DNA of 64,000 nucleotides from Bacillota bacterium (lineage in GTDB: Bacteria > Bacillota > Sulfobacillia > JAJYWN01), in the NCBI GenBank assembly GCA_021791495.1, contig JAJYWN010000015.1, forward strand, positions 1 to 64,000, in the 5' to 3' direction. The translations under genes were made by a program, and so were the position numbers. Every line of letters starts with the position of its first letter. Positions within the stretch are counted from its first letter, which is position 1. Shown here in pieces: positions 1-64,000 of this stretch. Below the pieces are notes generated by a model. The model searched no databases and was not told where the DNA came from. It worked only from the letters and a program-made list of their open reading frames with translations.

Positions 1-379
1 TCTGAACGTCGGCCGGGGACAGCAGATGGGGCGGCTTGCTGCCGACGATGCCGGGCAGGTCCTGGCGGCCATGGACGACGACCTCCTGACCGGGCAGCGT
101 CCGCTGGTCGATACCGATCATGGTAAACCGGAGAAAGCCGCCGTCCTCGATCTTGGTCACGATGAGGCCGACCTCGTCCATGTGGCCGGCCAGCATGACC
201 CTGACCCGGGGCTCCTTGCCCTCACCGCGTCGGAGCATGATGCAATTGCCAAGCTTGTCCACCCTTGCCTCGTGGATCAGCGGCGCGAAGGCAACCTTCG
301 TGGCATCGGCGATCTGCATCTCGTGCCCCGAGACGCCGGTGGCGTTGGAAAGCGTCTGTAAGAGTTCCTTGGCTTCCAA
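1..379 (-). CDS. M42 family metallopeptidase, N-terminal part (cut by window edge)
   Basis: Reverse-strand frame of about 126 residues that is still open at the left edge, so only the N-terminal third is present. The residues read LEAKELLQTLSNATGVSGHE and later AGHMDEVGLI. This is the M42 aminopeptidase/endoglucanase pattern, in which the His and Asp of HMDEVG belong to the dinuclear metal site. The family makes large cytosolic aminopeptidase shells that trim peptides. The chosen start is TTG, with AGGAGGG 11 bases upstream; the nearby ATG stops after four codons. It lies 111 bases downstream of the DegV gene on the same strand. Family assignment is firm; substrate is unknown. Confidence 0.88.
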   Translation of the reverse strand, partial: MEAKELLQTLSNATGVSGHEMQIADATKVAFAPLIHEARVDKLGNCIMLRRGEGKEPRVRVMLAGHMDEVGLIVTKIEDGGFLRFTMIGIDQRTLPGQEVVVHGRQDLPGIVGSKPPHLLSPADVQ

Positions 380-490
380 CCTCTCCTACTCCCTCCTCAT
401 GGTTGCGGATGGCGAAATTCCAAGACCTCCCGTCAATTCTACGACAGGCGAGAGATATCCTCCGGACCACGGGGCCTGTCGGCTTCCGGC

Positions 491-1384
491 CTACGGCGCC
501 GGCTGGTCCGCCGTGTCCTCGAAGAACATGATTCCCAACCCATGCGGTCCTACATTGGCCATGATGGCCGGTCCCGCCTCGTAGATGAGGATATCTTTCA
601 GCCCCAGGACTCTCTCCAGCTCCGCGCGGAGCTTCTCGGCCTGTTCGATGAAAGCGGTATGGGCCACTACGCACTTCACGCGTGCGGGGTCCACTACCCT
701 CTGGCGACAGATATCCACCAGTCTGGGGATGATGCGCCCGGAACCCCGCACCTTATCGAAAGCGGCGAGGATGCCGTCATCGAAGGTCAAGATGGGCTTG
801 ATGTTCAGAAGGTTGCCCACCATGGCGGTGGTGCGGCCGACGCGGCCGCCGCGCTTCAGCCACTCGAGGGTGTCCAGGGAGATGAAGAGCCTGAGGCGGT
901 CGATCACCGCGCGGGCCCGTCGCACGACCATGTCCGCGGACCACCCGGCCAGCGCGGCGCGGGCCGCCTCGATGACGGCCAGTCCCTGCCCCATGGAGGC
1001 GGAAAGAGTGTCCAGGACGGTGATGTCCCGTTCCGGCAGAAGCTGACGAGCCATGTCGGCCGACTGGAGGGTCCCCGATAGTTTGGAACTGACATGCAGA
1101 GAGACGATGGGAAGCCCGCTCTTGACCTGCCCGTAAACGCCAAGAAAGTCGTGCGGCGGCGGCTGCGAGGTCTTCGGGGGCATCGCCGACTCCAACATGC
1201 GCTGGGCGAAACCCTGGCGGTTCACGTCCACGTCCCGATAGACCTGATCTCCGAAACGTACATAGACCGGGACGACCATGATCTCCAGCGCACGCGCCAG
1301 ATCGGGCGGGATGTCGGCTACGCTGTCCGTGACCACCTGCACCTGCCTGCCCGGCCGCACCAGCTGATCGGAGTCGTGGGTCAC
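491..1384 (-). CDS. DegV family fatty-acid-binding protein
   Basis: A 297-residue protein with the DegV signature: TDSVADIPPDLA near the N-terminus, a PVYVRFGD strand, the SKLSGT segment that contacts the lipid carboxylate, and a C-terminal domain ending in GLGIMFFED. DegV (FakB-like) proteins bind fatty acids and can present them to a fatty-acid kinase; no FakA is visible here, so the role is inferred from family. The start is placed at GTG 1384 behind GGAGGAGG, giving the usual family length. The longer frame from 1474 would have to cross a perfect hairpin and has no ribosome binding site. Confidence 0.9.
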   Translation of the reverse strand: MTHDSDQLVRPGRQVQVVTDSVADIPPDLARALEIMVVPVYVRFGDQVYRDVDVNRQGFAQRMLESAMPPKTSQPPPHDFLGVYGQVKSGLPIVSLHVSSKLSGTLQSADMARQLLPERDITVLDTLSASMGQGLAVIEAARAALAGWSADMVVRRARAVIDRLRLFISLDTLEWLKRGGRVGRTTAMVGNLLNIKPILTFDDGILAAFDKVRGSGRIIPRLVDICRQRVVDPARVKCVVAHTAFIEQAEKLRAELERVLGLKDILIYEAGPAIMANVGPHGLGIMFFEDTADQPAP

Positions 1385-1418
1385 TGGTGTCTGGCACCTC
1401 CTCCGCGAGGGAAAAGGA

Positions 1419-1445
1419 GGCCGACCGGGCACACGCCGGTCGGCC
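1419..1445 (-). terminator. Perfect 10-bp hairpin between fbp and degV
   Basis: GGCCGACCGG and its exact complement flank a 7-base loop. On the minus strand the stem is followed by a pyrimidine run (TCCTTTTCCCTC) and then the degV ribosome binding site. It could end transcripts from the upstream fructose bisphosphatase gene or be a leader structure of degV. The missing clean U-tract keeps confidence moderate. Confidence 0.45.
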
Positions 1446-1559
1446 GATTCCTTCATTCTTAGAACCCCCGGCAAGATCTACCTCTTCTTCCTGATACTAC
1501 GCCGGGTCACGTATTTCCTATCACCGCGGCTGTGGGCCGCGGTCCGGGGATGACTGGAG

Positions 1560-2654
1560 TCAGGCCGGTTCGAACCGCCCCGCCAGCTTCTTCATGACGT
1601 CGGGCATGGTGGTGTACTCCATCTCGTCCAGGGGGAGGCGATGGGGCTCGAACGGGCCAAGGGTGCGCACGTAGTTCGCGATGAGATTGGCTTCGCGGCG
1701 GGCCTCATCGTAGGCCTGGTCGGCGAAGAAGTCCTGCGGCCCGACGAGCTTGCCGTTGGCGAGCTGGAAACCGAGGCCGATGACCCGCGGCGGCCCGTCG
1801 AACCGGGTCGGGGTGGCGTGGTCGACACCACAGGGCATGAGCGGACCGTGGTGCGAGCCGCGCATCCAGCCGGCCACCAGGTGCGGGTGGGCGAAAGGCT
1901 CCAAGACTTCGCCCACGGCGGGCAGGCCGCTCTGGGCGCGAACGATGCAGACCGGATCGTCTTTCCCCACGTAGCGGCCGGCCATCAGGTTCAGGCGCTG
2001 CGTTGACGAGGTGGCGGCGATGTCACCGGTAGTCTTCGAGTAGATCGACTTGATGCAATACCGGCCGGGCGCGCCGATGAAGATGAGGAGATCGTAAAGC
2101 TCTTCCGGGCAGGAGAAGGTGACCTTCTTATGCTCGATGAGGTCGTGAACCTCGAACTTGAAGCCGGCGTGCGCCTTGGGGTCGATTACCAGACCGATGG
2201 TGTTAAAGGGGTCGGCGAAAATCTTGTAGAGGGGCAAGTTCCAGGCGCCCGGTTCGGTCTTATCGGCCATGAAGATGATGATGGGCTCGGAGGGCCGTTC
2301 CACAAACTCCATTTCCGCCACGCCCGGGCCCATGCCTTTCACGTTTCCGGAGAAGGCATCGGCCAGGAGGTCCTGCCCGGCGCCGTATAGCTTCAGCTTC
2401 TTGGCCTCACCCGTGCAGGCCAGGAAGGTGTCCCAGGCCAGCTTATGGATCTCTTCGTTATCCGTGCCCTGATGGTGGGTCATGACGAGGTTGATGTCGT
2501 CGCCCACGTGGGTCACGTGGTAGTCCACCAGAAGGCCGGACCGCGCGCCAGCCAAGGTTTCCTTGGCCTTCTCCAGCAGGGCCGGGTGGACGCTGGAGTG
2601 ACCGACGTAACCGCCGACATCCGCTTTGATTACCGAAAGAGTGATCTTCTCCAA
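1560..2654 (-). CDS. fbp: Fructose-1,6-bisphosphate aldolase/phosphatase (class V, archaeal type)
   Basis: A 364-residue protein close to the usual length of the bifunctional FBP aldolase/phosphatase of Archaea and some deep-branching thermophilic bacteria. It opens with KADVGGYVGH (residues 10-19), a metal and phosphate site. It also has GRYVGKDDP, whose Lys231 and Asp232-233 correspond to the Schiff-base lysine and metal-binding aspartates of characterised enzymes. The enzyme condenses triose phosphates and dephosphorylates the product, making gluconeogenesis one-way. The start is TTG behind GGGAGG. It is followed by degV and preceded by an M20 peptidase on the same strand. Assignment is very strong. 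Confidence 0.95.
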   Translation of the reverse strand: MEKITLSVIKADVGGYVGHSSVHPALLEKAKETLAGARSGLLVDYHVTHVGDDINLVMTHHQGTDNEEIHKLAWDTFLACTGEAKKLKLYGAGQDLLADAFSGNVKGMGPGVAEMEFVERPSEPIIIFMADKTEPGAWNLPLYKIFADPFNTIGLVIDPKAHAGFKFEVHDLIEHKKVTFSCPEELYDLLIFIGAPGRYCIKSIYSKTTGDIAATSSTQRLNLMAGRYVGKDDPVCIVRAQSGLPAVGEVLEPFAHPHLVAGWMRGSHHGPLMPCGVDHATPTRFDGPPRVIGLGFQLANGKLVGPQDFFADQAYDEARREANLIANYVRTLGPFEPHRLPLDEMEYTTMPDVMKKLAGRFEPA

Positions 2655-2720
2655 TTCCCTGATCCTCCCGCAGGCCCGAAAAGGGCCGTGTTTATTATGT
2701 GGGACACTCTGACTATACTC

Positions 2721-3893
2721 TCACACGGTCTGCATGAGTCGGGCTAAGAGAGCCGTCCGCTCAAGAAGGCCGCGAAGGAGCACGAACTCGCTGACGCCGT
2801 GGGAGCCGCCCCCGACGGCGCCCAGGCCATCTAAGGTGGGGATGCCCAGCGCGGCGGTGAAGTTCCCGTCGCTACCGCCGCCGGTGCTGGCCTCACCCAT
2901 GTCGAACCCGATCTCGTTCGCCAAAGACCTGGCATGCTGGTAGAGGGCCACGATGGCGGGGGTCCGCTCCATGGGCGGGCGGTTTAGGCCTCCGGTGATC
3001 TCGACGATGGCTTCGGGGTTATGGGCCTTCAATCCGAGGATGGCGGGCACGACCCGGTCCGCTTCCGCCACCGTCACGGCGCGGAAGTCGACGTCTCCCC
3101 AGGCTTCCGCGGCCACCACGTTGGCCCGGGTCCCGCCGCCGATGGCCCCCACGTTCACCGTGGTCCCGGTCACAGGGTTGTTATAGGCGTGCATCGCCAA
3201 GATCAGCCGCGCCAGTTCGTCGGTGGCGGAGATGCCCTCCTCCGGGTTCGCCCCGGCGTGGGCGGCGCGCCCCTTTACCCGCACGGAGAACCGGCCGGTG
3301 CCTTTCCGGGATGTCTTGATGCTGCCGGGCCAGACCGACGGTTCCATGACGAAGACGGCCGCGCTCCTTTTCGCTTCCTCTTCGATCAGGCCCCGCGAGG
3401 TCAGGCTGCCGGTCTCTTCGTCCGTGCTGGCCACCACGGTGATCTGGCGTTTCGGCGCCAGCCCCAGGGCCTGCAGCGCCCGGATGGCGTAAAGGGTCTG
3501 GACGTGGCCGTGCTTCATATCGCATACACCGGGGCCGTAGGCGCGGTCACCTTCGACGCGGAAGGGGCGTCGGGCGACTTCGCCCACGGGGAACACCGTG
3601 TCCATGTGCAGGATGACCAGGATCTGCTGGTTCGCGGGCGCGAGTTCCTCGTGCCAGGTCGCCCTAAAGTGCGTGCCGACCTTCTCCTGTGGGTAGGTGA
3701 TGATGTGAAGGCCGTCGGTGGCGAAAGCTTTCGAGAGGAAGTCGGAGTAGCGGTCGGTGTCGGCCTTGGAATCTGACGGCGAATCGATGTTCACAAGGGT
3801 GCCGAGGAACGCGGTCATCTCCGCCTGGCGGGCGGAAAGCCAATCGGTGATGCGGCGCGCGTCCGGCGAAGGTGCGGCGTTGGCTGCGGTCAT
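2721..3893 (-). CDS. M20 family peptidase (carboxypeptidase G2-like)
   Basis: A 390-residue cytosolic zinc peptidase of the M20A/CPG2 group. Visible metal-site motifs are LHMDTVFP (His and the following Asp), GPGVCDMKHG (bridging Asp), STDEETGS (catalytic Glu pair) and a C-terminal GGGSHGVSE (last His). The family removes C-terminal amino acids, often glutamate, or hydrolyses related amides. There is no signal peptide. The start lies only 4 bases after the stop of the thioredoxin-like gene, so the two are probably co-transcribed and perhaps translationally coupled. The exact substrate cannot be read from the sequence. Confidence 0.92.
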   Translation of the reverse strand: MTAANAAPSPDARRITDWLSARQAEMTAFLGTLVNIDSPSDSKADTDRYSDFLSKAFATDGLHIITYPQEKVGTHFRATWHEELAPANQQILVILHMDTVFPVGEVARRPFRVEGDRAYGPGVCDMKHGHVQTLYAIRALQALGLAPKRQITVVASTDEETGSLTSRGLIEEEAKRSAAVFVMEPSVWPGSIKTSRKGTGRFSVRVKGRAAHAGANPEEGISATDELARLILAMHAYNNPVTGTTVNVGAIGGGTRANVVAAEAWGDVDFRAVTVAEADRVVPAILGLKAHNPEAIVEITGGLNRPPMERTPAIVALYQHARSLANEIGFDMGEASTGGGSDGNFTAALGIPTLDGLGAVGGGSHGVSEFVLLRGLLERTALLARLMQTV

Positions 3894-3897
3894 TATC

Positions 3898-4419
3898 TCA
3901 TCTCTCCTCTGTGGCGTGGACTAGTTCTCTTAGCGTTTCCTGGCGGAAGTCGCCGCTGTGATACCGCGCGCGTAGAGCCTGCCGGACCTCTTTCATCCCC
4001 TCGCGCAGGAAATCATGGGCGGCCCGCGGGCGCTCGATCCACCGGCCGATCTCTTGATAACCACTGTCAAGGATGGCCACGGCGGGAATGGTGCGGCGAC
4101 CGTCGCTGAGGAGTTGGTCCATGATATCGGCGTCGGCGTCCCGGTCGAAGAGGCGGACTTCCATGAAGGGACAGACGGACGCGAGCTTGGCGATGATAGG
4201 GACGTTTTCCTGGGCATCCGGGCACCAGTCGGCCGCCACCACCACCACGTCTAGCTTGCCGCCGTGACGCCCCGCCAGCGCCCGGAAATACTCGACGGTC
4301 TCGGGATCGACCTCGATATCCTCGTAGTTCGTGCGGAAAGTGCGTCCATTGACCGGGTATTTCTCGACGAACTGGTCGAAGGTGAGGCCTTGGGCGAAGC
4401 GATCGGCGGTGGTGAACAT
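3898..4419 (-). CDS. Thioredoxin-like protein with a single active-site cysteine
   Basis: A 173-residue thioredoxin-fold protein. The active site reads VVAADWCPDAQENVP: the nucleophilic Cys is present, but the resolving Cys of a CxxC motif is an aspartate. A cis-proline-type segment (RTIPAVAIL) follows. This resembles the thioredoxin_9 group, whose members probably act on mixed disulfides or as thiol sensors rather than as general disulfide reductases. The start is ATG 4419 behind AGGGGGC; a 19-residue upstream extension lacks a site. It precedes the M20 peptidase by 4 bases. Function beyond the fold is not known. Confidence 0.8.
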   Translation of the reverse strand: MFTTADRFAQGLTFDQFVEKYPVNGRTFRTNYEDIEVDPETVEYFRALAGRHGGKLDVVVVAADWCPDAQENVPIIAKLASVCPFMEVRLFDRDADADIMDQLLSDGRRTIPAVAILDSGYQEIGRWIERPRAAHDFLREGMKEVRQALRARYHSGDFRQETLRELVHATEER

Positions 4420-4649
4420 TCGGTTGCCCCCTGTAGCCTGTCTCCAAACAAGTAGTGGGGTCGCGCGATAGCACAACCCGTACAGTTATTTGCTCCGCCA
4501 ACGGGGGTTTCCTGCCCTTCACGAATGGTTTTCGGGGTCGAAAGCGGGTCGGAAGGGATGGCGGCGGCATCCGGCGAATGGCAGCAAAACCGAAAGCCGT
4601 AGCCAGTCTGGATAGGGCGGCAGAGTCAGTTGAAGGAGGAGATTAGGCG

Positions 4650-6398
4650 ATGCGGGGTCGGGCGTTGAAGGAATGGGCCGTCATCATCCTTATCCCCATA
4701 TTGCTTGTCGGGATTTCCCTTTATGCGAAGAACCTGACCATGCAAGAGTGGAACCGGGTCGTCAAGTATAGCTCCCAGTACCTCTACAGCCTGCCGCCGG
4801 GAAAGGTCAGCCCTCCCCTCTCCTCCCAGGTCGTGGTGATCGTGGTGGATGGGCTGCGCGTGGACATGTCCAAACAAATGAGCTCGTACAACCGCCTGCG
4901 TCAGGCGGGGGCGGACCTGATCGCCACTACTGGCCAGCCTTCCCTATCCGACCCGGGGGCGGCGGTCATCGCCAGCGGGACCTACCAAGAGATCCATGGC
5001 GTCACCACTAACTGGTACGAAGGACTGCTGAAGGTCGATAGTATCGTGGCGGCCGCCAAGCGCGCGGGCTTGCGCACAGGCGTCGCCGGCGGCAAGGGAT
5101 ACCAGCAGCTCCACGGTACGAACATCGATGTGGGCAAGTTCTTCGACTGGTACGACACCGATCCGCTGCGTTACGACAACGATGTGGAAAAGGCCAGCAA
5201 AGAACTGCTGGCCATGGACCCGAAGGTCAATTTCTTCTTCGTCCACTACTCCGAGACGGATAACGAGGCCCACGCCCACGGTGGAGTCAGTAAGGAATAC
5301 ACCCAGGCGGCCCAGAACATCGATAAGCACATCCAGAACTTCCTGGCCCAGGTGGACCTCACCAAGACGACGGTCATAATGACGGCCGATCACGGACATA
5401 TCGACACCGGCGGCCACGGCGGTTGGGAGACCATCGTGACGCAGGTGCCCCTAGTCATGGCGGGGCCGGGTATCAAACCAGGCAAGTACGGTACGGTGGG
5501 CCAGGGGGACATCGCCCCCACGGTGGCGGCCCTTCTCGGGGCGCCCATCCCGGAACATGCCACGGGCCGTGTCTTGGACGAGACCCTGAACACCTCGGAC
5601 GAGGTCCTCGCCTCCATACTGCTCAAGGAAGCTGAACAGAAGCAGGCTTTCTACGCCAAATACCTGGCTACGGTGGGCGCGACGGCCGGCGCCGGCAAGG
5701 CGGCCGACGACCACCTAAAGGCGGCGCAGACCGCGGCGTCTACGAAGAACTGGAAGTCCACCATCACGGAAGCGCAGGCGGGACGGTCGGCTTACGCGTT
5801 GGCTGCCAGTGGGGCGCGCACGGCCAAGCTGGCAAGGGAGCGCACGGGACGGCTCCCGTCGGTGCTGGCCTTGGTCCTGGTACCCGGCGCGCTGTTGTGG
5901 TTCCTCGGTCGGAAGCGTGGCCTGGCGGCAGCCATCGGGTCGGCCTTGGTGTACTTCGTCGTCTATAACCTCTTGTTCTTCGGGGTCCACCACTACGCTT
6001 TCTCGCTCTCCTCGTTCAACGAGGAAAGCATGATCCAATCCTACTTCAACCAGCGGATGCTGGAAGCGGCGGTCTCGGTCATCGTCGCCGCGGTGGTCTA
6101 TGGCGTGGTGGCGGGGAGGAGCGGCGCCGGCGGACTGGAGCTGGCATCGGGGGGAGCCGTGGTGTCGGGGCTGGTGTGGTATGGGCTCTTACTCCAGGTC
6201 CTGGTCATGGCTTACCTGTACGGATTGAAGTTCGACTGGATGATCCCCGACCTCAAGATCGGCTTCAAGTTCTACCTGGACATGCTACAAATGGTGGCTA
6301 CCGGCCTGGCGGCGGTGGCGGTGCCCCTGGTGGCGGTAGGGGCCGGTCTGGTCGGCCGGGCCAGCGCGGCACGGGGTACCCGGAGCGTATCTCGGTAA
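4650..6398 (+). CDS. Membrane-anchored phosphodiesterase/nucleotide pyrophosphatase-like protein
   Basis: A 582-residue protein of the alkaline-phosphatase superfamily (type I phosphodiesterase group). An N-terminal membrane segment (about residues 8-25) leads into a domain with VVVIVVDGLRVD, a nucleophile region near GQPSLSDPGAAV, HYSETDNEAHAHG, and TADHGHIDTGGHGG, which carries the metal-binding Asp and His residues. From about residue 400 there are five or so hydrophobic helices. It probably hydrolyses phosphate diesters of lipids, nucleotides or glycopolymers outside the membrane. AAGGAGGAG precedes the ATG. It is divergent from the thioredoxin/M20 operon. Substrate is unknown. Confidence 0.8.
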   Translation: MRGRALKEWAVIILIPILLVGISLYAKNLTMQEWNRVVKYSSQYLYSLPPGKVSPPLSSQVVVIVVDGLRVDMSKQMSSYNRLRQAGADLIATTGQPSLSDPGAAVIASGTYQEIHGVTTNWYEGLLKVDSIVAAAKRAGLRTGVAGGKGYQQLHGTNIDVGKFFDWYDTDPLRYDNDVEKASKELLAMDPKVNFFFVHYSETDNEAHAHGGVSKEYTQAAQNIDKHIQNFLAQVDLTKTTVIMTADHGHIDTGGHGGWETIVTQVPLVMAGPGIKPGKYGTVGQGDIAPTVAALLGAPIPEHATGRVLDETLNTSDEVLASILLKEAEQKQAFYAKYLATVGATAGAGKAADDHLKAAQTAASTKNWKSTITEAQAGRSAYALAASGARTAKLARERTGRLPSVLALVLVPGALLWFLGRKRGLAAAIGSALVYFVVYNLLFFGVHHYAFSLSSFNEESMIQSYFNQRMLEAAVSVIVAAVVYGVVAGRSGAGGLELASGGAVVSGLVWYGLLLQVLVMAYLYGLKFDWMIPDLKIGFKFYLDMLQMVATGLAAVAVPLVAVGAGLVGRASAARGTRSVSR

Positions 6399-6439
6399 CG
6401 GCGCCGGGGTCACCGAAGACCGAAGACTATAGAGAATGC

Positions 6440-6494
6440 ACCGGTGTGCATAGCCTAAAGGAGTTTTGGGCAGGCACACCGGTCTTGTTACCGG
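6440..6494 (+). promoter_or_regulatory. Two mutually exclusive hairpins before the AlaX-like gene
   Basis: A 10-bp perfect stem pairs 6440-6449 with 6474-6483, and an inner stem (GCCTAAA with TTTGGGC) extends it. The 3' arm ends in CCGGT, which can instead pair with ACCGG at 6490-6494. That second stem overlaps the GGAGGG ribosome binding site of the gene starting at 6507. The layout suggests translation control or a terminator of the upstream gene; there is no U-tract. No T-box consensus was found. Confidence 0.4.
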
Positions 6495-6506
6495 AGGGTC
6501 AGGAAC

Positions 6507-7823
6507 TTGGGGACCGAGGTCTCAGAAACGCAGCGGCTGTATTACGACGATCCATACTCGCTGGAATTCCGGGCGAGAATCCTTAAGGCGGCTCCGGCCG
6601 GCGGCGGGCCGCTGTGGAAAGTGGTCTTGGATCGCTCGGCCTTCTACCCCGAGTCCGGAGGACAGCCGGCGGACCACGGCTCCCTGGAGGCGGAGGACGG
6701 GACGGCAGGCGAGCGGGCCACTTGGAAGGTCGTTGATGTGCAGGAGGACGGAGCCGGCGTGGTGCACGTGGTGGAGGCGCCGGGCACGTCTCCTGATCAT
6801 CCGCCGCTGGCGGTAGGCCAACAAGTGCACGTCCACGTCGACCGGGCCCGACGCTTCGACCACATGCAGCAGCATGCGGGCCAGCACATCCTTTCCGCAG
6901 CCATGGTGAACGTGGCCGGCGCCAACACCGTCGGCTTCCACCTTTCCGACCAGAGCGTGACCATCGACCTCGACCTGCCAGCGCTGGATGCCGCCGCCCT
7001 CGAGAAGGCGGAGCAGGAAGCTAACCGCGTGGTCTTTGAGGACCTGCCGGTGTCTTGCGGCTGGTACACGCCCGAAGAGGCCTCCCGCCTCCCCTTGCGG
7101 AAGCCCGCCGGTGACTATGCCAAGATCAGGGTGGTCGAGGTGCAAGGGTTCGACTGGTCGGCCTGCGGCGGCACCCACCCGCGACGGACGGGCGAAATCG
7201 GACTCATCAAGGTTCTCGGGACCGAGAAGATACGCGGCAACGTCCGGGTAGCCTTTGCCTGTGGCGAGCGGGCAAGACAAGAGTTCAAGCTACGTCTCCA
7301 GGTCGTGCGGGCCGCCGGTGCCACCCTGGCTGTCCCCTTGTCCGACATTCCGGCGGCTCTCGAGAAACTGGTGGCTTCCGCCCAGGAGACGAGCAAGGAG
7401 TTGGAACGGGCCCGCAAGGAACTGCTGGCCCACGAGGCCGAGTCTCTCTGGATGGCAGCCGCCACCCAGGACCCCAATCACGTTACCGTAGTCGTCAGCA
7501 AAGTGCTCGCGGGCCGGGATCCCTCCGAGGCCAAAGCTCTGGCGATGGCCATCACGGCGAACCACCCGAACACCTACGCGCTCTTCGGCCTGGAAAGCGG
7601 GGGGCAAGCCCAGATCTTCTTCGCCAGAAGCAAGGACATGACTGGCGGGACAGAAAAGGCGTCTGGCGTCCCCGACGCGCGCGGGCTCCTCGCCGAGGTC
7701 CTGCCACTCCTCCGTGGCCGCGGCGGGGGGACTCCCCTCTTCGCTCAAGGCGGCGGCCCGGACGCCGGGAGCCTCCCGCAAGCCCTTGCCAAGGCAACTG
7801 GGCTGATCCTAACAGGGCGCTAA
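6507..7823 (+). CDS. Alanyl-tRNA editing protein, AlaX-like with DHHA1 domain
   Basis: A 438-residue homologue of the editing half of alanyl-tRNA synthetase. The zinc-site motifs are HAGQH (His123, His127) and CGGTH (Cys220, His224). A coiled linker follows (about residues 270-310), then a C-terminal DHHA1-like domain with a glycine-rich GRGGGTPLFAQGGG segment. Such proteins hydrolyse Ser- or Gly-charged tRNA-Ala in trans. The length matches the long AlaX form. The start is TTG with GGAGGG 8 bases upstream, next to a possible regulatory hairpin. It converges with the small-protein gene at 7820-8110, overlapping by 4 bases. Confidence 0.9.
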   Translation: MGTEVSETQRLYYDDPYSLEFRARILKAAPAGGGPLWKVVLDRSAFYPESGGQPADHGSLEAEDGTAGERATWKVVDVQEDGAGVVHVVEAPGTSPDHPPLAVGQQVHVHVDRARRFDHMQQHAGQHILSAAMVNVAGANTVGFHLSDQSVTIDLDLPALDAAALEKAEQEANRVVFEDLPVSCGWYTPEEASRLPLRKPAGDYAKIRVVEVQGFDWSACGGTHPRRTGEIGLIKVLGTEKIRGNVRVAFACGERARQEFKLRLQVVRAAGATLAVPLSDIPAALEKLVASAQETSKELERARKELLAHEAESLWMAAATQDPNHVTVVVSKVLAGRDPSEAKALAMAITANHPNTYALFGLESGGQAQIFFARSKDMTGGTEKASGVPDARGLLAEVLPLLRGRGGGTPLFAQGGGPDAGSLPQALAKATGLILTGR

Positions 7824-8110
7824 GCCCGCAGAGAACTTGATGGGCCGCTCCGTGGAGGCCTGCGCCCAATCCGCCGGGATTGTCCGGTGAATTGGCCTAA
7901 GTCGATTCTGGGGAAGGCTTCGGCCAGAGTCTTCGCATCCTGCGGCTGGAGTCCCGCGTGTTTGAGCTCCTCTTCGAAGATCTTAGCAGCCCGCGCATGC
8001 GCATACTTGAGGCGCCGCAGGCTGCCCAGGAGCCGAAAGACAACGACGGGCAACCGAACGAGGGATGCACTGACTACCCAGGCGGTCTCGACGAGGGACT
8101 GTAGCCTCAT
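7820..8110 (-). CDS. Small protein of unknown function in the sigma-factor operon
   Basis: A 96-residue protein that I do not recognise. The first 35 residues are moderately hydrophobic (ASLVRLPVVVFRLLGSL). The middle is a basic helix (RRLKYAHARAAKIFEEELKHAG) and the tail is Arg/Ser/Pro rich. The ATG has GGAAG about 8 bases upstream. It is the last gene of a minus-strand series sigma factor, anti-sigma, 92-residue protein, this protein. Membrane association is plausible. The overlap with the end of the converging AlaX-like gene is only 4 bases. Confidence 0.6.
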   Translation of the reverse strand: MRLQSLVETAWVVSASLVRLPVVVFRLLGSLRRLKYAHARAAKIFEEELKHAGLQPQDAKTLAEAFPRIDLGQFTGQSRRIGRRPPRSGPSSSLRA

Positions 8111-8142
8111 GGCTGACTTCCGTTCATAGTAGGTCTTCTCAG

Positions 8143-8421
8143 CTAGCCTTTGGAGGAGCCGATGTTGAGACCCTTCATGAAGGAGTTCTGGTTGGCCAGA
8201 TACTCCCGGGCCATAGCCAAGGCCTGGTCATTCGGAATACCCGCCTCGACTAGGCTGTTATAGAAGGCCGCCACCGCCCTGCCCATCTCCCGGCCGGCTT
8301 CCTCTGAGTAGGCAGATTTCCTGATGCCTTCGATGAGCTTGGGGATCTCGGTGCTCAGCATGGTGAAAACAGCCGGCATCTCTTTCATTGCGGCTTGGAT
8401 CTCTTCAGTCTTGTCGGACAT
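8143..8421 (-). CDS. 92-residue protein of unknown function in the sigma-factor operon
   Basis: An acidic, mostly helical 92-residue protein beginning MSDKTEEIQAAMKEMPAVF, with no membrane segment, cysteines or motif I recognise. The ATG is preceded by GGAAGGGAG at good spacing. It sits between the anti-sigma gene (51 bases upstream) and another small gene, on the same strand. Membership of the sigma-factor operon suggests a product controlled by that sigma factor or part of the stress response. No function is assigned. Confidence 0.7.
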   Translation of the reverse strand: MSDKTEEIQAAMKEMPAVFTMLSTEIPKLIEGIRKSAYSEEAGREMGRAVAAFYNSLVEAGIPNDQALAMAREYLANQNSFMKGLNIGSSKG

Positions 8422-8472
8422 TTTCGGTTCTCCCTTCCACTTCTGGTACGCGGTCTTGTAGCGCCAACGGCC

Positions 8473-8958
8473 TCACCTATGCCTGAAAAAGGGGAGGTCA
8501 AGGCTGAGTCCCATAGGTAACGCCAGAGCCACTTGCGGTGCCTGCAGCCGGGAAACCCCGGCCACCCATAAGACGACAGGGCCAAGGAGGTCCAGGCCTG
8601 GAACAGCCCCGGCAGCTGCCAATGGTGGGGGCACGTTCACCGGAGACGGTCCCGAAGTTGACGGTAGCCGGCGAACGTCGGCGTCCTGAGGAACAGACGG
8701 TTCTACCTCTGCCAAGATGGCTCGCCACAGCCGTTCTCGGACCTCAGGGCCGGGGGATGTGGCCGACCGCATCGAAGCTCGCCATTGGGCCACTTCAGCT
8801 GCGGCAAACAGGCAAGCGTGGCAGGACAGTAGATGGGTACTGATGGCATCCCGGTCGGCCGGTTCCAGATTCCCACTCAGGTACTCGACTAAGCTCTCTT
8901 CTACCTTCTGGCAGATCAGATTCGGGTCTGCCGCTTGCCTTGACACGTCCACCGTCAC
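8473..8958 (-). CDS. Zinc-finger anti-sigma factor
   Basis: A 161-residue protein with the anti-sigma zinc-finger pattern: an N-terminal helix (QKVEESLVEYLSGNL) and HLLSCHAC, the His-x3-Cys-x2-Cys site typical of ZAS-domain anti-sigmas. A proline-rich linker precedes one likely membrane segment near the C-terminus (LLGPVVLWVAGV). The GTG start overlaps the sigma-factor stop in a GTGA junction and has GGGAGGTGG upstream, so the two proteins are probably made in fixed ratio. It should hold the neighbouring ECF sigma factor inactive until a signal arrives. A longer reading frame upstream is rejected because it lies inside the sigma gene. Confidence 0.85.
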   Translation of the reverse strand: MTVDVSRQAADPNLICQKVEESLVEYLSGNLEPADRDAISTHLLSCHACLFAAAEVAQWRASMRSATSPGPEVRERLWRAILAEVEPSVPQDADVRRLPSTSGPSPVNVPPPLAAAGAVPGLDLLGPVVLWVAGVSRLQAPQVALALPMGLSLDLPFFRHR

Positions 8959-9578
8959 TTCCACCTCCCCTCCTCCCTGCCGCGCAGGCCACTCCGGCCG
9001 ACATCGTCCGAGAGCTTCCTGGCCAAGTAGATTCTGGCCCAATGGAGCCTGCTCTTGACCGTCCCGAGAGGCACTTCTGTTAGTTCCGCCACTTCCTCCA
9101 ACGGTAGCCCGTTCACCATCGCCAACACCACGACTTCCCGGTGCTGTGGACTCAGTTCACGAAGGGCTTGCTCTATATCGACTTTCCGGTCGATTTGGCC
9201 CGCCTCGTCGTCACAACCAATGAAGACACCCGCCGCCGGGAATCCAGTTTCAAGGGCACCACCGGCCAGTTCCACCTGGGCAACCCGATGGCGCGAGACG
9301 ATCTTGGCAATGGTGTGCCGGCAGATCCCATACAGCCATGTCGAGACCTTGGAGCGACCGGCGAAACTCCTGGCGCCCCGCCAGACAGCCGCCAGCGTCT
9401 CTTGAACCGCGTCTTCGGCCAGACTGCGGTCGCCAAGACGTGACAAGGCGAATCGGAACAACGGGTCAACATAGCGTTCAAAAAGGTTCCGGAACGCCAC
9501 GACGTCACCGGCGGCCGTGGCCTCCAGGAGTGGAAGGTCCGGATCTTGATCTGAACTTCGGGGCTCTAGCACTCTCAT
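8955..9578 (-). CDS. ECF-type RNA polymerase sigma factor
   Basis: A 207-residue sigma-70 family protein of the extracytoplasmic-function class. Region 2 runs about residues 25-95 (FRNLFERYVDPLFRFAL, then DAVQETLAAVWRG and STWLYGICRHT). Region 4 covers about 135-190 (LSPQHREVVVLAMVNGLPLE and GTVKSRLHWAR). It recognises its own promoter class and is probably inhibited by the zinc-finger anti-sigma gene that overlaps its stop. The ATG has AAGGGA 7 bases upstream. Its target promoters are not identified. Confidence 0.93.
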   Translation of the reverse strand: MRVLEPRSSDQDPDLPLLEATAAGDVVAFRNLFERYVDPLFRFALSRLGDRSLAEDAVQETLAAVWRGARSFAGRSKVSTWLYGICRHTIAKIVSRHRVAQVELAGGALETGFPAAGVFIGCDDEAGQIDRKVDIEQALRELSPQHREVVVLAMVNGLPLEEVAELTEVPLGTVKSRLHWARIYLARKLSDDVGRSGLRGREEGRWK

Positions 9579-9684
9579 CGGCGTTTCCCTTGGGCTGACC
9601 TCTGCACCCTACGGGGTTTTGAATCTTCCTGTTCGCATCTGTTTAGTGCCGCCTTGGCGGGCGTTGGTTCAACCTAGCTACGGA

Positions 9685-10047
9685 TTACCTAGACCAACCG
9701 GTCAGGCCGAGGTTCATAGCCGCTAGGCCCAGAAACTCGGTAGGCGCTTCTACAGCGCACGACAGGAATTCGTCGTCTGCCGCGTGCGCGCATAGTCTGG
9801 CCGTTCTGGTAGGATTGACCCGACGGGCTCGGTGAAAGAGTCGGAGCAGTATCGTGCAGAGAGGGAGAACTTGCTCTGGGAGCAACGTACTAAAGATTCG
9901 GCGAAAGACGTGGATCAGCTCTTCACGCATGAAATCGGAGACTGCAAAGGTGTAGTACCCGTTGTCTTCCTTCGTCAAGACAAGCTTGCATGCGTCATCA
10001 CCTTGTAGAGCATCGACAATGACATTGGTGTCAACGACGACCTCCAT
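9685..10047 (-). CDS. PIN-domain toxin, probably C-terminally shortened
   Basis: A 120-residue PIN ribonuclease-fold protein: VVVDTNVIVDAL (first acidic residue), SDFMREELIHVF (second) and CAHAADDEFLSCAVEA (third acidic cluster). Typical proteins of this group continue with a TGD-type strand carrying the last acidic residue and reach about 135-140 residues. Here the tail is LGLAAMNLGLTGWSR, so the end may be lost or diverged. The start overlaps the upstream small gene by 17 bases, as in many toxin-antitoxin pairs. Nuclease activity is uncertain given the missing element. Confidence 0.75.
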   Translation of the reverse strand: MEVVVDTNVIVDALQGDDACKLVLTKEDNGYYTFAVSDFMREELIHVFRRIFSTLLPEQVLPLCTILLRLFHRARRVNPTRTARLCAHAADDEFLSCAVEAPTEFLGLAAMNLGLTGWSR

Positions 10048-10219
10048 ACACTTCTTCGCGAACTCTTGCCACTATCTCGCTCACCTGTTCCCTGGTCAGG
10101 CCAGTCTTCTCTAAAGCTTCACGACCCAGGCGAATGAACTCGGCCCATGTGGCGGGGCTCTCCTCGGGCTCCTGGTTAGCGTCTTTCCTGGTCTTTTGCT
10201 TCCTTGCGACTGACGTCAT
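10031..10219 (-). CDS. Putative antitoxin partner of the PIN protein
   Basis: A 62-residue protein beginning MTSVARKQKTRKDANQEPEE, with a basic, disordered start and then a helical segment (WAEFIRLGREALEKTGLTRE). I do not recognise its family. The ATG at 10219 has AGGGAG 7 bases upstream; a longer frame upstream has no such site. Its stop lies inside the PIN gene, a tight 17-base overlap, so the antitoxin assignment rests on position and size rather than homology. Confidence 0.6.
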   Translation of the reverse strand: MTSVARKQKTRKDANQEPEESPATWAEFIRLGREALEKTGLTREQVSEIVARVREEVYGGRR

Positions 10220-10539
10220 ACGCTTCTCTCCCTTGACGCCGATACTCTCTTGCCTCTGCGTCCCCTTCGCCGTTTTCTTGGGTAACCCTTTTCCTGGAAA
10301 ACCGAATTCCACGATGCCCTGAGCCGCCCCAACTACCTGGGCGCGGCCTGCTCAGAAACCAGCCCTCGGAGCCACGCTTCCCATTGCCTGGCAAGCTCCT
10401 GAAGCGCAAGGTGCTCCAGCTCGCCTCACCACTTCTGATGCCCGTTCGGTAAGAAGTTTCGCGCTGGCTTCGCAGTCGGGTGTCCAGTGTATGGCCAGTC
10501 CATCTTCGACATCCGAGTGGCCATGCTGGTCCGTGGACG
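10220..10539. other. Intergenic region without a supported gene
   Basis: About 320 bases between the PIN pair and the large exported-protein gene. Short minus-strand frames occur, for example a 25-codon frame beginning MDWPYTGH, but none has a good ribosome binding site or a recognisable product. It may hold remains of a lost gene and the promoter of the toxin pair. Confidence 0.5.
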
Positions 10540-13500
10540 CTACTTGCTCTTCGTATATAGTGCCGTCGTACCCCGAACTATGAGTCGGGCGAACTCCCAG
10601 TGGGTGGAGGTGCCGCCGGTCGTGCCGGTCGTGCCGGCCGCTCCCGCCGCCGTTCCCTGTTCCCCCCGCTCTTCAGCGAAGAAGGTCAGGTGGACCACCC
10701 GGCTGATGGTGGGCTTGCCGGTGACGAGGTCGGCCGTGTCGTAGGTCAGAATCGTCTGGGCGAACTTCTGGGGGTCGAACTTGTAGGTGAAGTGCCCGTC
10801 CACCACCGGCAGCGAGCCCTCCTCCAGCACGGCGCCCGGCGTGATGGCCGTGAAGTACACGTGGTCGGCTGTGCTGTTCCCGGTCACCTCGAAGCCCTCT
10901 GTCGGCGAGAACCGCTTCTCCGCCGGCATGTTCAGGGGAAGATTCCCGCCGTCGGAATCGGAAATCGGTGCGGGCATGTCCATGACGAAGATCAGCCCAC
11001 CGCCCTCCGGGAGCCCCGGCATCCGCCCCTCATGCCCCTCCCAGGTGGCCTTCATGTTGTAGGCCCAGACGCCGGGCTGGTCCAGCGGCCACTTGTCCTT
11101 GGCGATGAAGTATCCGGTGGCGTCACCCTTGCCGGTGGTGGTCCGGACCGTGCCGTCCGGCGCCGTCAAGGTGTAAATCACGTCCGCCGGCACCATGGGG
11201 TCTATCTGGAGGAAGGGCGCAAAGATGGCACCCTTCGGGTACACCATGCCAGGGCGGACCGCCACCAGGAAGAAGCGCGACGGATGCCCGTCGGGGCTTG
11301 GCAGGTCCTCGCTGCCCGGCGCCACCACGCGGTTGTTGTCCGAACCCTTGGGAAGGATAAAGCCGTTCGCCATATACCCTGCGTAGGCGGCCTCCGGCGT
11401 CCCCGGGCGCAGGACCACGCCGCCAAGGAGGCGGTAGATGTCGCCGGGCATGTCACCGTTCACGGAGGCGCCGATCTGTCCGCCGAAATTGCTCCGGCTG
11501 GTGGGCCAGTAAGGGGCGAAGCTGCCATCCTCGGCCACGATGAAGCGGGACATGAAGCCGGGCCGGGCCGCCGACCCGTAGAAGTACGCTTTCTCCGTAA
11601 TGTACTCTGGGAACATGTGGGGCGACAGGCCGTTGGAAGTCTTGATGGCCACGTTCGTCCGGCCGATGCCCTGGAGCTTCGGATCGTAGAACTGGCCCGT
11701 CGCCTTCGTCTCGTAGGTCAGGACGGGCTCGATCTTGTTGGCCCCCTGCTGCTCGCTGGCGATGAGGATGGCGTCGCCGGCGTTGAAGGGAAAGTTGATG
11801 TGGTCAAGGTGATTGACGTCCCCACCCTCTTCCACATACCCCTCAAAGTGGGTCTCGCCCCGGTCCACGAGGGACCCGTCCTCCCGGAGGCGCAGCTTCT
11901 TGCCGTGGGCCACGATGGGCGAGTCGACCGGATACACCACCCCGGCGTGGCGCATGGTGGAAACCCAGAGGTGCCCGTCGGGGTCCCAGTAGATGGCCAG
12001 GTTCTGGGCCAGGTACTCGCCGGGCGCGTCCAAGGGGAGCTGCTGCATCCCTTGGGCCACGCCGAACACGCCCGACTGGGTCGCCCGCCCCGAGGAGTAG
12101 ACGGTACGGACGCTATGGGGGTCCGAGTTCACGAAAAGCTGGGACCGGATGCCCACGTAGGCAGGTACGCCGGGGGACAGGCCGATGTCGCGCCCGTACC
12201 GCCCGCCGACGGCGTAAGGCTGGCCCTGGAAAGTGGCGGTGGCGAAGGTCAGGCGTTTGGCGATCCAGAAGGAGTAGGTACCGCCGCCCTCGTAGCGGTT
12301 CCCCCACCTGTCCATGATCCAGCCCCTGGCCTCCACGATGTAGCATCCGTACATGGGCGGCTTCCAGGCGGTGAACTTGGCGTTCTTCGTGGTGGCGCCG
12401 GCGCCGCGTTTGGCCACGAAGGAGGCGGTGCCAAGGTCGGTGACGTCGCCGTCGGGACCGTACACCTTGACCGACCACTCGCCGCGCGTGTAGTCGTAGG
12501 CGAAGGCACGCTGCGGGTCCATGGTGTCGGTGATGAAGGTCGGCTCAAGGTTATAGGAAAGGACCTTGCCATTGGCGTCGTAGAGGGGGAGGATGATTTC
12601 GTCCTGAATGATGCTGCGGGCGGAGAGAGCGAAGTGATCCTGGTCCTCAAGGGCCACGGTGCCGCGGTAGCCGTTGGAGTTATAGTCGCGCAGCAAGATC
12701 CAGTACATGTGCCGCGCCAGCGTCGCCCCGTCCACGTCGGCGCCGGCCGAGTCCGGCCCGGCGGCGGTGATGGGCGGCGAATAGACGCAGGAGAGGTCTT
12801 CGGGGTCCTTGGCGCGGCCGCCGATCCCGTCGCCGTTCAGGTTAAAAATGCGTGCGGGCGAACGGACACCCAGGTCGAAGCGGAGGCGATAGACACCCGG
12901 CGGCAGGTCCTTGGGCAGGTTGAAGGTCGCCGTGATGGTGGCGGCCTGCCACCCGGCCACGCCGGATAGGTCGGCGGAACTCGGCGGGCCGGCGGAAGCG
13001 TCTACCGCCCGGAAGCGGTCGAAGGGGATCTCAAGGAGAACGTCGACCGGTGTCCGGTACGTCGCACCCGTATAGCGCGATACCGCCCCGCTGCTGCCGC
13101 CACCCTCGATCGGCAGGTGGGTGACGGTCAGAAGGGTGGACATGAACTGGTCGTGGGGAAGATGCTGCAGACCTTGGGGGTCGAAGTCCCGCTCGGCGGT
13201 GACCAGCAGGACGACCCGGTTGATGTTCGGAGCCAGGGCGCGGGCGGCCTCCCACAGTTCGGGTGAAAGGCGCAGTTGGGTCTGGAACTCCACCTTGGCA
13301 CCGGGGGTCCAATGTAGGGGCGTAAGGGTAGTGGTGGCGGACCACGAGCCCAGGATGGCGTGGCCGGAGGCGTCGAAGGAGACCACGTCGTCGGAGGGTG
13401 CCGAATCGAGTAGAGACGCATCCGCCCCGGTTCCCAAGACGGTGCCTTTTTCGGTGATGGACGACGGGGGCTGCGGGGGTGAGGCGGCTGAAGTGGGCGC

Positions 13501-13587
13501 GGCGGCAAACCCAGGCGTCAAAAGGGCCATTGTCAGGAGGAGAGCCAGAGCCAGCCTGCTCAGGAGACGAGCACAGGATTTGCGCAT
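10540..13587 (-). CDS. Large exported protein of unknown function
   Basis: A 1015-residue protein with a clear Sec signal peptide (MRKSCARLLSRLALALLLTM, cleavage near FAAAPTSA). The rest is soluble, rich in Gly, Pro, Tyr and Thr, and looks beta-rich, as in Ig-like or jelly-roll surface proteins. No catalytic motif was recognised. ATG 13587 is chosen because GGGGGTG precedes it and the signal peptide starts there; the longer frame to 13647 adds a non-hydrophobic lead. It stands alone, with a repeat-rich accessory region upstream. It is probably a secreted or surface structural protein; that is inference. Confidence 0.75.
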   Translation of the reverse strand: MRKSCARLLSRLALALLLTMALLTPGFAAAPTSAASPPQPPSSITEKGTVLGTGADASLLDSAPSDDVVSFDASGHAILGSWSATTTLTPLHWTPGAKVEFQTQLRLSPELWEAARALAPNINRVVLLVTAERDFDPQGLQHLPHDQFMSTLLTVTHLPIEGGGSSGAVSRYTGATYRTPVDVLLEIPFDRFRAVDASAGPPSSADLSGVAGWQAATITATFNLPKDLPPGVYRLRFDLGVRSPARIFNLNGDGIGGRAKDPEDLSCVYSPPITAAGPDSAGADVDGATLARHMYWILLRDYNSNGYRGTVALEDQDHFALSARSIIQDEIILPLYDANGKVLSYNLEPTFITDTMDPQRAFAYDYTRGEWSVKVYGPDGDVTDLGTASFVAKRGAGATTKNAKFTAWKPPMYGCYIVEARGWIMDRWGNRYEGGGTYSFWIAKRLTFATATFQGQPYAVGGRYGRDIGLSPGVPAYVGIRSQLFVNSDPHSVRTVYSSGRATQSGVFGVAQGMQQLPLDAPGEYLAQNLAIYWDPDGHLWVSTMRHAGVVYPVDSPIVAHGKKLRLREDGSLVDRGETHFEGYVEEGGDVNHLDHINFPFNAGDAILIASEQQGANKIEPVLTYETKATGQFYDPKLQGIGRTNVAIKTSNGLSPHMFPEYITEKAYFYGSAARPGFMSRFIVAEDGSFAPYWPTSRSNFGGQIGASVNGDMPGDIYRLLGGVVLRPGTPEAAYAGYMANGFILPKGSDNNRVVAPGSEDLPSPDGHPSRFFLVAVRPGMVYPKGAIFAPFLQIDPMVPADVIYTLTAPDGTVRTTTGKGDATGYFIAKDKWPLDQPGVWAYNMKATWEGHEGRMPGLPEGGGLIFVMDMPAPISDSDGGNLPLNMPAEKRFSPTEGFEVTGNSTADHVYFTAITPGAVLEEGSLPVVDGHFTYKFDPQKFAQTILTYDTADLVTGKPTISRVVHLTFFAEERGEQGTAAGAAGTTGTTGGTSTHWEFARLIVRGTTALYTKSK

Positions 13588-13709
13588 AGGAGCACCCCCG
13601 CTCCCTTTTCGGCGGTGAGCGAGGTACAACCTTCCGACCGTGAGCACAACGCCCTTCGAGAGTAGGCCTGGGCGGCCGGATGGCTAGGCAACTCGCCCGT
13701 GCGCTTCCC

Positions 13710-13741
13710 AGGTGGAAGGAATTGGTGACTGCTCGGCGAAC
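13710..13741 (+). repeat. Dispersed repeat, copy 1
   Basis: Carries the core GGAAGGAATTGG, 8 variable bases, then CGGCGAAC, shared with copies at 15267, 19114 and 23520, all on the plus strand. It is followed at once by a gene fragment (13745-13797) rather than a DUF433 gene, unlike the other three copies. Confidence 0.75.
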
Positions 13742-13744
13742 AGA

Positions 13745-13797
13745 TCGACGGCAGCGGCAGGTTGATAGACCTGGGATTCCCCCAGTATTGGAGCACG
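13745..13797 (+). pseudogene. Fragment of a paralogue of the gene at 16045-16680
   Basis: About 50 bases encode DGSGRLIDLGFPQYWS, matching DGSGKSIDLGFPQYWE in the intact gene at 16045-16680, with near-identical nucleotides around CGACGGCAG and CAGTATTGG. The rest of the gene is absent. Directly after it comes the leader of the truncated membrane-protein gene, so the segment looks like a recombination scar. Confidence 0.7.
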
Positions 13798-13834
13798 GTG
13801 AGTGGACAATCTGAGCCGATGAGGAGCTGGAGTG

Positions 13835-14152
13835 ATGAAAAGGCTAGTCAAGTGGGTGGCCTTTTCCGTAGTGGCGGTTGCGACCCTGATGTTTGTTCAG
13901 ACGGAGTTGATGAGGCTGCTCACCACGATTCGCGGGGACTCGGGAAGTGACATTCGGTCGTGGCTGGTACTGGGCCATATCGGGGGGACGATTGCCGCTT
14001 TCGCCATTACAGGCGCTCTGCTGGGCCTGGAAGGCTACCTTGGGGAACGAATAGCCAAGAGGTCGATACCTTGGGTGGCGGGATTGACATTTCCAAGTCA
14101 CTGTCGCCCAACGACAAGTTGGTCGGCAGATAGCGGGACTAGGCTGCAATGA
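13835..14152 (+). pseudogene. Truncated membrane protein, paralogue of 17546-18001
   Basis: The first 70 or so residues (MKRLVKWVAFSVVAVATLMF ... SWLVLGHIGGTIAAFAITG) match the intact 151-residue protein at 17546-18001 almost line for line. Homology stops after LEGYLGERIA, near base 14050, and an unrelated tail follows. Two of the expected four membrane helices are therefore lost. The 35-base leader (AGTGGACAATCTGA ... GATGAGGAG) is also shared by the two copies, so the duplication included the promoter-proximal region. The frame ends by overlapping the start of the CPBP gene by 4 bases (ATGA). Confidence 0.75.
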
Positions 14153-14931
14153 GAGTATCTGCAGTACTAGTGGCCACCACGGTGGTGTACGCAGCTGGGC
14201 TTGTGCTCTCGCCTCAGTACCCATGGATGATATCGTATGCAGCCATCCTGGCGATTGCCGTGTGGTTAGCGGTTCGACACCCTGCAAGCTTGGCAAACGG
14301 CATCCGCCTGTGGGCCATCTGCTTTGGGCTCCTTGCGGCCGTCGGAGTACTTGCTTCGCGGCCACAAGCTCCAATCGAAAGTTCCCTCATCGGGCTCCTA
14401 ACAGTTAACTGCGTACTATCAGGCGTCGTTCCGTGGTCACGGGTGGGGCCAGTTGTGAGCCTTCACCGCAAAGATGGAGGAAAGGCACAGATCGCAGTGG
14501 ATTGGCTCATCGGAGTGGCATTGGGAGTTCCTTGGGCGATGCTGAACATCATCACGGCAACGGAGAAGCTCCACTACGCCAACGCTTTCGCGAGTCCCGT
14601 CCGATCAGCCCTGGCAGCACTTGGACCTTCGGTCTCTGAGGAAGCGGTCTTCAGGTTCTTCCTGACTAACGTCATAGCCGGAGTGCTCGCCGGGGCATAT
14701 GGCAAGCGGGAGACCCTTGTCCTGGCAGTCGGCATAGCCGCCACGTTCCATGGATTCCTTCACGTCGGGCCGCTTCTTGGACACAGTGCGGCGGAGTCCC
14801 TCATGAACGGGGCCAGGTTGACCCTCCTTTTTGGTGTCCCCCTGGGAGTCGTCGCCGCCCGCATGGGCCTAGTCTCTGCCATCGCGTTCCATTGGGTCAT
14901 CGACTTCGTCAGGTTTGCCCTCGGCCTCTGA
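14149..14931 (+). CDS. CPBP family intramembrane protease (small form)
   Basis: A 260-residue polytopic membrane protein with about seven hydrophobic segments. The CPBP/ABI signature is present: SEEAVFRFF (Glu-Glu-x3-Arg), FHGFLH and HWVIDF (last His motif). Family members process prenylated proteins or peptides, or confer self-immunity to bacteriocins; no bacteriocin gene is visible beside it. Its start overlaps the end of the truncated membrane-protein frame, which may now serve as its translated leader. Base composition is a little less GC-rich than the flanking core genes, consistent with accessory DNA. Confidence 0.83.
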
Positions 14932-14942
14932 CCTTCTCCTCC

Positions 14943-15076
14943 GAGAAGAAGACTACCCCATCGAAGATGACGAAGGCGCCGCCGCCGTACTCATGCACCC
15001 GCGTGCGGACGTTGAAGGGGGGGTGGGGTCAGGTCCTCCACCTGCCCTGCGGCGGTCAGACGGCAGAGGACGACCC
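14943..15076 (-). pseudogene. Fragment of an S9 (prolyl oligopeptidase-type) peptidase gene
   Basis: The reverse strand encodes [11 protein letters not shown] and [11 protein letters not shown], nearly the same as the N-terminal part of the S9 peptidase at 21394-23388; the nucleotides match over about 130 bases. One G run is longer by a base, shifting the frame, and both ends of the gene are missing. It is a short duplicated relic that immediately follows the CPBP gene. Confidence 0.8.
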
Positions 15077-15100
15077 AGGCCTCTGCCGTTCTGCCATTCG

Positions 15101-15202
15101 CGGCCTCCCGCACTCTGGCGCGTTCGACCGTCAGCTCCGGCCGCGTCGCCTGACAGAGGAGCCCGGTGCTGGTCTTGTCTTGCTCGCATACTTTTCAAGG
15201 TC
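15101..15202 (-). pseudogene. Relic of the korB 3' end
   Basis: These 102 bases align, with many substitutions, to the last part of the korB gene (compare 30885-30990 and the pseudogene at 27113-27797), including CGGCCTCCC at one end and CATACTT followed by TCAAGGTC at the other. No open frame survives. It sits just before a dispersed repeat and a DUF433 gene. Confidence 0.55.
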
Positions 15203-15266
15203 GAAGATGCCCTCCCCTGCCACCTGGCCGCAGGCTGTCAACGTCTGCCCGGCAGGTAGCCTGGTT

Positions 15267-15300
15267 GGTGGAAGGAATTGGGGGTGGGCCGGCGAACCGT
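15267..15300 (+). repeat. Dispersed repeat, copy 2
   Basis: Contains GGAAGGAATTGG, 8 bases, CGGCGAACCGTC. The first DUF433 gene begins about 100 bases downstream, matching the spacing logic of copies 3 and 4. Confidence 0.75.
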
Positions 15301-15402
15301 CTCGGCAGCCAGGTTACCAGGCTGAGGAAAACGGCAACGAAGGGAAGCATAGGTATGAGTGTCGCCATCAGACCCTTGTCTCGGAAGGGGAGAAACCCTG
15401 CC

Positions 15403-15657
15403 TTGCCCGCCCCGATCAGGAAATACGGCCGGGTGGTAATCGACCCGGAAATTCAAGCCGGCACCCCGGTGATTGAGGGGACCCGCCTGACGGTAAGCGC
15501 CATATTGGGATGCTTCGAGGCGGGGTACTCGATCGTTATCAGGCGGTACCCGTACCTGACTCGCAAGGATGTGGTTAGCGCTCTCCGTTTTGCGGCGGTA
15601 CTTGCTGACCAGAGTAATCCGCAAGTGCCAAAGGATTGGGATTTTGAGGTGGAGTAA
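15403..15657 (+). CDS. DUF433 antitoxin, copy 1
   Basis: An 84-residue DUF433 (MazE/VapB-like helix-turn-helix) protein: IRKYGRVVIDPEIQAGTPVI, TRLTVSAILGCFEAGYS and YPYLTRKDVVSALRFAAVLA. The TTG start with GGAAGGGGAG upstream is preferred because copy 3 has the same arrangement and no upstream ATG; ATG 15355 is an alternative. Relative to the other copies it lacks two aspartates in the YSIDDVI segment, a 6-base in-frame deletion. DUF433 proteins neutralise DUF5615 PIN-like toxins, and one follows with a 14-base overlap. Confidence 0.82.
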   Translation: MPAPIRKYGRVVIDPEIQAGTPVIEGTRLTVSAILGCFEAGYSIVIRRYPYLTRKDVVSALRFAAVLADQSNPQVPKDWDFEVE

Positions 15658-15988
15658 CAAAGCCGTCAAACCCTCGGGCATCTTCCTGGACGATGACATC
15701 TATAGCGAGCATCTCGCCAACTTCATTCGGACAACCGTTGTGCCACTTGTCCTTACCAAGGAGTCGAAGGAAGTCGGCCCATTCACGAAAGACCAGGGGA
15801 TCAAGGATGTTGCCGTCCAGCGTGACCTCTTGATTCTCACCCGAAACAAGCTCCACTTCCGCGGCATCGCGAAGTCGTGCGGCGAGCACCCCCTACCCCG
15901 CTTGTTCGGCATGAACTGGGAGCAACCTTCCGGGCGAACCTTCCGCGGGCACCGGTCGTCAGTCATATGCATAGGGTCTGAGCCTTAG
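15644..15988 (+). CDS. DUF5615 PIN-like toxin, copy 1, altered C-terminus
   Basis: A 114-residue frame with the DUF5615 pattern: FLDDDIYSEHLANFIRTTV (acidic N-terminal site), PFTKDQGIKDVAVQRDLLIL and TRNKLHFRG. No ATG or GTG precedes the domain; a TTG inside the end of the DUF433 gene is the best start. After AKSCGE the sequence departs from copy 3, which continues with VAVIAETNAELIDRLVKEV, so the C-terminal helix is replaced by unrelated residues. It is the best preserved of the three toxin copies at its N-terminus, but activity is doubtful. Confidence 0.6.
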   Translation: MRWSNKAVKPSGIFLDDDIYSEHLANFIRTTVVPLVLTKESKEVGPFTKDQGIKDVAVQRDLLILTRNKLHFRGIAKSCGEHPLPRLFGMNWEQPSGRTFRGHRSSVICIGSEP

Positions 15989-16044
15989 CTTAGTTTGGGT
16001 TGGGTTGGATCAAGTCGGGTTCGGTGGAGTTGGGGGGCGTGCCA

Positions 16045-16680
16045 GTGAGAAGATGGTCAGTTTCCGCAGTGGCACTGGTCTGGGTGCCGGTAGTCCTGCT
16101 GGTCGCGGCGTTGGCCTTCGGGGCCTACGGCCGCCTCGGCGTAGGCTCGAAGGCATCCACGGACCCCGCCAAGGTCCAATGGGCGGTAGACGCGCGCGCC
16201 AAGGAGGCTATCGCCGCCATCAGGGACAAGGATCTGGATAGGCTGGCCGCGCTAGTCCACCCCAAGCAGGGCCTCCGGTTCTCTCCCTACTCGTTCGTCC
16301 GGACCGGGCCTGATGGAGACCAGGTATTCAACGCCACAGCGCTGACGAAAGCGTGGACCTCATCGAGGTCGTTCCACTGGGGTGAGTACGACGGCAGTGG
16401 AAAATCCATCGACCTTGGCTTCCCTCAGTACTGGGAGCGGTTCGTCTACGACAGGGATTTCGCCGGCGCTCCGGAAGTGGGATATGACAAGGTCATCGGG
16501 CGCGGCAACACCTTGATCAACATCGCCGAGGCCTATCCCGGAGCCGCTTTCGTGGAATATCACTTCCCCGGGTCCCAGCAGTACGGCGGGATGGACTGGA
16601 AGAGTCTGCGGCTCGTCTTCGCCCTGTACGAGGGCAAGTGGTACCTGGTCGGGATCATCCACGACGAGTGGACGATCTAG
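16045..16680 (+). CDS. Membrane-anchored protein of unknown function
   Basis: A 211-residue protein with one N-terminal membrane anchor (VALVWVPVVLLVAALAFGAY) and an extracellular domain. Features include LAALVHPKQGLRFSPYSFV, DLGFPQYW, and an ending with MDWKSLRLVF and YLVGIIHDEWTI. I recognise this ending from uncharacterised exported proteins of Bacillota but know no function. GTG 16045 follows GGGGGGC; GTG 16039 and TTG 16000 are alternatives. The 3' end overlaps the converging PIN gene by 26 bases. A fragment of a paralogue lies at 13745. Confidence 0.7.
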   Translation: MRRWSVSAVALVWVPVVLLVAALAFGAYGRLGVGSKASTDPAKVQWAVDARAKEAIAAIRDKDLDRLAALVHPKQGLRFSPYSFVRTGPDGDQVFNATALTKAWTSSRSFHWGEYDGSGKSIDLGFPQYWERFVYDRDFAGAPEVGYDKVIGRGNTLINIAEAYPGAAFVEYHFPGSQQYGGMDWKSLRLVFALYEGKWYLVGIIHDEWTI

Positions 16681-17080
16681 AGATCATCCGGAACCCGGCG
16701 GTGGCGAAGTGCCCGTCGAAGGTGAAGGCCTCATCGAGAGAGAGTGCCTTCATGACCGCAAAGCTGACCCCATCGGTGTAGCTGAACCGGTGGTCACGAT
16801 ATTGGCGGAGGATTGCCAGAGCGACGTCCTCCAATTCCCCGTCAGCCCGGGCCACCTCGATCCTAGGGCTGGACTTGACCCGGTCCAGGAAAGTGATAGC
16901 GTTCGACCAACCCAGTGCGTATCGGATCAGTGTGTAAGTCTCCGCCAAAACGAGATTAGTGGTAATCAGCCGCCCGTCTTTCAGAAGGAGCGGGTAAATG
17001 CCACGCGCTCTTTGGTGCCATTCGTCGGAGGTATCGGCCAAAGCGTACCAGGCGCTGCTATCTACAAAAACGCTCCTCAC
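16655..17080 (-). CDS. PIN-domain ribonuclease toxin (VapC-like)
   Basis: A 141-residue PIN protein with all four acidic positions in place: FVDSSAWYAL, TNLVLAETYTL, FSYTDGVSFAVM and AFTFDGHFATAGF. This is the SSAW subgroup that cleaves RNA when freed from its antitoxin. The start overlaps the stop of the ribbon-helix-helix gene in an ATGA junction, the classic toxin-antitoxin layout. Nothing suggests decay, unlike the neighbouring DUF5615 copies. Confidence 0.88.
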   Translation of the reverse strand: MRSVFVDSSAWYALADTSDEWHQRARGIYPLLLKDGRLITTNLVLAETYTLIRYALGWSNAITFLDRVKSSPRIEVARADGELEDVALAILRQYRDHRFSYTDGVSFAVMKALSLDEAFTFDGHFATAGFRMISRSSTRRG

Positions 17081-17385
17081 GGTCGCCTCCCCTTTCGGCC
17101 GTCTGGAGCCGGAGAAGTCTCAACTTCGTCTCCGGTCGACGACGGTCGCCGGAGAGCGCTTATCAGGTACCGGTCGTGATTCCGCGCCAAGTCCCGTCGA
17201 CCTGAGGAACCCATGCCGACGATTCCCATGGCCGGGTCCTCGGACACTGGGATATCGGCCAGATACCTGGCTATGCTTTCACGCACGATGTCCGCCATCG
17301 ACGCGTCTTTCGCCCGAGCCGCATTCTTGATGGCCTGCATCTGCTCGGCATCCAGGTATACCTGCAACGGATACTTCTTCGGCAT
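17077..17385 (-). CDS. Ribbon-helix-helix antitoxin
   Basis: A 102-residue protein with an N-terminal ribbon-helix-helix domain: the strand YPLQVYLDAEQ, then two helices around QMQAIKNAARAKD and MADIVRESIARYLAD. A linker follows, then HDRYL and an acidic tail, the region that usually docks into the toxin. It should neutralise the PIN toxin encoded immediately downstream and repress the operon as a dimer. The ATG start is clear. The promoter probably lies in the AT-rich stretch 17386-17450. Confidence 0.85.
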   Translation of the reverse strand: MPKKYPLQVYLDAEQMQAIKNAARAKDASMADIVRESIARYLADIPVSEDPAMGIVGMGSSGRRDLARNHDRYLISALRRPSSTGDEVETSPAPDGRKGRRP

Positions 17386-17545
17386 GAGACTCCCACCCTC
17401 TCTTTCATGCCCTCTATTTCATTATCTCATGAACCCACTTTCATGTAGAGCTGTCTAGCGTGGAATGCCACTTCCCCAGCTCCCCAAAATATGATGGAAT
17501 GGATTGGGACGAGTGGACAATCTGAACCGATGAGGAGTTTGAGGT

Positions 17546-18001
17546 ATGAAAAGGCTGGTCAGGTGGGTGGCCTTTTCCGTCTCTGCGGTAGTGGTGCTCA
17601 TGACAGTGCAGATGGAATTGACGAGGCTCCTTGCGGCCATCCGTAGAGACACCGGTAGCGACATACGGTCTTGGCTGGTTCTGGGCCATATCGGGGGCAC
17701 AATCGCCGCGTTCGCCGTGACGGGCGTATTACTGGGCCTGGAAGGTTATCTGCGAGAACGCGCCCGTAGCGGCCGGTGGCAGGTCGATTGGCCGAGGGCG
17801 CTCGCACTCGGACTCCCCATGGCTCTGATTGCTCTCAGCAACATCTGGATCTTCCTCATTCCAGCATCGTTCGACCAGGCTTTCAGCCTCTGGTGGAGCC
17901 GCCTGCCCATGGGGCTGGTCAACGGTCCCTTGTCCTACCTGGCCGGAACAATCGCCGGATACGCCATCATCTCGAGTTTCCGCAAGCCGTCCACCGATTA
18001 G
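17546..18001 (+). CDS. Four-helix membrane protein of unknown function
   Basis: A 151-residue membrane protein with hydrophobic segments near residues 5-22, 43-65, 84-105 and 120-142. Conserved-looking polar stretches are MELTRLLAAIRRDTGSDIRS and the loop after GLEGYL. I do not know the family. It is the intact paralogue of the truncated gene at 13835-14152, including the same leader (GAGTGGACAATCTGA, then GATGAGGAG). The surroundings are toxin-antitoxin genes and gene relics. Confidence 0.7.
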   Translation: MKRLVRWVAFSVSAVVVLMTVQMELTRLLAAIRRDTGSDIRSWLVLGHIGGTIAAFAVTGVLLGLEGYLRERARSGRWQVDWPRALALGLPMALIALSNIWIFLIPASFDQAFSLWWSRLPMGLVNGPLSYLAGTIAGYAIISSFRKPSTD

Positions 18002-18250
18002 CCCGGCAGCCCAAATGGCGAGTGAGAAGAAATGGCGGCCGCCCTGAGCGAGGGCTGGGAGTCGGACATTCACGCCTCAGTGGTCAGTTGGAATCGCTAC
18101 GAAGGCCAAGCCGGTCACCGAGAATGGCGGCGGGTCGCAACCGCTTCCAGAAGGGTTCGAAACACCCTTCTACACCTCGATCATCCTTGGCCGGTCTGAG
18201 GTCAGGTTTCTCGGAGGATAAGAGCCATACCCCAGCCGCCCGACCTGACC

Positions 18251-19107
18251 GTGAAGAGCAGGGCCGGCAAGGTCCGGTTCTACACCGTTCCCAAAGGTCG
18301 GCTCGCCCCGTGCGTCCCAGACCTGCTTACAGACGAAATCTGTTTGGAGGCGGATTCACGGATCCTAGCGGAGATAGAGGACTCGAAGCCGGTCAGTCCA
18401 TCGACTGAGCCGCAGGCCTTTTGGATAGGGGGCATTATGGACCGGACGCTCGTGGTGTTGGGCGCGCCCGCTGGCCCGACCGGGCGGGCCCTGCTCTTCA
18501 GTGAGATCTCGTTGGGTTCGGTCTACGACCTCAGGCTGGTCACTGTGCGGGACAAAACGCCTGCCAAACCCTTGTTCACTCTCCTTGGCGTTCCCGCTAA
18601 CGGCTTAACGCTTATGCTTCCGCCCGCCCGCGCGACGGTCAACGTCTATCTCGATGACGGCAGTTGCCTCACCCCTCACCAGGCTGAGCTTCCAGCTCTT
18701 CTTCCCAAATCGGGCCACCGGCAAGCTCCAACTGGAGATACGCACTGTAGTCTACCAGGGCGAGATTTCGACCCCGATATTGGCGATGGGCGAGCTCCTA
18801 GAAAGCCCCAAGCACCGGTCCCTTTCCCTGACTGTCCCGGCCGGCACCCGGGTGAATGGGTTGACCGGCTCGCGCGATCGACTCTTGGTCGCCGATCTTT
18901 CCAATGAACGAGAAGATGGCTTCCGGGGAGGGGCCTCGGAGGAGGCGTTCACCGTCGCGGCCATCGTCAATACCTTGCTGTCGAGCAACTTCGGGCTTTA
19001 CAACAAGGTGCAGCTTCTGATTGACGGCCACAAGGTGGACACCTTAGGGCGGCGGGGTCGGCATCTCACAGCCGCTACGGGTCAACGAGAAGCCGGTCGG
19101 CAAATGA
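18251..19107 (+). pseudogene. Frameshifted GerMN-domain protein gene
   Basis: Three successive frames together make one GerMN (sporulation/germination) protein. The first gives ATVNVYLDDGSCLT. The second, from about 18690, gives TGKLQLEIRTVVYQGEI, MGELLESPKHRS and AIVNTLLSSNFGLYNKVQLL. The third, from about 19046, gives GISQPLRVNEKPVGK and a stop at 19107. At least two indels (near 18690 and 19046) break it, and no start or signal peptide was found, so the 5' end may also be lost. Codon-like sequence begins earlier, around 18095. A related intact domain lies in the lipoprotein at 24307-26424. Confidence 0.75.
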
Positions 19108-19113
19108 TTCGGC

Positions 19114-19150
19114 AGGTGGAAGGAATTGGTGGCGACCCGGCGAACCGTCT
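19114..19150 (+). repeat. Dispersed repeat, copy 3
   Basis: Contains GGAAGGAATTGG, 8 bases, CGGCGAACCGTC, starting 7 bases after the GerMN pseudogene stop. The second DUF433 gene starts about 50 bases downstream. Confidence 0.75.
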
Positions 19151-19197
19151 CGACAGCCTGGTTGCAGCCCGTGTTTCGGAAGGGGATAAGCCCCGTG

Positions 19198-19455
19198 ATG
19201 CCGGTCCCGGTCAGGAAGTACGGCCGGGTGGTAATCGACCCGGAGCTTCAAGCTGGCACCCCGGTGATTGCGGGAATCCACCTGACAGTGAGCGCCATGG
19301 GCTGCTTCGAGGCAGGGTACTCCGTCGATGACGTTATCAAGCGGTATCCATACCTTACCCGTGAAGACGTAGTTAGTGCTCTCCATTTGGCGGCGGTGCT
19401 CGTCGACCAGAGTAATCCGCAAATCCCAGGGGATCGTGGTTTTGCGGTGGGGTAG
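19198..19455 (+). CDS. DUF433 antitoxin, copy 2
   Basis: An 85-residue DUF433 protein: VRKYGRVVIDPELQAGTPVI, LTVSAMGCFEAGYSVDDVI and YPYLTREDVVSALHLAAVLV. The ATG at 19198 has a GGAAGGGG site about 13 bases upstream. One residue is missing in the helix SAMGCFEAG compared with SAILGCFEAG in copies 1 and 3. Its toxin partner downstream is frameshifted, so this antitoxin is now effectively an orphan. Confidence 0.8.
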   Translation: MPVPVRKYGRVVIDPELQAGTPVIAGIHLTVSAMGCFEAGYSVDDVIKRYPYLTREDVVSALHLAAVLVDQSNPQIPGDRGFAVG

Positions 19456-19690
19456 CAGAACCGCCAGGCTGACGGGCATCTTCCTGGGCGATGACATCTG
19501 CAGCGAGAACCTCGCAGCTCATCCGGACAACCGTCGTATATTGGTCGTACCGAGGGATCGAAGGAAGTCGGCCCATCCACGAAAGATCGGGGCGTAGGTG
19601 ATCCTGTCGCCCAATGTGACCTCTTGATTCTCACCCGAGGCAGGCTTCGTTTGCGGGGCACCGTGAAGGTATGCGGCGGCGTGATCGTTG
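19442..19690 (+). pseudogene. DUF5615 toxin, copy 2, frameshifted
   Basis: The start region encodes TGIFLGDDICSENLA, then the frame is lost and ends at KSAHPRKIGA. Downstream nucleotides still align with copies 1 and 3 (for example GACCTCTTGATTCTCACCCG), showing that the gene once continued to about 19690. Several indels inactivate it. Aspartate in the first acidic motif is also changed (FLGDD for FLDDD). Confidence 0.75.
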
Positions 19691-19716
19691 AGTGGTTCGG
19701 GAGGAGGTGAACTGCC

Positions 19717-19977
19717 ATGCCCGTGAAGGTGAGGAGGTACGGACGAGTGGTGATAGACCCGGAGATCCAGGCAGGTATCCCAGTCATTGAGGGGACACGG
19801 TTGACAGTGTGTGCGGTCCTTGCCCACCTGGCAGAAGGCTTGACCGTTGAGAGTGTCATTAACGACTTCCCGTACTTGGACCGCGCAGATGTGATCGACG
19901 CCATCCGTTTCGGGGCTGTGCTTTCCGACCAGAGAAACCCGCGAGTGCTGGGAATCTGGGATTTCGAAAGTGAGTAG
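19717..19977 (+). CDS. DUF433 antitoxin, copy 4 (divergent)
   Basis: An 86-residue DUF433 protein that differs most from the other copies: VRRYGRVVIDPEIQAGIPVI, LTVCAVLAHLAEGLTVESVI and FPYLDRADVIDAIRFGAVLS. GGGAGGAGG precedes the ATG, the best ribosome binding site of the series. No DUF5615 gene follows. A TnpB gene begins 36 bases downstream and may have displaced the toxin. A 3' fragment of yet another DUF433 gene lies beyond TnpB. Confidence 0.83.
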   Translation: MPVKVRRYGRVVIDPEIQAGIPVIEGTRLTVCAVLAHLAEGLTVESVINDFPYLDRADVIDAIRFGAVLSDQRNPRVLGIWDFESE

Positions 19978-20013
19978 TAGAACGTCCGTACAGGCCTTAG
20001 AGGAGTCGCAGTC

Positions 20014-21270
20014 ATGCTGATGGCACACCGGATTGCGCTCGATCCGAACAACAAGCAGGGGACCCACTTCGCGAGGGCCGCCGGCGTCGCGCGCTTTGCC
20101 TACAACTGGGGGCTCACCGAGTGGCAACGCCAGTATGAGGCGTGGAGGACCGACAATAGCTTGCCGAAACCATCGGAAGCGTCACTGCGGCGGCAACTGA
20201 ACGCCATCAAGCGTGAGCGGTTTCCGTGGATGCTGGAAGTGACCAAGAATGCTCCACAGATGGCCATCATGCAGCTTGGACAGGCCTTCCAGAACTTCTT
20301 TGCCGGCCGTGCCCGCTATCCCGTGTTTCGCAAGAAGGGGCACGACGACCGTTTTAGCATCACCAACGACCGGTTCCGCGTCGAAGGCCGCCGCATTCGC
20401 ATCCCCAACCTTGGCTGGGTACGGATGCGGGAGCGGTTGCGTTTCACTGGGAAGATCATGTCGGCCACAGTCTCCCGCGTGGCCGGCCGCTGGTTCGTTA
20501 GCATCACCGTGGACACCGCTGATCCGCCCAAGCGCCCCGCCGAAAACCAAGGCGTGGTGGGAGTGGATTTGGGCGTGTCTGCGTTGGCAACGCTCTCGAC
20601 TGGAGAAGTCGTCCCTGGACCCAAGCCACATGGGGCCCTACTTCTACGTCTGCGCCGCCTTTCGCGGAGCCTATCGCGGAAAAAGAGAGGTTCCGGCAAT
20701 CGGCGTAAGGCACGTCAGAAGTTGGCGAAACTGCACGCGCGTATCACGGACATCCGCGCCGACGCCCTGCACAAGCTCACGGCGGACCTGACGCGCCGAT
20801 TCCACACCATCGGCATTGAGGACCTGAACGTGCGTGGCATGCTCCGAAACCGTCACCTAGCCCGTTCCATCGCCGATATGGGCTTCTTTGAGTTCCGGCG
20901 GCAACTGAAATACAAGGCGAAACGGCGTGGCCGAACCGTAGTGGTGGCGGACCCTTGGTTCGCGTCGAGCAAGATGTGCTCGGTGTGCGGCAGTATCCGG
21001 CAAAAAGTGCCGCTGTCGGAGCGACAATGGACATGCCCCGTCTGTGGCGCACACCACAAGCGGGACCTGAATGCGGCCCGAAACCTGGCCGCCTACGCCG
21101 TGAGTTCCACGGTGTCTGCCTGTGAAGGGGAAGGCGCTGGCGCCGGTTGTGGCCGGCGTGAAACCGGCCCCAATGAAGCAGGAAGCCAGCACCAAGACTA
21201 CCTTAACGTAGGTTTGGGTGGGTCTGGCGGAACGGCGGTACTTGCTGACCAGTATAATCCACAAGTGTAA
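20014..21270 (+). CDS. tnpB: TnpB RNA-guided nuclease-like protein
   Basis: A 418-residue TnpB with an intact catalytic triad: Asp185 in GVDLGVSALATL, Glu269 in IGIEDLNVRGML and Asp351 in HHKRDLNAARNL. A zinc ribbon with Cys322, Cys325, Cys341 and Cys344 is also present. The N-terminal domain begins IALDPNNKQ and FAYNWGLTEW. TnpB is an RNA-guided DNA nuclease that favours retention of IS200/IS605 elements. The last dozen residues (TAVLADQYNPQV) are not TnpB but the end of a DUF433 gene read in frame, so the natural stop has been lost or replaced. The Met at codon 3 is an alternative start. Confidence 0.9.
   Translation: MLMAHRIALDPNNKQGTHFARAAGVARFAYNWGLTEWQRQYEAWRTDNSLPKPSEASLRRQLNAIKRERFPWMLEVTKNAPQMAIMQLGQAFQNFFAGRARYPVFRKKGHDDRFSITNDRFRVEGRRIRIPNLGWVRMRERLRFTGKIMSATVSRVAGRWFVSITVDTADPPKRPAENQGVVGVDLGVSALATLSTGEVVPGPKPHGALLLRLRRLSRSLSRKKRGSGNRRKARQKLAKLHARITDIRADALHKLTADLTRRFHTIGIEDLNVRGMLRNRHLARSIADMGFFEFRRQLKYKAKRRGRTVVVADPWFASSKMCSVCGSIRQKVPLSERQWTCPVCGAHHKRDLNAARNLAAYAVSSTVSACEGEGAGAGCGRRETGPNEAGSQHQDYLNVGLGGSGGTAVLADQYNPQV
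21232..21267 (+). pseudogene. 3' fragment of a fifth DUF433 gene
   Basis: About 36 bases at the end of the TnpB frame encode TAVLADQYNPQV and match the end of DUF433 copies 1 and 3 (AAVLADQSNPQV) at nearly all positions. The rest of that gene is missing. It marks where the TnpB segment joined an older DUF433 locus. Confidence 0.7.
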
Positions 21271-21338
21271 GGAGTCGCAGAGCGGCGGCGCGATCGATAT
21301 CTCCTAGCCGCTGCGAGCCAAGAGAAGCTCGTCGACAA

Positions 21339-21385
21339 GTATCCGCCAGGTGGAACGATTGGGGGTTCACGTACCTGGCGGATAC
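21339..21385. terminator. 13-bp perfect inverted repeat between converging genes
   Basis: GTATCCGCCAGGT at 21339-21351 and its exact complement at 21373-21385 enclose a 21-base loop. The repeat lies between the end of the TnpB segment (plus) and the end of the S9 peptidase (minus), so it could terminate both. The loop begins GGAACGATTGG, which resembles the dispersed repeat core. No U-tract follows on either strand. Confidence 0.45.
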
Positions 21386-21393
21386 GATCCAGC

Positions 21394-23388
21394 CTACATG
21401 TTCTCGATGGGCACCGGCTCAAGATCCTCCGCTGGCTGGAATCCAAACACCCGGGAGATGAAGTAGAACTCCGCCTCCAAGGCACGCTTGATGTTTTCGG
21501 CGCGGCGGAACCCATGGCCTTCCCCCGCGAAGGGCACATAGGCCACCGGAATACCCTTGGCCCGGAGCTTGGCCACCATGAGCTCGGCCTGGTTAGGAGG
21601 AACGACCTTGTCCTCCAACCCCTGGAAGAAGATGACCGGACAGGAGAAGCCGTCGGCATGGTACAGCGGTGACCGCTCGTGGTAGATGGCTATGTCCTCC
21701 GGGTACCGGCCGATGAGGCTGTCAAGGTACCTGGACTCGAACTTATGCGTCTCCTTGGCTAAGACCTCCAGGTCACTGACGCCGAAGTGGCTGGCGCCGG
21801 CCCGGAAGACATTCCGGAAGGCCAAGGCGGCAAGGGTGGTGTAACCACCGGCGCTGCCGCCCATGATCATGGTGCGGTTACCGTCGACCTCTCCCTTGGC
21901 TACCAGGTACCGCACGCCGGTAACGCAATCGTCCACGTCCACGACGCCCCATTTGCCGCGCAGGCGGCGCCGGTAGGAGCGGCCGTAGCCAATGCTCCCG
22001 CCATAGTTCACATCGAGGACCGCGAAACCCCGGCTGGTCCAGTACTGAATGCGCAGGTTGAGCGCGGCGGTGGTGGCGCCCACCGGACCACCGTGGCAGA
22101 CGACGCGCAGAGGTGGCAGTTCCCCCTTGGGGGCGACGAAATCCGGGTTCTGCGGACGGTAGTAGAAGGCATGGGCGGTGAGCCCGCCTTCCGTCGGGAA
22201 TTCAATGGCTTCGGGAACGGACAGGTAGGCCGGGGCCACAGCGACGTCCGTAGACCGGCGCAGGATTTCACTGCCCCCCTGTTCCGGGCGATAACGTACC
22301 ACACACGGGCCTTCCGTTGACGCCCCCCCGATGAAGACTACCCCGGCGGGACCGGCCCGCAGCCCGGCGATGACGGAGAAGGGTGTATCAAGGCGACGCA
22401 GACGGCCACCGTGTCCCTCCCCTTCCTCCGCCACGCCAAGGTTGGCCAGGCCATTCTGCACGTAAGCGCAATACAACTTGCTTCCGGCGGCCGCTTCCGG
22501 CGCACCTGGCGCGTCGAAGAAGTCGAAGGACGACGGCCGGAGACCCTTGGGGGCGCCGAACTCGGCCTCCATGGGCGCTACCGGCTGAATCTCGGAGCCT
22601 ACGAGGCGACAGATGTTCCACCAGCCGGTACGTTCCGACACGAAGTGGAGGATACCTTCAGGGGACCATTCCGGCTGGAAGACGGAATCTCCGGCTCCGC
22701 CGGCCGCGCGGCGGGTGTTGGTGAGAGTCCCGTCAGGTGCTAGATCGGCGAGCCAGAGTTCGGTGTCGTCCTAGGGCATGTTGGGGTGGTTCCAGGAGAT
22801 CCAGGCTAGCCTCGAGCCGTCCGGACTGACCCGGGGAGAGCAATAGAAATCATTTCCCTCGACCAGGACCTGACCCGCGACCAGCACCCGGCCGGCTTCA
22901 CTCGCCTCCAGGTCTAGCGCAACGATGGTATTGACCGCTTCCCGGCCCGGAACGGTATGGTCTTCCCGGACGCAGATAAGGCGGTTTCGGGGTCGGTCGA
23001 GGGTCGCGTCGGCGTAGCGCATGCCCGGGGTGGAGGTAATGGGCCGGGGTTGCGACCGCGGATCCTCGTTCAGGTCCAGCCGGTAGACCATCTGGTCGCT
23101 GAAGTTTGAGAAGAAGACGACCCCGTCGAACACGGAGAAAGCCCCGCCACCGTACTCATGGACGCGGGTGCGGACGTTGAAGGGGGGTGGGGTCAGGTCT
23201 TCCACCTGCCCTCCGGCGGTCATACGGCACAGGACAACCCGACCGCTTTCCCAAGGGCGGCCCTCGGTCCAATAGATGTCCTGGCCGTCAACAGCAACCT
23301 GCTCCAACTGCATCGTCCCGGCCACGACCATATCGGCGGTTATTGGTGAACGCCAAGCGCCATACGGTCTGACTTCCTTCAAAGCCAT
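21394..23388 (-). pseudogene. S9 (prolyl oligopeptidase/acyl-peptide hydrolase) gene with one in-frame stop
   Basis: One continuous frame of 664 codons encodes an S9C-type peptidase: an N-terminal beta-propeller, then an alpha/beta hydrolase with GGSAGGYTTLAAL (nucleophilic Ser), GLEDKVVPP (Asp) and GEGHGFRR (His). Codon 206 (22771-22773) is TAG in the context HPNMP-stop-DDTELW, where the family usually has tryptophan, so a single TGG-to-TAG change breaks it. Everything else is intact, which suggests a recent mutation, a sequencing error, or readthrough. A fragment of this gene is duplicated at 14943-15076. If functional, the enzyme would degrade oligopeptides in the cytosol. Confidence 0.88.
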
Positions 23389-23519
23389 CCTCTTCCGCCT
23401 CTCGGTATGTGAGCACGGGCATCCGCACCCGACGCCTGCCCATCAGGGTCTTTCCCCGTCCCTGTGTACCTTTCCAGGTCTATTTCACCCTCCCCTGCCT
23501 TCAGCTACTGGGTCCTGGT

Positions 23520-23553
23520 AGGTGGAAGGAATTGGGGTTGACTCGGCGAACCG
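23520..23553 (+). repeat. Dispersed repeat, copy 4
   Basis: Contains GGAAGGAATTGG, 8 bases, CGGCGAACCGTC, followed about 45 bases later by DUF433 copy 3. The 40 bases before it (ending CCCTCCCCTGCC) also resemble those before copy 2, so the repeated unit extends upstream. Confidence 0.75.
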
Positions 23554-23596
23554 TCCCGATGTCAGACCTACGTCCCGGAAGGGGAGAAACCCTACC

Positions 23597-23857
23597 TTGC
23601 CCGCCCCAATCAGAAAATATGGCCGGGTGGTGATTGACCCGGAGATTCAAGCCGGCACCCCGGTGATTGAGGGGACCCGCCTGACGGTAAGCGCCATATT
23701 GGGCTGCTTCGAGGCGGGATACTCCATTGATGATGTTATCGGACGATACCCATACCTTACCCGTAAGGACGTAATTAGTGCGCTCCGTTTTGCGGCGGTA
23801 CTTGCCGACCAGAGTAATCCGCAAGTGCCAAAGGATTGGGACTTTGGGGTGGAGTAA
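23597..23857 (+). CDS. DUF433 antitoxin, copy 3
   Basis: An 86-residue DUF433 protein and the most canonical of the set: IRKYGRVVIDPEIQAGTPVI, TRLTVSAILGCFEAGYSIDD and YPYLTRKDVISALRFAAVLA. It is about 90% identical to copy 1 by eye. The start is TTG behind GGAAGGGGAG; there is no ATG or GTG in the leader. The overlapping toxin gene has a 20-base deletion, so this antitoxin also lacks an intact partner. Confidence 0.83.
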   Translation: MPAPIRKYGRVVIDPEIQAGTPVIEGTRLTVSAILGCFEAGYSIDDVIGRYPYLTRKDVISALRFAAVLADQSNPQVPKDWDFGVE

Positions 23858-24234
23858 CCGAATCGTCAAACCGTCCGGGATCTTCCTTGACGATCGCCAA
23901 CTTCATCCGGGCAACCGTCGTGCCACTGGTCCTTACTAAGGAATCGAAGAAAGTTGCCCCCTTCACGAAGGACCAGGGGATCAAGGATATCGCCGCAGAA
24001 CTTGACCTACTGATTCTGACCCGCAACAAATCCCATTTCCGTGGAGCGGCGAAATCGTGCGGCGGCGTGGCCGTGATCGCCGAGACAAACGCCGAGTTGA
24101 TAGACCGCCTGGTTAAGGAAGTCCTTACCCTGGACCCATCCGTCCTGTACAAGGCCTACACGACCGCCAGCCGACGGGAGGTAACGGTGTTTCCGGGCGA
24201 CGGGGGACAGCCGTTGAGGCACCGCCGGCGCTAG
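23844..24234 (+). pseudogene. DUF5615 toxin, copy 3, with a 20-base deletion
   Basis: Compared with copy 1, the stretch between GACGAT and CGCCAACTTC lacks 20 bases near 23895. This removes part of the acidic N-terminal motif and shifts the frame. The remaining frame encodes ANFIRATVVPLVLTKES, LDLLILTRNKSHFRG and a full C-terminal helix (VAVIAETNAELIDRLVKEV) that copy 1 lacks. Joining the start of copy 1 to the end of this copy would give a complete toxin of about 140 residues. Confidence 0.78.
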
Positions 24235-24306
24235 CCTCAGCGTGGTGCGGTTCTGGGTTGCCATTAAGGACAAACGTCGTCTGTTTAGGCAGCAGAAAAG
24301 CCAAAC

Positions 24307-26424
24307 CTATTCTCCCGCAAGTGGATCCCACTGCAGAACGACGATGCCCTCCTTGAGATAGACCAACTCATAATACGTATCGTTGGCGACTATCTCTGTC
24401 CGTCCGATGTCCGAACCCGGGTAGACAAAGGAATCCCGGTACTTTTCCGGTAACACAAGTGCCACGCGGGCACGTTGCTCTAGGTTTCGACCGAAGACCG
24501 TCAGATATGTGGTCCATTTGTCAAGCTTGTCAGCAAGTGGACGCGTTCGGACGAAGACGTCCTGCGTTCTGTCTTTGAGCATGGTGATGACGATAGTAGC
24601 AGTTCCGCTCTCGAGAGGAGCCCGCTTCACGATGTTCCCTGCTCGGTTCACCAAGGCAATCTCCTGGCCGGCCGGGGCAATGGACTGCCGACCATGCTCG
24701 TTCGTAATCAGCTGCGGCTCTAGGCTGGTTTCATGCGGTGAGGCGACCATCGGCACCGTGGAGGAAACCAGTCCGCCACTTTCGTCAAGAACAGCCCATC
24801 GGGCGACCTCACCCTTATCCTCCTCAGGTGGTACATCTCGTCGGATGGCCAATCTACCAGGAATGGTGCTGCTAAGGTGCAGCCACCCCTTAAAACCGGG
24901 AAGGCTCTTTTCAAGGTCAATGTCATTCCACTGGCCGTTACGGAATATGGCCAGGCCCATGGATTGGCCAATGTCATAGTGGGTTAGGTAAAGTGACTTT
25001 CCCACAACCTCGAGTTGGTCAGGGTGCAAGGCATACTCGCTTGGGAGCGCGATGACGCTTACAAGTTTGTTGTCTTGTCCATACACCTTGATTTCACAGT
25101 TCACGCGGTCCACGACATACACCAGCCCACCGGCCACGGCGATGGTGGAGGGACCCTTCCAACCATCAGCTTGGACGGTGCGATAAGAGACCGCCTCGGG
25201 GGTTGTTCCCCATGGAATCCTGAGGACTTCCCGGGGTGCAATGGGAGGTAGGACCAAAGGAGTATTCCGGGAGATGGGTTCCCTGATCCGCACATGCCCG
25301 GCCAGGGTCTCCACCTTCTGGCCGTCAATCAGGATCTGGACCCTTGATATGAAGTCCATTCCGATCAGGGTATTGGCGATGGCGTCCAGGGTCAGCTGTT
25401 CGTTCAAGGCGTCTTGCCAGTGATTGGTCTTGAACTCCGAAGACATATCCAGGACCGCCGTTAACCCTGGAGGATTGTCAACTTCCTTCAAGGACAGGAT
25501 TCTTGAGCCGCTGGGGAATGCCGGGCTGTAGTGCGGATCGTCAGGCGGCAGGCCACGCATGAGTTCCCTCAACGCGGCTTCGGGCAGACCCTCCCGCTGA
25601 CTGGCAAAGATGAAACGGGTCTGCGGAATAAGCTGGCCTTTCTTGCGGTCAGGGAAGTAGATGACGGCGCGCCCGTTATAGATTGTGACCTTGATCTCAC
25701 GCCCGTCTAGGGTTACTTTTGCGGCGTTGGCGCCGGGAGGAACGGATATGACGGTGTATGGGTAGCTGGCAACCTGGCTGGCGCCGGACGAAGGTTTCAC
25801 GACCTCCGCCTGAACGCGGAGGAGGTTGTTTTCAATTCCTGCCGTTAGGATTCTGATCTTGTACCCATTGTTGGGCATTTCCCCGGTCCCAATGGCCAAA
25901 AAGCACTGAAAGGAAAATGTGTAGAAGACTGCGGAAGGTCCCTTCTTGTCAAGCAGCGGCAGTAAATCCTTCTGGATGCTCTCAGTGCCCGCAAAGGTAA
26001 AGCCGTCTGGCAGAGGCGGTTTGAGATAGTCGGAGACCGCCGACAGCGGGATGATCCAGTAGGAGAGTTTGCCCTCACGTTCGAAGGCCAAGAAGACGTC
26101 CTTCTTGTCCGCCGAGTACTTCCCCCACAGGGTGACGTTCCTTCTTTCAACCTGGATATAGGCTGCGAAGTCCCGCATCCGAGTGGGAAAAAGCTCCCGA
26201 TCCTTCCTCGTCGCTTTGCCAAGAGATCTCAATAGATCTCCCAGTTCATTTGTCTCAGTGGTATCCCCGGAAAGGAAAGAAACCCTCAACTGAGAGGCCT
26301 TCTCGATTCCCGCTGCCTTCACAAGATTTTGGGGTTGCCAGAACGCCCGGGATTTGCATCCCCCGAGAATTAGGCAGGCAGCTAGGATTAGGAGCGAAAC
26401 CGGCGTCCTTGCGAGTCGAGCCAA
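24307..26424 (-). CDS. Lipoprotein with a GerMN domain and a propeller-like C-terminal half
   Basis: A 705-residue lipoprotein. TTG 26424 is chosen because a perfect AAGGAGGT lies 7 bases upstream and the product then starts LARLARTPVSLLILAACLIL and runs into lipobox LGGC. Earlier ATGs would leave a long polar lead. After about 200 residues of unknown fold comes a GerMN-type region (VIYFPDRKKGQLIPQTRFIF, then TLDAIANTLIGMDFISRVQI and DGQKVETLAGHV). The last 300 residues carry propeller-like strands (STIAVAGGLVYVVDRV, YGQDNKLVSVIALP). GerMN domains occur in spore germination and cell-surface proteins. The combination is unusual and its role unknown. Confidence 0.8.
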   Translation of the reverse strand: MARLARTPVSLLILAACLILGGCKSRAFWQPQNLVKAAGIEKASQLRVSFLSGDTTETNELGDLLRSLGKATRKDRELFPTRMRDFAAYIQVERRNVTLWGKYSADKKDVFLAFEREGKLSYWIIPLSAVSDYLKPPLPDGFTFAGTESIQKDLLPLLDKKGPSAVFYTFSFQCFLAIGTGEMPNNGYKIRILTAGIENNLLRVQAEVVKPSSGASQVASYPYTVISVPPGANAAKVTLDGREIKVTIYNGRAVIYFPDRKKGQLIPQTRFIFASQREGLPEAALRELMRGLPPDDPHYSPAFPSGSRILSLKEVDNPPGLTAVLDMSSEFKTNHWQDALNEQLTLDAIANTLIGMDFISRVQILIDGQKVETLAGHVRIREPISRNTPLVLPPIAPREVLRIPWGTTPEAVSYRTVQADGWKGPSTIAVAGGLVYVVDRVNCEIKVYGQDNKLVSVIALPSEYALHPDQLEVVGKSLYLTHYDIGQSMGLAIFRNGQWNDIDLEKSLPGFKGWLHLSSTIPGRLAIRRDVPPEEDKGEVARWAVLDESGGLVSSTVPMVASPHETSLEPQLITNEHGRQSIAPAGQEIALVNRAGNIVKRAPLESGTATIVITMLKDRTQDVFVRTRPLADKLDKWTTYLTVFGRNLEQRARVALVLPEKYRDSFVYPGSDIGRTEIVANDTYYELVYLKEGIVVLQWDPLAGE

Positions 26425-26509
26425 CGGGGTTACCTCCTTCTTCCTTAGGTCAACCCAGGAAAGGAAAGGCATGATTATCCGCCGGTTCAAGGACAGGTCG
26501 GGTGAACCA

Positions 26510-26983
26510 CTACGCCTGAGTCTTCCGTCCATCCCGGCGATCCCCTAACACGATGCCGGTAGTTGCACCAACCCCGAGGACTCCCAGCCAAAACCGCCAA
26601 GACGTGGCCCAATAGGCCACCGTATACTGGTTAATCAGTCCCCATCTGTGGTTGGGACCGAAGGCCCGAAAATACGCGGTTGTTGTCTCAAAGTGCCGGA
26701 AGGATGTCCAAGATAGCCATAGCAGCACGGCGGAGGTGATCAAGCCCCCCGGAATTGCCAGGAGCCGCACTTGGAGGAGCATTGACCTCGAAAGCCTGGC
26801 GACCGATCGCACCTCTGCCCACATCAGGCCAACAGCACATACCACAGAACCGATCATACCCATGAATTGCATCGGATGAAAGCCATTGCCAGAGATTTGC
26901 CTAGGGTGAGGGCTGAACCGGTACACCAACAGGTTAGACAGGAGTAGGGCTACAGCCCACAGCGCAAGGCCCGCTAGCTTCAT
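26510..26983 (-). CDS. Small membrane protein of unknown function
   Basis: A 157-residue protein with four likely membrane helices, starting MKLAGLALWAVALLLSNLLV. A short basic tail (DRRDGRKTQA) suggests a cytosolic C-terminus. No family was recognised. ATG 26983 has GGGAGGTG 6 bases upstream; a GTG three codons earlier sits inside that site. It is directly upstream of the GerMN lipoprotein gene (85 bases between them), so the two probably form one transcription unit. Confidence 0.72.
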   Translation of the reverse strand: MKLAGLALWAVALLLSNLLVYRFSPHPRQISGNGFHPMQFMGMIGSVVCAVGLMWAEVRSVARLSRSMLLQVRLLAIPGGLITSAVLLWLSWTSFRHFETTTAYFRAFGPNHRWGLINQYTVAYWATSWRFWLGVLGVGATTGIVLGDRRDGRKTQA

Positions 26984-27112
26984 GCTTATCACCTCCCACG
27001 GGGAAAAGGTCGCGGAAGGGACCGGAACCGGGGATGGGTGCTACCCGCGTGAGTGTATCACTGCACTCTCCGCAGGGTCAAGGAAATGCCATCGACACGG
27101 GCATGCAGACGG

Positions 27113-27797
27113 CTAAGCCCTTTCGGCCTTGGCGGCCTCCCTCACCTTAGCATATTCGGCGGTCAGTTCGGGGCGTATGGCCTTGTAGAGCAGGCCGATA
27201 GGGATTCGGTCAGTGCCTTCATACTTCTCAAGGTCGGCCCGGACCGATGCCCTCCCGCCGTCGGTCGCTTCGCTGCCCTCCCCCGCTGCCCCACCGGCCG
27301 GGCTCACCCGCACGCAGCGGTCGCGGTAGCCGCGCATCATGGCGGCGGCGGTGCCCTGCTTGTTCAAGCGGCCGAAGTGGTTGGGGCACTGGCACAAGGC
27401 GTCGACGACAGAGAACCCCGGATGGGTGATAGCGCCGGCAATCATGTCCGTCAGGTGCTGGGCGTGGTAGGTGGAGGACCGGGCCACGTAGGTGGCACCG
27501 GAGGCGATGGCCAGCTTGGCGGCGTCGAAGTCGCCCTCGATCATCCCGTAGGGGCTGGTGGTGGAAAGCGCGCCGACGGGGGTGGCCGGCGAGTACTGGT
27601 CATAGTCAGGTCGATATTCCGGTAAGCGGCATGGATGAAGTGGTTGCCGCCGATAGCCAATGCAATCGCCGTCGCCTGCGAGGACGATGACCTTGAGCTT
27701 TGGGTTCGCGAGTTTCATGCCGGTCGCCACCGGAAGTACCCGCCCGTGTAGGGTGTGGGTGGTGTCGAAGTTCACGTAGCGGCTGGGATACCCACTA
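27113..27797 (-). pseudogene. korB pseudogene (2-oxoacid:ferredoxin oxidoreductase beta)
   Basis: A partial second copy of the korB gene at 30869-31792. The matching part covers about the last 225 codons, from RYVNFDTTHTLHGRVLPVAT to the C-terminus. After GDGD the TPP-binding segment is garbled (CIGYRRQPLHPCRLPEYRP in place of SMAIGGNHFIHAARRN), and the following 40 or so bases are missing, so the site is destroyed. The 5' end, including the CxxC motif, is absent beyond 27797. It is not followed by other kor genes and sits in AT-richer accessory DNA. Confidence 0.88.
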
Positions 27798-28191
27798 CTT
27801 ACACCTGGTGTTTATGGACTCTTTGCTGGAATCGGCGGTGGCATTGAAACGGCAGATACGTGTAAGCGTCGCCTCGGTGACAACGCCCAACGCTTCTGTC
27901 TATCTGAACCGTAATAAGGAAGACTCCATACAGTCACGTTGTAGAATAGGATATATCTCGCATCAGGTCGACATCTTGGCCCATGGCGTTTGCATTGGAG
28001 TCTAGAAGTAATGTATAACCACAGCTAGTGAGCTGGTTATCTATCAAATAAGTGAATAGGGTCTACGGGGGCATTTCTGAGGTGCAGCCGCAGGATGTCA
28101 TATAGTATTGCTTTAACGCCAAGAGGTGTGCGGGATGCAAGAGCGAAATCCGTCGTCTAGACCCAATGCGCAGTAATTGGAGGTCTTGGGA
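27798..28191. other. AT-richer intergenic region upstream of the amidase gene
   Basis: About 390 bases, lower in GC than anything else nearby. A plus-strand frame reading MDSLLESAVALKRQIRVSVA (27811-28005) is open but lacks a convincing ribosome binding site and I do not recognise it. An imperfect hairpin spans 28015-28040 (ATAACC...AGCT with AGCTGGTTAT). It probably also holds the promoter of the amidase gene. Confidence 0.45.
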
Positions 28192-29343
28192 GTGAGAGAC
28201 TTGGTGAGAACCGTCTTGGCGATGATCCTCGTACTGTGTGTCTTGGGAACACCAACTGGCGCAAGTGCAAGTGCTGGCAGCGGCATCGAAAGGGCCGTCA
28301 AGGATCTGTTTGCGGCCAGGGCTAATGTGGTGATGGGACATTCCCAAGAAGCCGTGGGGCTTTTCTAGACGCCTGGGTCAGCACTGCTCAGCCAGGAGTC
28401 AGCTAGGCCCGGTAGGTTTCGAGAACTGGAGAAGAAGTGGAATACCCGAATCCTCGATCTTAGACCCACAGCCACAATCCTATCCGAATCTGTGGAGAAC
28501 GGAATGACGAAGGTCGAAGTCTATGAGTGGACTTTCTTCGACTGGGAACACAAGGGATCTGTACTCACCTCTGGTTTTGGCATCTACCATACCATGGTCT
28601 GGAGCCAGAATTCGTCCGGGTGGAAGGTTGTCAGCGACGACTATGACGAAAGGCAATTGCTTGGAGCCCCTTCCCACGATTCCAAGGCTGGCTCTATTGT
28701 CAGGCCAGCCACGAGTGTGAGAAGCAATAACGACGCTTCCAAGGAGTCTTCCATCAAACCCTTGGCGTTTGCATACTACCCCTACAACCGGAACTTGGCG
28801 GCTAGTTATGCTGACTCATATGTCTACCGGTATGCGTCTGGTGGGTACTACCCTGCATCTTATAACAGTGCCTACTATAGAAACTACAATAATCCGAACG
28901 ATCCTAACAGCGGAGATTGTGCCAATTTCGTATCGCAGGGTGTCCGAGCTGGGCAAGCACCTTTCGTGAACTTCGGCGTCAACGACTCGGTAAGTTGGTG
29001 GTACAACAACAACGGAACCGAACCCAATCAGACTGGCGATGATACTGCATCAGCAACATGGACGTACGTTCCCTCGCACCGAAGCTACATGCTTTACCTG
29101 TGGGGTACACAGGTTTCGGCAAGTCAACTCCAGAAAGGGGACATAGTCTACTACGATTGGCATGGAGATGGAGTCTGGGATCACACGGCGATTGTCGCAG
29201 TCGGCGCGGCCGACAACGGTGGAGTTGCCTTGGTTGATTCCCATACTCTTGACTTCTGGCAGATTCGTTGGGACTACGGTTATGGGGATACTACTTACTT
29301 CTGTGTCCATTTGAGCGATCAACTGCCCGTATACTTTAACTGA
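28192..29343 (+). pseudogene. Exported amidase-domain protein gene with one in-frame stop
   Basis: A 383-codon frame broken only by TAG at codon 59 (28366-28368). The GTG start follows GGAGG and opens a signal peptide (VRTVLAMILVLCVLGTPTGA). After the stop the frame continues through a helical linker into an Amidase_6-type domain. Its motifs are SGDCANFVSQ (catalytic Cys), LQKGDIVYYDWHGDGVWDHT (His) and ALVDSH. These domains are NlpC/P60-like and act on peptidoglycan or peptides at the surface. The stop lies in GLF-stop-TPGSALL, where a Tyr codon would fit. The domain could still be made from ATG 28504, but without a signal peptide. Confidence 0.82.
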
Positions 29344-29399
29344 GTCATTGTCCTTGCGGCACGATCTTGCGGACCAGTACAGCAATGCCTGTTGTGCTT

Positions 29400-29424
29400 G
29401 GGGCGGCGGCTTAGCCGTCGCCCC
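29400..29424 (+). terminator. Strong hairpin after the amidase gene
   Basis: GGGGCGGCGGC and GCCGTCGCCCC form an 11-bp stem with one G-T pair and a TTA loop, about 57 bases after the amidase stop. No U-tract follows, so it may pause rather than terminate, or act within the leader of the lipoprotein gene starting at 29446. Confidence 0.5.
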
Positions 29425-29445
29425 GCAGACTACCGGGTGGTGACG

Positions 29446-30750
29446 ATGAGGATGGCGATGACTCGTAGCGGAGACTCTGCCAGTTCCGGCTGCCGTTTGC
29501 CCAAATCGGGTCTCCCCGCGTTCCGGTGCGTAGTTGCGGCACTGTCTCTGCTCCTACTCGCGGTTCCCGGATGTACATCGAGGAATGGAGTTGTTTCGCC
29601 AAATGCTGTTGCCAACCAGGTGAAGGCTATCGAGCTTAGAGTTGAAACGAGTATGAGCGGGATCGTCAAGACCTCCAGCCCCCGTGTGGTGTCTCTCATA
29701 AGCCGTTCTATCCGAGAGGCCACCCGACTCGTCTCACCACCCACGCGGCGAGAAACTTGGGACATCGTGGTCATGTCCTTCGATCTTCGCAACGGGCGAT
29801 CAGCCAGTTACCGCTACTACTTCATGGCGAGTCTGACTTCCGAACCTGGATTCTTGGAGACGCCTGTCGGTTGGTTCTTAGCCCCAAACAGCCTGAGCTC
29901 TATTGTTAAGAGTCTACTGGTTTTTCCACCTGCTACCGTCGAGGTGGATCCCATAGACGATGGGTTTCTGCAGAAATACGGATGGACCGCACTCTACACG
30001 ATCAGTTCGCAGGACCTTGCCTTGCCGGGTAGCTTGATACACCACCCGGGTGAATACCCAACCGCAGTGTATTGGGCGTACCACAACGAGCTTTGTAGGG
30101 ACATTGCCCTGGACTTGAGGCCATATCTGGGCAAGAAGGTCACGGCGCGCCAGTACAAGGTTGCCGAGCCACTTCCGGGTTTCGCTGGTTCGCGGCGGGA
30201 TGATGGCCGTGCTGTAGTCATTCGTGATGGCGATCAAATCATTGGTAGCTGGATTTATGCCTACGGGTTCATCGCCGGATCCCTTAAGGGGCACTCGTGG
30301 CAGGAAGTGGCGGGGACTTGGGACGAGTGGATTGGTGGGCTGATCGATCCAAACGATCCCAAGGAGAAAGAGTTGGCTCGTCTTAGTCCCGAGGAGTTGA
30401 TCAGGACCTATTACGATGGCGTAAACCGGCACGATCAACTGACTGTCCTCCAATGTCAAAGCCGGCGAGCGCTCTCCAACTTCCTTTTTGATGACTTGCC
30501 ACCAACCAACCTGTATAAGCAGGGGTTCCCCGCGCCATCAGGCAGCATCGTTAGCGCTAGGGTGCTGGAGTTGAGGCCAGTTGACACATCCGGACGCTCA
30601 CAGAGAACCAAAGCCTTCGAAGTTAGGGTTGACCTCAAGGTCAAGGAGAATGTCGCCTCGGGTAACGGCCCGTCCACGAGATTCCTGAACCTAGTTCAAG
30701 AGACTCCGACCACTGGATGGAGGCTGGATTCCCAAGGCACGGGTCCGTGA
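29446..30750 (+). CDS. Lipoprotein of unknown function
   Basis: A 434-residue lipoprotein with signal segment FRCVVAALSLLLLAVPGC, in which VPGC is the lipobox. The body has no catalytic motif I know. Near the C-terminus, SPEELIRTYYDGVNRHDQLT and a following SNFLFDDLPPTNLY resemble the NTF2-like DUF4829 type of module found in exported Bacillota proteins; I am not certain of that match. The ATG at 29446 lacks a strong ribosome binding site; ATGs at 29452 and 29458 are equally possible. It follows the amidase gene on the same strand. Confidence 0.7.
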   Translation: MRMAMTRSGDSASSGCRLPKSGLPAFRCVVAALSLLLLAVPGCTSRNGVVSPNAVANQVKAIELRVETSMSGIVKTSSPRVVSLISRSIREATRLVSPPTRRETWDIVVMSFDLRNGRSASYRYYFMASLTSEPGFLETPVGWFLAPNSLSSIVKSLLVFPPATVEVDPIDDGFLQKYGWTALYTISSQDLALPGSLIHHPGEYPTAVYWAYHNELCRDIALDLRPYLGKKVTARQYKVAEPLPGFAGSRRDDGRAVVIRDGDQIIGSWIYAYGFIAGSLKGHSWQEVAGTWDEWIGGLIDPNDPKEKELARLSPEELIRTYYDGVNRHDQLTVLQCQSRRALSNFLFDDLPPTNLYKQGFPAPSGSIVSARVLELRPVDTSGRSQRTKAFEVRVDLKVKENVASGNGPSTRFLNLVQETPTTGWRLDSQGTGP

Positions 30751-30868
30751 CTTGGCCTACTCCACGTCACGTGCTGTACACCCAAGCCGACTGATCGCAA
30801 TCGACAGGGACAGGTATAGCGGAGTATACGCCAGCGATTGGCTTCCAGGGTTGAACCGTAGTCCGTTG

Positions 30869-31792
30869 CTAGGCCTCGCTAGCTTCGGTGGCCTCCCTCA
30901 CCTTGGCGTATTCAGCAGTCAGTTCCGGGCGGATAGCCTTGTAGAGCAGGCCGATGGGGATCCTGCCTGTTCCCTCATACCTATCGAGGTCAACGCGGGC
31001 GACGGGCATGCTGCCGCCGTCGGTCGCCCCCGCGCTCTCGCCTGTCGCCCCTGCGGCCTCCCCCGCCGTTCCGTCTGTTGGGCCTACCCTTACGCACTGG
31101 TCGCGGTAGCCGCGCATCATGGCGGCGGCGGTGCCCTGCTTGTTCAGGCGGCCGAAGTGGTTTGGGCATTGGCACAAGGCGTCGACGACGGAGAACCCGG
31201 GGTGGGTGATGGCGCCCGCGATTATGTCCGTCAGTTGCTGGGCATGGTAGGTCGACGAACGGGCCACGTAGGTGGCGCCGGCGGCGATGGCCAGCTTGGC
31301 GGCGTCGAAATCGCCCTCGATCATCCCGTAGGGGCTAGTCGTGGAAAGGGCGCCGAAGGGCGTGGCCGGCGAGTATTGGCCGCCGGTCATCCCGTAGATG
31401 CCGTTATTGAAGATGATGGTGGTCAGGTCGATGTTCCGGCGGGCGGCGTGGATGAAGTGATTCCCGCCGATGGCCATGCTATCCCCGTCGCCGGTGAGCA
31501 CGATGACTTTGAGCTTCGGGTTCGCCAGTTTCATCCCGGTGGCCACCGGCAGCGCCCGCCCGTGCAAGGTGTGGGTGGCGTCGAAGTTCACGTAGCGGCT
31601 GGAATACCCACTGCACCCGATCCCGATGCAGAATACCGTTTCCTGCTGGGCGAGGCCGAGGCGCTCGATGGCCCGCATGGTGGCCGAGATGACGGTGCCG
31701 ATGCCGCAGCCCGAGCACCAGATGGTGGGCAGGTTGCGCCCTACCAGGTACTTTTCTCTGAGGTCTTTGGCGTGCATGATGGCGGTCGCCAT
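30869..31792 (-). CDS. korB: 2-oxoacid:ferredoxin oxidoreductase, beta subunit
   Basis: A 307-residue thiamine-diphosphate-binding subunit. WCSGCGIG near residue 26 is the N-terminal cysteine motif, and GDGDSMAIGGNHFIHAARRN with the following NNGIYGMTGGQ is the TPP/Mg site. With the alpha, gamma and ferredoxin subunits it decarboxylates a 2-oxoacid to an acyl-CoA and reduces ferredoxin. AAGGAGGTG precedes ATG 31792, 2 bases after the alpha-subunit stop. The sequence resembles 2-oxoglutarate-type (Kor) enzymes, but pyruvate or branched-chain 2-oxoacids are also possible. A decayed partial copy lies at 27113-27797. Confidence 0.93.
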   Translation of the reverse strand: MATAIMHAKDLREKYLVGRNLPTIWCSGCGIGTVISATMRAIERLGLAQQETVFCIGIGCSGYSSRYVNFDATHTLHGRALPVATGMKLANPKLKVIVLTGDGDSMAIGGNHFIHAARRNIDLTTIIFNNGIYGMTGGQYSPATPFGALSTTSPYGMIEGDFDAAKLAIAAGATYVARSSTYHAQQLTDIIAGAITHPGFSVVDALCQCPNHFGRLNKQGTAAAMMRGYRDQCVRVGPTDGTAGEAAGATGESAGATDGGSMPVARVDLDRYEGTGRIPIGLLYKAIRPELTAEYAKVREATEASEA

Positions 31793-31793
31793 A

Positions 31794-32963
31794 TTATCGC
31801 ACCTCCTTGATGCGGGCCAGGATGTCGGCGGGCGCAAGGATACGGCCGTCGTGCCGCCCCACCAGTTCGACGCTGGCGCGCCCGCGGACGGCGCGGTCCA
31901 CTTCGATGACGACCTGGCCGGCGTTGAGTTCGGCGACGAGGACGGCTTTCGGGCAGCCGCCCTGGGGGCGGAGTTTCGCGGCTGCTTCGCCCTCCCCCAT
32001 CAGGCCTTCAATCAGGTGGGCCGGGAAGGGCCAAATCGTCTGCAAGGTCAAGAGCCCAGCCTTGATCCCCTCCGCCCGCGCCATCTCCACCGCTTCGGCT
32101 GCCCCGCGCGCCGACACGCCGTAGGAGACGATGACCACCTCGGCGTCGTCTAGCCGCCGCTCGGAGTAGAAGGTGATCTCTTTGGCCTTCTGGTTGACCT
32201 TGTCGATGAGCCGCCGGTTCAGGGCCGCCGCCGCCACGTGGTCGGTGGAGGCCAGGTCGCCCCGCGCGTTATGGGTGCTGGCTTCGGCGTGCCACAGGTA
32301 CCCGGCGCCGAAATCGGCCATGGGCGGCACCCCGTCGGCGTCGCCGGCGTAGGCTTGGAAAGAAGGGTCACCCGCAGGCACGGTGGGGCGCCGCCGGTTC
32401 TCGATCTCCACTCTCTCGGGGATGTCGATGACTTCCCGCATGTGCCCCACCTCGGCGTCGGCCAAGAGGTGGACGGGGGTGCGGAAGCGTTCGGCCAGGT
32501 TCACGGCCCTGACGGCCAAGTCGAAACATTCCTTCACGCTGGAAGGGCAGAGAGCGATGGCGCCCCGGTCGCCATGGGTGCCCCAACGGGCCTGCATCAC
32601 GTCTTGCTGGGCGGGGAGAGTCGCCATGCCGGTGGAGGGGCCGACACGCATGACATCCACCACCACGCAAGGGACCTCCTGCATGGCGGCCATGCCGATA
32701 GCTTCCTGCTTCAGCGAAAGGCCGGGGCCGGAACTGGCGGTCATGGCCTTGACGCCGGCCAGCGAGGCGCCCACCACGGCGCACATGGAGCCGATCTCGT
32801 CCTCCATCTGGATGAAGGTGCCGTCCACCGCCGGCAGGCGACGGGCCATGAACTCGGCGATTTCGGTAGCCGGGGTGATGGGATAGCCGGCGAAGAACCG
32901 GACGCCGGCGGCCAGGGCGCCTTCACCGATAGCTTCGTTTCCGAGCAACAGGCGTCTGGTCAT
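31794..32963 (-). CDS. korA: 2-oxoacid:ferredoxin oxidoreductase, alpha subunit
   Basis: A 389-residue subunit with the pyrimidine-binding domain (FFAGYPITPATEIAEFMARR, QMEDEIGSMCAVVGASLAGV, TASSGPGLSLKQEAIGMA) and a C-terminal transketolase-like domain (VIVSYGVSARGAAEAVEMAR). The YPITPATEI motif is typical of KorA and VorA proteins. ATG 32963 overlaps the ferredoxin-subunit stop in an ATGA junction, so the long frame extending to 33155 is rejected. It pairs with korB to form the catalytic core. Confidence 0.93.
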   Translation of the reverse strand: MTRRLLLGNEAIGEGALAAGVRFFAGYPITPATEIAEFMARRLPAVDGTFIQMEDEIGSMCAVVGASLAGVKAMTASSGPGLSLKQEAIGMAAMQEVPCVVVDVMRVGPSTGMATLPAQQDVMQARWGTHGDRGAIALCPSSVKECFDLAVRAVNLAERFRTPVHLLADAEVGHMREVIDIPERVEIENRRRPTVPAGDPSFQAYAGDADGVPPMADFGAGYLWHAEASTHNARGDLASTDHVAAAALNRRLIDKVNQKAKEITFYSERRLDDAEVVIVSYGVSARGAAEAVEMARAEGIKAGLLTLQTIWPFPAHLIEGLMGEGEAAAKLRPQGGCPKAVLVAELNAGQVVIEVDRAVRGRASVELVGRHDGRILAPADILARIKEVR

Positions 32964-33193
32964 CGGGAGTCCTCCTTCCCGGCTTCCACTGCTTCCACTT
33001 CCTCGACACTGATGGCCCAGTCGGGGCAGTAAATCTCGCAGAGCTGGCAGGCGTTGCAGCGCTCCGGTTCGGCCACCTTCGCCTTCAGGAGAGGTTCCTC
33101 GGACACCAGCACCTTGCGCGGGCAGAACTCCACGCAGATGCCGCAGGATTTGCACAGTTTCAGGTCTACTGTGATCAGGCCTTTCTTAGGCAA
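32960..33193 (-). CDS. korD: 2-oxoacid:ferredoxin oxidoreductase, ferredoxin (delta) subunit
   Basis: A 77-residue ferredoxin with two 4Fe-4S motifs, CKSCGICVEFCP and CNACQLCEIYCP, which carry electrons from the TPP core to free ferredoxin. The start is TTG behind GGAGGTG. It lies between the gamma and alpha subunit genes, the order seen in many archaeal and thermophile enzymes. The short acidic tail (VEEVEAVEAGKEDSR) is unremarkable. Confidence 0.93.
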   Translation of the reverse strand: MPKKGLITVDLKLCKSCGICVEFCPRKVLVSEEPLLKAKVAEPERCNACQLCEIYCPDWAISVEEVEAVEAGKEDSR

Positions 33194-33256
33194 GGAGTAA
33201 CACCTCCACGGGCAGATGTGCGTGTGGTGCGGGCGGGCGCCGCCGCTGGGCCGCGC

Positions 33257-33814
33257 TCATCCTTGAATGGCCTCGTACCCGGCCTGCAGGGCGCGGCGGT
33301 TCAGGTCCTCCGTCCCTTTCGGCGCGCGGGCTAGGACGGCGGCCTCGATGGCCTGGCGCGAAACCACGCGGGTCACGGCTACCAGGGCGCCAAGGGCCAC
33401 CACGTTCGCCACCACGCGCCGGCCGAGTTCGGTGGCCTTGCGCGTGGCGTCCACCTCCACGACCTTCAGCCCGTGGGCCTCGGTCGGGATGTCCCGCACG
33501 AAAAGCGGGTCGATGACCAGCGTTCCGCCCGGGCGGACGTCCTTGGCGTATTTCGTGCAGGCCTCCTGGGACAGGCATAGTAGGATGTCGGGCCGGGCCA
33601 CCTGGGTGTGGAGGATCTCATCGGCGCTGATGATGACGTCGGATTTCGCGGCGCCTCCGGTTGACTCCGGGCCATAGGACTGGGTCTGGACCACTTTCCG
33701 CCCTTCGACCACTCCGGCCGCCTCGGCCAGAATCAGGCCGGCCAGCATCAACCCCTGGCCCCCTGTCCCGGAAAGCCGCAGCTCCCAGCGGTTGTTCGCA
33801 TTGTCAGACGCCAT
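33257..33814 (-). CDS. korC: 2-oxoacid:ferredoxin oxidoreductase, gamma subunit
   Basis: A 185-residue subunit of the 2-oxoacid:acceptor oxidoreductase gamma family, the CoA-binding part of the complex: LSGTGGQGLMLAGLILAEA, QTQSYGPESTGGAAKSDVII and GALVAVTRVVSRQAIEAAV. ATG 33814 has AGGAGG 8 bases upstream and follows the glcF stop by 4 bases. The frame extending to 33850 lies inside glcF and is rejected. Confidence 0.93.
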   Translation of the reverse strand: MASDNANNRWELRLSGTGGQGLMLAGLILAEAAGVVEGRKVVQTQSYGPESTGGAAKSDVIISADEILHTQVARPDILLCLSQEACTKYAKDVRPGGTLVIDPLFVRDIPTEAHGLKVVEVDATRKATELGRRVVANVVALGALVAVTRVVSRQAIEAAVLARAPKGTEDLNRRALQAGYEAIQG

Positions 33815-33818
33815 GTCT

Positions 33819-35084
33819 CTAACCTCCTGCGGCCACAGCTCCGCCCACATCCTGGCTGGCTCTTCCGCCGGCCTCTCGGTAGGACTGGGCCAGTAGTTCT
33901 ATGGGGTGCACCACCGGCACCGGATGCCCGGCCCGCTTTAGCTCGAACGAAATCTGCATCCGGCAGCTGGGGCAGCCCGTGGCCACCATAGCCGCACCGG
34001 TGGCGATGATGTTCGCCGCCTTCTTGGCCCCGATCTGCCTTGACAGTTCCCGGTGGGTCAGGGCGAAGGAACCACCGCCTCCACAGCACCGGTCGGCCTC
34101 TTTCATCTCTACCAAGGTAACGCCGGAGACCGCCCTGACCACCGCGCGTGGCTCGACCGTGGACCCCTGCCACCGGGAAAGGTGGCAAGGGTCATGGTAG
34201 GTGACGATGGTGGGTGGCGCGGGCGTGGTGCCTTCGGAAAGCGCGGCGGTCGTCACGAATCCTTGGGAGACCAGGAACTTGTGGATGTCCACGACCTTGG
34301 CGGCGAAAGCGCGGGCCTCGTCCGTGTCGAGGAGCTTCCCGTAGTCCCTCAGGGTCGAGCCGCAAGAAGCGCAATCGGTGATGATGTAGTCCGCCTGATG
34401 GCGGGAGAAGAAGGCGATGTTCTTGGCGGCCATCCGCCGCGCGGCCCGCAGGTCGCCATTGGCCCAGGCCGGCACTCCACAGCAGTTCTGTTCCGGGACG
34501 ACGACCCGGCAGCCGTGGTGCTCCAGCACTTCAATCGTGGCCATGCTGGTCTCCGGGAAGGCCAGGTTGTGGACGCAGCCGTAGAAATAGGCCACGCGCG
34601 GACCTGCCGCCCTGGCCGCCTTTGGGGCGGCGCCGCGGCGCGCCTCATCCCGCAGCTTTAGCATAGCGGTGAACGGGGCTTTCGCCAGGCGCGGGGCGTA
34701 CTCCGCCAGGTCGTCCGGCGCTCCCGGGAGCAGCCGAAAGGCCACCCGGTCCAATCCCAGACGCTGCACTGCCCGCCCCACCTTGCCAACCGTCCGTACC
34801 AGGCCTTTTCGCGGCAGAACGCCGCGGAAGATCGCCTTCCGTCCCAGTGACTGGCCCCACTTCTGGACCGCCAGGTCCCGCAGGTGAAGGGCGAACTCGG
34901 GCCCGTCCACCTTGTTCGGGCAGGCGTTCCAGCAAGCGCGGCAGAGCAGGCACATGTGCGCCAACTCCCCTACCCGCTTGCTGACGGTCAGTTCCCTGGC
35001 GGCGATGGCCGCTGTGAGCTGGACCTTGGCGCGCGCCGAGTTCGTTTCGTCCAGGGTCTCCGCATAGATGGGGCAATCTTTCAT
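33819..35084 (-). CDS. glcF: 2-hydroxyacid dehydrogenase Fe-S subunit (GlcF-like), 5' end uncertain
   Basis: A GlcF/LutA-type electron-transfer subunit of at least 421 residues. It has CLLCRACWNACP (second 4Fe-4S cluster) and two CCG domains (QNCCGVPAW; DRCCGGGGSF with GCPSC). The first cluster motif is split: ATG 35084 is the Met in CTRCGTCMKDCP, so starting there discards three of its cysteines. The frame stays open upstream for 22 codons to the glcD stop at 35151 but holds no ATG, GTG or TTG. A one-base indel after a GTG that overlaps the glcD stop would restore a normal start. It passes electrons from the flavin subunit to quinone or another carrier. Confidence 0.85.
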   Translation of the reverse strand: MKDCPIYAETLDETNSARAKVQLTAAIAARELTVSKRVGELAHMCLLCRACWNACPNKVDGPEFALHLRDLAVQKWGQSLGRKAIFRGVLPRKGLVRTVGKVGRAVQRLGLDRVAFRLLPGAPDDLAEYAPRLAKAPFTAMLKLRDEARRGAAPKAARAAGPRVAYFYGCVHNLAFPETSMATIEVLEHHGCRVVVPEQNCCGVPAWANGDLRAARRMAAKNIAFFSRHQADYIITDCASCGSTLRDYGKLLDTDEARAFAAKVVDIHKFLVSQGFVTTAALSEGTTPAPPTIVTYHDPCHLSRWQGSTVEPRAVVRAVSGVTLVEMKEADRCCGGGGSFALTHRELSRQIGAKKAANIIATGAAMVATGCPSCRMQISFELKRAGHPVPVVHPIELLAQSYREAGGRASQDVGGAVAAGG

Positions 35085-35150
35085 GCAGGTGCCGCACCGC
35101 GTGCACTCGATGAGTTTTTCAGGAAGCTCTTCCGGTCGGAACGTCTGGGA

Positions 35151-36662
35151 TCACTCCCCCGCTTTCGGGGTGCTGGTCGCCGCGTTCGCCGCTGCTGTTG
35201 CAGCTGTCGCTTCAGCCGCTCCGCCTCCGTGCGCGGCCTGCATGGGGTTACGCGCGTCCGGGAACATCTTGGCGGGGTTCAGCACGCCCTTGGGGTCCAC
35301 CGTGTTCTTGATGTCGCGCATGAGCTGGATGGCGCGGTCGCTGTACTCCAGCGGTAAGAAAGGTGACTTCATGTAGCCGACACCGTGCTCACCGGACAGA
35401 GTGCCTCCAAGCGCCACCGCATTCTTGAAGAAGAGTTCGATCCCGCGCCGCGCCCGCTCCCACTTGTCGGGGTCGCGGTGGTCGGTGAGGATGCCGGGGT
35501 GGAGGTTTCCGTCGCCGGCGTGCCCATAGACCACCACCGGCAGGCCGATCTCGCGTCCGACGTCCTTCAGCCGGACCACCAGTTCGGGGACTTTGGAGCG
35601 CGGTACGGTGACGTCCTCGGCCACCCGGATCGGGGCCAGCCGGGAGGTGGCAGGGTTCAAGACCTTGCGCGCGCGCCATAGGTCGGTTTGGCGGGCCGGG
35701 TCGTGGGCCGCCTGGACGTCGATGGCCCCGGCTTTCCGGCAGACGTCGGCGATCATGGCCGCCTGGCGCTCCATGCTTTCCTGGAAGCCGTCGACCTCGA
35801 TGACCAGCAGCGCCCCCGCCCCCACCGGCAACCCGAAGTGGCCGTAGTTCTCAGCCGCCTTGATGCAGATATCGTCCATAATCTCAAGGCTGGACGGCAG
35901 GATGCCCTCGGCGATGATGTCGGCCACCGCCTGGCCGCCGGCTCCCCAATCGTTGAAGACGGCCATCAGCACTACCTTGGCCTCGGGCTTGGGGATGAGC
36001 TTGATGGTGGCCTGCGTTACGACGCCAAGCATGCCTTCAGAGGAGCAGAACAGGCGGGTAAGGTCGAAACCGGTGACGTTTTTAATGGTCCGTCCGCCGA
36101 CGCGGATGACGTCGCCGTCCGGGAGGACGACTTCCAGGCCCAGAAGGTAGTCGCGAGTGGTGCCGTACTTCAGGCCGTGCGGGCCGGAGGAATTCTCGGC
36201 GATGTTCCCGCCCATGGTGCAGAAATCGGCGCTCTGGGGGTCGGGCGGATAGTAAAGGCCGCGTGCCTCCACGTAGCGGTGGAGCTGGCCGGTGACCACG
36301 CCGGGCTCGATGACGACCAGGCTGTCCTCTTTCCGCAGCTCCACGATGTGGTTCATGGGCTGGGTGGCCAGGACGACGCCGCCCGCCAAGGGTACCGATC
36401 CGCCCGACAGCCCGGTGCCGGCACCGCGCGGCGTGACCGGTACACCGTGTTTGTACGCCAGGCGCATCACCGCCGACACGTCCTTGGTGCTCATGGCCTT
36501 CACCACGACGTCGGGGCGAGACTGGTGGAAGGTCCCGTCGTACCCGTATAGGTAGCGGTCCTCGGGCTCCGCCAGCACCTGGGAGGCGGAAATGGCCCCC
36601 TGCAACTCCTTAACGAAGGCTGGGCTGATGGTTGGGCCCGCCGCCAGTCTAGTCTCGGCCAT
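35151..36662 (-). CDS. glcD: FAD-linked 2-hydroxyacid dehydrogenase (GlcD-like)
   Basis: A 503-residue FAD-binding type-4 oxidase: VTPRGAGTGLSGGSVPLAGG (PP-loop), FCTMGGNIAENSSGPHGLKYG, and in the C-terminal half VYGHAGDGNLHPGIL and GTLSGEHGVGYMK, characteristic of D-lactate/glycolate dehydrogenases. It oxidises a 2-hydroxyacid to the 2-oxoacid, passing electrons to the GlcF-like subunit encoded next. The start lies 3 bases after the stop of the LarA-like gene. The C-terminal tail is low-complexity (Ala/Thr rich). D-lactate is a plausible substrate but is not proven. Confidence 0.92.
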   Translation of the reverse strand: MAETRLAAGPTISPAFVKELQGAISASQVLAEPEDRYLYGYDGTFHQSRPDVVVKAMSTKDVSAVMRLAYKHGVPVTPRGAGTGLSGGSVPLAGGVVLATQPMNHIVELRKEDSLVVIEPGVVTGQLHRYVEARGLYYPPDPQSADFCTMGGNIAENSSGPHGLKYGTTRDYLLGLEVVLPDGDVIRVGGRTIKNVTGFDLTRLFCSSEGMLGVVTQATIKLIPKPEAKVVLMAVFNDWGAGGQAVADIIAEGILPSSLEIMDDICIKAAENYGHFGLPVGAGALLVIEVDGFQESMERQAAMIADVCRKAGAIDVQAAHDPARQTDLWRARKVLNPATSRLAPIRVAEDVTVPRSKVPELVVRLKDVGREIGLPVVVYGHAGDGNLHPGILTDHRDPDKWERARRGIELFFKNAVALGGTLSGEHGVGYMKSPFLPLEYSDRAIQLMRDIKNTVDPKGVLNPAKMFPDARNPMQAAHGGGAAEATAATAAANAATSTPKAGE

Positions 36663-36665
36663 GTC

Positions 36666-38060
36666 TCACCAAACCCTTTCCAGGTTGCCAGAAGCGTCAA
36701 AGGTCAAGGGCCGCGGGCCGCCGACCAGGGTGAACGCGGGGGTCGCCTCACCAGCCTCGCCTGCCTGGCCGGCTGCGTCGGCCTCACCGGCCGCACGACC
36801 GCGCGCAGGGCCACCGACGCTGGGCACACCCGCCGCCGCCCGCATGTCTGCCAAGACCGCCGCCGAAACCCAACAACGGTCGAGGTGCAAAGTGTTCGGG
36901 ATGTGCACGATGCGCGCGGCGGCGGGCGCCACCGCCCCCATGCTTCGAAAACCGGTCAGGATGGCCTCCCGGTCGGTGGCCATGGTCACCGGGATAGCAA
37001 TGCGCTGGAGGAACGTGCTGGCGATGCAGTTGGCGTAGGAGGCCGGGAGATCGATCTTATCCACCAGGCGGCGGGTAACGATGTCGGCCAAGGCGATGCC
37101 GGTGGCGTTGCCGTGGGATTCCTCGGACAGGTCCAGCACCACGATCTTACGGACCAGCGGCCGTTCGGGGTCGGGGACGTGGTCCAGGCGCATGCGCCCG
37201 ACGGTCTTGGTGTCCATGCCGGTGCCGCTATAGTTCTTCCCCATCTCATCCACGATAAGTAGGTCCACCAGGTCGACCGGCAGATGCGGCATCAAGCTGG
37301 TCGCCAGTTTCAGGAGACGGGCGTCCTCGGCGCGGAAAGCGGCGGCGATCGGGGGCACCCCCTTGACCAGCGCCGTCTCCTCATGGCCATTCTCGACGAT
37401 GGCGATGCCTCCCAGGATGGGCATTTTCGCCAGACTGACTTCAGCCATCTCGGGTAGGAGACGTGGCAGTTCGGATTGCCCGAGACTGTGGAAGAGGGTG
37501 GCGCCCTTCTCTTTCCCCAGGCCGACCACCAGCATCTTCAAGATGCCGCTCTCGTTCGGGGCCACGAAGCTGGTGTGCGGCTTGACCCGGTTCATGACGA
37601 TGATGCCGTCGGCGGCGGCCGCGGCGCGGTCGAAGAAGACCGGCTGCCCGCCGCGGCTGCGCCCCAGATCGATGGTGTCCGTCCCAGTCCCGGCGACGAT
37701 AGGGGCGCCCATGGTCTCTTCGGTCACGCCGAAACTCTCGAGGATGGCCAACTGGCCGGCGGTCGGCCCGCCACCGTGACTCCCCATGGCCGCCACCAGG
37801 AAGGGGTCCGCCCCGTGGGTGCGGACGTAGTCCACGACGGCGCGGAGCATGGCGGCGATGTCCGCGATGCCCCGGCTGCCGGCGGTGATGGCGATGCGGG
37901 GGCGAGCACCTGTGGAAGTACCCGGCCTAGCCGAAGCCATATCGCGCAGCCGCGTGCCGATCTCCAGAGCATCTAGCTCCCGTACCACGGCGGCAGCCGG
38001 GTCGCCCTCCCGGGGCCGGGGAAAGTGCTGTTCGATTAGGTACAGTTCGGGCAACTCCAC
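36666..38060 (-). CDS. LarA-like nickel-pincer-cofactor isomerase
   Basis: A 464-residue protein of the LarA/DUF2088 superfamily. The N-terminal domain has RIAITAGSRGIADIAAMLRA and VAAMGSHGGGPTAGQL; the centre has MNRVKPHTSFVAPNESGILK and GLGKEKGATLFH. These correspond to the cofactor- and substrate-binding histidines and lysine of lactate racemase. It is diverged from true LarA and looks like one of the uncharacterised isomerase subgroups, which racemise or epimerise 2-hydroxyacids. A low-complexity Ala/Gly/Glu insert lies near residues 415-440. The GTG start follows GGAGGTC. No larB, larC or larE is in the window, so cofactor would come from elsewhere. Confidence 0.82.
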   Translation of the reverse strand: MELPELYLIEQHFPRPREGDPAAAVVRELDALEIGTRLRDMASARPGTSTGARPRIAITAGSRGIADIAAMLRAVVDYVRTHGADPFLVAAMGSHGGGPTAGQLAILESFGVTEETMGAPIVAGTGTDTIDLGRSRGGQPVFFDRAAAAADGIIVMNRVKPHTSFVAPNESGILKMLVVGLGKEKGATLFHSLGQSELPRLLPEMAEVSLAKMPILGGIAIVENGHEETALVKGVPPIAAAFRAEDARLLKLATSLMPHLPVDLVDLLIVDEMGKNYSGTGMDTKTVGRMRLDHVPDPERPLVRKIVVLDLSEESHGNATGIALADIVTRRLVDKIDLPASYANCIASTFLQRIAIPVTMATDREAILTGFRSMGAVAPAAARIVHIPNTLHLDRCWVSAAVLADMRAAAGVPSVGGPARGRAAGEADAAGQAGEAGEATPAFTLVGGPRPLTFDASGNLERVW

Positions 38061-38078
38061 CGGGCCCGACCTCCTGGT

Positions 38079-39200
38079 CTAGTCCTCGTCCTGTCGGCCC
38101 GCCGCGACGATTGCGGCCACGGCCTCCTCGCGGCTGATCTTCCCAAGCTCGACCGCGCGCAGGAGTAGCTTCTTGGAGTACTGGGGTATCAACCGCGTCA
38201 GAGGAAGGCTGTATGGACAGCGGCTTTCGCACGTACCGCAGGCCTGGCACTCCAGACCCGCCAGGAAGTTCTTTATGTGACTCTCGTCCATGCGCAGCCA
38301 ACCGGCCCGTTTGAACCAGAACTCGGCCGAAGAGAGCCAGTTCACGGGGATATCGTTGGGGCAAGGGGCGCAGTAACCGCACCGGCGGCAGAAGACCGGC
38401 CCCAGCTCTTGTTTGGTCCGCTCCAGGAGCGCCAGTTCATCGGCAGTGGGGGCGCCGGAAAGGACGGCGTCCACATTCGCGCGGACTTCCTCCAGGCTCT
38501 TCACGCCCGGGATGATGACCGAGACATCTTGGCTGGCGCACCACTTCACAGAGGCCCGGGCCAACTCAGCGCTGTCGCCAAGCCCGCCGCCGGCCAGTGG
38601 TTTCATGACAATGATGCCCATGCCGCGGCGCCGCGCCTCGGCGTGGAGCTCGTCCGCCTGGCGTTCAATGTAGTTGAAGGGGAACTGAATGGTCTCGAAC
38701 TCCCCCGTCTTGATGGCCTTCAGGGCGATTTCCGGGCTGTGGCTGGTGATTCCGATGTGTCGCACCACGCCCCTGGCCTTCTGCTCCTTCACGAAGTCGA
38801 CGGGCCCGCCGGGAACGAAGATGGCCTCCAGGGCGTCTTCGGTGGCTACGTTATGGAACTGGTAGAGGTCAAGGTAATCGGTTCGGAGGTTCCCCAGGCT
38901 GGTGGCGAGGTCGCTTTCGACCTTGGCCCGTTCCCGTGAGACGGACTTGGTGGCGACGAACACCTTGTCGCGGACGCCCTCCAAGGCTCGGCCGACCCGT
39001 ACCTCACTATTCGTGTACGTGCGGGCGGTGTCGAAGAAGTTGATGCCGGCGGCGACGCACGCACGGATCACGGCGACGGCCTCGTCCTCCGATACCATCT
39101 GGATGGGGATGCCGCCGAAGCCGAGCTTGCTGATCTCCATGCCGGTCTGGCCGAGGACCGTTCTGGGAAGGTTGCTGCCGTTTGGCTGGGATGTTGTCAC
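38079..39200 (-). CDS. Aldo/keto reductase with C-terminal 4Fe-4S clusters
   Basis: A 373-residue protein. The N-terminal 270 residues form an aldo/keto reductase barrel with LGFGGIP, FFDTARTYTNSE (Asp and Tyr), VATKSV (Lys) and YQFHNV (His). The C-terminal part has CRRCGYCAPCP and CQACGTCESRCP, a two-cluster ferredoxin module. Such fusions probably couple carbonyl or hydroxyl chemistry to ferredoxin. The GTG start follows GGGAG. It is the first gene of the operon that continues with the LarA-like isomerase, glcD, glcF and korCDAB, so it may act on the same substrate series. Confidence 0.88.
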   Translation of the reverse strand: MTTSQPNGSNLPRTVLGQTGMEISKLGFGGIPIQMVSEDEAVAVIRACVAAGINFFDTARTYTNSEVRVGRALEGVRDKVFVATKSVSRERAKVESDLATSLGNLRTDYLDLYQFHNVATEDALEAIFVPGGPVDFVKEQKARGVVRHIGITSHSPEIALKAIKTGEFETIQFPFNYIERQADELHAEARRRGMGIIVMKPLAGGGLGDSAELARASVKWCASQDVSVIIPGVKSLEEVRANVDAVLSGAPTADELALLERTKQELGPVFCRRCGYCAPCPNDIPVNWLSSAEFWFKRAGWLRMDESHIKNFLAGLECQACGTCESRCPYSLPLTRLIPQYSKKLLLRAVELGKISREEAVAAIVAAGRQDED

Positions 39201-39495
39201 GTGATCGACTCCCGGAACATATGGATTTGGGTTGTCTGGAATTACAGACGGTGTAGGCTTTTCTTTCGCTTAGCGGGCAAATCCTGCTGAACGCTGGGCG
39301 GAAGGAATCTGAGGAATCGCCATTACTTTATGAACCGGAAATGGTGAGATTTGTCCGCCTGGTCGTAGAGGCGCGAAGTAAGAGCTCCCGTCATGAGGAG
39401 AGAGTTGGAGATGAACTGGCAAGTCAAGGAATCCGGTGTTAGAATTGCGTCAGCGAGAGTCGCTGAGGACGGAAGCGCGAATTATCGTAGTGGTG
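39201..39495. other. Intergenic region, probable promoter of the hydroxyacid operon
   Basis: About 295 bases upstream of the aldo/keto reductase gene. It contains GGCGGAAGGAATCTGAGGAATCG (39298 onward in part), a weak relative of the dispersed repeat. A 37-codon plus-strand frame at 39411 is not convincing. No clear operator or riboswitch was seen. Confidence 0.45.
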
Positions 39496-39735
39496 TCAAC
39501 GACTACCCTCATGGCTATCGCTAACCGAACGCAGCATTCTTAGGGAGTCCTTGAGCTTCCAGCCAGCCTCCTCCGCGCTTGTGGCGCCCCATGCAAATAA
39601 GTCCGACAGATCGGGAGAGTTGGGGTCGACCTTGACCGTCTTACGGCGCTGTACACGTCCACCAGATGGCTTGACAAGTGTACGGTTCAGGACTGCCACC
39701 TTCCCCACTTCCCTTCTGGGAGTTTCTTTCACCAT
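39496..39735 (-). CDS. Small protein of unknown function
   Basis: A 79-residue protein beginning MVKETPRREVGKVAVLNRTL, basic in its first half and acidic after VDPNSPDLSDLFAWG. There is no membrane segment or recognised motif. ATG 39735 has GGAGGTG 11 bases upstream; ATG 39759 (MSGGETIE) is the other candidate. It stands alone between two operons, just beyond the hairpin at 39847. Composition is ordinary for the window. Confidence 0.5.
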   Translation of the reverse strand: MVKETPRREVGKVAVLNRTLVKPSGGRVQRRKTVKVDPNSPDLSDLFAWGATSAEEAGWKLKDSLRMLRSVSDSHEGSR

Positions 39736-39846
39736 CTCTATCGTTTCACCTCCGCTCATGGGTAAGTTTTCCTGCCACCTAGGATATGCTGCTTCGGGCC
39801 GGCCAATCATGGGACATGCCTTCCGGGTTTCTCCTCGCCAACGAAT

Positions 39847-39881
39847 ACTTGACCCGTACCCTCGTCGGGCACGGGTCAAGT
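39847..39881 (-). terminator. Strong hairpin downstream of the acyl-CoA synthetase operon
   Basis: ACTTGACCCGT and its exact complement form an 11-bp stem; an inner CCC/GGG pairs across a 5-base loop. It lies about 50 bases beyond the stop of the DRTGG gene on the minus strand and probably ends that operon. The following bases (ATTCG) are only weakly U-rich. Confidence 0.6.
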
Positions 39882-39933
39882 CTTGTCAAGACCGGTATCT
39901 GGAGGGCCTGGCAATGAACCTTCGTGAAGAGGA

Positions 39934-40992
39934 CTACTCCCTCGTCAGCCTGGACAGAATCCCCTTCCAATCGCAGTTCGCGTCCAGGTTCTCCGTGGCC
40001 AGCTGGATACCGCGCTCGTCGTTGGGCCGGATCCGCCTTGACACCTCGCGCAGCTTCTCGATGGTGGTGTAGGTGTCGTAGTGGACGAGGATGATGGGCA
40101 CGCCGCGCTCGGCCGCCCGCGCGATGACCTTGACGTGCGGGTAGAGGCCGCCCGTGAGGATCACCACCGACGCCCCCGTCTCGATGGCCGCCAAGGCCAG
40201 GTCGGCGCGGTCTCCGCCGGTGATGAGGGCCTTGTTCGTGGCGCGCCGCAGGTAGCTGATGGCGCTCTCCAAGGTCATGGCCCCGATGAACACGTCCTCG
40301 ATGATGAGGTCCATGTGGTCCTCGCCCACCAGGACCTCGCCGCCCAAAGCGTCGTAGAACTCCTGCACGGTGGGGGCGGAGATCTCCACCATCTTCGGCA
40401 GCACGCCCATGACGCTGTAACCTTTGGCGTCGAGGATGGGCTTGTAGACGCCCCGCACTTCCTCCAGAAGCGTGCGCGGCACGTTATTGAAGACGACGCC
40501 GATGACCTCGGTCCCCTTGCCCTTGGCGTAGTCACAGTAAGACAGGGTCGTGTCAAGGGAGAAGTCGTTCTCCACCTTATTCACCATCAAGGTGGCGGCG
40601 TCGACTTCCTCGGCAATGGAGGCCGCGTCGAGCCCCAATGACGCCATGAGATGGGGGGACGTGGTCGACTCGATAATGACCAGGTCGGCGCCGGCGGCGA
40701 TCTTCTTATGGGCCTCGACGATGGCCTTCATATTCTCGCCCGTGCCGCGGTACTTGGTCAGGAAGTGCGGGCTGGTGCGCAGGATGACCATCTCGTCCAT
40801 GGACTGCGACATCCCGAGGACGGTCTTCATAAGGACCGCGTCATCGTCGTCTTTTCCTTCCGGGCCGCCCCCCGCCCCCACGGGCTTGAAATAGGCCACC
40901 TTATAGCCGCGCTCTTGGAACTTCTTCGCCAAACCGAGGCACACGGCGGTCTTGCCGCTGCCCAGGGTTCCCATGACGTATAGGCTACGCAC
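39934..40992 (-). CDS. P-loop/DRTGG-domain protein (phosphotransacetylase N-terminal-like)
   Basis: A 352-residue protein. Residues 1-210 are a dethiobiotin-synthetase-like P-loop domain (GTLGSGKTAVCLGLAKKF, VIIESTTSPHLMASLGLD). The rest includes a DRTGG domain (AMTLESAISYLRRATNKALI, TGGDRADLALAAIETGASVV). The same pair forms the N-terminal regulatory part of long phosphotransacetylases. GTG 40992 is chosen because GGGGAGGGG lies 7 bases upstream; the TTG at 41013 sits before that site. It follows the acyl-CoA synthetase gene on the same strand, a common pairing, and may regulate that enzyme. Confidence 0.85.
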   Translation of the reverse strand: MRSLYVMGTLGSGKTAVCLGLAKKFQERGYKVAYFKPVGAGGGPEGKDDDDAVLMKTVLGMSQSMDEMVILRTSPHFLTKYRGTGENMKAIVEAHKKIAAGADLVIIESTTSPHLMASLGLDAASIAEEVDAATLMVNKVENDFSLDTTLSYCDYAKGKGTEVIGVVFNNVPRTLLEEVRGVYKPILDAKGYSVMGVLPKMVEISAPTVQEFYDALGGEVLVGEDHMDLIIEDVFIGAMTLESAISYLRRATNKALITGGDRADLALAAIETGASVVILTGGLYPHVKVIARAAERGVPIILVHYDTYTTIEKLREVSRRIRPNDERGIQLATENLDANCDWKGILSRLTRE

Positions 40993-41061
40993 TTTCGGAC
41001 CCCTCCCCGGCAAAGTCTTTTTGTCTTCAGAGTCTGGAATCCCAGGTCTCCGCGCTAAGTC

Positions 41062-43182
41062 TTAAGAGATGGTGATCTTCACGTCCAGGGCTGTCAGCGG
41101 CACTTCCTGAACGCCCTTCTCATAAACGATCAAGGGGTTGACGTCCAGTTCGGTGACCTCCGGGAAATCCCGTACCAGCTGGGCGATGCGCCCCACCGCG
41201 TCCACCACGGCCCCGATATCGGCCGGCTTCTTCCCGCGGTAACCGCGCAGCAGGGTCTGCGCCTTGGTTTCTCCTATCATGTCTTCAATCTCCTTCCGCG
41301 AAAGCCGCCCGGCCAGCCGGAAGGAAACGTCCTTAAACAGGTTTACGTATATGCCGCCCAGGCCGAACATGATGAGCGGGCCGAACTGCATGTCCTTGCT
41401 CATCCCGATGATCAGTTCCGTCCCGCCGCCGGGCATCATCTGCTGGACTTCGACGCCGTGGGGCTGAATGTTCGGCAGGTAGTTCGCCACGCTATCCAGG
41501 ATATCGATGAAGCCGCGCCGCACCTTCACGGGGGTGTCAAGGCCCACCTTCACCCCGCCCACGTCCGACTTATGGAGGATCTTCGGCGAGGCAACCTTCA
41601 TGACCACCGGAAGGCCGAGGGATTGGGCGGCACGCACGGCGGCCTCCGGGCCGGTGGTCAGCACGGAGCGCGCCACAGGGATGCCGTAGGCGGCCGCCAC
41701 CTCGCTGGCCTCGCTGCCCAGCAGGACGCGCCTACCATCCTGGCGGACGGCCTCGAAAATCTGGCGGACGCGGTCCCGGTCGACGTCGTCGAAGGTTGTA
41801 ACCGCGCCGGCCTCGGGTTCTTCACGGTGCCGGGCGAAGGCCGCCAGCCCCTGGATGGCGCGGATGGACGGCTCGGGAAAAGTGCTGGTGGGCACGCCGT
41901 TGTCCTGCAGGTAGCGGGCCGCCTTCTCGGTGTTCCGCCCGCCCATGAAGGCCGCCAAGATAGGCTTGTCCGGAAACTGGGCGCGGGCGCCGACGACGAC
42001 CTCGGCGGCCCGGTCGGTATCCAGCACGCCTGTGGGTGTCAAGAGGACCAGAACGGAATCGGTGTTCTCATCGCCGAGGACCGTCTCAAGGGCGAACTTG
42101 TACCGTTCGGCGGTGGCGTCGCCGATAAGGTCGACGGGGTCGTAGATGTTGGCTTCCGAGGGTAGGTTCGCCCGCAGAGTTTCCAGAGTCTCCTTGGTGA
42201 AGCGCGCCATCTTCAGACCGGCGGCCTCAACGGCGTCGGTGGCGACGATACCGGGGCCGCCCGAGTTCGTGACGATGGCGACGCGGTCTCCGGCCGGGAC
42301 GGGCTGGGTGGCAAAGGCCATGGCCAGCGAGAATAGCTCCTCCATCGTGCGGGCGCGCATGACGCCGGTCTGCTTGAAGGCCGTGTCGTAAGCCAGGTCA
42401 CTGCCGGCCAGGGCGCCGGTGTGGGAGGATGCGGCCTGCGCGCCCGCCTGGCTTGTCCCTGATTTCAGGATGATGACCGGCTTCTTTCGACTGACGCGGC
42501 CGGCCACTTCGCAAAAGCGCGCTCCACCCTTCACGTCCTCAATGTAAGCCAGGATGACCTTCGTGTACTCATCCTCGGCGGCGTCCTGGATGAAGTCGGC
42601 CTCGGTCAGGTCGGCCTTGTTGCCGAGGCTAACGAACTTGGAGAAGCCCAGGCCGTTCTCCAGGCTCCAGTCCAGGATGGAGGCCAGGAGGGCACCGCTC
42701 TGGGAGACGAAAGCGATTTCCCCTTTGTTCGGGAAGCCGGCGGCGAAGGAGAGGTTGATGGGCGTGTGGGTGTCCATGATGCCCAGGCAGTTGGGACCCA
42801 CCATGCGCATGCCGTAACGGTGGCACAGTTCCACCAGGTCGTGCTCGCGTTGGGTGCCCTCGCCTCCCACTTCCTTGAAACCGGCGGTGATGGTGACCAG
42901 GCCTTTTATTCCCTTGCGGCCGCACTCGTCCGCCACCGCCATGACTAAGGATGCCGGGACGGCGATGACGGCCAGTTCCACTTCGTCCGGAATGTCCAGG
43001 ACGCTCTTATAGCAGGGGAGACCCATGATCTCCGGCTCTTTCGGATTGATGGGGTAGACGTGGCCGGTGTAACCGCTCTTGATGACGTTGGTGATGATGG
43101 AGTACCCGATTTTGCCGGGTGTCTTGGAGGCGCCGATGATTGCGACGGATCTCGGGGCGAAGAATTCGCCGAGGTGCGACAT
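41062..43182 (-). CDS. Acetate/acyl-CoA ligase (ADP-forming), single-chain
   Basis: A 706-residue NDP-forming acyl-CoA synthetase. In order: a CoA-binding domain (FFAPRSVAIIGASKTPGKIG), a ligase-CoA domain (MRMVGPNCLGIMDTH; SSHTGALAGSD, whose His is the phosphorylated residue), and a C-terminal ATP-grasp domain (VMKVASPKILHKSDVGGVKV). The alpha and beta parts are fused, as in bacterial ACDs. It converts acyl-CoA, ADP and phosphate to the acid and ATP. ATG 43182 starts the CoA-binding domain directly; the longer frame has no site. Likely fed by the Kor complex encoded in the neighbouring operon. Confidence 0.93.
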   Translation of the reverse strand: MSHLGEFFAPRSVAIIGASKTPGKIGYSIITNVIKSGYTGHVYPINPKEPEIMGLPCYKSVLDIPDEVELAVIAVPASLVMAVADECGRKGIKGLVTITAGFKEVGGEGTQREHDLVELCHRYGMRMVGPNCLGIMDTHTPINLSFAAGFPNKGEIAFVSQSGALLASILDWSLENGLGFSKFVSLGNKADLTEADFIQDAAEDEYTKVILAYIEDVKGGARFCEVAGRVSRKKPVIILKSGTSQAGAQAASSHTGALAGSDLAYDTAFKQTGVMRARTMEELFSLAMAFATQPVPAGDRVAIVTNSGGPGIVATDAVEAAGLKMARFTKETLETLRANLPSEANIYDPVDLIGDATAERYKFALETVLGDENTDSVLVLLTPTGVLDTDRAAEVVVGARAQFPDKPILAAFMGGRNTEKAARYLQDNGVPTSTFPEPSIRAIQGLAAFARHREEPEAGAVTTFDDVDRDRVRQIFEAVRQDGRRVLLGSEASEVAAAYGIPVARSVLTTGPEAAVRAAQSLGLPVVMKVASPKILHKSDVGGVKVGLDTPVKVRRGFIDILDSVANYLPNIQPHGVEVQQMMPGGGTELIIGMSKDMQFGPLIMFGLGGIYVNLFKDVSFRLAGRLSRKEIEDMIGETKAQTLLRGYRGKKPADIGAVVDAVGRIAQLVRDFPEVTELDVNPLIVYEKGVQEVPLTALDVKITIS

Positions 43183-43342
43183 GTGGTTTGCCTCTCCCTC
43201 CAGGCCGTTCAAGGTGACTTTCCATTCCACTTTATCATACACCGCTGGACCTAGAAACCCTGGAGCGATAGAATTTGTGATGAAATGGAACAAACGTAGG
43301 CGAGTCGCCTGGCGGATCAAGGCCTCGCGTGGAGAGGAGCGT

Positions 43343-44905
43343 CTATACCACTGTTACCTCGCAGGCATCCCGGCTCGTGCTTTCCATGAGGAGCTTGACC
43401 TCCGGATCGAACCGGACTCTCAGGGTGCCCTGGAGTCCGCCGACATCGACCACCCGTTCGACTTCGGCCTGCCCCACAGCGAACTTGATTCGGACCTGCC
43501 TGCCGTCGGCTGCCATCACAGACACTCCTAAGTCAAACCGGAAGGGCGGTGCTTTTGACTGCCTGACCTGAACCCTAAGCGACTGTGCCTCCTTCTGAAC
43601 AAGGAACTCCGGGGCCGGCAGGTCGGGACGACCGATCCACTGATCGAAAAACCAATTAAGGGGCCGGCCCCCGGACGCCTCGAGACATCGTTGAAGGTCA
43701 ATGGTGGTCACGACTGCTCCCTGGTGTGATCGGTAGAACCGTCGCATGGCATCACCGTATTCTTCTTCGCCCAGGTAGTCCTGCAGCATGCGCAGAACCC
43801 AGCTTCCTTTCTGGTACCAGAGCACAAAGCGGTTCTGTGTGGAGAAAGCGGTACTAGCAAGCACCCTATTGCCTTCAAGGGCGTTGACGTTCTTCTCGAA
43901 CTGAAGATAGAACCTGGTCATGTCGTCGCCAAGCCGGGCTCGGTCGTACTCGAAAGCATAGAAGTTGGCGAGGGCTTCGATAATCCAACCGTGATAGGTC
44001 GAACTGTCGGCCCGCACATGGTTGTGACCCCACCAGAAGTGCGCTATCTCATGGCCGATTCCGTAGAAGACTCCCGGCTTGTTCCCTGGGGAGGGGTGGT
44101 TGAACTCCAGCATCTCCCATGGCTCACTCATGGTGGCGAGCTTACCGCGAGTGTATCCACCCTCCCCGAATCTAGGAGAAAAAACCCACACGAGATCAGA
44201 GGCTTCCGGACTTACGCCTAGAGCCTCCGTGAAATAGGCTACAGCCCCCATGGAAGCGTCAAGAATCGCGGCCGCCTGGGCGTCACCCATGCACATGTAG
44301 TAGAGAGCGCCCCGGCAGCCAGCAGCGTCTTCCTTAACTGACCTGAACTTGGGGGATGCCAAGACAACCACGTCTTCAACGGGAGTCGAACTGCGCCAAG
44401 TAGTTCGACTCCCGCCATCCTCGACGTGAGAGGAGATGAGGTCTCCGTTGGTGACGACAACCATCTCGCTCGGGAGTGTCAGGTGAAGATCAAATGTGAA
44501 GAGGCTCTCCCTGCCGGCTAGAGGGTACCAACAGCTGAAGTCCATGAGTTCCACGAGATACCACTTGACCATGCAGTAGTTCCAGACGATCTTGGACATA
44601 CCGCCGTGATATGAAACGTCCACGGTGAACTCTTCGCCTCGGGCGAGCGGGCGGTCGAACGTAACGATTAGGGCGGAACCTTCAAACCCTTGGGGGTGCC
44701 TCAACGCTTGGTCCCGGTGCCATGTCCCCCCTCCGCTGACCGCCGCGCCGTCCACTGTAAACTCCTCGTACAGGTAAAGCACCGCCTGGTCCAGACTATC
44801 GGCTTCGCTGACGGCATGGACCGTAACCTGGGCACGTACCCTTTCTTCCCTCGGACGATTCGGATCAATATCCGCCCTTATCCGGTAGCTAAGGACTCGA
44901 AACAT
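43343..44905 (-). CDS. M1-like (gluzincin) metallopeptidase without the GAMEN motif
   Basis: A 520-residue protein. GHEIAHFWWGHNHVRADSST supplies the HExxH zinc site, with the third ligand Glu in WIIEALANF 20 residues on, slightly further than the usual 18. The N-terminal beta domain (TVHAVSEADSLDQAVLYLYE, FDRPLARGEEFTVDVSYHGG) is typical of M1 aminopeptidases. The GAMEN substrate motif is missing, replaced near FGEGGYTRGKLATM, so specificity may differ or the protein may not be an aminopeptidase. No signal peptide is apparent. ATG 44905 has AGAGGTG upstream; the frame running to 45418 is antisense to the next gene and rejected. Confidence 0.82.
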   Translation of the reverse strand: MFRVLSYRIRADIDPNRPREERVRAQVTVHAVSEADSLDQAVLYLYEEFTVDGAAVSGGGTWHRDQALRHPQGFEGSALIVTFDRPLARGEEFTVDVSYHGGMSKIVWNYCMVKWYLVELMDFSCWYPLAGRESLFTFDLHLTLPSEMVVVTNGDLISSHVEDGGSRTTWRSSTPVEDVVVLASPKFRSVKEDAAGCRGALYYMCMGDAQAAAILDASMGAVAYFTEALGVSPEASDLVWVFSPRFGEGGYTRGKLATMSEPWEMLEFNHPSPGNKPGVFYGIGHEIAHFWWGHNHVRADSSTYHGWIIEALANFYAFEYDRARLGDDMTRFYLQFEKNVNALEGNRVLASTAFSTQNRFVLWYQKGSWVLRMLQDYLGEEEYGDAMRRFYRSHQGAVVTTIDLQRCLEASGGRPLNWFFDQWIGRPDLPAPEFLVQKEAQSLRVQVRQSKAPPFRFDLGVSVMAADGRQVRIKFAVGQAEVERVVDVGGLQGTLRVRFDPEVKLLMESTSRDACEVTVV

Positions 44906-45097
44906 GCCCTCACCTCTTCTGTGCCCGAGTGGCGGTGAGATTATGGATAGGTGTTCCACAGAAGGGAAGGCTTCCCTGTCAGACTCCAGACGGGTTGCCC
45001 CCACATGGGCAATCCAACTGGTTGACTTGGCCGAAGGACTTTTCCTTAGATAGACGAAGTAATCGGAGCGAGGAAAGACCGGTTGGAGGGCATAAAC

Positions 45098-46432
45098 ATG
45101 ACCAAAGATGAAGCCAAGAGAAGGGTTTGCGAAACCATCGACGCGCGTCGCCAGGAGATCATCGATATCGGCGAGGCCATCATGGCCCAGCCCGAGCTCG
45201 GGTACAAAGAGTTCAAGACGGCGGCCCTGGTCCAGAAGGTTTTCGGGGGCATGGGCCTGTCCTACCGAAAAGATGTGGCCATCACCGGCGTCATCGCCAG
45301 CCTGCCGGGGCGAGCGGCGGAGGCGCGGGTCGCGGTCATCGGGGAGTTGGACTCGGTCCTGTGCCCCGGCCATCCGCAGGCCGACCCGATCACGGGCGCT
45401 GCCCATTCGTGCGGGCATAACGCCCAGATCGCGTCCATGCTGGGAGTGGGCATGGGGCTGCTGTACAGCGGCGTCAACAAGGAACTAGACGGCGAGGTGC
45501 GCCTCATCGGCGTGCCGGCGGAGGAACCCGTGGAGATCGAGTACCGGCTGAAGCTGATGCGCGAGGGAAAGACCCGCTTCCTCGGCGGCAAACAGGAGCT
45601 CATCGCCCTGGGCGAGTTCGACGGCGTCGACGCCGCCATGATGTGCCACCTGGGCACGCAGCGCGAGGACGGGAAGAAGGTGTCGGTGGGCGGCACCAGC
45701 AACGGGTTCGTAGCCAAGTTCATCCGCTACGTCGGAAAAGAAGCCCACGCCGGTGGCGCCCCGCACGCCGGTATCAACGCCTTGAACGCCGCCATGCTGG
45801 GCCTCATGGGCATCCACGCCAACCGCGAGACCTTCAAGGACGAGGACCACATCCGGGTCCACCCCATCATGACGCGGGGCGGCGACCTGGTGAACATCAT
45901 TCCGGCCGACGCCCGCATCGAGACCTACGTGCGCGGCTCCAACATGCCGGCCATCGCCGACGCCAGCAAGAAGGTGAACCGGGCCCTGGAAGCCGGCGCC
46001 TACGCCGTCGGCGCCAAATGCGAGATCACCGAAGTTCCGGGATTCCTGCCTCTCTTCCATAACGGCGACCTGCAGGCCGTCTTCAAGGCCAACGCCGAAG
46101 CGCTCGTGGGCGCGGATATGGTGCACGAGGGCACCCGCCATGGATCAGGAAGCAGCGACATGGGCGACGTGGCCCACGTTATCCCGGCCCTGCACCCTCA
46201 CATCTCGGCCGCCGCGGGGCGCGGGCACTCGGAAGACTACAAGATCGTCGACCCCGAGCTGGCCTACATCACCCCCGCCAAGGCTATGGCCATGACCGTG
46301 GTGGACCTCTTGTGGGATGGGGCGGCGCTGGCCAAGAGCATCCGGGCCGCCTACCAGCCGAAATACGATCGCGCGGGCTACCTGGCCATGTGGGACGAGG
46401 TCACCGGAAAGGCCGGGAAGAACCAAGCCTGA
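45098..46432 (+). CDS. M20D amidohydrolase (AbgB/aminobenzoyl-glutamate hydrolase-like)
   Basis: A 444-residue M20D hydrolase. Visible motifs are AQPELGYKEFKTAALVQKVF, HSCGHNAQIASMLGVGMGLL (metal ligands), PAEEPVE (catalytic Glu), CHLGTQRED and a late GRGHSEDYK. The dimerisation domain lies around residues 190-310 (KEAHAGGAPHAGINALNAAM). The family deacylates amino-acid amides in the cytosol. ATG 45098 has GGAGGG 8 bases upstream. It is divergent from the M1-like gene; a weak TTGACT...TTAGAT promoter pair lies at 45022-45051. Confidence 0.9.
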   Translation: MTKDEAKRRVCETIDARRQEIIDIGEAIMAQPELGYKEFKTAALVQKVFGGMGLSYRKDVAITGVIASLPGRAAEARVAVIGELDSVLCPGHPQADPITGAAHSCGHNAQIASMLGVGMGLLYSGVNKELDGEVRLIGVPAEEPVEIEYRLKLMREGKTRFLGGKQELIALGEFDGVDAAMMCHLGTQREDGKKVSVGGTSNGFVAKFIRYVGKEAHAGGAPHAGINALNAAMLGLMGIHANRETFKDEDHIRVHPIMTRGGDLVNIIPADARIETYVRGSNMPAIADASKKVNRALEAGAYAVGAKCEITEVPGFLPLFHNGDLQAVFKANAEALVGADMVHEGTRHGSGSSDMGDVAHVIPALHPHISAAAGRGHSEDYKIVDPELAYITPAKAMAMTVVDLLWDGAALAKSIRAAYQPKYDRAGYLAMWDEVTGKAGKNQA

Positions 46433-46447
46433 GAGTAGCTGGGGCTG

Positions 46448-46475
46448 AAAAGCAAGGGCTCAAAAGCAAGGGCTC
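46448..46475 (+). repeat. Perfect tandem 14-bp duplication
   Basis: AAAAGCAAGGGCTC occurs twice in a row between the converging amidohydrolase and YcxB-like genes. No function is evident; it may reflect replication slippage. Confidence 0.8.
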
Positions 46476-46485
46476 AGACGAACGG

Positions 46486-47109
46486 CTAGGGTTTCCCGGT
46501 CTTGGGTCCGGGTTCGGGTCCGGAATCTGGCGCGCGCGTGCCTACGGATACCCGGTCGGCCCGGAGGTCAGTGTCCCACGTTATCTCGTCCGCCCGCGGC
46601 AGGACGCCCTGCTTCGCACTTCTCAGGTGGGACCGGGCGGCCTCGACGAAACCGCGCACTTCGGTCTCACCGCGGAAGGCCCGTTTCGGGATCTGTGACC
46701 CGTGGATCCTATCCAGGAAAACGATGATGTACTGTTGGTTCTCCACGACCTCCTTGACACGCGACCAAGGTCGAAGGAGGTCGTAGCCGGCTGTGGTCTC
46801 GCGTATGCCCTCTTCGCTGATGACTACCACGTGTTCGCCCAGGATCCCCTTGGTGGCTGTCGCCCGCCGGAGCAGGCTGCGCCGGTACCAGAACAGGCCA
46901 AAGACCACGGTGAGCGCTAGGACTCCCGCGGCTCCGGAAAGGGCTACCGCCCGATCTCTTTTCAGCCAGTCGGCCAGGACCCCGTAGGCTATGAGCGCGG
47001 GCAGTAGAAGGAAATAGAGCAGCCCGAAAGCCTGCCGGGGACGACGGAATAGCACGAACCTGTTGAAAGCCAGGACATCCTGGGTGTTAATGTGAAAAAC
47101 GATTCTCAA
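46486..47109 (-). CDS. YcxB-like membrane protein
   Basis: A 207-residue protein with two membrane helices near the N-terminus (FGLLYFLLLPALIAYGVL and AVALSGAAGVLALTVVFGLF). A PH-like YcxB domain follows (LGEHVVVISEEGIRETTAG, SRVKEVVENQQYIIVFLDRI, IPKRAFRG). YcxB proteins are widespread but have no defined function. TTG 47109 has GGTGGAGG 7 bases upstream, so the longer frame is shortened. The tail is polar and disordered. It follows the CPBP gene on the same strand. Confidence 0.75.
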   Translation of the reverse strand: MRIVFHINTQDVLAFNRFVLFRRPRQAFGLLYFLLLPALIAYGVLADWLKRDRAVALSGAAGVLALTVVFGLFWYRRSLLRRATATKGILGEHVVVISEEGIRETTAGYDLLRPWSRVKEVVENQQYIIVFLDRIHGSQIPKRAFRGETEVRGFVEAARSHLRSAKQGVLPRADEITWDTDLRADRVSVGTRAPDSGPEPGPKTGKP

Positions 47110-47161
47110 GGGCAGGCCTCCACCCATCATATTCGCGCCGGACGGTTGCCTCCCCTGCGCC

Positions 47162-48217
47162 CTACCAGCGAACCCGGGCCGGCCGTTGGCTTTCGGTTTC
47201 ACCAAAAGCCAGGTTGATGAACACCCAGGTGATCACGGCGAACACCAGGTGTGACAGGAGCACTGTTCCCAGAGAAGGCGCCGCCAACCCGCTGACATCG
47301 ATGCGGTAGAGGCCTTCGGGGATCAGCACGTTGTACCCTATGTGTACCACCGCCGGCGCCAGGATGCTGCGGGTGCCCAGGGCCAGTAGTCCCAGGGCGT
47401 ATCCAAAGACGAAGGTGAAGGTGGTATAGCTGACCAATCCGACGACGTTCAGGGGGAAGATGTTGTAGTTCAGGTGCAAGATGGCGAAGTAAAGGGCTTG
47501 CAAGGTATTGGCCGCCACCGCCCCCATGGATCCCGTCAGACCGAGGAGCATGTAACCGCGGAAAAAGATCTCCTCGGCCAAGTTTCCGTACCCCAGACGT
47601 CCCGCCGCGAACAGAAACTGCCCGTTCCAAACCGGTAGGTGTATGCCGGGTCTGACACCGGCCGCCCAGAAGGCGAGATACCGGCTGGCCGGCACGGCCA
47701 GCCAGATCAGGGCGAGCCCGACCACGGCGGCAAGGATCCCCCACCCCCACCCGCGCCCCGCGGAGAGGCCCGCCGCCGTGCCCGACAGGCGGTCGTAGAA
47801 GACCAGACTTAGGACCACGGCCACCACCAGAGTGGCCTTACCCCATATCTGCTCGTTCAACCCGTAGATGAAGAGCCGGAGAGCCAGGGCCACCAGGTAG
47901 TAGACGGTAACGGCAAACAAGAAGCCTGGTGCCCGCCGGGCGGCGCCGCCCTGGCCCACCACGGGTGCGAACGGCATTTGGACGACCATTCCCGGGACAC
48001 TGACTCCCACCGGTGACGGTCCCGCTCCGACGTTCCGTAGCGAACCGGTAACGCCCGCGGCGGCTAAGATGACCAAGGATAGAGCCATAGCCCCGACTTC
48101 GAAAGGCAGACGCCAAGTGGGATGACCTCGTACCGCCACGTACCAGTTCAAGGCGGCGAAGACCACCAGCGGCAGGAACACGTTGGCCAACCAGATACCC
48201 ATCCGCGTTCTGGACAA
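47162..48217 (-). CDS. CPBP family intramembrane protease
   Basis: A 351-residue polytopic membrane protein with eight or more hydrophobic segments. The CPBP motifs are NLAEEIFFRGYMLLG (Glu-Glu-x3-Arg), ALYFAILHLNYN (His) and APAVVHIGYN (His). These proteins are related to eukaryotic CAAX protease Rce1. The start is TTG behind GGGGGAG. It closely resembles the N-terminal half of the larger CPBP fusion at the right end of the window (shared GNLAEE and HLNYN/HVNYD contexts), so the two are probably paralogues. Confidence 0.87.
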   Translation of the reverse strand: MSRTRMGIWLANVFLPLVVFAALNWYVAVRGHPTWRLPFEVGAMALSLVILAAAGVTGSLRNVGAGPSPVGVSVPGMVVQMPFAPVVGQGGAARRAPGFLFAVTVYYLVALALRLFIYGLNEQIWGKATLVVAVVLSLVFYDRLSGTAAGLSAGRGWGWGILAAVVGLALIWLAVPASRYLAFWAAGVRPGIHLPVWNGQFLFAAGRLGYGNLAEEIFFRGYMLLGLTGSMGAVAANTLQALYFAILHLNYNIFPLNVVGLVSYTTFTFVFGYALGLLALGTRSILAPAVVHIGYNVLIPEGLYRIDVSGLAAPSLGTVLLSHLVFAVITWVFINLAFGETESQRPARVRW

Positions 48218-48336
48218 GAACCGGCTCCCCCGAAAACCAGATTGCGGGGCCCGGCCACCGCGGGGCTTTCAGGGCTGCCTGCAGCGGACCGGATAGGGCC
48301 CGCAGCTAAGTTTTCCCTAAATCGGCCAAACCATGG

Positions 48337-48732
48337 TCACTCGATGAGCGTCCCACCCATGGGTGGCTTTAAGGTGTAGATCTCCTCGACCTTGACGGTC
48401 ACCACGGCTCTGGGCGCCGGCATTCCCGCCTTCTGCGACATAGCCGCAGCCTGGTCGTACAGCGGTCCGGACTCGTGGACGGTGGCTTTGCCCATGAACC
48501 GGTACCCGTCAAGGATCTCCCGGTTCACCACAGCTATGGCCACGTGCGGGTTCTTTTTCAGGTTCGAGAAGGTGTGCCTCCCCGTAGCCTCGTTAAACGC
48601 CAGGGTCTCGTCATCAATGACCCTGGTAGACCTCTTCGGCGCCACATTCGGCAGGCCGTTCTCGTCCGCCGTGCCAATGAAGCACTGTTGAGTCTGGATC
48701 ATGTTCTTCATTGCCTCTGTCAGCTTAGCCAA
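48337..48732 (-). CDS. Pyridoxamine 5'-phosphate oxidase-fold flavoprotein
   Basis: A 131-residue split-barrel protein: FIGTADENGLPNVAPKRSTR near the N-terminus, then FSNLKKNPHVAIAVVNREIL and GYRFMGKATVHESGPLYDQA. The pattern fits small FMN-binding PPOX-like proteins that reduce flavins, F420 or other cofactors; it is too short to be true PdxH. The start is TTG with AGGAGGTGG upstream. No partner gene is evident. Confidence 0.85.
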   Translation of the reverse strand: MAKLTEAMKNMIQTQQCFIGTADENGLPNVAPKRSTRVIDDETLAFNEATGRHTFSNLKKNPHVAIAVVNREILDGYRFMGKATVHESGPLYDQAAAMSQKAGMPAPRAVVTVKVEEIYTLKPPMGGTLIE

Positions 48733-48932
48733 CCACCGCCACCTCCTGGAAAGTGGTGAGTGTGCTAGGGTTATATCATTACCCTTGCTATCTGTCGTTT
48801 GATGGTGGCGGCGGAAACCCTGCAGGTAAACGGGTTTGCTGTCTCACGGGTCTGCTGTTGTGGCCAGGAGGGTGGCGGAGAACCCCGCACGGTGACCGCC
48901 ACCCTTGAAAGAAGAGACCATTCGGGTCGGTT

Positions 48933-49169
48933 TCAGTGCCCCCCGCGTCCAGATTCAGAGACAGATCCCGAAGCTGTCACGTCAACATGCGACCGCGTGC
49001 CTCCCGGCTGCAGAAACCGCGCGCGCATTTCTCTCACGCACCCGCGGCAGACATAGAGGTCGCCGTAGGTAATAAGGCGTCGGGGACTGCCGCAAAACGT
49101 GCAACGTTCCATGGATGGCAGGGCCTCGCCGAGTCCATCACTGATTTGCCCACGAGTTCGGCGGGTCAT
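48933..49169 (-). CDS. Small zinc-ribbon protein
   Basis: A 78-residue protein with one likely zinc site, CTFCGSPRRLITYGDLYVC followed by RGC, that is, two CxxC pairs about 16 residues apart. The remainder is polar. ATG 49169 has AGAGGAGGTGG upstream; the frame to 49193 adds residues without a site. It lies just beyond the Tad locus on the same strand and might be its last gene, but a pilus role is unproven. Confidence 0.65.
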   Translation of the reverse strand: MTRRTRGQISDGLGEALPSMERCTFCGSPRRLITYGDLYVCRGCVREMRARFLQPGGTRSHVDVTASGSVSESGRGGH

Positions 49170-49209
49170 TTCTCCACCTCCTCTCGCTTTCACTTGAGAG
49201 AGTCATCAA

Positions 49210-49686
49210 CTATCGCCTCTCTAAGACACTGGCATCCGCGTGTGCTTCCACGATCGCGCTCTGACCAATGAGAACCGCGGTCAAGGTAGTTACCGGGATC
49301 CGCGCCCTGACGCATACTGTCGGCTGCCAGATGGGTTTCCCGGTCCACGCGTCACGATCCGGTTCCGCGGTCGACGGGTTATGGACCGTGACGCTAACCT
49401 CCGGTGCGACTCCGCCGCCTCTTGTTCCCGCCAGGTTGGCCTCGATCATCTCTGTGGCATCCTCTTTGGCGGGCCCCGCTAGCAGTACTCTTTTGCCGTC
49501 GGCCAACAGGGTGAGGTCCACGTCCTGGGCCGCCGCCAGCGCGGCGAAATCCACCGCCGTCTGTAGTTGATAGCGGGCCAGGAAAACCGCGCCCAAGTCG
49601 AAAACGATCGCCAAGAGGGCGAGCATCACCGGCAGAAACAGGACGACTTGAAGAGCAATCGCCCCGCGGCACCGCGGCAACCCCAC
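49210..49686 (-). CDS. TadG-like pilus assembly protein (short)
   Basis: A 158-residue protein with one N-terminal membrane helix preceded by RGAIALQVVLFLPVMLALLA, the TadG/TadE-like pseudopilin start. A periplasmic domain follows with FLARYQLQTAVDFAALAAAQ and a beta-rich end. Full TadG proteins are often over 400 residues with a von Willebrand domain, which is absent here. The GTG start follows AGGTGAGGT and lies 7 bases after the tadE stop. It is the last clear gene of the Tad operon. Confidence 0.75.
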   Translation of the reverse strand: MGLPRCRGAIALQVVLFLPVMLALLAIVFDLGAVFLARYQLQTAVDFAALAAAQDVDLTLLADGKRVLLAGPAKEDATEMIEANLAGTRGGGVAPEVSVTVHNPSTAEPDRDAWTGKPIWQPTVCVRARIPVTTLTAVLIGQSAIVEAHADASVLERR

Positions 49687-49693
49687 GACAGAT

Positions 49694-50062
49694 CTACCTC
49701 ACCTTCTCGCTTCGGGCGTGCGCCTCATCCGCGATTTGTACGCTTTCGCCCCAAAGCGCCCTGGTAAACGGTAGATACCAGCGATATTGGTAAACGACTC
49801 TGACCGTGACTGTTGTCCCATAAGAGGCCTCCTTGGGAGTTACCTCAATACTTGCCCGCGAAGGGTCCAGATTCCCCAATGCCAACAACCGCTCGATCTT
49901 GTCTTGGGTTCCCGGAGTCCGGCCGCCTTCGACCGCAGCCCGTCTGGCCCCGTCGCGCACCGCCGCGGCTAAAGCCAGCTTCCCGTCGAGGAGGAGGCCG
50001 ATCTCCACCATGGCAAAGAGAAGCATAAAGACAATGCCCGAGACCAGGACGAATTCGACCAT
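49694..50062 (-). CDS. tadE: TadE-like minor pseudopilin
   Basis: A 122-residue protein. MVEFVLVSGIVFMLLFAMVE is the conserved TadE membrane segment, followed by LALAAAVRDGARRAAVEGG, the usual post-helix motif. The ATG at 50062 is the only start in frame after the flp stop, with GCGGGAG upstream. Some TadE proteins have a few residues before the AMVEF motif; here they would have to be read from non-start codons. It helps assemble or anchor the Flp fibre. Confidence 0.82.
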   Translation of the reverse strand: MVEFVLVSGIVFMLLFAMVEIGLLLDGKLALAAAVRDGARRAAVEGGRTPGTQDKIERLLALGNLDPSRASIEVTPKEASYGTTVTVRVVYQYRWYLPFTRALWGESVQIADEAHARSEKVR

Positions 50063-50079
50063 GGCGGCTCCCGCCTCAG

Positions 50080-50280
50080 CTAACCGCCGGCCGTCGTCAG
50101 CTGAGTAATGATGTCCTGCAGTTTGGACCGCAGCGCTGCACCGAGGCTGCTGAGAGAAGAGATCAGGACCACTACGACCAGGGCCAGAAGGAGGGCGTAT
50201 TCCGTCGTGCTCGCTCCCTTCTGCTCCGTTTCCGTTTCGGACTTGTAACGCCGCCAGAGAGTCCAGGTCGGAAACCACAC
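50080..50280 (-). CDS. flp: Flp-type pilin
   Basis: A 66-residue prepilin. A charged leader ends at KGASTTEYALLLALVVVVLI: cleavage after the Gly leaves a mature N-terminus with the invariant Glu at position 5. A short C-terminal region (SSLSSLGAALRSKLQDIITQ) completes the Flp pattern. GTG 50280 has AAGGAGGTG 6 bases upstream. It is the only pilin gene seen and lies between the TadC and TadE genes. No prepilin peptidase is in the window. Confidence 0.9.
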   Translation of the reverse strand: MWFPTWTLWRRYKSETETEQKGASTTEYALLLALVVVVLISSLSSLGAALRSKLQDIITQLTTAGG

Positions 50281-50314
50281 CTGTATCACCTCCTTTCTTA
50301 ACCGTCTGTCGGGT

Positions 50315-51166
50315 CTACCATCGCGTACCCATGAAAGTCAAGATGTTCGGGAGCAAAGCCAAGACGAAAAGAGCCGGGAAGAGGAAAACCAGTGTACAGA
50401 CGGTTAGCAAGACCGGCAGCCTGCTCACAGTCGCCTCCATTTGCTGACGAAACATACTTCTCGCGACCGCCGCTTGAGCGGCCAGGATATCGCCGACTGG
50501 AGTGCCGAACGCTTCGGCCTGGGCCAAAGCCGTCACTAGGGCCTCAACTTCCGGCAAGCGTACCCGGTCGCACAGGTTCCTCAAGGCCGCGATAGGCCGG
50601 CGCCCGACGTACAGCTCTCTTAGGGCAACTCCAAGCTCGGAGGCCAGCTCCCCTTTGGCAAGTCTTGAGCAGACTTCCATGGCCTTTTCAAGGTTCAGGC
50701 CGGCAGTAGTGCAAAGCGTGAGTAAATCCACCACCTGAGGGAACTCGCGCCTGACCTTGGCTTGCCGGCGCCTGACTGTGTGGTTCAGAACTGCAGATGG
50801 AAGCCATGCACCGATGAAGGCCAAGCCGCAGGTGGGAAGCCACGGCTGGCGGCGGCTAGCAAGGGAGACGGCGAGCCCAACAGCGGACCCGGCTATGGCA
50901 AGAGCTACTCTGGCTCCGGACCAGCGTTCAACAGAAGACGGGTCTAATCCCGCCCGCAACACCTTCTGCCCGTCTTCGAGAGCCAGGGACCGCCACACTC
51001 TGTGCAAAAGGGCGATCCAACCCCGCTCCTGCACCGGCGAGTCCGTAGTTCCCGTGGCCAGGCGTTTCCACAGGCCGGGGCGGATGTGCACTGGGCTGCT
51101 TGCCCCCCCGGACAACCAAATGGTGGCACCCACGACGAGACTGATCAGAAGCGCCCCCCAGTTCAA
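50315..51166 (-). CDS. tadC: TadC-like inner membrane platform protein
   Basis: A 283-residue type II secretion F-domain protein. Membrane segments lie at the start (LNWGALLISLVVGATIWLS) and end (LTVCTLVFLFPALFVLALLP), with a cytoplasmic helical bundle between (REFPQVVDLLTLCTTAGLNL, AFGTPVGDILAAQAAVARSM). TTG 51166 overlaps the tadB stop in a TTGA junction. The frame running up to 51541 overlaps tadB and is rejected. It forms the assembly platform with TadB. Confidence 0.88.
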   Translation of the reverse strand: MNWGALLISLVVGATIWLSGGASSPVHIRPGLWKRLATGTTDSPVQERGWIALLHRVWRSLALEDGQKVLRAGLDPSSVERWSGARVALAIAGSAVGLAVSLASRRQPWLPTCGLAFIGAWLPSAVLNHTVRRRQAKVRREFPQVVDLLTLCTTAGLNLEKAMEVCSRLAKGELASELGVALRELYVGRRPIAALRNLCDRVRLPEVEALVTALAQAEAFGTPVGDILAAQAAVARSMFRQQMEATVSRLPVLLTVCTLVFLFPALFVLALLPNILTFMGTRW

Positions 51167-52068
51167 CCGGCATTCCCCAGATCCTGCGACTTCAGGAGGC
51201 GCCCCATGATCCAGGTACCCGTCATCCAGGAGAGCACCGCGTAGACGACGGCGAACCGCCCAGTCGGCGTCTGGTACAAAGGTGTCAGAGTTTCCGGATG
51301 CAGGACCACGAAGTACGTGGCCAACCCCAATGTAGAAATGGTGAGCACATCGGCGGTTAGCTTCGCTTCCGCCACCTTCGACTCCATCTCGCCCCGCATG
51401 AGCCTCCTCTCCCTCACGGTAGCCGCTGTGTGAGAGAGAACGCCGATGAGGTCCCCCCCAGTATGCCTTTGAACTTCCAGAGCTTGGACCAGGTAGGTTA
51501 GCTCCTGATGGCCGGCGTTTGCCGCCGCGGCCGCCAGGCAATCCGGTAACGGCCGCCCGGCCGAGTGTTCCTCGATGATGGTTCTGAACAGCCTTCCAAC
51601 CGGATCGGTGATACCTTCACCAACCGCCCGCAGTCCTTGAAGTAACGTCTGGTTCGCAGAGAGAGCGGCGGCCAGGAGCAAGATGGCTTGTTCCAGCTGG
51701 CGGCCAAATTCCAGTGCGGATCTGGCCGCCCGGTCGTGCCTCAACCTGCCTCCCGCGGCAAAGCCGACGCCTAGGCCGACAGCGGCTAGTGCAAGCCCTC
51801 CCACTGCTACACCTGCAATGGCGCCTAGCAGAGAGGCGAGGATTGGAAGTCTGTTGGCCGCGGCGAAATGCCTCAGGAATGCCTCTTCGCCGGACTGCCC
51901 GGAGCCCACCGTAGATGAAAGAACCGTCCTGCTGGCTTTTAAGCGGCGCCTCAGCAACCGTTCGGCCGGGACCTGCAATCCACTACCCTTCAGGGCAGAA
52001 GCAAGGAAGAGCACTGATGCGCCAGCTAAGAACGATATGGCCATCGGGAGACTGGGTCGAAGGTCCAC
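51163..52068 (-). CDS. tadB: TadB-like inner membrane platform protein
   Basis: A 301-residue type II secretion F-domain protein. The N-terminal membrane helix is MAISFLAGASVLFLASALKG, with a second pair around residues 78-105. The F domain includes LEQAILLLAAALSANQTLLQ and TGGDLIGVLSHTAATVRERR, followed by two C-terminal helices. The GTG start is 3 bases after the tadA stop; ATG 52044 is possible. It partners TadC beneath the TadA ATPase. Confidence 0.88.
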   Translation of the reverse strand: MDLRPSLPMAISFLAGASVLFLASALKGSGLQVPAERLLRRRLKASRTVLSSTVGSGQSGEEAFLRHFAAANRLPILASLLGAIAGVAVGGLALAAVGLGVGFAAGGRLRHDRAARSALEFGRQLEQAILLLAAALSANQTLLQGLRAVGEGITDPVGRLFRTIIEEHSAGRPLPDCLAAAAANAGHQELTYLVQALEVQRHTGGDLIGVLSHTAATVRERRLMRGEMESKVAEAKLTADVLTISTLGLATYFVVLHPETLTPLYQTPTGRFAVVYAVLSWMTGTWIMGRLLKSQDLGNAG

Positions 52069-52071
52069 AGC

Positions 52072-53442
52072 TCAGGCACCACCCTTCCATCCAAGGAACG
52101 CCAGCTCGTCATCTTTCAGACCAGTCCGGCGGGCCCTCTGGACCAACGTTTCTGACGGCGGACATCCGGTACACCGCGCGAATTGCTCAGGGATGTTTCC
52201 TCCACCAGGGTCCCAGCGGAAAACGGGAACGACCCGTCCGTCCGAATGCTTGCCGGTCTCTCCAGCTTTTTGAACCAGTCCGACGCTGGTCATTTTCCGC
52301 GACCCTGAGGCCAACCTAATCATGACTACAACCACATCCACAGCCCCTTGCACTTGCTCCCGGATGACCCCGTGCGGCAGCGGTTCCCCAGCCATCAGGA
52401 CCATGTTCTCGAGCCGGTTTAGGGCGTCCAAGGCCGAGTTGGCGTGCAGTGTGGACAGGCTCCCCTCGTGCCCTGTGTTCAGAGCGTTCAGGAGCTCGAA
52501 GGCCTCCGGTCCACGGACCTCACCAATGATCAAACGGTCCGGCCGCATCCGGAGACTGTTTCTAACCAGCTGGCGGATGGTGATCTCTCCTTTCCCCTCG
52601 ATACTGGGCGGCCTGGCCTCCAGGGAGACAACGTGTCTGCCTGTCAAATGGATCTCGGCTGAGTCTTCGACCGTAATTACCCTATCCTCGGCATCCCCCA
52701 GGTCGTTGACCAGCGTATTGAGGAGAGTCGTTTTTCCGCTGCCGGTGCCACCGGCAATAATGAGGTTGAAATGGGCCCTAACACATATTTGCAGGTAACG
52801 GGCCATTTCACCGGAAAGAGTCCCCCTCTCCACAAGGTCACCCAGAGACCACGGACGTGGCGAGAATTTGCGTACGCACAGCGTTGGCCCGCCGACCACT
52901 ACAGGCGGAACTACCACGTTCACCCTCGAGCCGTCGGGCAAGCGGGCGTCCACAAACGGGGAGGCCTGATCAACACGCCGTCCGATGGGCCCGACGATCC
53001 TCCCGATGATGTCGTTGAGATGCTCCTCATCCCGGAACACCACCTGGGTGAGTTCCAGCCGCCCCTTTTTCTCCACGAAAACCTGGTTTGGGCTGTTCAC
53101 AAGGATGTCGGTTATGTCTGGGTCTCTAAGTAACGGATCCAAGGGACCATACCCGATGATCTCACTGGTAACGGCTTCCGCCAAGGCCTCCCTGGTCATG
53201 CGCTGGACGAAAAGCCCCTGTTCCGCAAGGGTCCGCAGGATTACACCTCTCAGATGGTTGCGGCCGGCCGAATCCACTCTGGCTTTGGTCAACAGGTCCG
53301 CGTGCTCCCGAAGGATATGTGTTTGCACGGACCGCACTACGGTCCAGAAACTGGCGGAACTACCGGCAGTCTCCGGGGCGGAGCCTCCATCGGACCTGTG
53401 CTCGAGACTGCTCTTCTCCAACCTGGTAAGCAGGCCGGACAT
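52072..53442 (-). CDS. tadA: TadA/CpaF pilus assembly ATPase
   Basis: A 456-residue secretion ATPase. Residues 84-200 form the N-terminal domain with EIIGYGPLDPLLRDPDITDI. Walker A is GGTGSGKTTL (231-240), then EDSAEIHL (Asp box), RMRPDRLIIGEVRGPEAFEL (Walker B) and GHEGSLSTLHANS (His box). It powers Flp pilus assembly. The C-terminal 60 residues extend beyond the usual end with no motif. The start shares a base with the tadZ stop (TAATG), so translation is coupled. Confidence 0.95.
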   Translation of the reverse strand: MSGLLTRLEKSSLEHRSDGGSAPETAGSSASFWTVVRSVQTHILREHADLLTKARVDSAGRNHLRGVILRTLAEQGLFVQRMTREALAEAVTSEIIGYGPLDPLLRDPDITDILVNSPNQVFVEKKGRLELTQVVFRDEEHLNDIIGRIVGPIGRRVDQASPFVDARLPDGSRVNVVVPPVVVGGPTLCVRKFSPRPWSLGDLVERGTLSGEMARYLQICVRAHFNLIIAGGTGSGKTTLLNTLVNDLGDAEDRVITVEDSAEIHLTGRHVVSLEARPPSIEGKGEITIRQLVRNSLRMRPDRLIIGEVRGPEAFELLNALNTGHEGSLSTLHANSALDALNRLENMVLMAGEPLPHGVIREQVQGAVDVVVVMIRLASGSRKMTSVGLVQKAGETGKHSDGRVVPVFRWDPGGGNIPEQFARCTGCPPSETLVQRARRTGLKDDELAFLGWKGGA

Positions 53443-54725
53443 TACTGCCCCGGCCCCCTCCGCCTGGGGAAGGGAAGTCTGGACACCCGGGTAGGGGGTG
53501 CGAAGGAAAACGCCGGCGATAGGATCCGTGCCAACTGCTTGATGCCGGACATGAATGGATTATCCTGATTGACGGCTCCAAGGGGCCTCCCTTCTAGGAT
53601 GGATTCCTCAACCTTGACCCTGGCCTCGGGAATATCGACAGAAAGCCCTGTTCCAAGGAAACTGGCGACCCTGGAAGTAGCCAGCCCCACCGAATGGTCC
53701 TGACGGTTGACGACCAAGATGATCTTCGACCTCTCGATCGACTCTAGGCGGGCCAGTATGTCGAGGAAAAGGCGGCACCGTCGGACGGATGCGGCGTCCG
53801 GCGTGCAGACGAGGGCTATGTGCGTGGCGGCCTCCAGTGTGTCCAAGACGTGATCAGCGGCCGCTTCCGCCGGAAGGTCGACGACTATGACCGGGAACTG
53901 AGCTCGTAGTCTGGCAAGGGCGCGCCTGGCGTGTTCAGGCCGGACGAATTCCGCCAGCTCCGGTTTGGCCGGTGAGGAAAGGAAGCGTAGCGTGGTGGGC
54001 GCATGGACGTGCAGGAAATCGTCCAGATTCGGACGGTCGTTCTCAAGGCCATGGATCGAGTCTGCTATGGTCGGCTGTGACAGGATATCTAGATGCACGG
54101 CGGCGTCTCCAAAGGCCAAGTCCAAGTCCACCAGCGCTACCTTGTTCGGAAGGTGTCTTGCTAAGAAGCAAGCCAGGTTCACCGCCACGACGGTCTTGCC
54201 CGTCCCTCCTTTTGGGCTGAATACCGCGACCATGGTTGGTAGGAGGATATCACCGGGACCTGGGCTACCGGGCCCCGCGATAACCGTGCCTGAATTACCT
54301 GTGGCCAGGGCCCTCAGGTCTCTCATCCCGCTCTGAGCCGCGGTCGACGTTTGAGGCACGGTGGTTGCAGTCCCTGGAGCTAGGGATACGCTCTGCATGC
54401 CCAATGATGGGAAGAGCGGCGGTTGCCCCAGGCGCTCTTGACTTATCGCCGGCCGCTGCTGGTGCAAGCAGATGATTTCTAGAGCCGGCTGAATGGAACG
54501 TGCCCTCTCCATAGTCGCTTCCAACGCCCCATTTCCGATAAGGCCTGTGTTCAGAATGAGGACATCCGGCTTGATGTCAGCGACCATCTGCAGGCACGCC
54601 GCAATGTCAGGGACCTGGCCTATGACCTCGATAGCCGGGTCTTGGGCAACACGATGAGCAAGCTCGGGTTCATCATTGAGAAGCAGCACCCGTTTTCGGA
54701 CAGCCACAAAGGCCGTAGACACCAT
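53442..54725 (-). CDS. tadZ: TadZ/CpaE-like localisation ATPase
   Basis: A 427-residue protein. The N-terminal 110 residues resemble a response-regulator receiver (KRVLLLNDEPELAHRVAQDP, KPDVLILNTGL) without a clear phosphoacceptor set. The C-terminal MinD/ParA-like domain has VFSPKGGTGKTVVAVNLACF (deviant Walker A) and ALVDLDLAFGDAAVHLDILS. Such proteins place the pilus machine at a pole. ATG 54725 is preferred over the GTG that overlaps the cpaB stop because of spacing from AGGAGAGG. Confidence 0.9.
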   Translation of the reverse strand: MVSTAFVAVRKRVLLLNDEPELAHRVAQDPAIEVIGQVPDIAACLQMVADIKPDVLILNTGLIGNGALEATMERARSIQPALEIICLHQQRPAISQERLGQPPLFPSLGMQSVSLAPGTATTVPQTSTAAQSGMRDLRALATGNSGTVIAGPGSPGPGDILLPTMVAVFSPKGGTGKTVVAVNLACFLARHLPNKVALVDLDLAFGDAAVHLDILSQPTIADSIHGLENDRPNLDDFLHVHAPTTLRFLSSPAKPELAEFVRPEHARRALARLRAQFPVIVVDLPAEAAADHVLDTLEAATHIALVCTPDAASVRRCRLFLDILARLESIERSKIILVVNRQDHSVGLATSRVASFLGTGLSVDIPEARVKVEESILEGRPLGAVNQDNPFMSGIKQLARILSPAFSFAPPTRVSRLPFPRRRGPGQ

Positions 54726-54727
54726 CC

Positions 54728-55432
54728 TCACCTCTCCTGTGGCAGAAGATCTTTGAGACTAGCTGACACTGCGGTGCTTTCCTCGGAATCTGGAGGGGCA
54801 ATCGCCAGGTAAACGTGGCCTTGTTCTAGGCAAAGGGCCAGAATCGAGCATTCAGTGGGAGTGACGCGGACAAGCACAGCGGCCATGCCAGAGATATTTC
54901 GCGGGTGCCCGGGGCGGTACAGGGAGTTGCCTTCTTCGTCACGCAGGTCCAGAACGGGCACACTTCGAAGTATTCTGGTCGCCTGGCCGGCACCCGTCCG
55001 CTGGCTGCTGCCGGCAAAATACACGTCAACCAGATCCCCCGGTTCCAGCGCCCCGCCGCACGCCCTCGAAGCGGTCACCGGGATGGAGAACACCCTTGTA
55101 TCGGCCTCAAGATACCCCTTCCACGCAGTCTGTGGGTTGCCCCCTGCCAGCTTTGAGGGCATGAAGGTTTCTCCCGCGAATACCGCCGTGCGGGTGTACT
55201 GCCCCACCACATCGTCGGGTCGCGTCGTTACCCCTGGCAGGAGTCCACGTGCTGGAGTCTGCACCATCCGCAGGAAAGAAGGCTCTACCTTCGTCATGGG
55301 CGGTATGTCGAAAGCCGCCACGGGAATGGAGACGGTAGCTTCCCAGGAAGACAGATACCCATAGGTGAGCAGCGCCGCCAGTAGCGCCATGACTATCGCC
55401 AACGGTTTGTAATTAAGCCTGAATCTAATCAT
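54728..55432 (-). CDS. cpaB: CpaB/RcpC-like pilus assembly protein (SAF domain)
   Basis: A 234-residue exported protein with an N-terminal membrane anchor (PLAIVMALLAALLTYGYLSS). A SAF domain follows (VAAFDIPPMTKVEPSFLRMV, DDVVGQYTRTAVFAGETFMP) and an RcpC-type region (FSIPVTASRACGGALEPGDL, VDVYFAGSS). It is the first gene of the Tad operon. ATG 55432 has AAGGTGG upstream; the frame to 55510 has no site. It is divergent from the SLH lipoprotein at 55682, so the 250 bases between carry promoters for both. Confidence 0.87.
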   Translation of the reverse strand: MIRFRLNYKPLAIVMALLAALLTYGYLSSWEATVSIPVAAFDIPPMTKVEPSFLRMVQTPARGLLPGVTTRPDDVVGQYTRTAVFAGETFMPSKLAGGNPQTAWKGYLEADTRVFSIPVTASRACGGALEPGDLVDVYFAGSSQRTGAGQATRILRSVPVLDLRDEEGNSLYRPGHPRNISGMAAVLVRVTPTECSILALCLEQGHVYLAIAPPDSEESTAVSASLKDLLPQER

Positions 55433-55681
55433 GCTTTTCCGCCACCTTACCATTGTCTGGAAGGTTGGTTTAACCTTAACACGTTCTCCACAACTTGTCA
55501 CTGTGAACATGTCGACAAATTCCTTAGTATTTCGGCAAAGTAGCCTGCGAAGGGTAGATGATAGCTGGCCTTTTTAATGCAAGCCGGCAGAAATTCACTC
55601 GTCGAATTGGCAGCGGCAGGAATTACGTCTCGGCCCGGTAACCGGAGGTTGCGAAGACTTTCGACGGGAGGGATATGGCAA

Positions 55682-56692
55682 TTGCTCAATACGATTCCAA
55701 CCAAGCGTGTGGCCGCCAGATCGGCACCGCGGTGGGCCGCAATGCTTCTTCTCGTGGTCCTTTCGGGCTGCGTCGCCCGGGCTGCCCCCCTTGCCCCGCA
55801 GAACCGGGCAACCCCAGAGACTCACTGGGCGAAGGAGTACGCCGAGAACCTCGCCGAGATGGGAGTGCTAGGGGAGATACCGATCGACCTCGATCAGCCT
55901 GCACCACGGGGCCTGGTGGTGGCCATGACTGTCAGGGTGTTAGGGCTCCCTTTGGGGGCTATTGCACAGAAAGTCTTCTCGGACGTGGACAAGGCCTACT
56001 CGTACGCTGGGGAAATCGCCGCCGCCAAGCAGGTCGGCCTGGTGAAAGGAGAACCGGACGGTTCGTTTTCCCCAAGCAGGCCCTTGTCCCGTGCCGAATT
56101 GGCGGCCATTCTCCGCCGCGGGTTCGAACCATTCATCGTGCCGCCCGCAGGGGACCTAACCCCGTTCCTCGACCTTCGGAGCCATTGGGCACTGGCAGAC
56201 GTCATGTGGTGCGCTCGCGGCGGCCTGATCACCGGTTTCCCGGATTACACCTATGGACCAGAACAGCCATGCACTGTCGGACAGGTTTCTAAAGTCCTAC
56301 GCTTGGCCATGCGCCAGTCGCTGAACCCCGCCACTCTACCATCTGATGAGCTGTTGATTGCCACTGTCGTGGAACATAACTTGCGTTTCGGGAGAGCTTT
56401 CGACTCTACTCCCTGGGACTTCGGGCCACTACTACAGACAGTCACTGGTTACGCTCACCGAAACCTGAGCGCGAACACGGCATGGCTGCTCCGCCAGCAA
56501 CAGTCCGGCCGGTCTTTTAGATATGAAGCCATGAGCACTGAAGGGCGAGTGATGGATAAGACCGCTTTCGAGGCAACCGTCCTAACATCCGAGTCGATGA
56601 AGGAGTTTGTGGAGGGCTTCCCGCACGACGTCTCACAGACTGACGTGTACTTCCTTCGGAAGACCTCCGCCGGCTGGATGATTTTCCGGTAA
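55682..56692 (+). CDS. SLH-domain lipoprotein
   Basis: A 336-residue protein with a signal segment ending WAAMLLLVVLSGC (lipobox). Two SLH modules are clear: VFSDVDKAYSYAGEIAAAKQ with GEPDGSFSPSRPLSRAELAA, and FLDLRSHWALADVMWCARGG with FPDYTYGPEQPCTVGQ. A C-terminal 110-residue region is unrecognised. SLH domains bind pyruvylated cell-wall polymers, so the protein is probably an envelope anchor. TTG 55682 has GGGAGGG 9 bases upstream. It is followed by another SLH protein and is divergent from the pilus operon. Confidence 0.8.
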   Translation: MLNTIPTKRVAARSAPRWAAMLLLVVLSGCVARAAPLAPQNRATPETHWAKEYAENLAEMGVLGEIPIDLDQPAPRGLVVAMTVRVLGLPLGAIAQKVFSDVDKAYSYAGEIAAAKQVGLVKGEPDGSFSPSRPLSRAELAAILRRGFEPFIVPPAGDLTPFLDLRSHWALADVMWCARGGLITGFPDYTYGPEQPCTVGQVSKVLRLAMRQSLNPATLPSDELLIATVVEHNLRFGRAFDSTPWDFGPLLQTVTGYAHRNLSANTAWLLRQQQSGRSFRYEAMSTEGRVMDKTAFEATVLTSESMKEFVEGFPHDVSQTDVYFLRKTSAGWMIFR

Positions 56693-56777
56693 AGGATTTC
56701 CAGCGGAAGGAATTGCACATGGGAGCGAGGACCCGTTAATGAGCCAGTAGTCTAAGGAGGATGGGAGACGGTTCCAG

Positions 56778-59291
56778 GTGTCGGGACACGGGTACCTGCG
56801 GCGCGGGCACAGACCAATGGTGATCACACTGGTCTTTCTGCTGTTCCTCAACCTCTCCGGAGCCAGCCAGGTCTGGGCACGCCAGATCGTCGACAAAGAT
56901 ATGGGATGGCTCTCGCCTCCGCCAACCCACGAGGATGCGATAGAGCCAAGAAGCCACGGCGGATCGGCGCCTGACGCGGACCGCGCCGCCGGGACGGGAA
57001 TAGACAGCCGGTCCAGGTGGGTCTTGTCCTATGGAGCCCCTTACGTCGCCGCCAGTTGGACCGTTGAGTCAGGGGGATGGTGCTACCGCCGCTATGAGTA
57101 TCGCCGTGCGGTGTTCCTTGGCGACCGGTTCGCCTATGACGAGTTCGTAGGCACCTGGGACACCGTGGGCGGCCCGATATGGAGCTATGGTCCCGAACGC
57201 CTGGACTCAGCAGAGCGCGTTGAAGCTGGGAACCAGTGGTTTACCAAGAAGACGTACAGCCGTCCGGCATATCGTTATGGGGTCTTCCAGCGCTACGAAT
57301 ATGTACGGACCACACAGGAGGCGGGTGGGCCCATATGGACGTACGGACCAGAGTTCCTGGCTGAAGAAGGCACCGTAGATCGAGAAAACCTGTGGTACAA
57401 AGTAGAGACCTATCGCCGGGCGGCGTACAAGTATGGAGTCCTCCAAGGCAACGAACTGGTGCGGGTGGAGGAATCCCCGGGCGGCCCGGTGTGGAGCTAT
57501 GGCCCCACCTTTGTCTCTTCGGAGGCGCGAGAAGAACGCGGTAATACCTGGTACATCGTGAGGTACATGAGCCGGCAGGTCTTCTACCACGGGCAACCGC
57601 ACCACCTGGAAGCTGCCGGCAAGAGTGAACTACCCGGTGGAGTGATCTGGAGTTACTCCGAACCCAGAGTCCTAAGCTCCAGCGTCTTGCCCCTATCGCC
57701 TCCGCACGTGGAACTCGTCACCGAGTTCGGACGGGACGTGTTTCACTATGGGCAAAAAGTGCGAACCGAACCTTTGCCGGAGTTACGCGAAGTGACGGAT
57801 GCCTGTGCGGTCGACACCGGAGAACTGCAGGTATCCCGGACTTATACCAGACAAGAACCGGGCGGTCGGGACATCGTGGTGACGGAGTTTCGGCGTCCAA
57901 TTTACCATAGCAACCAGTCCTACGGTAGGTTTGTGGCCGGGTATCGTGACGAACCGGGGGCAACTCAGACGGCTCTGATCGGAGCGCAAAGTGGGTCGGG
58001 GGCGAGTTCGTCGGGCCACAACGTTTCCGACAGCAGCTCCACCTCCGGTTCCGTCGTTAAGAGGGCCGCTCGGGTCATTAACTCCGTTGAGGAGTTCGAC
58101 GACAAAGAGGATGTCTTAGCGTCAAACTACCTGGCAGACATTAAGGTAGCCCTAGGCAAAGGCATCATCTTTGGGAAGTTCAACGACATGACCGGAGAGC
58201 GGCCCTACGACCCAGAATCGCTGATTACCTTGGGTGAGATGGTGAACATCCTGGCCAGAAACTACGGCGGGACAGGACTCTCCGGATATGAAGCTCGCGA
58301 TTTCCTGGTCGGGTTGGGGGTGCCCGTTCGCGGGAATCTCGACGGCGCCCTGAGCCTAGGCCAGCTCGACGAGTTGGCCCGATCTTTGGCCAACCGCGGA
58401 GCCGGCGCCGCTGACCTGCTTGTCCTGCGACAGGTCCGGGATGGGACCTTGCAGGCCGATGCGGGTGGGATAACCAGAGCTCACGCCGTCGCCATGCATC
58501 ATGCCGACCCTGCCCAGACCGCATCATCACCGCAGCCCACCGCAACATCGCTCGGCGATACGCCTGGGGAACCCAGTCCGGCCGCACCGGTCTCGCCGAT
58601 TACCGAGAACGCCCCCCCTGAGACGACGGCGTCGCCCGGGCAAACGGATCGGAGTGGGGAGACGGCGGTTGTAGTACCCTCGGCACCGGGAGCCTCAAGC
58701 CCAATGCCGGTTCCGGGTCCAGACGGGGATGTGGCCGGCTCCGACGAACCCCTGAACCACCCGCCCGTCGCTCTGTTTGAGGTGACATCACCCATCATTG
58801 CGGGTCGCAGCGTCCAATACGTCGATAGGAGTTACGACCCCGACAATGGCGACTGGATCGCTGAGGCTTCATGGACGGGGAAGGTGGATCGCTTTAGTAC
58901 CCCAGGATCCTTCCGAGTAAGCCTGAAAGTTAGAGATAGCCACGGTGCGTGGAGTGAGTTGTTTGACCGCGATGTCCTTGTGGTACCCGCGTTGGTGGTC
59001 CAGGCGGAGGTCGAACCAGCCAAGTCCCTGCAGGGTGGATCGGTGAAGATCCTAGCAACTGCCAATAAGGCGGCTCAACGCTGCCTGGCCGAAACACCTT
59101 GGGGCGAGGTCGAAATGGCTGGCAATGGTGAATCGTGGTCGGCGGAGATTCTGGTCCCTGAAACGGGGGCGCTTGGGGAATACGACATTGTCGTCACGTC
59201 TTACGCCGGAGACGAAGAAGCCATTGATACACCGGTTCTGGCAGTCGTCGAAGACCCTAGACGGAGCCTCTTGATCACCTTGACCGACTAG
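56778..59291 (+). CDS. Exported SLH protein with five 52-residue repeats and a PKD-like domain
   Basis: An 837-residue envelope protein. A signal peptide (MVITLVFLLFLNLSGASQVW) is followed by five repeats of exactly 52 residues: GGPIWSYGPE and variants start at residues 131, 183, 235 and 287, and a weaker LSYGAP unit precedes them. Each contains aromatic YxxxxYxRxAYxYG strands. Then an SLH-like segment (DIKVALGKGIIFGKFNDMTG), a Pro/Ser/Thr-rich linker (about 575-655) and a PKD-like fold (PPVALFEVTSPIIAGRSVQY, KVRDSHGAWSE). The GTG start is weakly supported; ATG 56817 is an alternative. Probably a cell-wall-bound surface protein. Confidence 0.75.
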   Translation: MSGHGYLRRGHRPMVITLVFLLFLNLSGASQVWARQIVDKDMGWLSPPPTHEDAIEPRSHGGSAPDADRAAGTGIDSRSRWVLSYGAPYVAASWTVESGGWCYRRYEYRRAVFLGDRFAYDEFVGTWDTVGGPIWSYGPERLDSAERVEAGNQWFTKKTYSRPAYRYGVFQRYEYVRTTQEAGGPIWTYGPEFLAEEGTVDRENLWYKVETYRRAAYKYGVLQGNELVRVEESPGGPVWSYGPTFVSSEAREERGNTWYIVRYMSRQVFYHGQPHHLEAAGKSELPGGVIWSYSEPRVLSSSVLPLSPPHVELVTEFGRDVFHYGQKVRTEPLPELREVTDACAVDTGELQVSRTYTRQEPGGRDIVVTEFRRPIYHSNQSYGRFVAGYRDEPGATQTALIGAQSGSGASSSGHNVSDSSSTSGSVVKRAARVINSVEEFDDKEDVLASNYLADIKVALGKGIIFGKFNDMTGERPYDPESLITLGEMVNILARNYGGTGLSGYEARDFLVGLGVPVRGNLDGALSLGQLDELARSLANRGAGAADLLVLRQVRDGTLQADAGGITRAHAVAMHHADPAQTASSPQPTATSLGDTPGEPSPAAPVSPITENAPPETTASPGQTDRSGETAVVVPSAPGASSPMPVPGPDGDVAGSDEPLNHPPVALFEVTSPIIAGRSVQYVDRSYDPDNGDWIAEASWTGKVDRFSTPGSFRVSLKVRDSHGAWSELFDRDVLVVPALVVQAEVEPAKSLQGGSVKILATANKAAQRCLAETPWGEVEMAGNGESWSAEILVPETGALGEYDIVVTSYAGDEEAIDTPVLAVVEDPRRSLLITLTD

Positions 59292-60469
59292 ACCTGTGTC
59301 CTGTCCCGGCCCGCGGTCGGAACGGTAACGGCAGCGGGCGACGGGTTGGGCAGGGGCCCTTTGGCACCAATCGGTTTTGCGTCCTGGGCCCGGACCTGCG
59401 TGGCCGCGATCACCTTGGGTTCGAGCTCGGTTAGTGGGCGGTTCACTTGCTGGACCAAGCGTCCCAGCAAGACCTTAAGGATAGCGGCCACGGGGACGGC
59501 CACGATCATGCCGCCGATCCCACCCAGTTGCTCCCCGGCAAGGAGGGCGAAGATGACCACGAGGGGGTGGAGGTCGCAGTTGGCGCCCATGACCTTGGGG
59601 ACGATGAAGATGGCCTCTAGCTGCTGAACCACGATGTAAGCGATGATCACCCGGATTCCCAAGGTCCTGGAAACGGCCAAGGCTAAGCCGAGAGCCGGCA
59701 GCAAAGCCAGGAAGGGGCCGAAATACGGGATGATCTCGCCGATGGCAGTGATGATCCCCAAAATGACGGCGAAGGGCACCCCTAGGGTGTACATGGTCAT
59801 TCCCCAGAGGGCGCCCACGATGATGGAGACCAGGATCTCACCGCGGACGAACCCGGCCAAGACTTTGTCGACCTCGTGGAGCAGGTCCAGCGTCTGCGGC
59901 CGGCTTTCCGGCGGCACGATGGAGATGAACCATGCCCGGATGCGGTGGAGGTCTTTCGAGAGGTAGAAGGCCAGAAAAGGCGCCAGGATGATACCCGGCA
60001 GGGCGGTAAAGAACCCGAGCATCCCGGCGGCCATGGAGGACATCACCTGAGAGCCAACGGTGTCTAGGCGGGCCAAGCTTTCATCAACAACCAATCGGAC
60101 GCTTTGGGGCAAGGGAGTCCGGCTGTAGCGGGCTTGGAGGGCGGCGGCGAGCTTCTCGGCGTACTGAATGAACCCCGGGAAGCTGACGCTCAGATTCGAC
60201 AGCTCCCGGACCAGTTCCGGGATGACCCCAATGACCAAGACGGCGCCTACGGCGGCCACTAGGAGGTACACCAAGATAATGGCCGCCCCGCGGGAAAAGC
60301 CGCGTCGGGCCAAGTAGCTCACGGGCGCTTCCAGGGCATAGGCCAAGACGCCGGCGAGGAGGAAGGGGATAAGGATCGTCCTGACCCGGATGAACAGGAG
60401 AACGGTGCCCAAGACCAAGGCAAGGTTCACCAGAGTGCGCATCATCCGGCCAGGGGAAACCTTGGTCAA
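59288..60469 (-). CDS. AI-2E family permease-like membrane protein
   Basis: A 393-residue protein with about eight membrane helices, starting LVNLALVLGTVLLFIRVRTI. Signature regions include FLLAGVLAYALEAPVSYLAR near the N-terminus, GIITAIGEIIPYFGPFLALL and QQLEAIFIVPKVMG, typical of the AI-2E/PerM/YtvI group. Some members act as Na+/H+ antiporters or export signals; the substrate here is unknown. TTG 60469 has AAGGAGGTG 8 bases upstream. The 3' end overlaps the converging SLH-protein gene by 4 bases. Confidence 0.88.
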   Translation of the reverse strand: MTKVSPGRMMRTLVNLALVLGTVLLFIRVRTILIPFLLAGVLAYALEAPVSYLARRGFSRGAAIILVYLLVAAVGAVLVIGVIPELVRELSNLSVSFPGFIQYAEKLAAALQARYSRTPLPQSVRLVVDESLARLDTVGSQVMSSMAAGMLGFFTALPGIILAPFLAFYLSKDLHRIRAWFISIVPPESRPQTLDLLHEVDKVLAGFVRGEILVSIIVGALWGMTMYTLGVPFAVILGIITAIGEIIPYFGPFLALLPALGLALAVSRTLGIRVIIAYIVVQQLEAIFIVPKVMGANCDLHPLVVIFALLAGEQLGGIGGMIVAVPVAAILKVLLGRLVQQVNRPLTELEPKVIAATQVRAQDAKPIGAKGPLPNPSPAAVTVPTAGRDRTQV

Positions 60470-60513
60470 GACCGTTCACCTCCTTCCTAGCAGGGCACGG
60501 GGGTCAGGCAAAC

Positions 60514-60539
60514 GAAAAGGAGGGCTTTTCTGGCCCTCC
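60514..60539 (-). terminator. Intrinsic terminator after the YtxH gene
   Basis: On the minus strand GGAGGGC, a 7-base loop and GCCCTCC are followed by TTTTCGTTT, a classic hairpin plus U-rich tail. It lies about 50 bases after the YtxH stop and separates that transcript from the AI-2E gene. Confidence 0.8.
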
Positions 60540-60590
60540 GCTGGAGATTTCTTTCCGTCGACCGCCGGCGCGGGGCCGGCGTCACGACAA

Positions 60591-60812
60591 CTACAGACGC
60601 TCCGAAGTGTCGACAACCACGGCTTCCTTAGTGCGGTGCCAGAGTTGCCCGGCCTTCGGGCCAACGGAGTTCTGCACCCGCTGTCGTAACTCGTGGCCGC
60701 GCGCGGCCCACTTTTGCTTCGTCTCAGGTTTGACCTGCGGCGCCACGAAGGCCGCCACCGCTGCGCCCACCAGGCTGCCCCAGAACACTCCACGCCAGAA
60801 ACCGTTGCTCAT
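60591..60812 (-). CDS. YtxH-like small protein
   Basis: A 73-residue protein with one N-terminal membrane-like segment (FWRGVFWGSLVGAAVAAFVA) and a charged amphipathic helix, the YtxH/gas-vesicle-like pattern common in Bacillota. The ATG has GGGGGGC upstream and overlaps the stop of the zinc-ribbon gene (ATGA). The family is general-stress related in Bacillus; the role here is not known. A good terminator follows. Confidence 0.78.
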   Translation of the reverse strand: MSNGFWRGVFWGSLVGAAVAAFVAPQVKPETKQKWAARGHELRQRVQNSVGPKAGQLWHRTKEAVVVDTSERL

Positions 60813-61141
60813 CGCCAGCGCCCCCCTTGATCGGTGGTATGGTGGACTGCCGAAGGCCCTTCCGGAGTCACCTGATGCTGCAGGCCCTCCCCCGCTCCCG
60901 AGTCGGCCACCAAGGTGCCGTCTTCGTCGATGTGGAAGGTCTGTACCCCCCGGTCTGTCCGGCTAAACTGCACGCAGCAGTCCCAGCAATAGTATTGGCT
61001 GTTACCAAGGCGACCAATCACCCGGCTATGGCACACCGGACAGGTGATATTTTCGCTATGCTCGTCATGCTCCAAACCCAAAACCCACCCTTCACCGCGG
61101 ACACGAACAATGGCAGAGCCAAATTTGGCCTTATAAGCCAT
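60809..61141 (-). CDS. Zinc-ribbon protein of unknown function
   Basis: A 110-residue protein with CPVCHSRVIGRLGNSQYYCWDCC, summarised as two CxxC pairs forming a zinc ribbon, preceded by a short beta-rich region (AKFGSAIVRVRGEG). The tail is polar. ATG 61141 begins MAYKAKFGSA but has a poor ribosome binding site; the TTG at 61174 is an alternative. It overlaps the YtxH gene start by 4 bases, so the two are co-translated. Confidence 0.68.
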   Translation of the reverse strand: MAYKAKFGSAIVRVRGEGWVLGLEHDEHSENITCPVCHSRVIGRLGNSQYYCWDCCVQFSRTDRGVQTFHIDEDGTLVADSGAGEGLQHQVTPEGPSAVHHTTDQGGRWR

Positions 61142-61248
61142 TGTGCCCACGCGGAGAGGGGTCTGATTCAGCAAGAGTGCGTCACCAGGGGTTTAGAAAG
61201 GCGACCAGGATGGAGCCCGCAATGAGAAGGCCACCGAGGTCCTCAGCC

Positions 61249-61410
61249 TCAGAGCCGCCCACGCTTGATGATGCCGCTCGTCGGCTGGCCGGCCTGGTTG
61301 GAACTGACGCTGGCGGAAGCGATGGACGGAATCCGGGTGGCCAGCCCAAGAGTCACCATAATAAGGGTTACCCCGACCACCAAGGCCCACCGGCAACGTT
61401 TCATGCCCAC
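61249..61410 (-). CDS. Small exported peptide
   Basis: A 53-codon gene reading MGMKRCRWALVVGVTLIMVT, then LGLATRIPSIASASVSSN and a basic end (IIKRGRL). The first 30 residues look like a signal peptide with a possible cleavage after ASA. AAGGAGGA lies 8 bases before the GTG start, an excellent site. It starts 39 bases after the CPBP fusion gene on the same strand. The mature part would be about 20 residues. Confidence 0.65.
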   Translation of the reverse strand: MGMKRCRWALVVGVTLIMVTLGLATRIPSIASASVSSNQAGQPTSGIIKRGRL

Positions 61411-61449
61411 GACTTGTTCCTCCTTGGTTACTGGGAGGCGTGCCCGCCC

Positions 61450-64000
61450 TCATTTCCGCGTCTGGGTGAAGGTTACCGTCACAAAGCCCATTACGGACCG
61501 CAGAGTCACTTCGAACTGGGTGTTCGGAAGAGTTGTCACGATGGTCTCGGGTCGGTCGGGGTCAAGGCTGACGTGCTGGGGCAGAGACAGGGCCGGGCGG
61601 TCCGATGCCATTCCGGACGACTTCTTCAATTCCTCGGCTGCCGTCGCCGTCCGCGGGATTCTGACGAACGTCGTAGGGTTACCCTCCCGGCCAGTCAGCT
61701 CGTAAGCCAGTTCATAGATATCCTTCAAGTCTTTGGAAGTCCGTAGCCCCGCCTTGGCCGGAAGCGGCTCGTTGTAGGCTTTCCACACCTCCCCGCGCGG
61801 TTCGTAGACGAGCAGGGCCGTGTACTCGGGAGCGGCGTTGGCCACTACCACAGCGGCGGAATCGTCCTGGGGTGTCCACAGCCAGACCTCCCCACGGAAA
61901 GAGGCGGTCCAGAGATCTTGGGGGTAGGACTCAGACAGCGTCCATTTCCTAACTATGGCCGGCGCGTCCTTGGCCGGCGGAGGCCTCAAGGCCGACGGCA
62001 GGCTCGTTTCCGTCGAGGCGGCCGCATAGTGGCGCCACGGCTCATCTGCCGATACCACCAGCATGCCGGCGACAAGGGAAACGGCAACCAGGGTGCCACA
62101 GGCGACCTCCACGATGGAGTTGGCACCTAGGAGGCGGCGGCGTTTCTGGGCCGCCGGAGAAACGGCCTCAAGGCGCAAGGTAGAGACCAGTCCACTCCTC
62201 CCGACCTCGACCCACCGCTCCGCCGCGCCATCAACACCATCTGCGTCGCCCGAGGTGTCTCTGGCGCCCACAGCGTCCGCTCCCGTGGCGCGATCTGGCT
62301 CGTCGGCAGAAGATAGTTCTAGCAGCCTCTTTGCGGCGTGGTCGTACCAGATCCAGAAACCGGCCGCGGACACGAAGACTACTAGGCATAGGGCTTCCAG
62401 CCGGGCCCACGGCGTGGGAGCCCAAACGAGCAGACTTACGGCTCCCACTAGGCCTAGCGCCAAAACGCCATACCCCAAAGTCCGCCAGGCACGACGCCTC
62501 TCTTCTACCTCTACCTGGTTGGCGTCCGCCGGCGCCAAGCGAAAGTCCCGCTGCCCGCTGAGCGACATAGCCAGCCGCAAAGCGGGAGGCAGGATTAGCA
62601 CAAAGAACGCCGCTCGGAGAACGTACCAGACCACGTCGAAAATGACCCAATGTACATTCGGCTGCAGCCTCGTTCCTATGAAGAACACTCCAAGGTTAGA
62701 TAGCACGTGAGCCACTGCGGCCGTGGTAACGGAGCCGGTGGTACGGGCAATCATGGTCATAGCGATGCCGAAAGTAGTCGCATCGATGATGTAAAACACC
62801 ATCATAATGGGGTTGAACGGGAAGGAGTCGTAGTTTACGTGGATGAGCCCGAAGAGGAGGCTCTGCGCCGCGATGGCCACGGCCAGACCCGCCTTCGACC
62901 GGGCCACCCGGGTCAGCTTATACAGGACATAACCGCGGAACAAGACCTCTTCGGCCAGGTTACCGTAGGAGAGGTGCAGGATTCTCAAAGCGGGCTGCAC
63001 TTTGTCTCCCAGAACACCCCAGATGAAGCTCCACCCGCCCATCCTCTGACCAAACAGTGCATAAGTAGTGGCAGACGTCAGCGCGTTTGAGAGGCGGTAG
63101 AGGACGAGGGCGAGCACTCCCAAGGCTATCTGGGGCCAGAACCTCCTCCAGTTCAAACCAATAGCGCGCAGGGGGAGACGCTCGTAGAAGACCACCCAGA
63201 GGAGGGCCAGCACCATCATGCTGCCCTTACCGAAAATCCGCTGGTCTTCGGCGTATACGCCGAACCGCACCGCCATGCTCACGAGGTAGAGGCAAGAAAC
63301 TATCGCCAGCGATCTCGCCCAAGAATCAGGCAGCCGAGGTGAGATTGCGCCACCGCCGGCACTCTTGGCCTTGAGCTTCTGGGCAATGGCATGCAAGGCA
63401 ATGGCAATGACCGCAAGTGAGTACAAATGTCGGAGGATTTCGGGCATGGGCAGGATGCCCACCCAAAACTCGATGGCACCTAACGCCACAAGAAATCCTA
63501 GGATGCCCAGGACAGTCAGGAGGTCGCTCTTCCGACACTCATCCCCGGGGAGGTGTCGTCGAATGCCGGCTGCGGCCAGGAGCAGGGCTCCGGCCAAAGA
63601 CAAACCGAGCATGACCAGAAGCCAAATCCGAAATTGTGCGGTTCGAGTTTCCCTCGTCACATCGGCGAAGAATCGGTCCGAGTCTCCCTTATCCAGCCAG
63701 GCACTAAATTCCGCCATCAAACTTCCTAACCCACTCTGGTCTACCTGGCCATTGGGCCTGCGCAACCCCCGGTCGTAATTGTCGAAGAACCCTTGGGCGC
63801 CGTACCTATCGATGACGGAGGCAATGAAGGCCGCTGCTTGCTGCCGGTAGAACCTGCGTGCCGGAGAGAGGTTGTCGCGCACCGTCACCGGTATGAGATC
63901 GCTCGGCCGCCGGATCCCCAGTTCGCCGGCCCGACCAAGAGCCGCGACGAAGTCCCGCAAGTCCATCCGGAACGTGGCCGGATCATCGGGACGAGTGTAA
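61450..64000 (-). CDS. Large CPBP intramembrane protease fusion (5' end beyond window)
   Basis: At least 849 residues; the frame stays open through the right edge (PDDPATFRMDLRDF), and ATG 63966 has no ribosome binding site, so the start is probably outside. A soluble N-terminal region leads to many membrane helices with CPBP motifs NLAEEVLFRGYVLYK, FGLIHVNYD and AVAHVLSNLG. After about residue 500 come further helices, a hydrophilic insert rich in Asp/Ala/Gly, another helix (VACGTLVAVSLVAGMLVV) and an extracytoplasmic domain of about 200 residues with no match I know. It exceeds the usual CPBP length threefold. It may sense or process surface proteins. Confidence 0.82.
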   Translation of the reverse strand, partial: YTRPDDPATFRMDLRDFVAALGRAGELGIRRPSDLIPVTVRDNLSPARRFYRQQAAAFIASVIDRYGAQGFFDNYDRGLRRPNGQVDQSGLGSLMAEFSAWLDKGDSDRFFADVTRETRTAQFRIWLLVMLGLSLAGALLLAAAGIRRHLPGDECRKSDLLTVLGILGFLVALGAIEFWVGILPMPEILRHLYSLAVIAIALHAIAQKLKAKSAGGGAISPRLPDSWARSLAIVSCLYLVSMAVRFGVYAEDQRIFGKGSMMVLALLWVVFYERLPLRAIGLNWRRFWPQIALGVLALVLYRLSNALTSATTYALFGQRMGGWSFIWGVLGDKVQPALRILHLSYGNLAEEVLFRGYVLYKLTRVARSKAGLAVAIAAQSLLFGLIHVNYDSFPFNPIMMVFYIIDATTFGIAMTMIARTTGSVTTAAVAHVLSNLGVFFIGTRLQPNVHWVIFDVVWYVLRAAFFVLILPPALRLAMSLSGQRDFRLAPADANQVEVEERRRAWRTLGYGVLALGLVGAVSLLVWAPTPWARLEALCLVVFVSAAGFWIWYDHAAKRLLELSSADEPDRATGADAVGARDTSGDADGVDGAAERWVEVGRSGLVSTLRLEAVSPAAQKRRRLLGANSIVEVACGTLVAVSLVAGMLVVSADEPWRHYAAASTETSLPSALRPPPAKDAPAIVRKWTLSESYPQDLWTASFRGEVWLWTPQDDSAAVVVANAAPEYTALLVYEPRGEVWKAYNEPLPAKAGLRTSKDLKDIYELAYELTGREGNPTTFVRIPRTATAAEELKKSSGMASDRPALSLPQHVSLDPDRPETIVTTLPNTQFEVTLRSVMGFVTVTFTQTRK

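Follow-up and report, generated by a model that had tools for sequence, protein, structure and literature searches.

On the basis of self-alignment, domain searches and substitution patterns, we propose that the DNA between positions 13700 and 24300, here called the island, is a worn-down row of copies of one short block, a toxin-antitoxin pair with three neighbours. It would be an eroded tandem array, formed by repeated duplication of a ~4-kb unit, trimmed by internal deletions and later entered by insertions, a reading to which we give a probability of roughly 70%. The copies display local homology, direct orientation, conserved order and constrained substitution, and an element has inserted among them. 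The array has no evident joint function; the most fitting view is of a record of past events that includes one ordinary VapBC pair. The window, meaning the whole stretch of DNA analysed, comprises positions 1-64000 of one contig in a 4.2-Mb draft genome of 81 contigs with 4.2% estimated contamination. The comparison set comprised 154 genomes of the class, three of them in the same order; in it the source genome is the sole member of its genus and family. Features below lie on the plus strand unless marked (-).

Density of local paralogues

Nucleotide and translated self-alignment of the window recovered all listed paralogues and fragments. The island has 13 paralogous pairs in its 10-kb tile, against at most three in any of 37 sampled 10-kb control tiles. 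As a natural null for fragment matching, 386 kb of the 4.2-Mb genome was sampled, and none of 12 island fragments found a match there equal to its local parent, so that the self-alignment suggested as a check in the original prediction came out in favour of local origin. The weakest fragment, a leader at 21341-21375, scored 15 (raw) against its parent and 14 against the control. The island is real and unusually dense for its genome, and tandem duplication followed by deletion appears to explain it. An Rfam scan of 10-30 kb gave no match, and PADLOC returned TnpB/Cas12 cross-matches only.

DUF433 genes and their partners

The four DUF433 genes and one fragment that had been predicted are present: four frames (15367-15657, 19162-19455, 19717-19977 and 23561-23857) match PF04255 above the cut-off (E 1e-11 to 1e-19), and a 3' piece of a fifth gene, ~35 bp at 21233-21267, is 91% identical to 15593-15627 and is cut by a TnpB element. 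No DUF433 gene besides these four exists in the 4.2-Mb genome. Three of the four are headed by leader R, GGTGGAAGGAATTGG, which has exactly four occurrences in the genome, all within the island, and which carries a Shine-Dalgarno-like GGAAGGA and candidate start codons. Copy B (leader R1 and DUF433, 15260-15657; E 2.8e-15) is 82% identical over 523 bp to 23562-24064; copy C (leader R2, DUF433 and a degenerate DUF5615-like partner, 19111-19688; E 1.5e-11) is 77% identical to 15373-15884; copy D (leader R4, DUF433 and DUF5615-like partner) occupies 23514-24234 (E 3e-19). The remaining gene, third in order at 19717-19977 (E 1e-16), is more distant, with ~60% amino-acid identity to the others, and has its own ribosome-binding site. 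Leader R0 at 13709-13745 (33 bp, 88% to 19113-19145) is the start region of a DUF433 gene whose body has been deleted, and the degenerate, weak leader at 21341-21375 is ~80% identical over 23-26 bp, barely above the control.

A DUF5615-like partner follows three of the DUF433 copies. The three copies foreseen in the original prediction thus stand as related genes assigned by position and mutual homology, although Pfam gave one sub-threshold match only (PF18480, E 0.06). The copy B partner (15658-15988) has lost its C-terminus, its homology to 23858-24064 ending at 15884, and the copy D partner has a 20-bp deletion near its start, visible as a gap in the alignment with copy B. Truncation, frameshifts or the 20-bp deletion affect all three partners, so an intact adjacent PIN-superfamily (DUF5615) toxin is absent; in class relatives genuine DUF5615 genes lie directly 3' of DUF433. 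Between copies B and D dN/dS is 0.08 for DUF433 and 0.14 for the partners.

What might these genes do? COG2442/DUF433 was earlier predicted to be a PIN-associated antitoxin (PMC2701414), and VapB10 of Synechocystis, a member of the DUF433 family, is a tested antitoxin: it counteracts a PIN toxin as well as binding its own promoter (PMC3834315). Like such PIN-COG2442 modules (vapBC10), the island has DUF433 followed by a PIN-superfamily DUF5615-like gene; unlike them, its partner gene is damaged in 3/3 copies. DUF433 is intact in four copies whereas the partner is damaged in all three, and the DUF433 copies are possibly orphan antitoxins that are still active. A stronger version strikes us as rather doubtful: selection would have maintained them as antitoxins or regulators acting on their own, each linked DUF5615 toxin being lost, and the array would record repeated escape from addiction with the antidote retained.

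No close DUF433 relatives were found in the genome contig collection. DUF433 was absent from the phage records, and plasmid records held only distant relatives (<60%), so nothing points to a recent origin from phage or plasmid.

The other members of the unit

The complete gene16000 (16000-16680) encodes a predicted membrane-anchored or secreted domain protein with no assigned family. Its relatives occur at 34-55% identity in six other class genomes, and a seventh gives a 49-aa match at 65% at a contig end. One remnant, at 13746-13816, has an internal deletion and an EWTI-stop 3' end; 46 bp of it (13746-13791) are 76% identical to 16389-16434, and 17 aa match at 76% (E 4.6e-5). A second remnant (17448-17525; 72% over 67 bp to 16541-16605) is fused to the leader of the membrane-protein gene. 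Both remnants are best read as internal deletions. This leader, GACGAGTGGACAATCTGA, corresponds to the 3' end of gene16000, which argues that the two genes were neighbours in the ancestral unit.

A search of 154 genomes of the class turned up the membrane-protein gene, whose full copy lies at 17546-18001, in this genome alone. The truncated paralogue named in the original prediction is its copy at 13800-14049, 77% identical over 250 bp to 17511-17760 with a dN/dS of 0.11. The GerMN gene (18251-19105), likewise predicted, is a frameshifted pseudogene with two overlapping frames, the second of which matches PF10646 (E 9e-12). Two remnants of its C-terminal end lie at 14054-14131 (ending in VDTLGGGIDISKSLSPNDKLVGR-stop; 71% over 79 bp to 19027-19105, E 8e-6) and at 21284-21340 (77% over 56 bp to 19048-19103). 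An unduplicated gene at 14149-14931 encodes a CPBP/CAAX-protease-like membrane protein, so named from an EEAVFR-type motif only; it has no Pfam match.

Relics of S9 peptidase and korB

Pieces of an S9 peptidase gene, korB and gene16000 had been described as copies of fuller genes nearby, and self-alignment confirms all of them, with the qualification that the korB parents lie outside 13700-24300. The S9 5'-region relic (14943-15076, -) is 87% identical over 134 bp to 23108-23240 on the same strand, with a dN/dS of 0.09. Its parent (21397-23388, -; PF00326, E 2e-49) has one in-frame stop; the parts flanking the stop share one frame and are contiguous in relatives of ~650 aa. This TAG, at 22771-22773, where the relatives are uninterrupted, marks either a pseudogene or a sequencing error. 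The korB 3'-end relic (15086-15203, -) matches 27119-27236 at 68% and 30890-30991 at 70% (E 3e-9 to 7e-9). These parents belong to a truncated korB copy (27113-27799, -), itself 79% identical in DNA over 729 bp to 30887-31612 with a dN/dS of 0.19, and to the full korB at 30869-31837. The truncated copy shows an internal frame disturbance. Matches to korB, at 42-58%, come from many phyla and single out no lineage; GerMN genes suggest a spore-forming lineage of Bacillota. The S9 and korB relics stand in the same order and on the same strand as the S9 gene and the truncated korB farther right, a pattern that duplication of a larger segment and loss of its middle part would leave. The original inventory of pieces thus largely held, with three omissions, the gene16000 remnant at 17448-17525 and the GerMN remnants at 14054-14131 and 21284-21340, and with an S9 parent that carries a stop.

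Inserted elements

The PIN/RHH pair and the tnpB gene named earlier are both present with domain support. The pair forms one operon of VapBC type, with a PIN-domain toxin gene (16655-17080, -; PF01850, E 5e-12) and an RHH antitoxin gene (17077-17385, -; PF01402, E 1e-5) both above the Pfam cut-off. As in VapBC (RHH-PIN) systems, RHH lies upstream, the overlap is 4 bp and both genes are intact; the pair sits between two gene16000 copies and is otherwise ordinary.

The TnpB-only insertion element (~20000-21236; NF040570, E 1e-98) has copies of 87-88% DNA identity on three other contigs that fix its ends, and on its right it borders directly on internal DUF433 sequence, the 3' piece at 21237-21267. 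It resembles IS200/IS605- or IS607-type TnpB-only elements in its full TnpB domains and several common-ended genome copies, and lacks an adjoining transposase gene. The family numbers at least four copies in the genome, with well-defined common ends. An 11-bp sequence flanking tnpB, AGGAGTCGCAG, was considered as a target duplication and set aside, its left copy belonging to the element itself. The original prediction had set the island apart from simple phage or IS arrival; one part of it, the TnpB element, is a plain IS arrival.

Order, strand and selection

From left to right, the first block contains R, a gene16000 remnant, the membrane gene and a GerMN end (13709-14131). The unduplicated gene follows, and then the S9 and korB relics (14943-15203). 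The third block runs R-DUF433-DUF5615, gene16000, PIN/RHH, gene16000 remnant, membrane gene and GerMN (15260-19105), and the fourth R-DUF433-DUF5615, third DUF433, TnpB element, DUF433 end, GerMN end and weak R (19111-21375). At the right end stand the S9 gene and another R-DUF433-DUF5615 (23514-24234). The cyclic order [DUF433-DUF5615]-gene16000-membrane gene-GerMN holds for 9 of 14 steps, where shuffles average 3.6 (P ~0.0015), a result that is supportive and not decisive because the module labels were assigned after the data were seen. Paralogous pairs within the island are all direct, with copies on the strand of their parents; the only inverted pair is an old GerMN paralogy with 24307-26532, and inverted repeats in the island are only short and weak. 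In copy A adjoining pieces lie a few bp apart, like deletion junctions. Divergence is unequal, dS ranging from 0.44 to 1.18 among copies and differing between parts, which requires several rounds of duplication or gene conversion. Repeated short-range duplication, as originally suggested, is supported by copies that are all local, direct and diverged to different degrees.

Amino-acid changes in the relics are 2-5 times fewer than expected of sequences dead from birth (3.5 observed against 16.4 for S9, 18 against 65 for the membrane gene, 63 against 148 for korB), and that expectation is rejected with P 3e-4 to 8e-15. With dN/dS of 0.09, 0.11 and 0.19 for S9, membrane gene and korB, the larger relics bear signs of purifying selection and appear to have functioned as whole genes through most of the time since their duplication.

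How did the array arise?

In the history that we propose, a ~4-kb unit [DUF433 with leader R - DUF5615 - gene16000 - membrane gene - GerMN] would have been duplicated head to tail in several rounds, at least one duplication being larger and including S9 peptidase and korB, which lie alongside. These copies would have stayed functional for a long time and then been trimmed by deletions inside the array, leaving relics that keep their order and strand. Later the TnpB element inserted into the fifth DUF433 copy, and the PIN/RHH pair would have entered the space between two gene16000 copies. We infer the cause, unequal recombination or slippage acting on direct repeats, as well as how many events there were and in what sequence, and also selection that kept DUF433 once its partner was lost.

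Import would leave identical order, strand and low dN/dS: a diverged form of the locus, coming from a related lineage, would have recombined beside the resident one, and the resulting merodiploid would have been trimmed by deletion on both sides. Unequal dS between parts fits such an origin, and low dN/dS could equally stem from a diverged working copy of the locus. Weighing against the tandem reading, neither a two-copy intermediate nor an unduplicated ancestor has come to light. Against import, more than two copies of DUF433, gene16000 and GerMN call for some duplication in place even then, and the comparison set has no genus or family relative that could stand as donor; we regard import as unlikely, with a real chance nonetheless. 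The original prediction had favoured short pieces of local genes, copied and then inserted beside toxin-antitoxin modules. The pieces are indeed short and adjoin such genes, but they keep the order and orientation of whole blocks, adjoining pieces lie as close as deletion junctions would leave them, and the relics evolved as long-constrained genes, all of which makes this origin very improbable. Still harder to credit is a mobile element or site-specific system that built the array by recombining at leader R. Three DUF433 copies and one relic carry R, a well conserved repeat, at their head; its ribosome-binding motif and candidate starts explain that conservation, within the island no gene was recognisable as a recombinase, exact copies of R are missing from the rest of the genome, and the copies of gene16000, the membrane gene and GerMN do not each have R at their boundaries, so R is more likely a translation start region. 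An assembly or binning artefact, conceivable in a contaminated draft, is scarcely credible given copies that differ by 13-30%, far beyond sequencing error, and a kor operon on the same contig that is syntenic in same-order genomes.

Like bacterial tandem arrays shaped by duplication, deletion and pseudogene formation, the island has direct, adjacent, diverged copies with truncated members; unlike the usual arrays, it packs an unusually large number of small relics, all from a single multi-gene unit, into 10 kb, interleaved with toxin-antitoxin genes and an insertion element. The mechanism is ordinary and the example good, and no new system is revealed. Its value is that of a clear natural record in which a toxin-antitoxin locus multiplies together with its neighbours and then wears down. 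What look like scattered 'fragments' in a draft genome can turn out to be complete duplicated genes that eroded where they stood, and fragment dN/dS can separate eroded genes from inserted pieces.

Surroundings of the island

The synteny check that had been suggested found no conserved order of the stretch in distant relatives. DUF433, gene16000 and the membrane gene had no match in any of the three same-order genomes, two of which conserve the order of the kor operon beside the island (30.9-38 kb). Around the gene16000 relatives in class genomes, the retrieved stretches lacked every other member of the unit. The lipoprotein-like gene at 29392-30750 has a relative in a genome of a different order, where a DUF433 gene sits ~200 bp away from it. 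Not far left of the island are a PIN-domain gene (PIN_3) at 9685-10047 and, at 8473-9578, an ECF sigma factor gene with a zinc-finger anti-sigma-like gene. Elsewhere in the window, two minus-strand frames (47327-47911 and 62692-63300) share 35% identity with each other and are unrelated to the island.

Follow-up and report, generated by a model that had tools for sequence, protein, structure and literature searches.

How a Tad pilus passes through the cell wall where there is no secretin is a question to which we know of no settled answer. The closest described machine is the Tad alignment complex of P. aeruginosa, with a dodecameric conduit built of RcpC (CpaB); in the published model, a β-hairpin at the C-terminus of RcpC joins a β-sheet of the secretin RcpA and completes it (PMC12307814). 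Another account calls the secretin specific to diderms and notes its loss in monoderms (PMC6668835). The other relevant group of described proteins is the SLH surface proteins, whose SLH trimers bind a pyruvylated wall polymer via the TRAE motif, Trp13 and Gly29; SpaA has the variants TVEE and TRAQ of this motif (PMC6081394). Among the matches listed in the open-access literature, no paper links SLH proteins to Tad/Flp pili or treats the family described here, and the accessible text of PMC5072692 draws no link between SLH proteins and these pili.

The window (the whole stretch of 64,000 nucleotides that was analysed) encodes a protein of 837 residues that belongs to a recurrent family of Tad-linked wall proteins with a conserved terminal tail. 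In order from the N-terminus, this protein consists of a signal peptide, repeats, a Ser/Gly linker, a helical SLH-like domain, a Pro/Ser/Thr linker, a PKD-like domain, an Ig/macroglobulin-like domain and the tail. Its parts and the gene upstream of it are given below, where G030 and G006 denote two other genomes of the class.

55577..56692, forward strand: upstream SLH protein of 371 residues, with a Pfam SLH match
56778..59291, forward strand: repeat-bearing, Tad-linked surface protein (open reading frame with a GTG start, 837 residues; signal peptide at about residues 1-35, read by eye)
57012..57167, forward strand: repeat unit 1 (residues 79-130), without the GG motif
57168..57323, forward strand: repeat unit 2 (residues 131-182), GGPIWSYGPE
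57324..57479, forward strand: repeat unit 3 (residues 183-234), GGPIWTYGPE
57480..57635, forward strand: repeat unit 4 (residues 235-286), GGPVWSYGPT
57636..57791, forward strand: repeat unit 5 (residues 287-338), GGVIWSYSEP, alignable to the units of G030 and G006
57792..57947, forward strand: degenerate unit 6 (residues 339-390), recognisable mainly via relatives
58077..58499, forward strand: SLH-like domain, below the Pfam cut-off, kept in five close relatives
58752..58988, forward strand: weak PKD-like domain, missing in five close relatives
58989..59243, forward strand: Ig/macroglobulin-like domain
59259..59288, forward strand: conserved C-terminal tail, RRSLLITLTD

A strict period of 52 residues spans residues 79-390, which corresponds to about six units with the consensus GGPxWSYGPPxVxxxxxVExxNxWYLVxxYxRxVYxYGxxQxxE. 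When this region is aligned with itself at an offset of 52 residues, the score is 207 and 67 of 260 positions are identical; the best shuffle offset in 500 shuffles scored -66, which places the period far beyond chance. The even spacing reported by the first-pass annotation is exact, the motif GG[PV][IV]W[ST]Y falling at residues 131, 183, 235 and 287. The same annotation spoke of five exact repeats, a description that has to be given up, as the copies have diverged to an in-register amino-acid identity of 2-48%. Units 2 and 3 are the closest pair (48%), followed by unit 4 in comparison with units 2-3 (35-37%), unit 1 with units 2-4 (23-25%), unit 5 with units 1-4 (10-17%) and unit 6 (2-8%). 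At the DNA level, units 2 and 3 share 57% identity, and the 52-residue array is absent from the output of Tandem Repeats Finder run with the default threshold; a recent tandem duplication of DNA is ruled out by these two results. The only array that the program lists in the window lies at 46442-46476 (a 14-base unit in 2.5 copies).

The aromatic character of the repeats, also pointed out at first reading, is pronounced: F, W and Y make up 16% of residues 79-390, compared with 5% of the remainder of the protein. It should be noted that aromatic richness alone does not show binding of the repeats to sugars or pilus fibres. Searches with the whole protein gave no match to a repeat family in Pfam (E 0.2 or better), NCBIfam or PHROGs, and no PDB sequence matched significantly (best E 0.38 with the repeat region and 1.1 with a profile of the unit). 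These searches rule out a known repeat family as the identity of the unit, which had not been recognised at first reading either; judged by its sequence, the 52-residue repeat is an undescribed type.

The distribution of the repeat is narrow. Strong matches to the unit profile occur in 3 of the 154 genomes of the class (the window genome G000, G030 and G006), and all three carry the repeat in one syntenic gene, with six copies in the window protein, three in G030 and two in G006, as read by eye. The final two units of the window protein align to the final two units of both relatives, and for this reason the units upstream of them may have arisen by an expansion specific to the lineage. Among 398 genomes sampled from the phylum, the window genome alone gave a strong match. 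Weak single matches in two further genomes of the class (G143 and G064, E 0.0019 and 0.0052) and weak short matches in three others of the phylum sample (G359, G278 and G431) consist of one short stretch each and were attributed to chance (E 3.6e-4 to 0.006 for the five). Two of the weak-match loci, L100 and L107, revealed no array to a hand-made pattern. A pattern search of the genome contigs with the repeat region returned 52 pattern matches and no relatives, and a search of the contigs with the family alignment returned four loci.

The structure prediction proposed in the first-pass annotation was made with AlphaFold for the repeats only. The model is all-β, with long strands, and has a mean pLDDT of 76 (mostly 80-93 over units 1-3); its pTM is 0.34, and the underlying alignment consists of three sequences only. 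Foldseek superpositions have an rmsd near 60 Å, which suggests that the repeat model is extended or differently arranged. Foldseek and VIA-align both gave weak matches to single β-propeller blades, with Z at most 3.7 over 30-49 residues; VIA-align gave no row at Z of at least 5, a result that does not by itself show the fold to be novel. The earlier expectation of a rod or solenoid stands insofar as the predicted module is all-β and long-stranded, and fails insofar as the weak matches point to lone propeller blades rather than solenoids.

These matches and the copy counts of six, three and two led us to consider whether the module could be a closed six-bladed β-propeller lectin, the relatives with two or three blades closing the ring by oligomerising. 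The window repeat does resemble a blade in being multi-stranded, antiparallel and about 50 residues long, most of the rows of the fold searches are what we take, from their names, to be propellers, and the full model matched AofleA, a fungal fucose lectin, at probability 0.2. Yet the blade matches are short as well as weak, strands of at least 14 residues are long for blades, unit 6 is degenerate, no sequence match is significant, and a closed ring is not evident in a model of such low pTM, so that a propeller lectin is, in our opinion, very improbable. In view of the all-β model, its pTM and the restriction of the matches to weak single blades, the module is best called simply a predicted β-sheet repeat.

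The SLH segment attributed to the protein at first reading holds only as a distant likeness. PF00395 gave no match to this segment of the window protein; among the six segments scanned, three reached 13.5-14.7 bits, all below the Pfam cut-off of 20.8 bits, and a profile-profile comparison of the SLH-like domain with classical SLH segments gave a probability of 18%. In the alignment, read by eye, ITLGE and ITRAH stand at the TRAE positions, at which SpaA itself varies. The SLH-like domain may anchor the protein to the wall. The gene directly upstream (55577-56692) encodes a clear SLH protein, with a PF00395 match of 78.2 bits, over the cut-off, and its homologue directly precedes the family gene in all five close relatives. 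The window's order, G030 and G006 have what may be described as a split form, i.e., an SLH gene with a second gene behind it that encodes an SLH-like domain and the tail. The C-terminal half of the upstream protein, after SLH, is conserved in the syntenic partners (which end in GWMIFR, GWSIYR and TWLIYR) and appears NTF2-like by eye, SLH being the sole Pfam match in the protein. The window genome has 71 SLH domain matches in total, and the organism is thus rich in SLH-type surface proteins.

A PKD-like domain had likewise been named; the resemblance to PF18911 is present but weak (12.7 bits, compared with a cut-off of 27). The C-terminal Ig domain of the window protein is modelled as an Ig-type β-sandwich with pLDDT 75-91; Ig domains and the macroglobulin domains of complement C3 are among its Foldseek matches, at a probability of 1.00 and an E of about 1e-4.

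On the strand opposite to the SLH gene pair, the window contains the following Tad genes, which bears out the divergent arrangement described in the first-pass annotation.

54728..55510, reverse strand: CpaB/RcpC (SAF and RcpC domains), at the head of the divergent Tad operon
53442..54731, reverse strand: CpaE/TadZ-like ParA-type ATPase
52072..53442, reverse strand: TadA/CpaF ATPase
51163..52068, reverse strand: TadB (T2SSF domain)
50315..51541, reverse strand: TadC (T2SSF domain), true start probably internal to the frame
50101..50223, reverse strand: Flp pilin match, 85-codon frame (PF04964, 32.3 bits, cut-off 32.2)
49694..50278, reverse strand: TadE-like protein, true start probably internal to the frame
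49210..49698, reverse strand: TadE/G-like protein

Elsewhere in the window genome, a second CpaB (contig C77, 2411-2758) has a stronger Flp pilin match close by (C77, 388-519), and for this reason G000 probably has a second Tad locus (C77, 388-2758).

The divergent layout of family gene and Tad operon recurs across the class, which gives this link better support than it had at first reading. Of the 154 class genomes, 43 contain matches to a profile built from the six closest proteins, most of them covering the C-terminal Ig domain only, with or without the tail, and these genomes yielded 44 family loci, the window included. At least three of six Tad genes lie in the stretch read at 33 of the 44 loci, and at 27 the family gene stands head-to-head with cpaB. 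The remaining 11 loci, with fewer than three Tad genes near, are of several kinds: L070 is a contig of 3.9 kb; L090 has two Tad genes near; the proteins of L083, L086, L087, L088 and L091 have different ends and could be Ig proteins with no relation to the family; and at L023, L067, L071 and L072 the tail is present and there is no Tad gene near. Three of the last (L067, L071 and L072, from G062, G061 and G063 of one genus) end in NLTFILSE or DLTFILSE and have no Tad gene in 19.5 kb. The fourth, at 9177-10658 of L023 (G004), combines PKD-like and Ig regions with the tail VRVALTD, has no Tad gene near and carries a different Tyr/Trp/Thr-rich stretch at the position of the repeats.

CpaB, recognised by its RcpC domain, is found in 143 of the 154 class genomes (137 over the cut-off). 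We sampled a further 31 CpaB loci from 28 class genomes that the first profile had not matched; eight of them feature a divergent gene whose product has a tail-like end, and each of these eight products scores over the Pfam cut-off for SLH. The other 23 showed no such divergent gene by the criteria used, some of the stretches being short, and some of them resemble Tad operons of a second, conventional kind. A later search added two more members of the class, G008 and G027, where the family protein has a tail-like end and the Tad operon is divergent from its gene. A family gene of the class also stands at L112. Outside the class, G176 has the same layout, with an N-terminus that is SLH-like by eye and the end NVKVFLSG; the layout is absent from L164 and L165, two other phylum matches that were opened. 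The usual family member combines SLH (matched at E 0.01 or better in 29 of the 38 proteins scanned) with Ig domains, and its C-terminus is the conserved tail L-x-F-x-L-[TS]-D.

These loci bear on the simplest account of the protein, i.e., an ordinary S-layer-associated surface protein or adhesin that shares its locus with Tad genes through the co-regulation of attachment and makes no contact with the pilus machine. Aromatic-rich repeats are common in adhesins, the genome is rich in SLH domains, and the four loci with a tail and no Tad gene near are what this account would lead one to expect. It sits poorly with the head-to-head placement beside cpaB, which is repeated in many families within the class and in a single genome from outside, and with a tail whose conservation is stricter than a general adhesin would need. 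We regard it as unlikely, but as an alternative to be taken seriously.

The conservation of the tail was assessed in 42 Tad-linked proteins. Counted from the C-terminus, position -7 is L or V in 30 of them, -5 is F in 26, -3 is L in 34, -2 is T or S in 33 and -1 is D in 20. A loose tail pattern occurs in 32 of the 42, compared with 7 of 398 other open frames from the same loci, and a strict pattern in 16 of the 42, compared with none of the 398, these background frames being the longest non-overlapping open frames of at least 200 residues and not verified genes. The sample is not blind: most of the 42 were found by a profile that takes in the tail in its final columns, and eight were picked after their ends had been seen. 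By subtraction, the loose pattern is present in 26 of the 34 that exclude those eight, and it is also present in 5 of 10 fetched proteins not counted as Tad-linked. In some linked members, e.g., L028, L065, L074, L077 and L079, the tail is missing or not terminal.

Several features of the tail make it look like a docking peptide. The end is conserved, and the linker that joins it to the Ig domain varies in length. In G030, the Ig domain is lost and the tail is kept, directly after a proline-rich linker. In the model of the window protein, the last eight residues have pLDDT below 50, compared with 75-91 in the Ig domain, a weak indication given that the model rests on five sequences. A terminal β-strand with a remote repeat module would also suit a strand-exchange tip adhesin, and the divergent operon has flp and tadE genes; one could therefore picture the protein as a minor or tip component of the Tad pilus itself that displays its repeats far from the cell. 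The SLH matches in 29 of the 38 family proteins point instead to the wall, and we saw, by eye, no prepilin-type N-terminus, which makes a place on the pilus quite improbable.

The window genome (97% complete, in 81 contigs) gave no secretin match and no Omp85 match, whereas among 14 control genomes secretin was matched in six and Omp85 in seven; a single membrane is therefore likely for this bacterium. The reading that we favour, tentatively and with somewhat less than even confidence, is that the protein is a secreted, wall-associated accessory of a secretin-less Tad pilus, which docks on the machine by its tail and extends its repeats outward. The tail, L-x-F-x-L-[TS]-D, would dock as an added β-strand, and the most likely partner would be CpaB/RcpC, the gene for which heads the divergent operon. 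The SLH-type region, the partner SLH protein or both would tie the complex to the wall, and the N-terminal 52-residue β-repeats would form a lineage-specific extension that points outward close to where the pilus leaves the cell, serving as a spacer or perhaps an adhesive surface. The protein may in this way help to hold or guide pili at the cell wall. By analogy with the described complex, a secretin-less system that keeps CpaB and misses RcpA would leave a position for an outer partner; the family protein is a natural candidate for it, being encoded beside cpaB, putatively wall-associated and equipped with a C-terminal strand that would be exposed, and the modelled hairpin of RcpC in the sheet of RcpA shows how a strand might be added here. 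A more far-reaching form of this proposal, which we consider doubtful, is that secretin-less Tad systems own a wall-anchored exit collar, made of an SLH/Ig protein that is encoded head-to-head with cpaB and whose tail strand replaces, on CpaB/RcpC, the secretin N-domain of two-membrane bacteria, and that a few lineages have grown an undescribed, outward β-repeat module on it.

Compared with described SLH surface proteins (PF00395; SpaA of Paenibacillus alvei, Sap of Bacillus anthracis), the family is alike in the SLH matches of most members and of the upstream gene; the window protein differs in having its own domain below the cut-off, with ITLGE and ITRAH in place of TRAE. We know of no SLH protein with repeats and a tail like those of the window protein. 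The Ig domains resemble FlgD_ig and CHU_C of Pfam, which match 20 and 19, respectively, of the 38 family proteins; these are shared Ig-type folds, and the window protein itself has no match to them at E 0.01. In NCBIfam, the 38 proteins gave weak partial matches to FlgD, T9SS sortase, Lsa66 and invert_tail, names that were dropped, as all fell below the curated cut-offs in the ten proteins for which positions were available. The last of these (NF058595, 'lipo-invert putative C-terminal anchoring domain') is weakly similar to the last Ig domain, with 7 of 34 C-terminal segments matching at E 0.1 or better (best 5.9e-8); it differs in that its match to L063 reaches 28.9 bits, below the cut-off of 37, and spans residues 539-571 of 584, stopping before the tail.

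The 52-residue repeat adds an apparently undescribed, β-rich surface module of variable copy number to these known parts, and a recurrent neighbour of cpaB with wall-binding domains and a docking-like tail is a testable candidate for a missing part of the machine. A further comparison is that with the RcpC/CpaB-RcpA alignment complex (PMC12307814). The two differ in that the window genome has no secretin match and the proposed partner, an SLH/Ig protein, has no relation to the secretin; they are alike in that the family gene neighbours a retained CpaB, and the outer partner would fill the same place.
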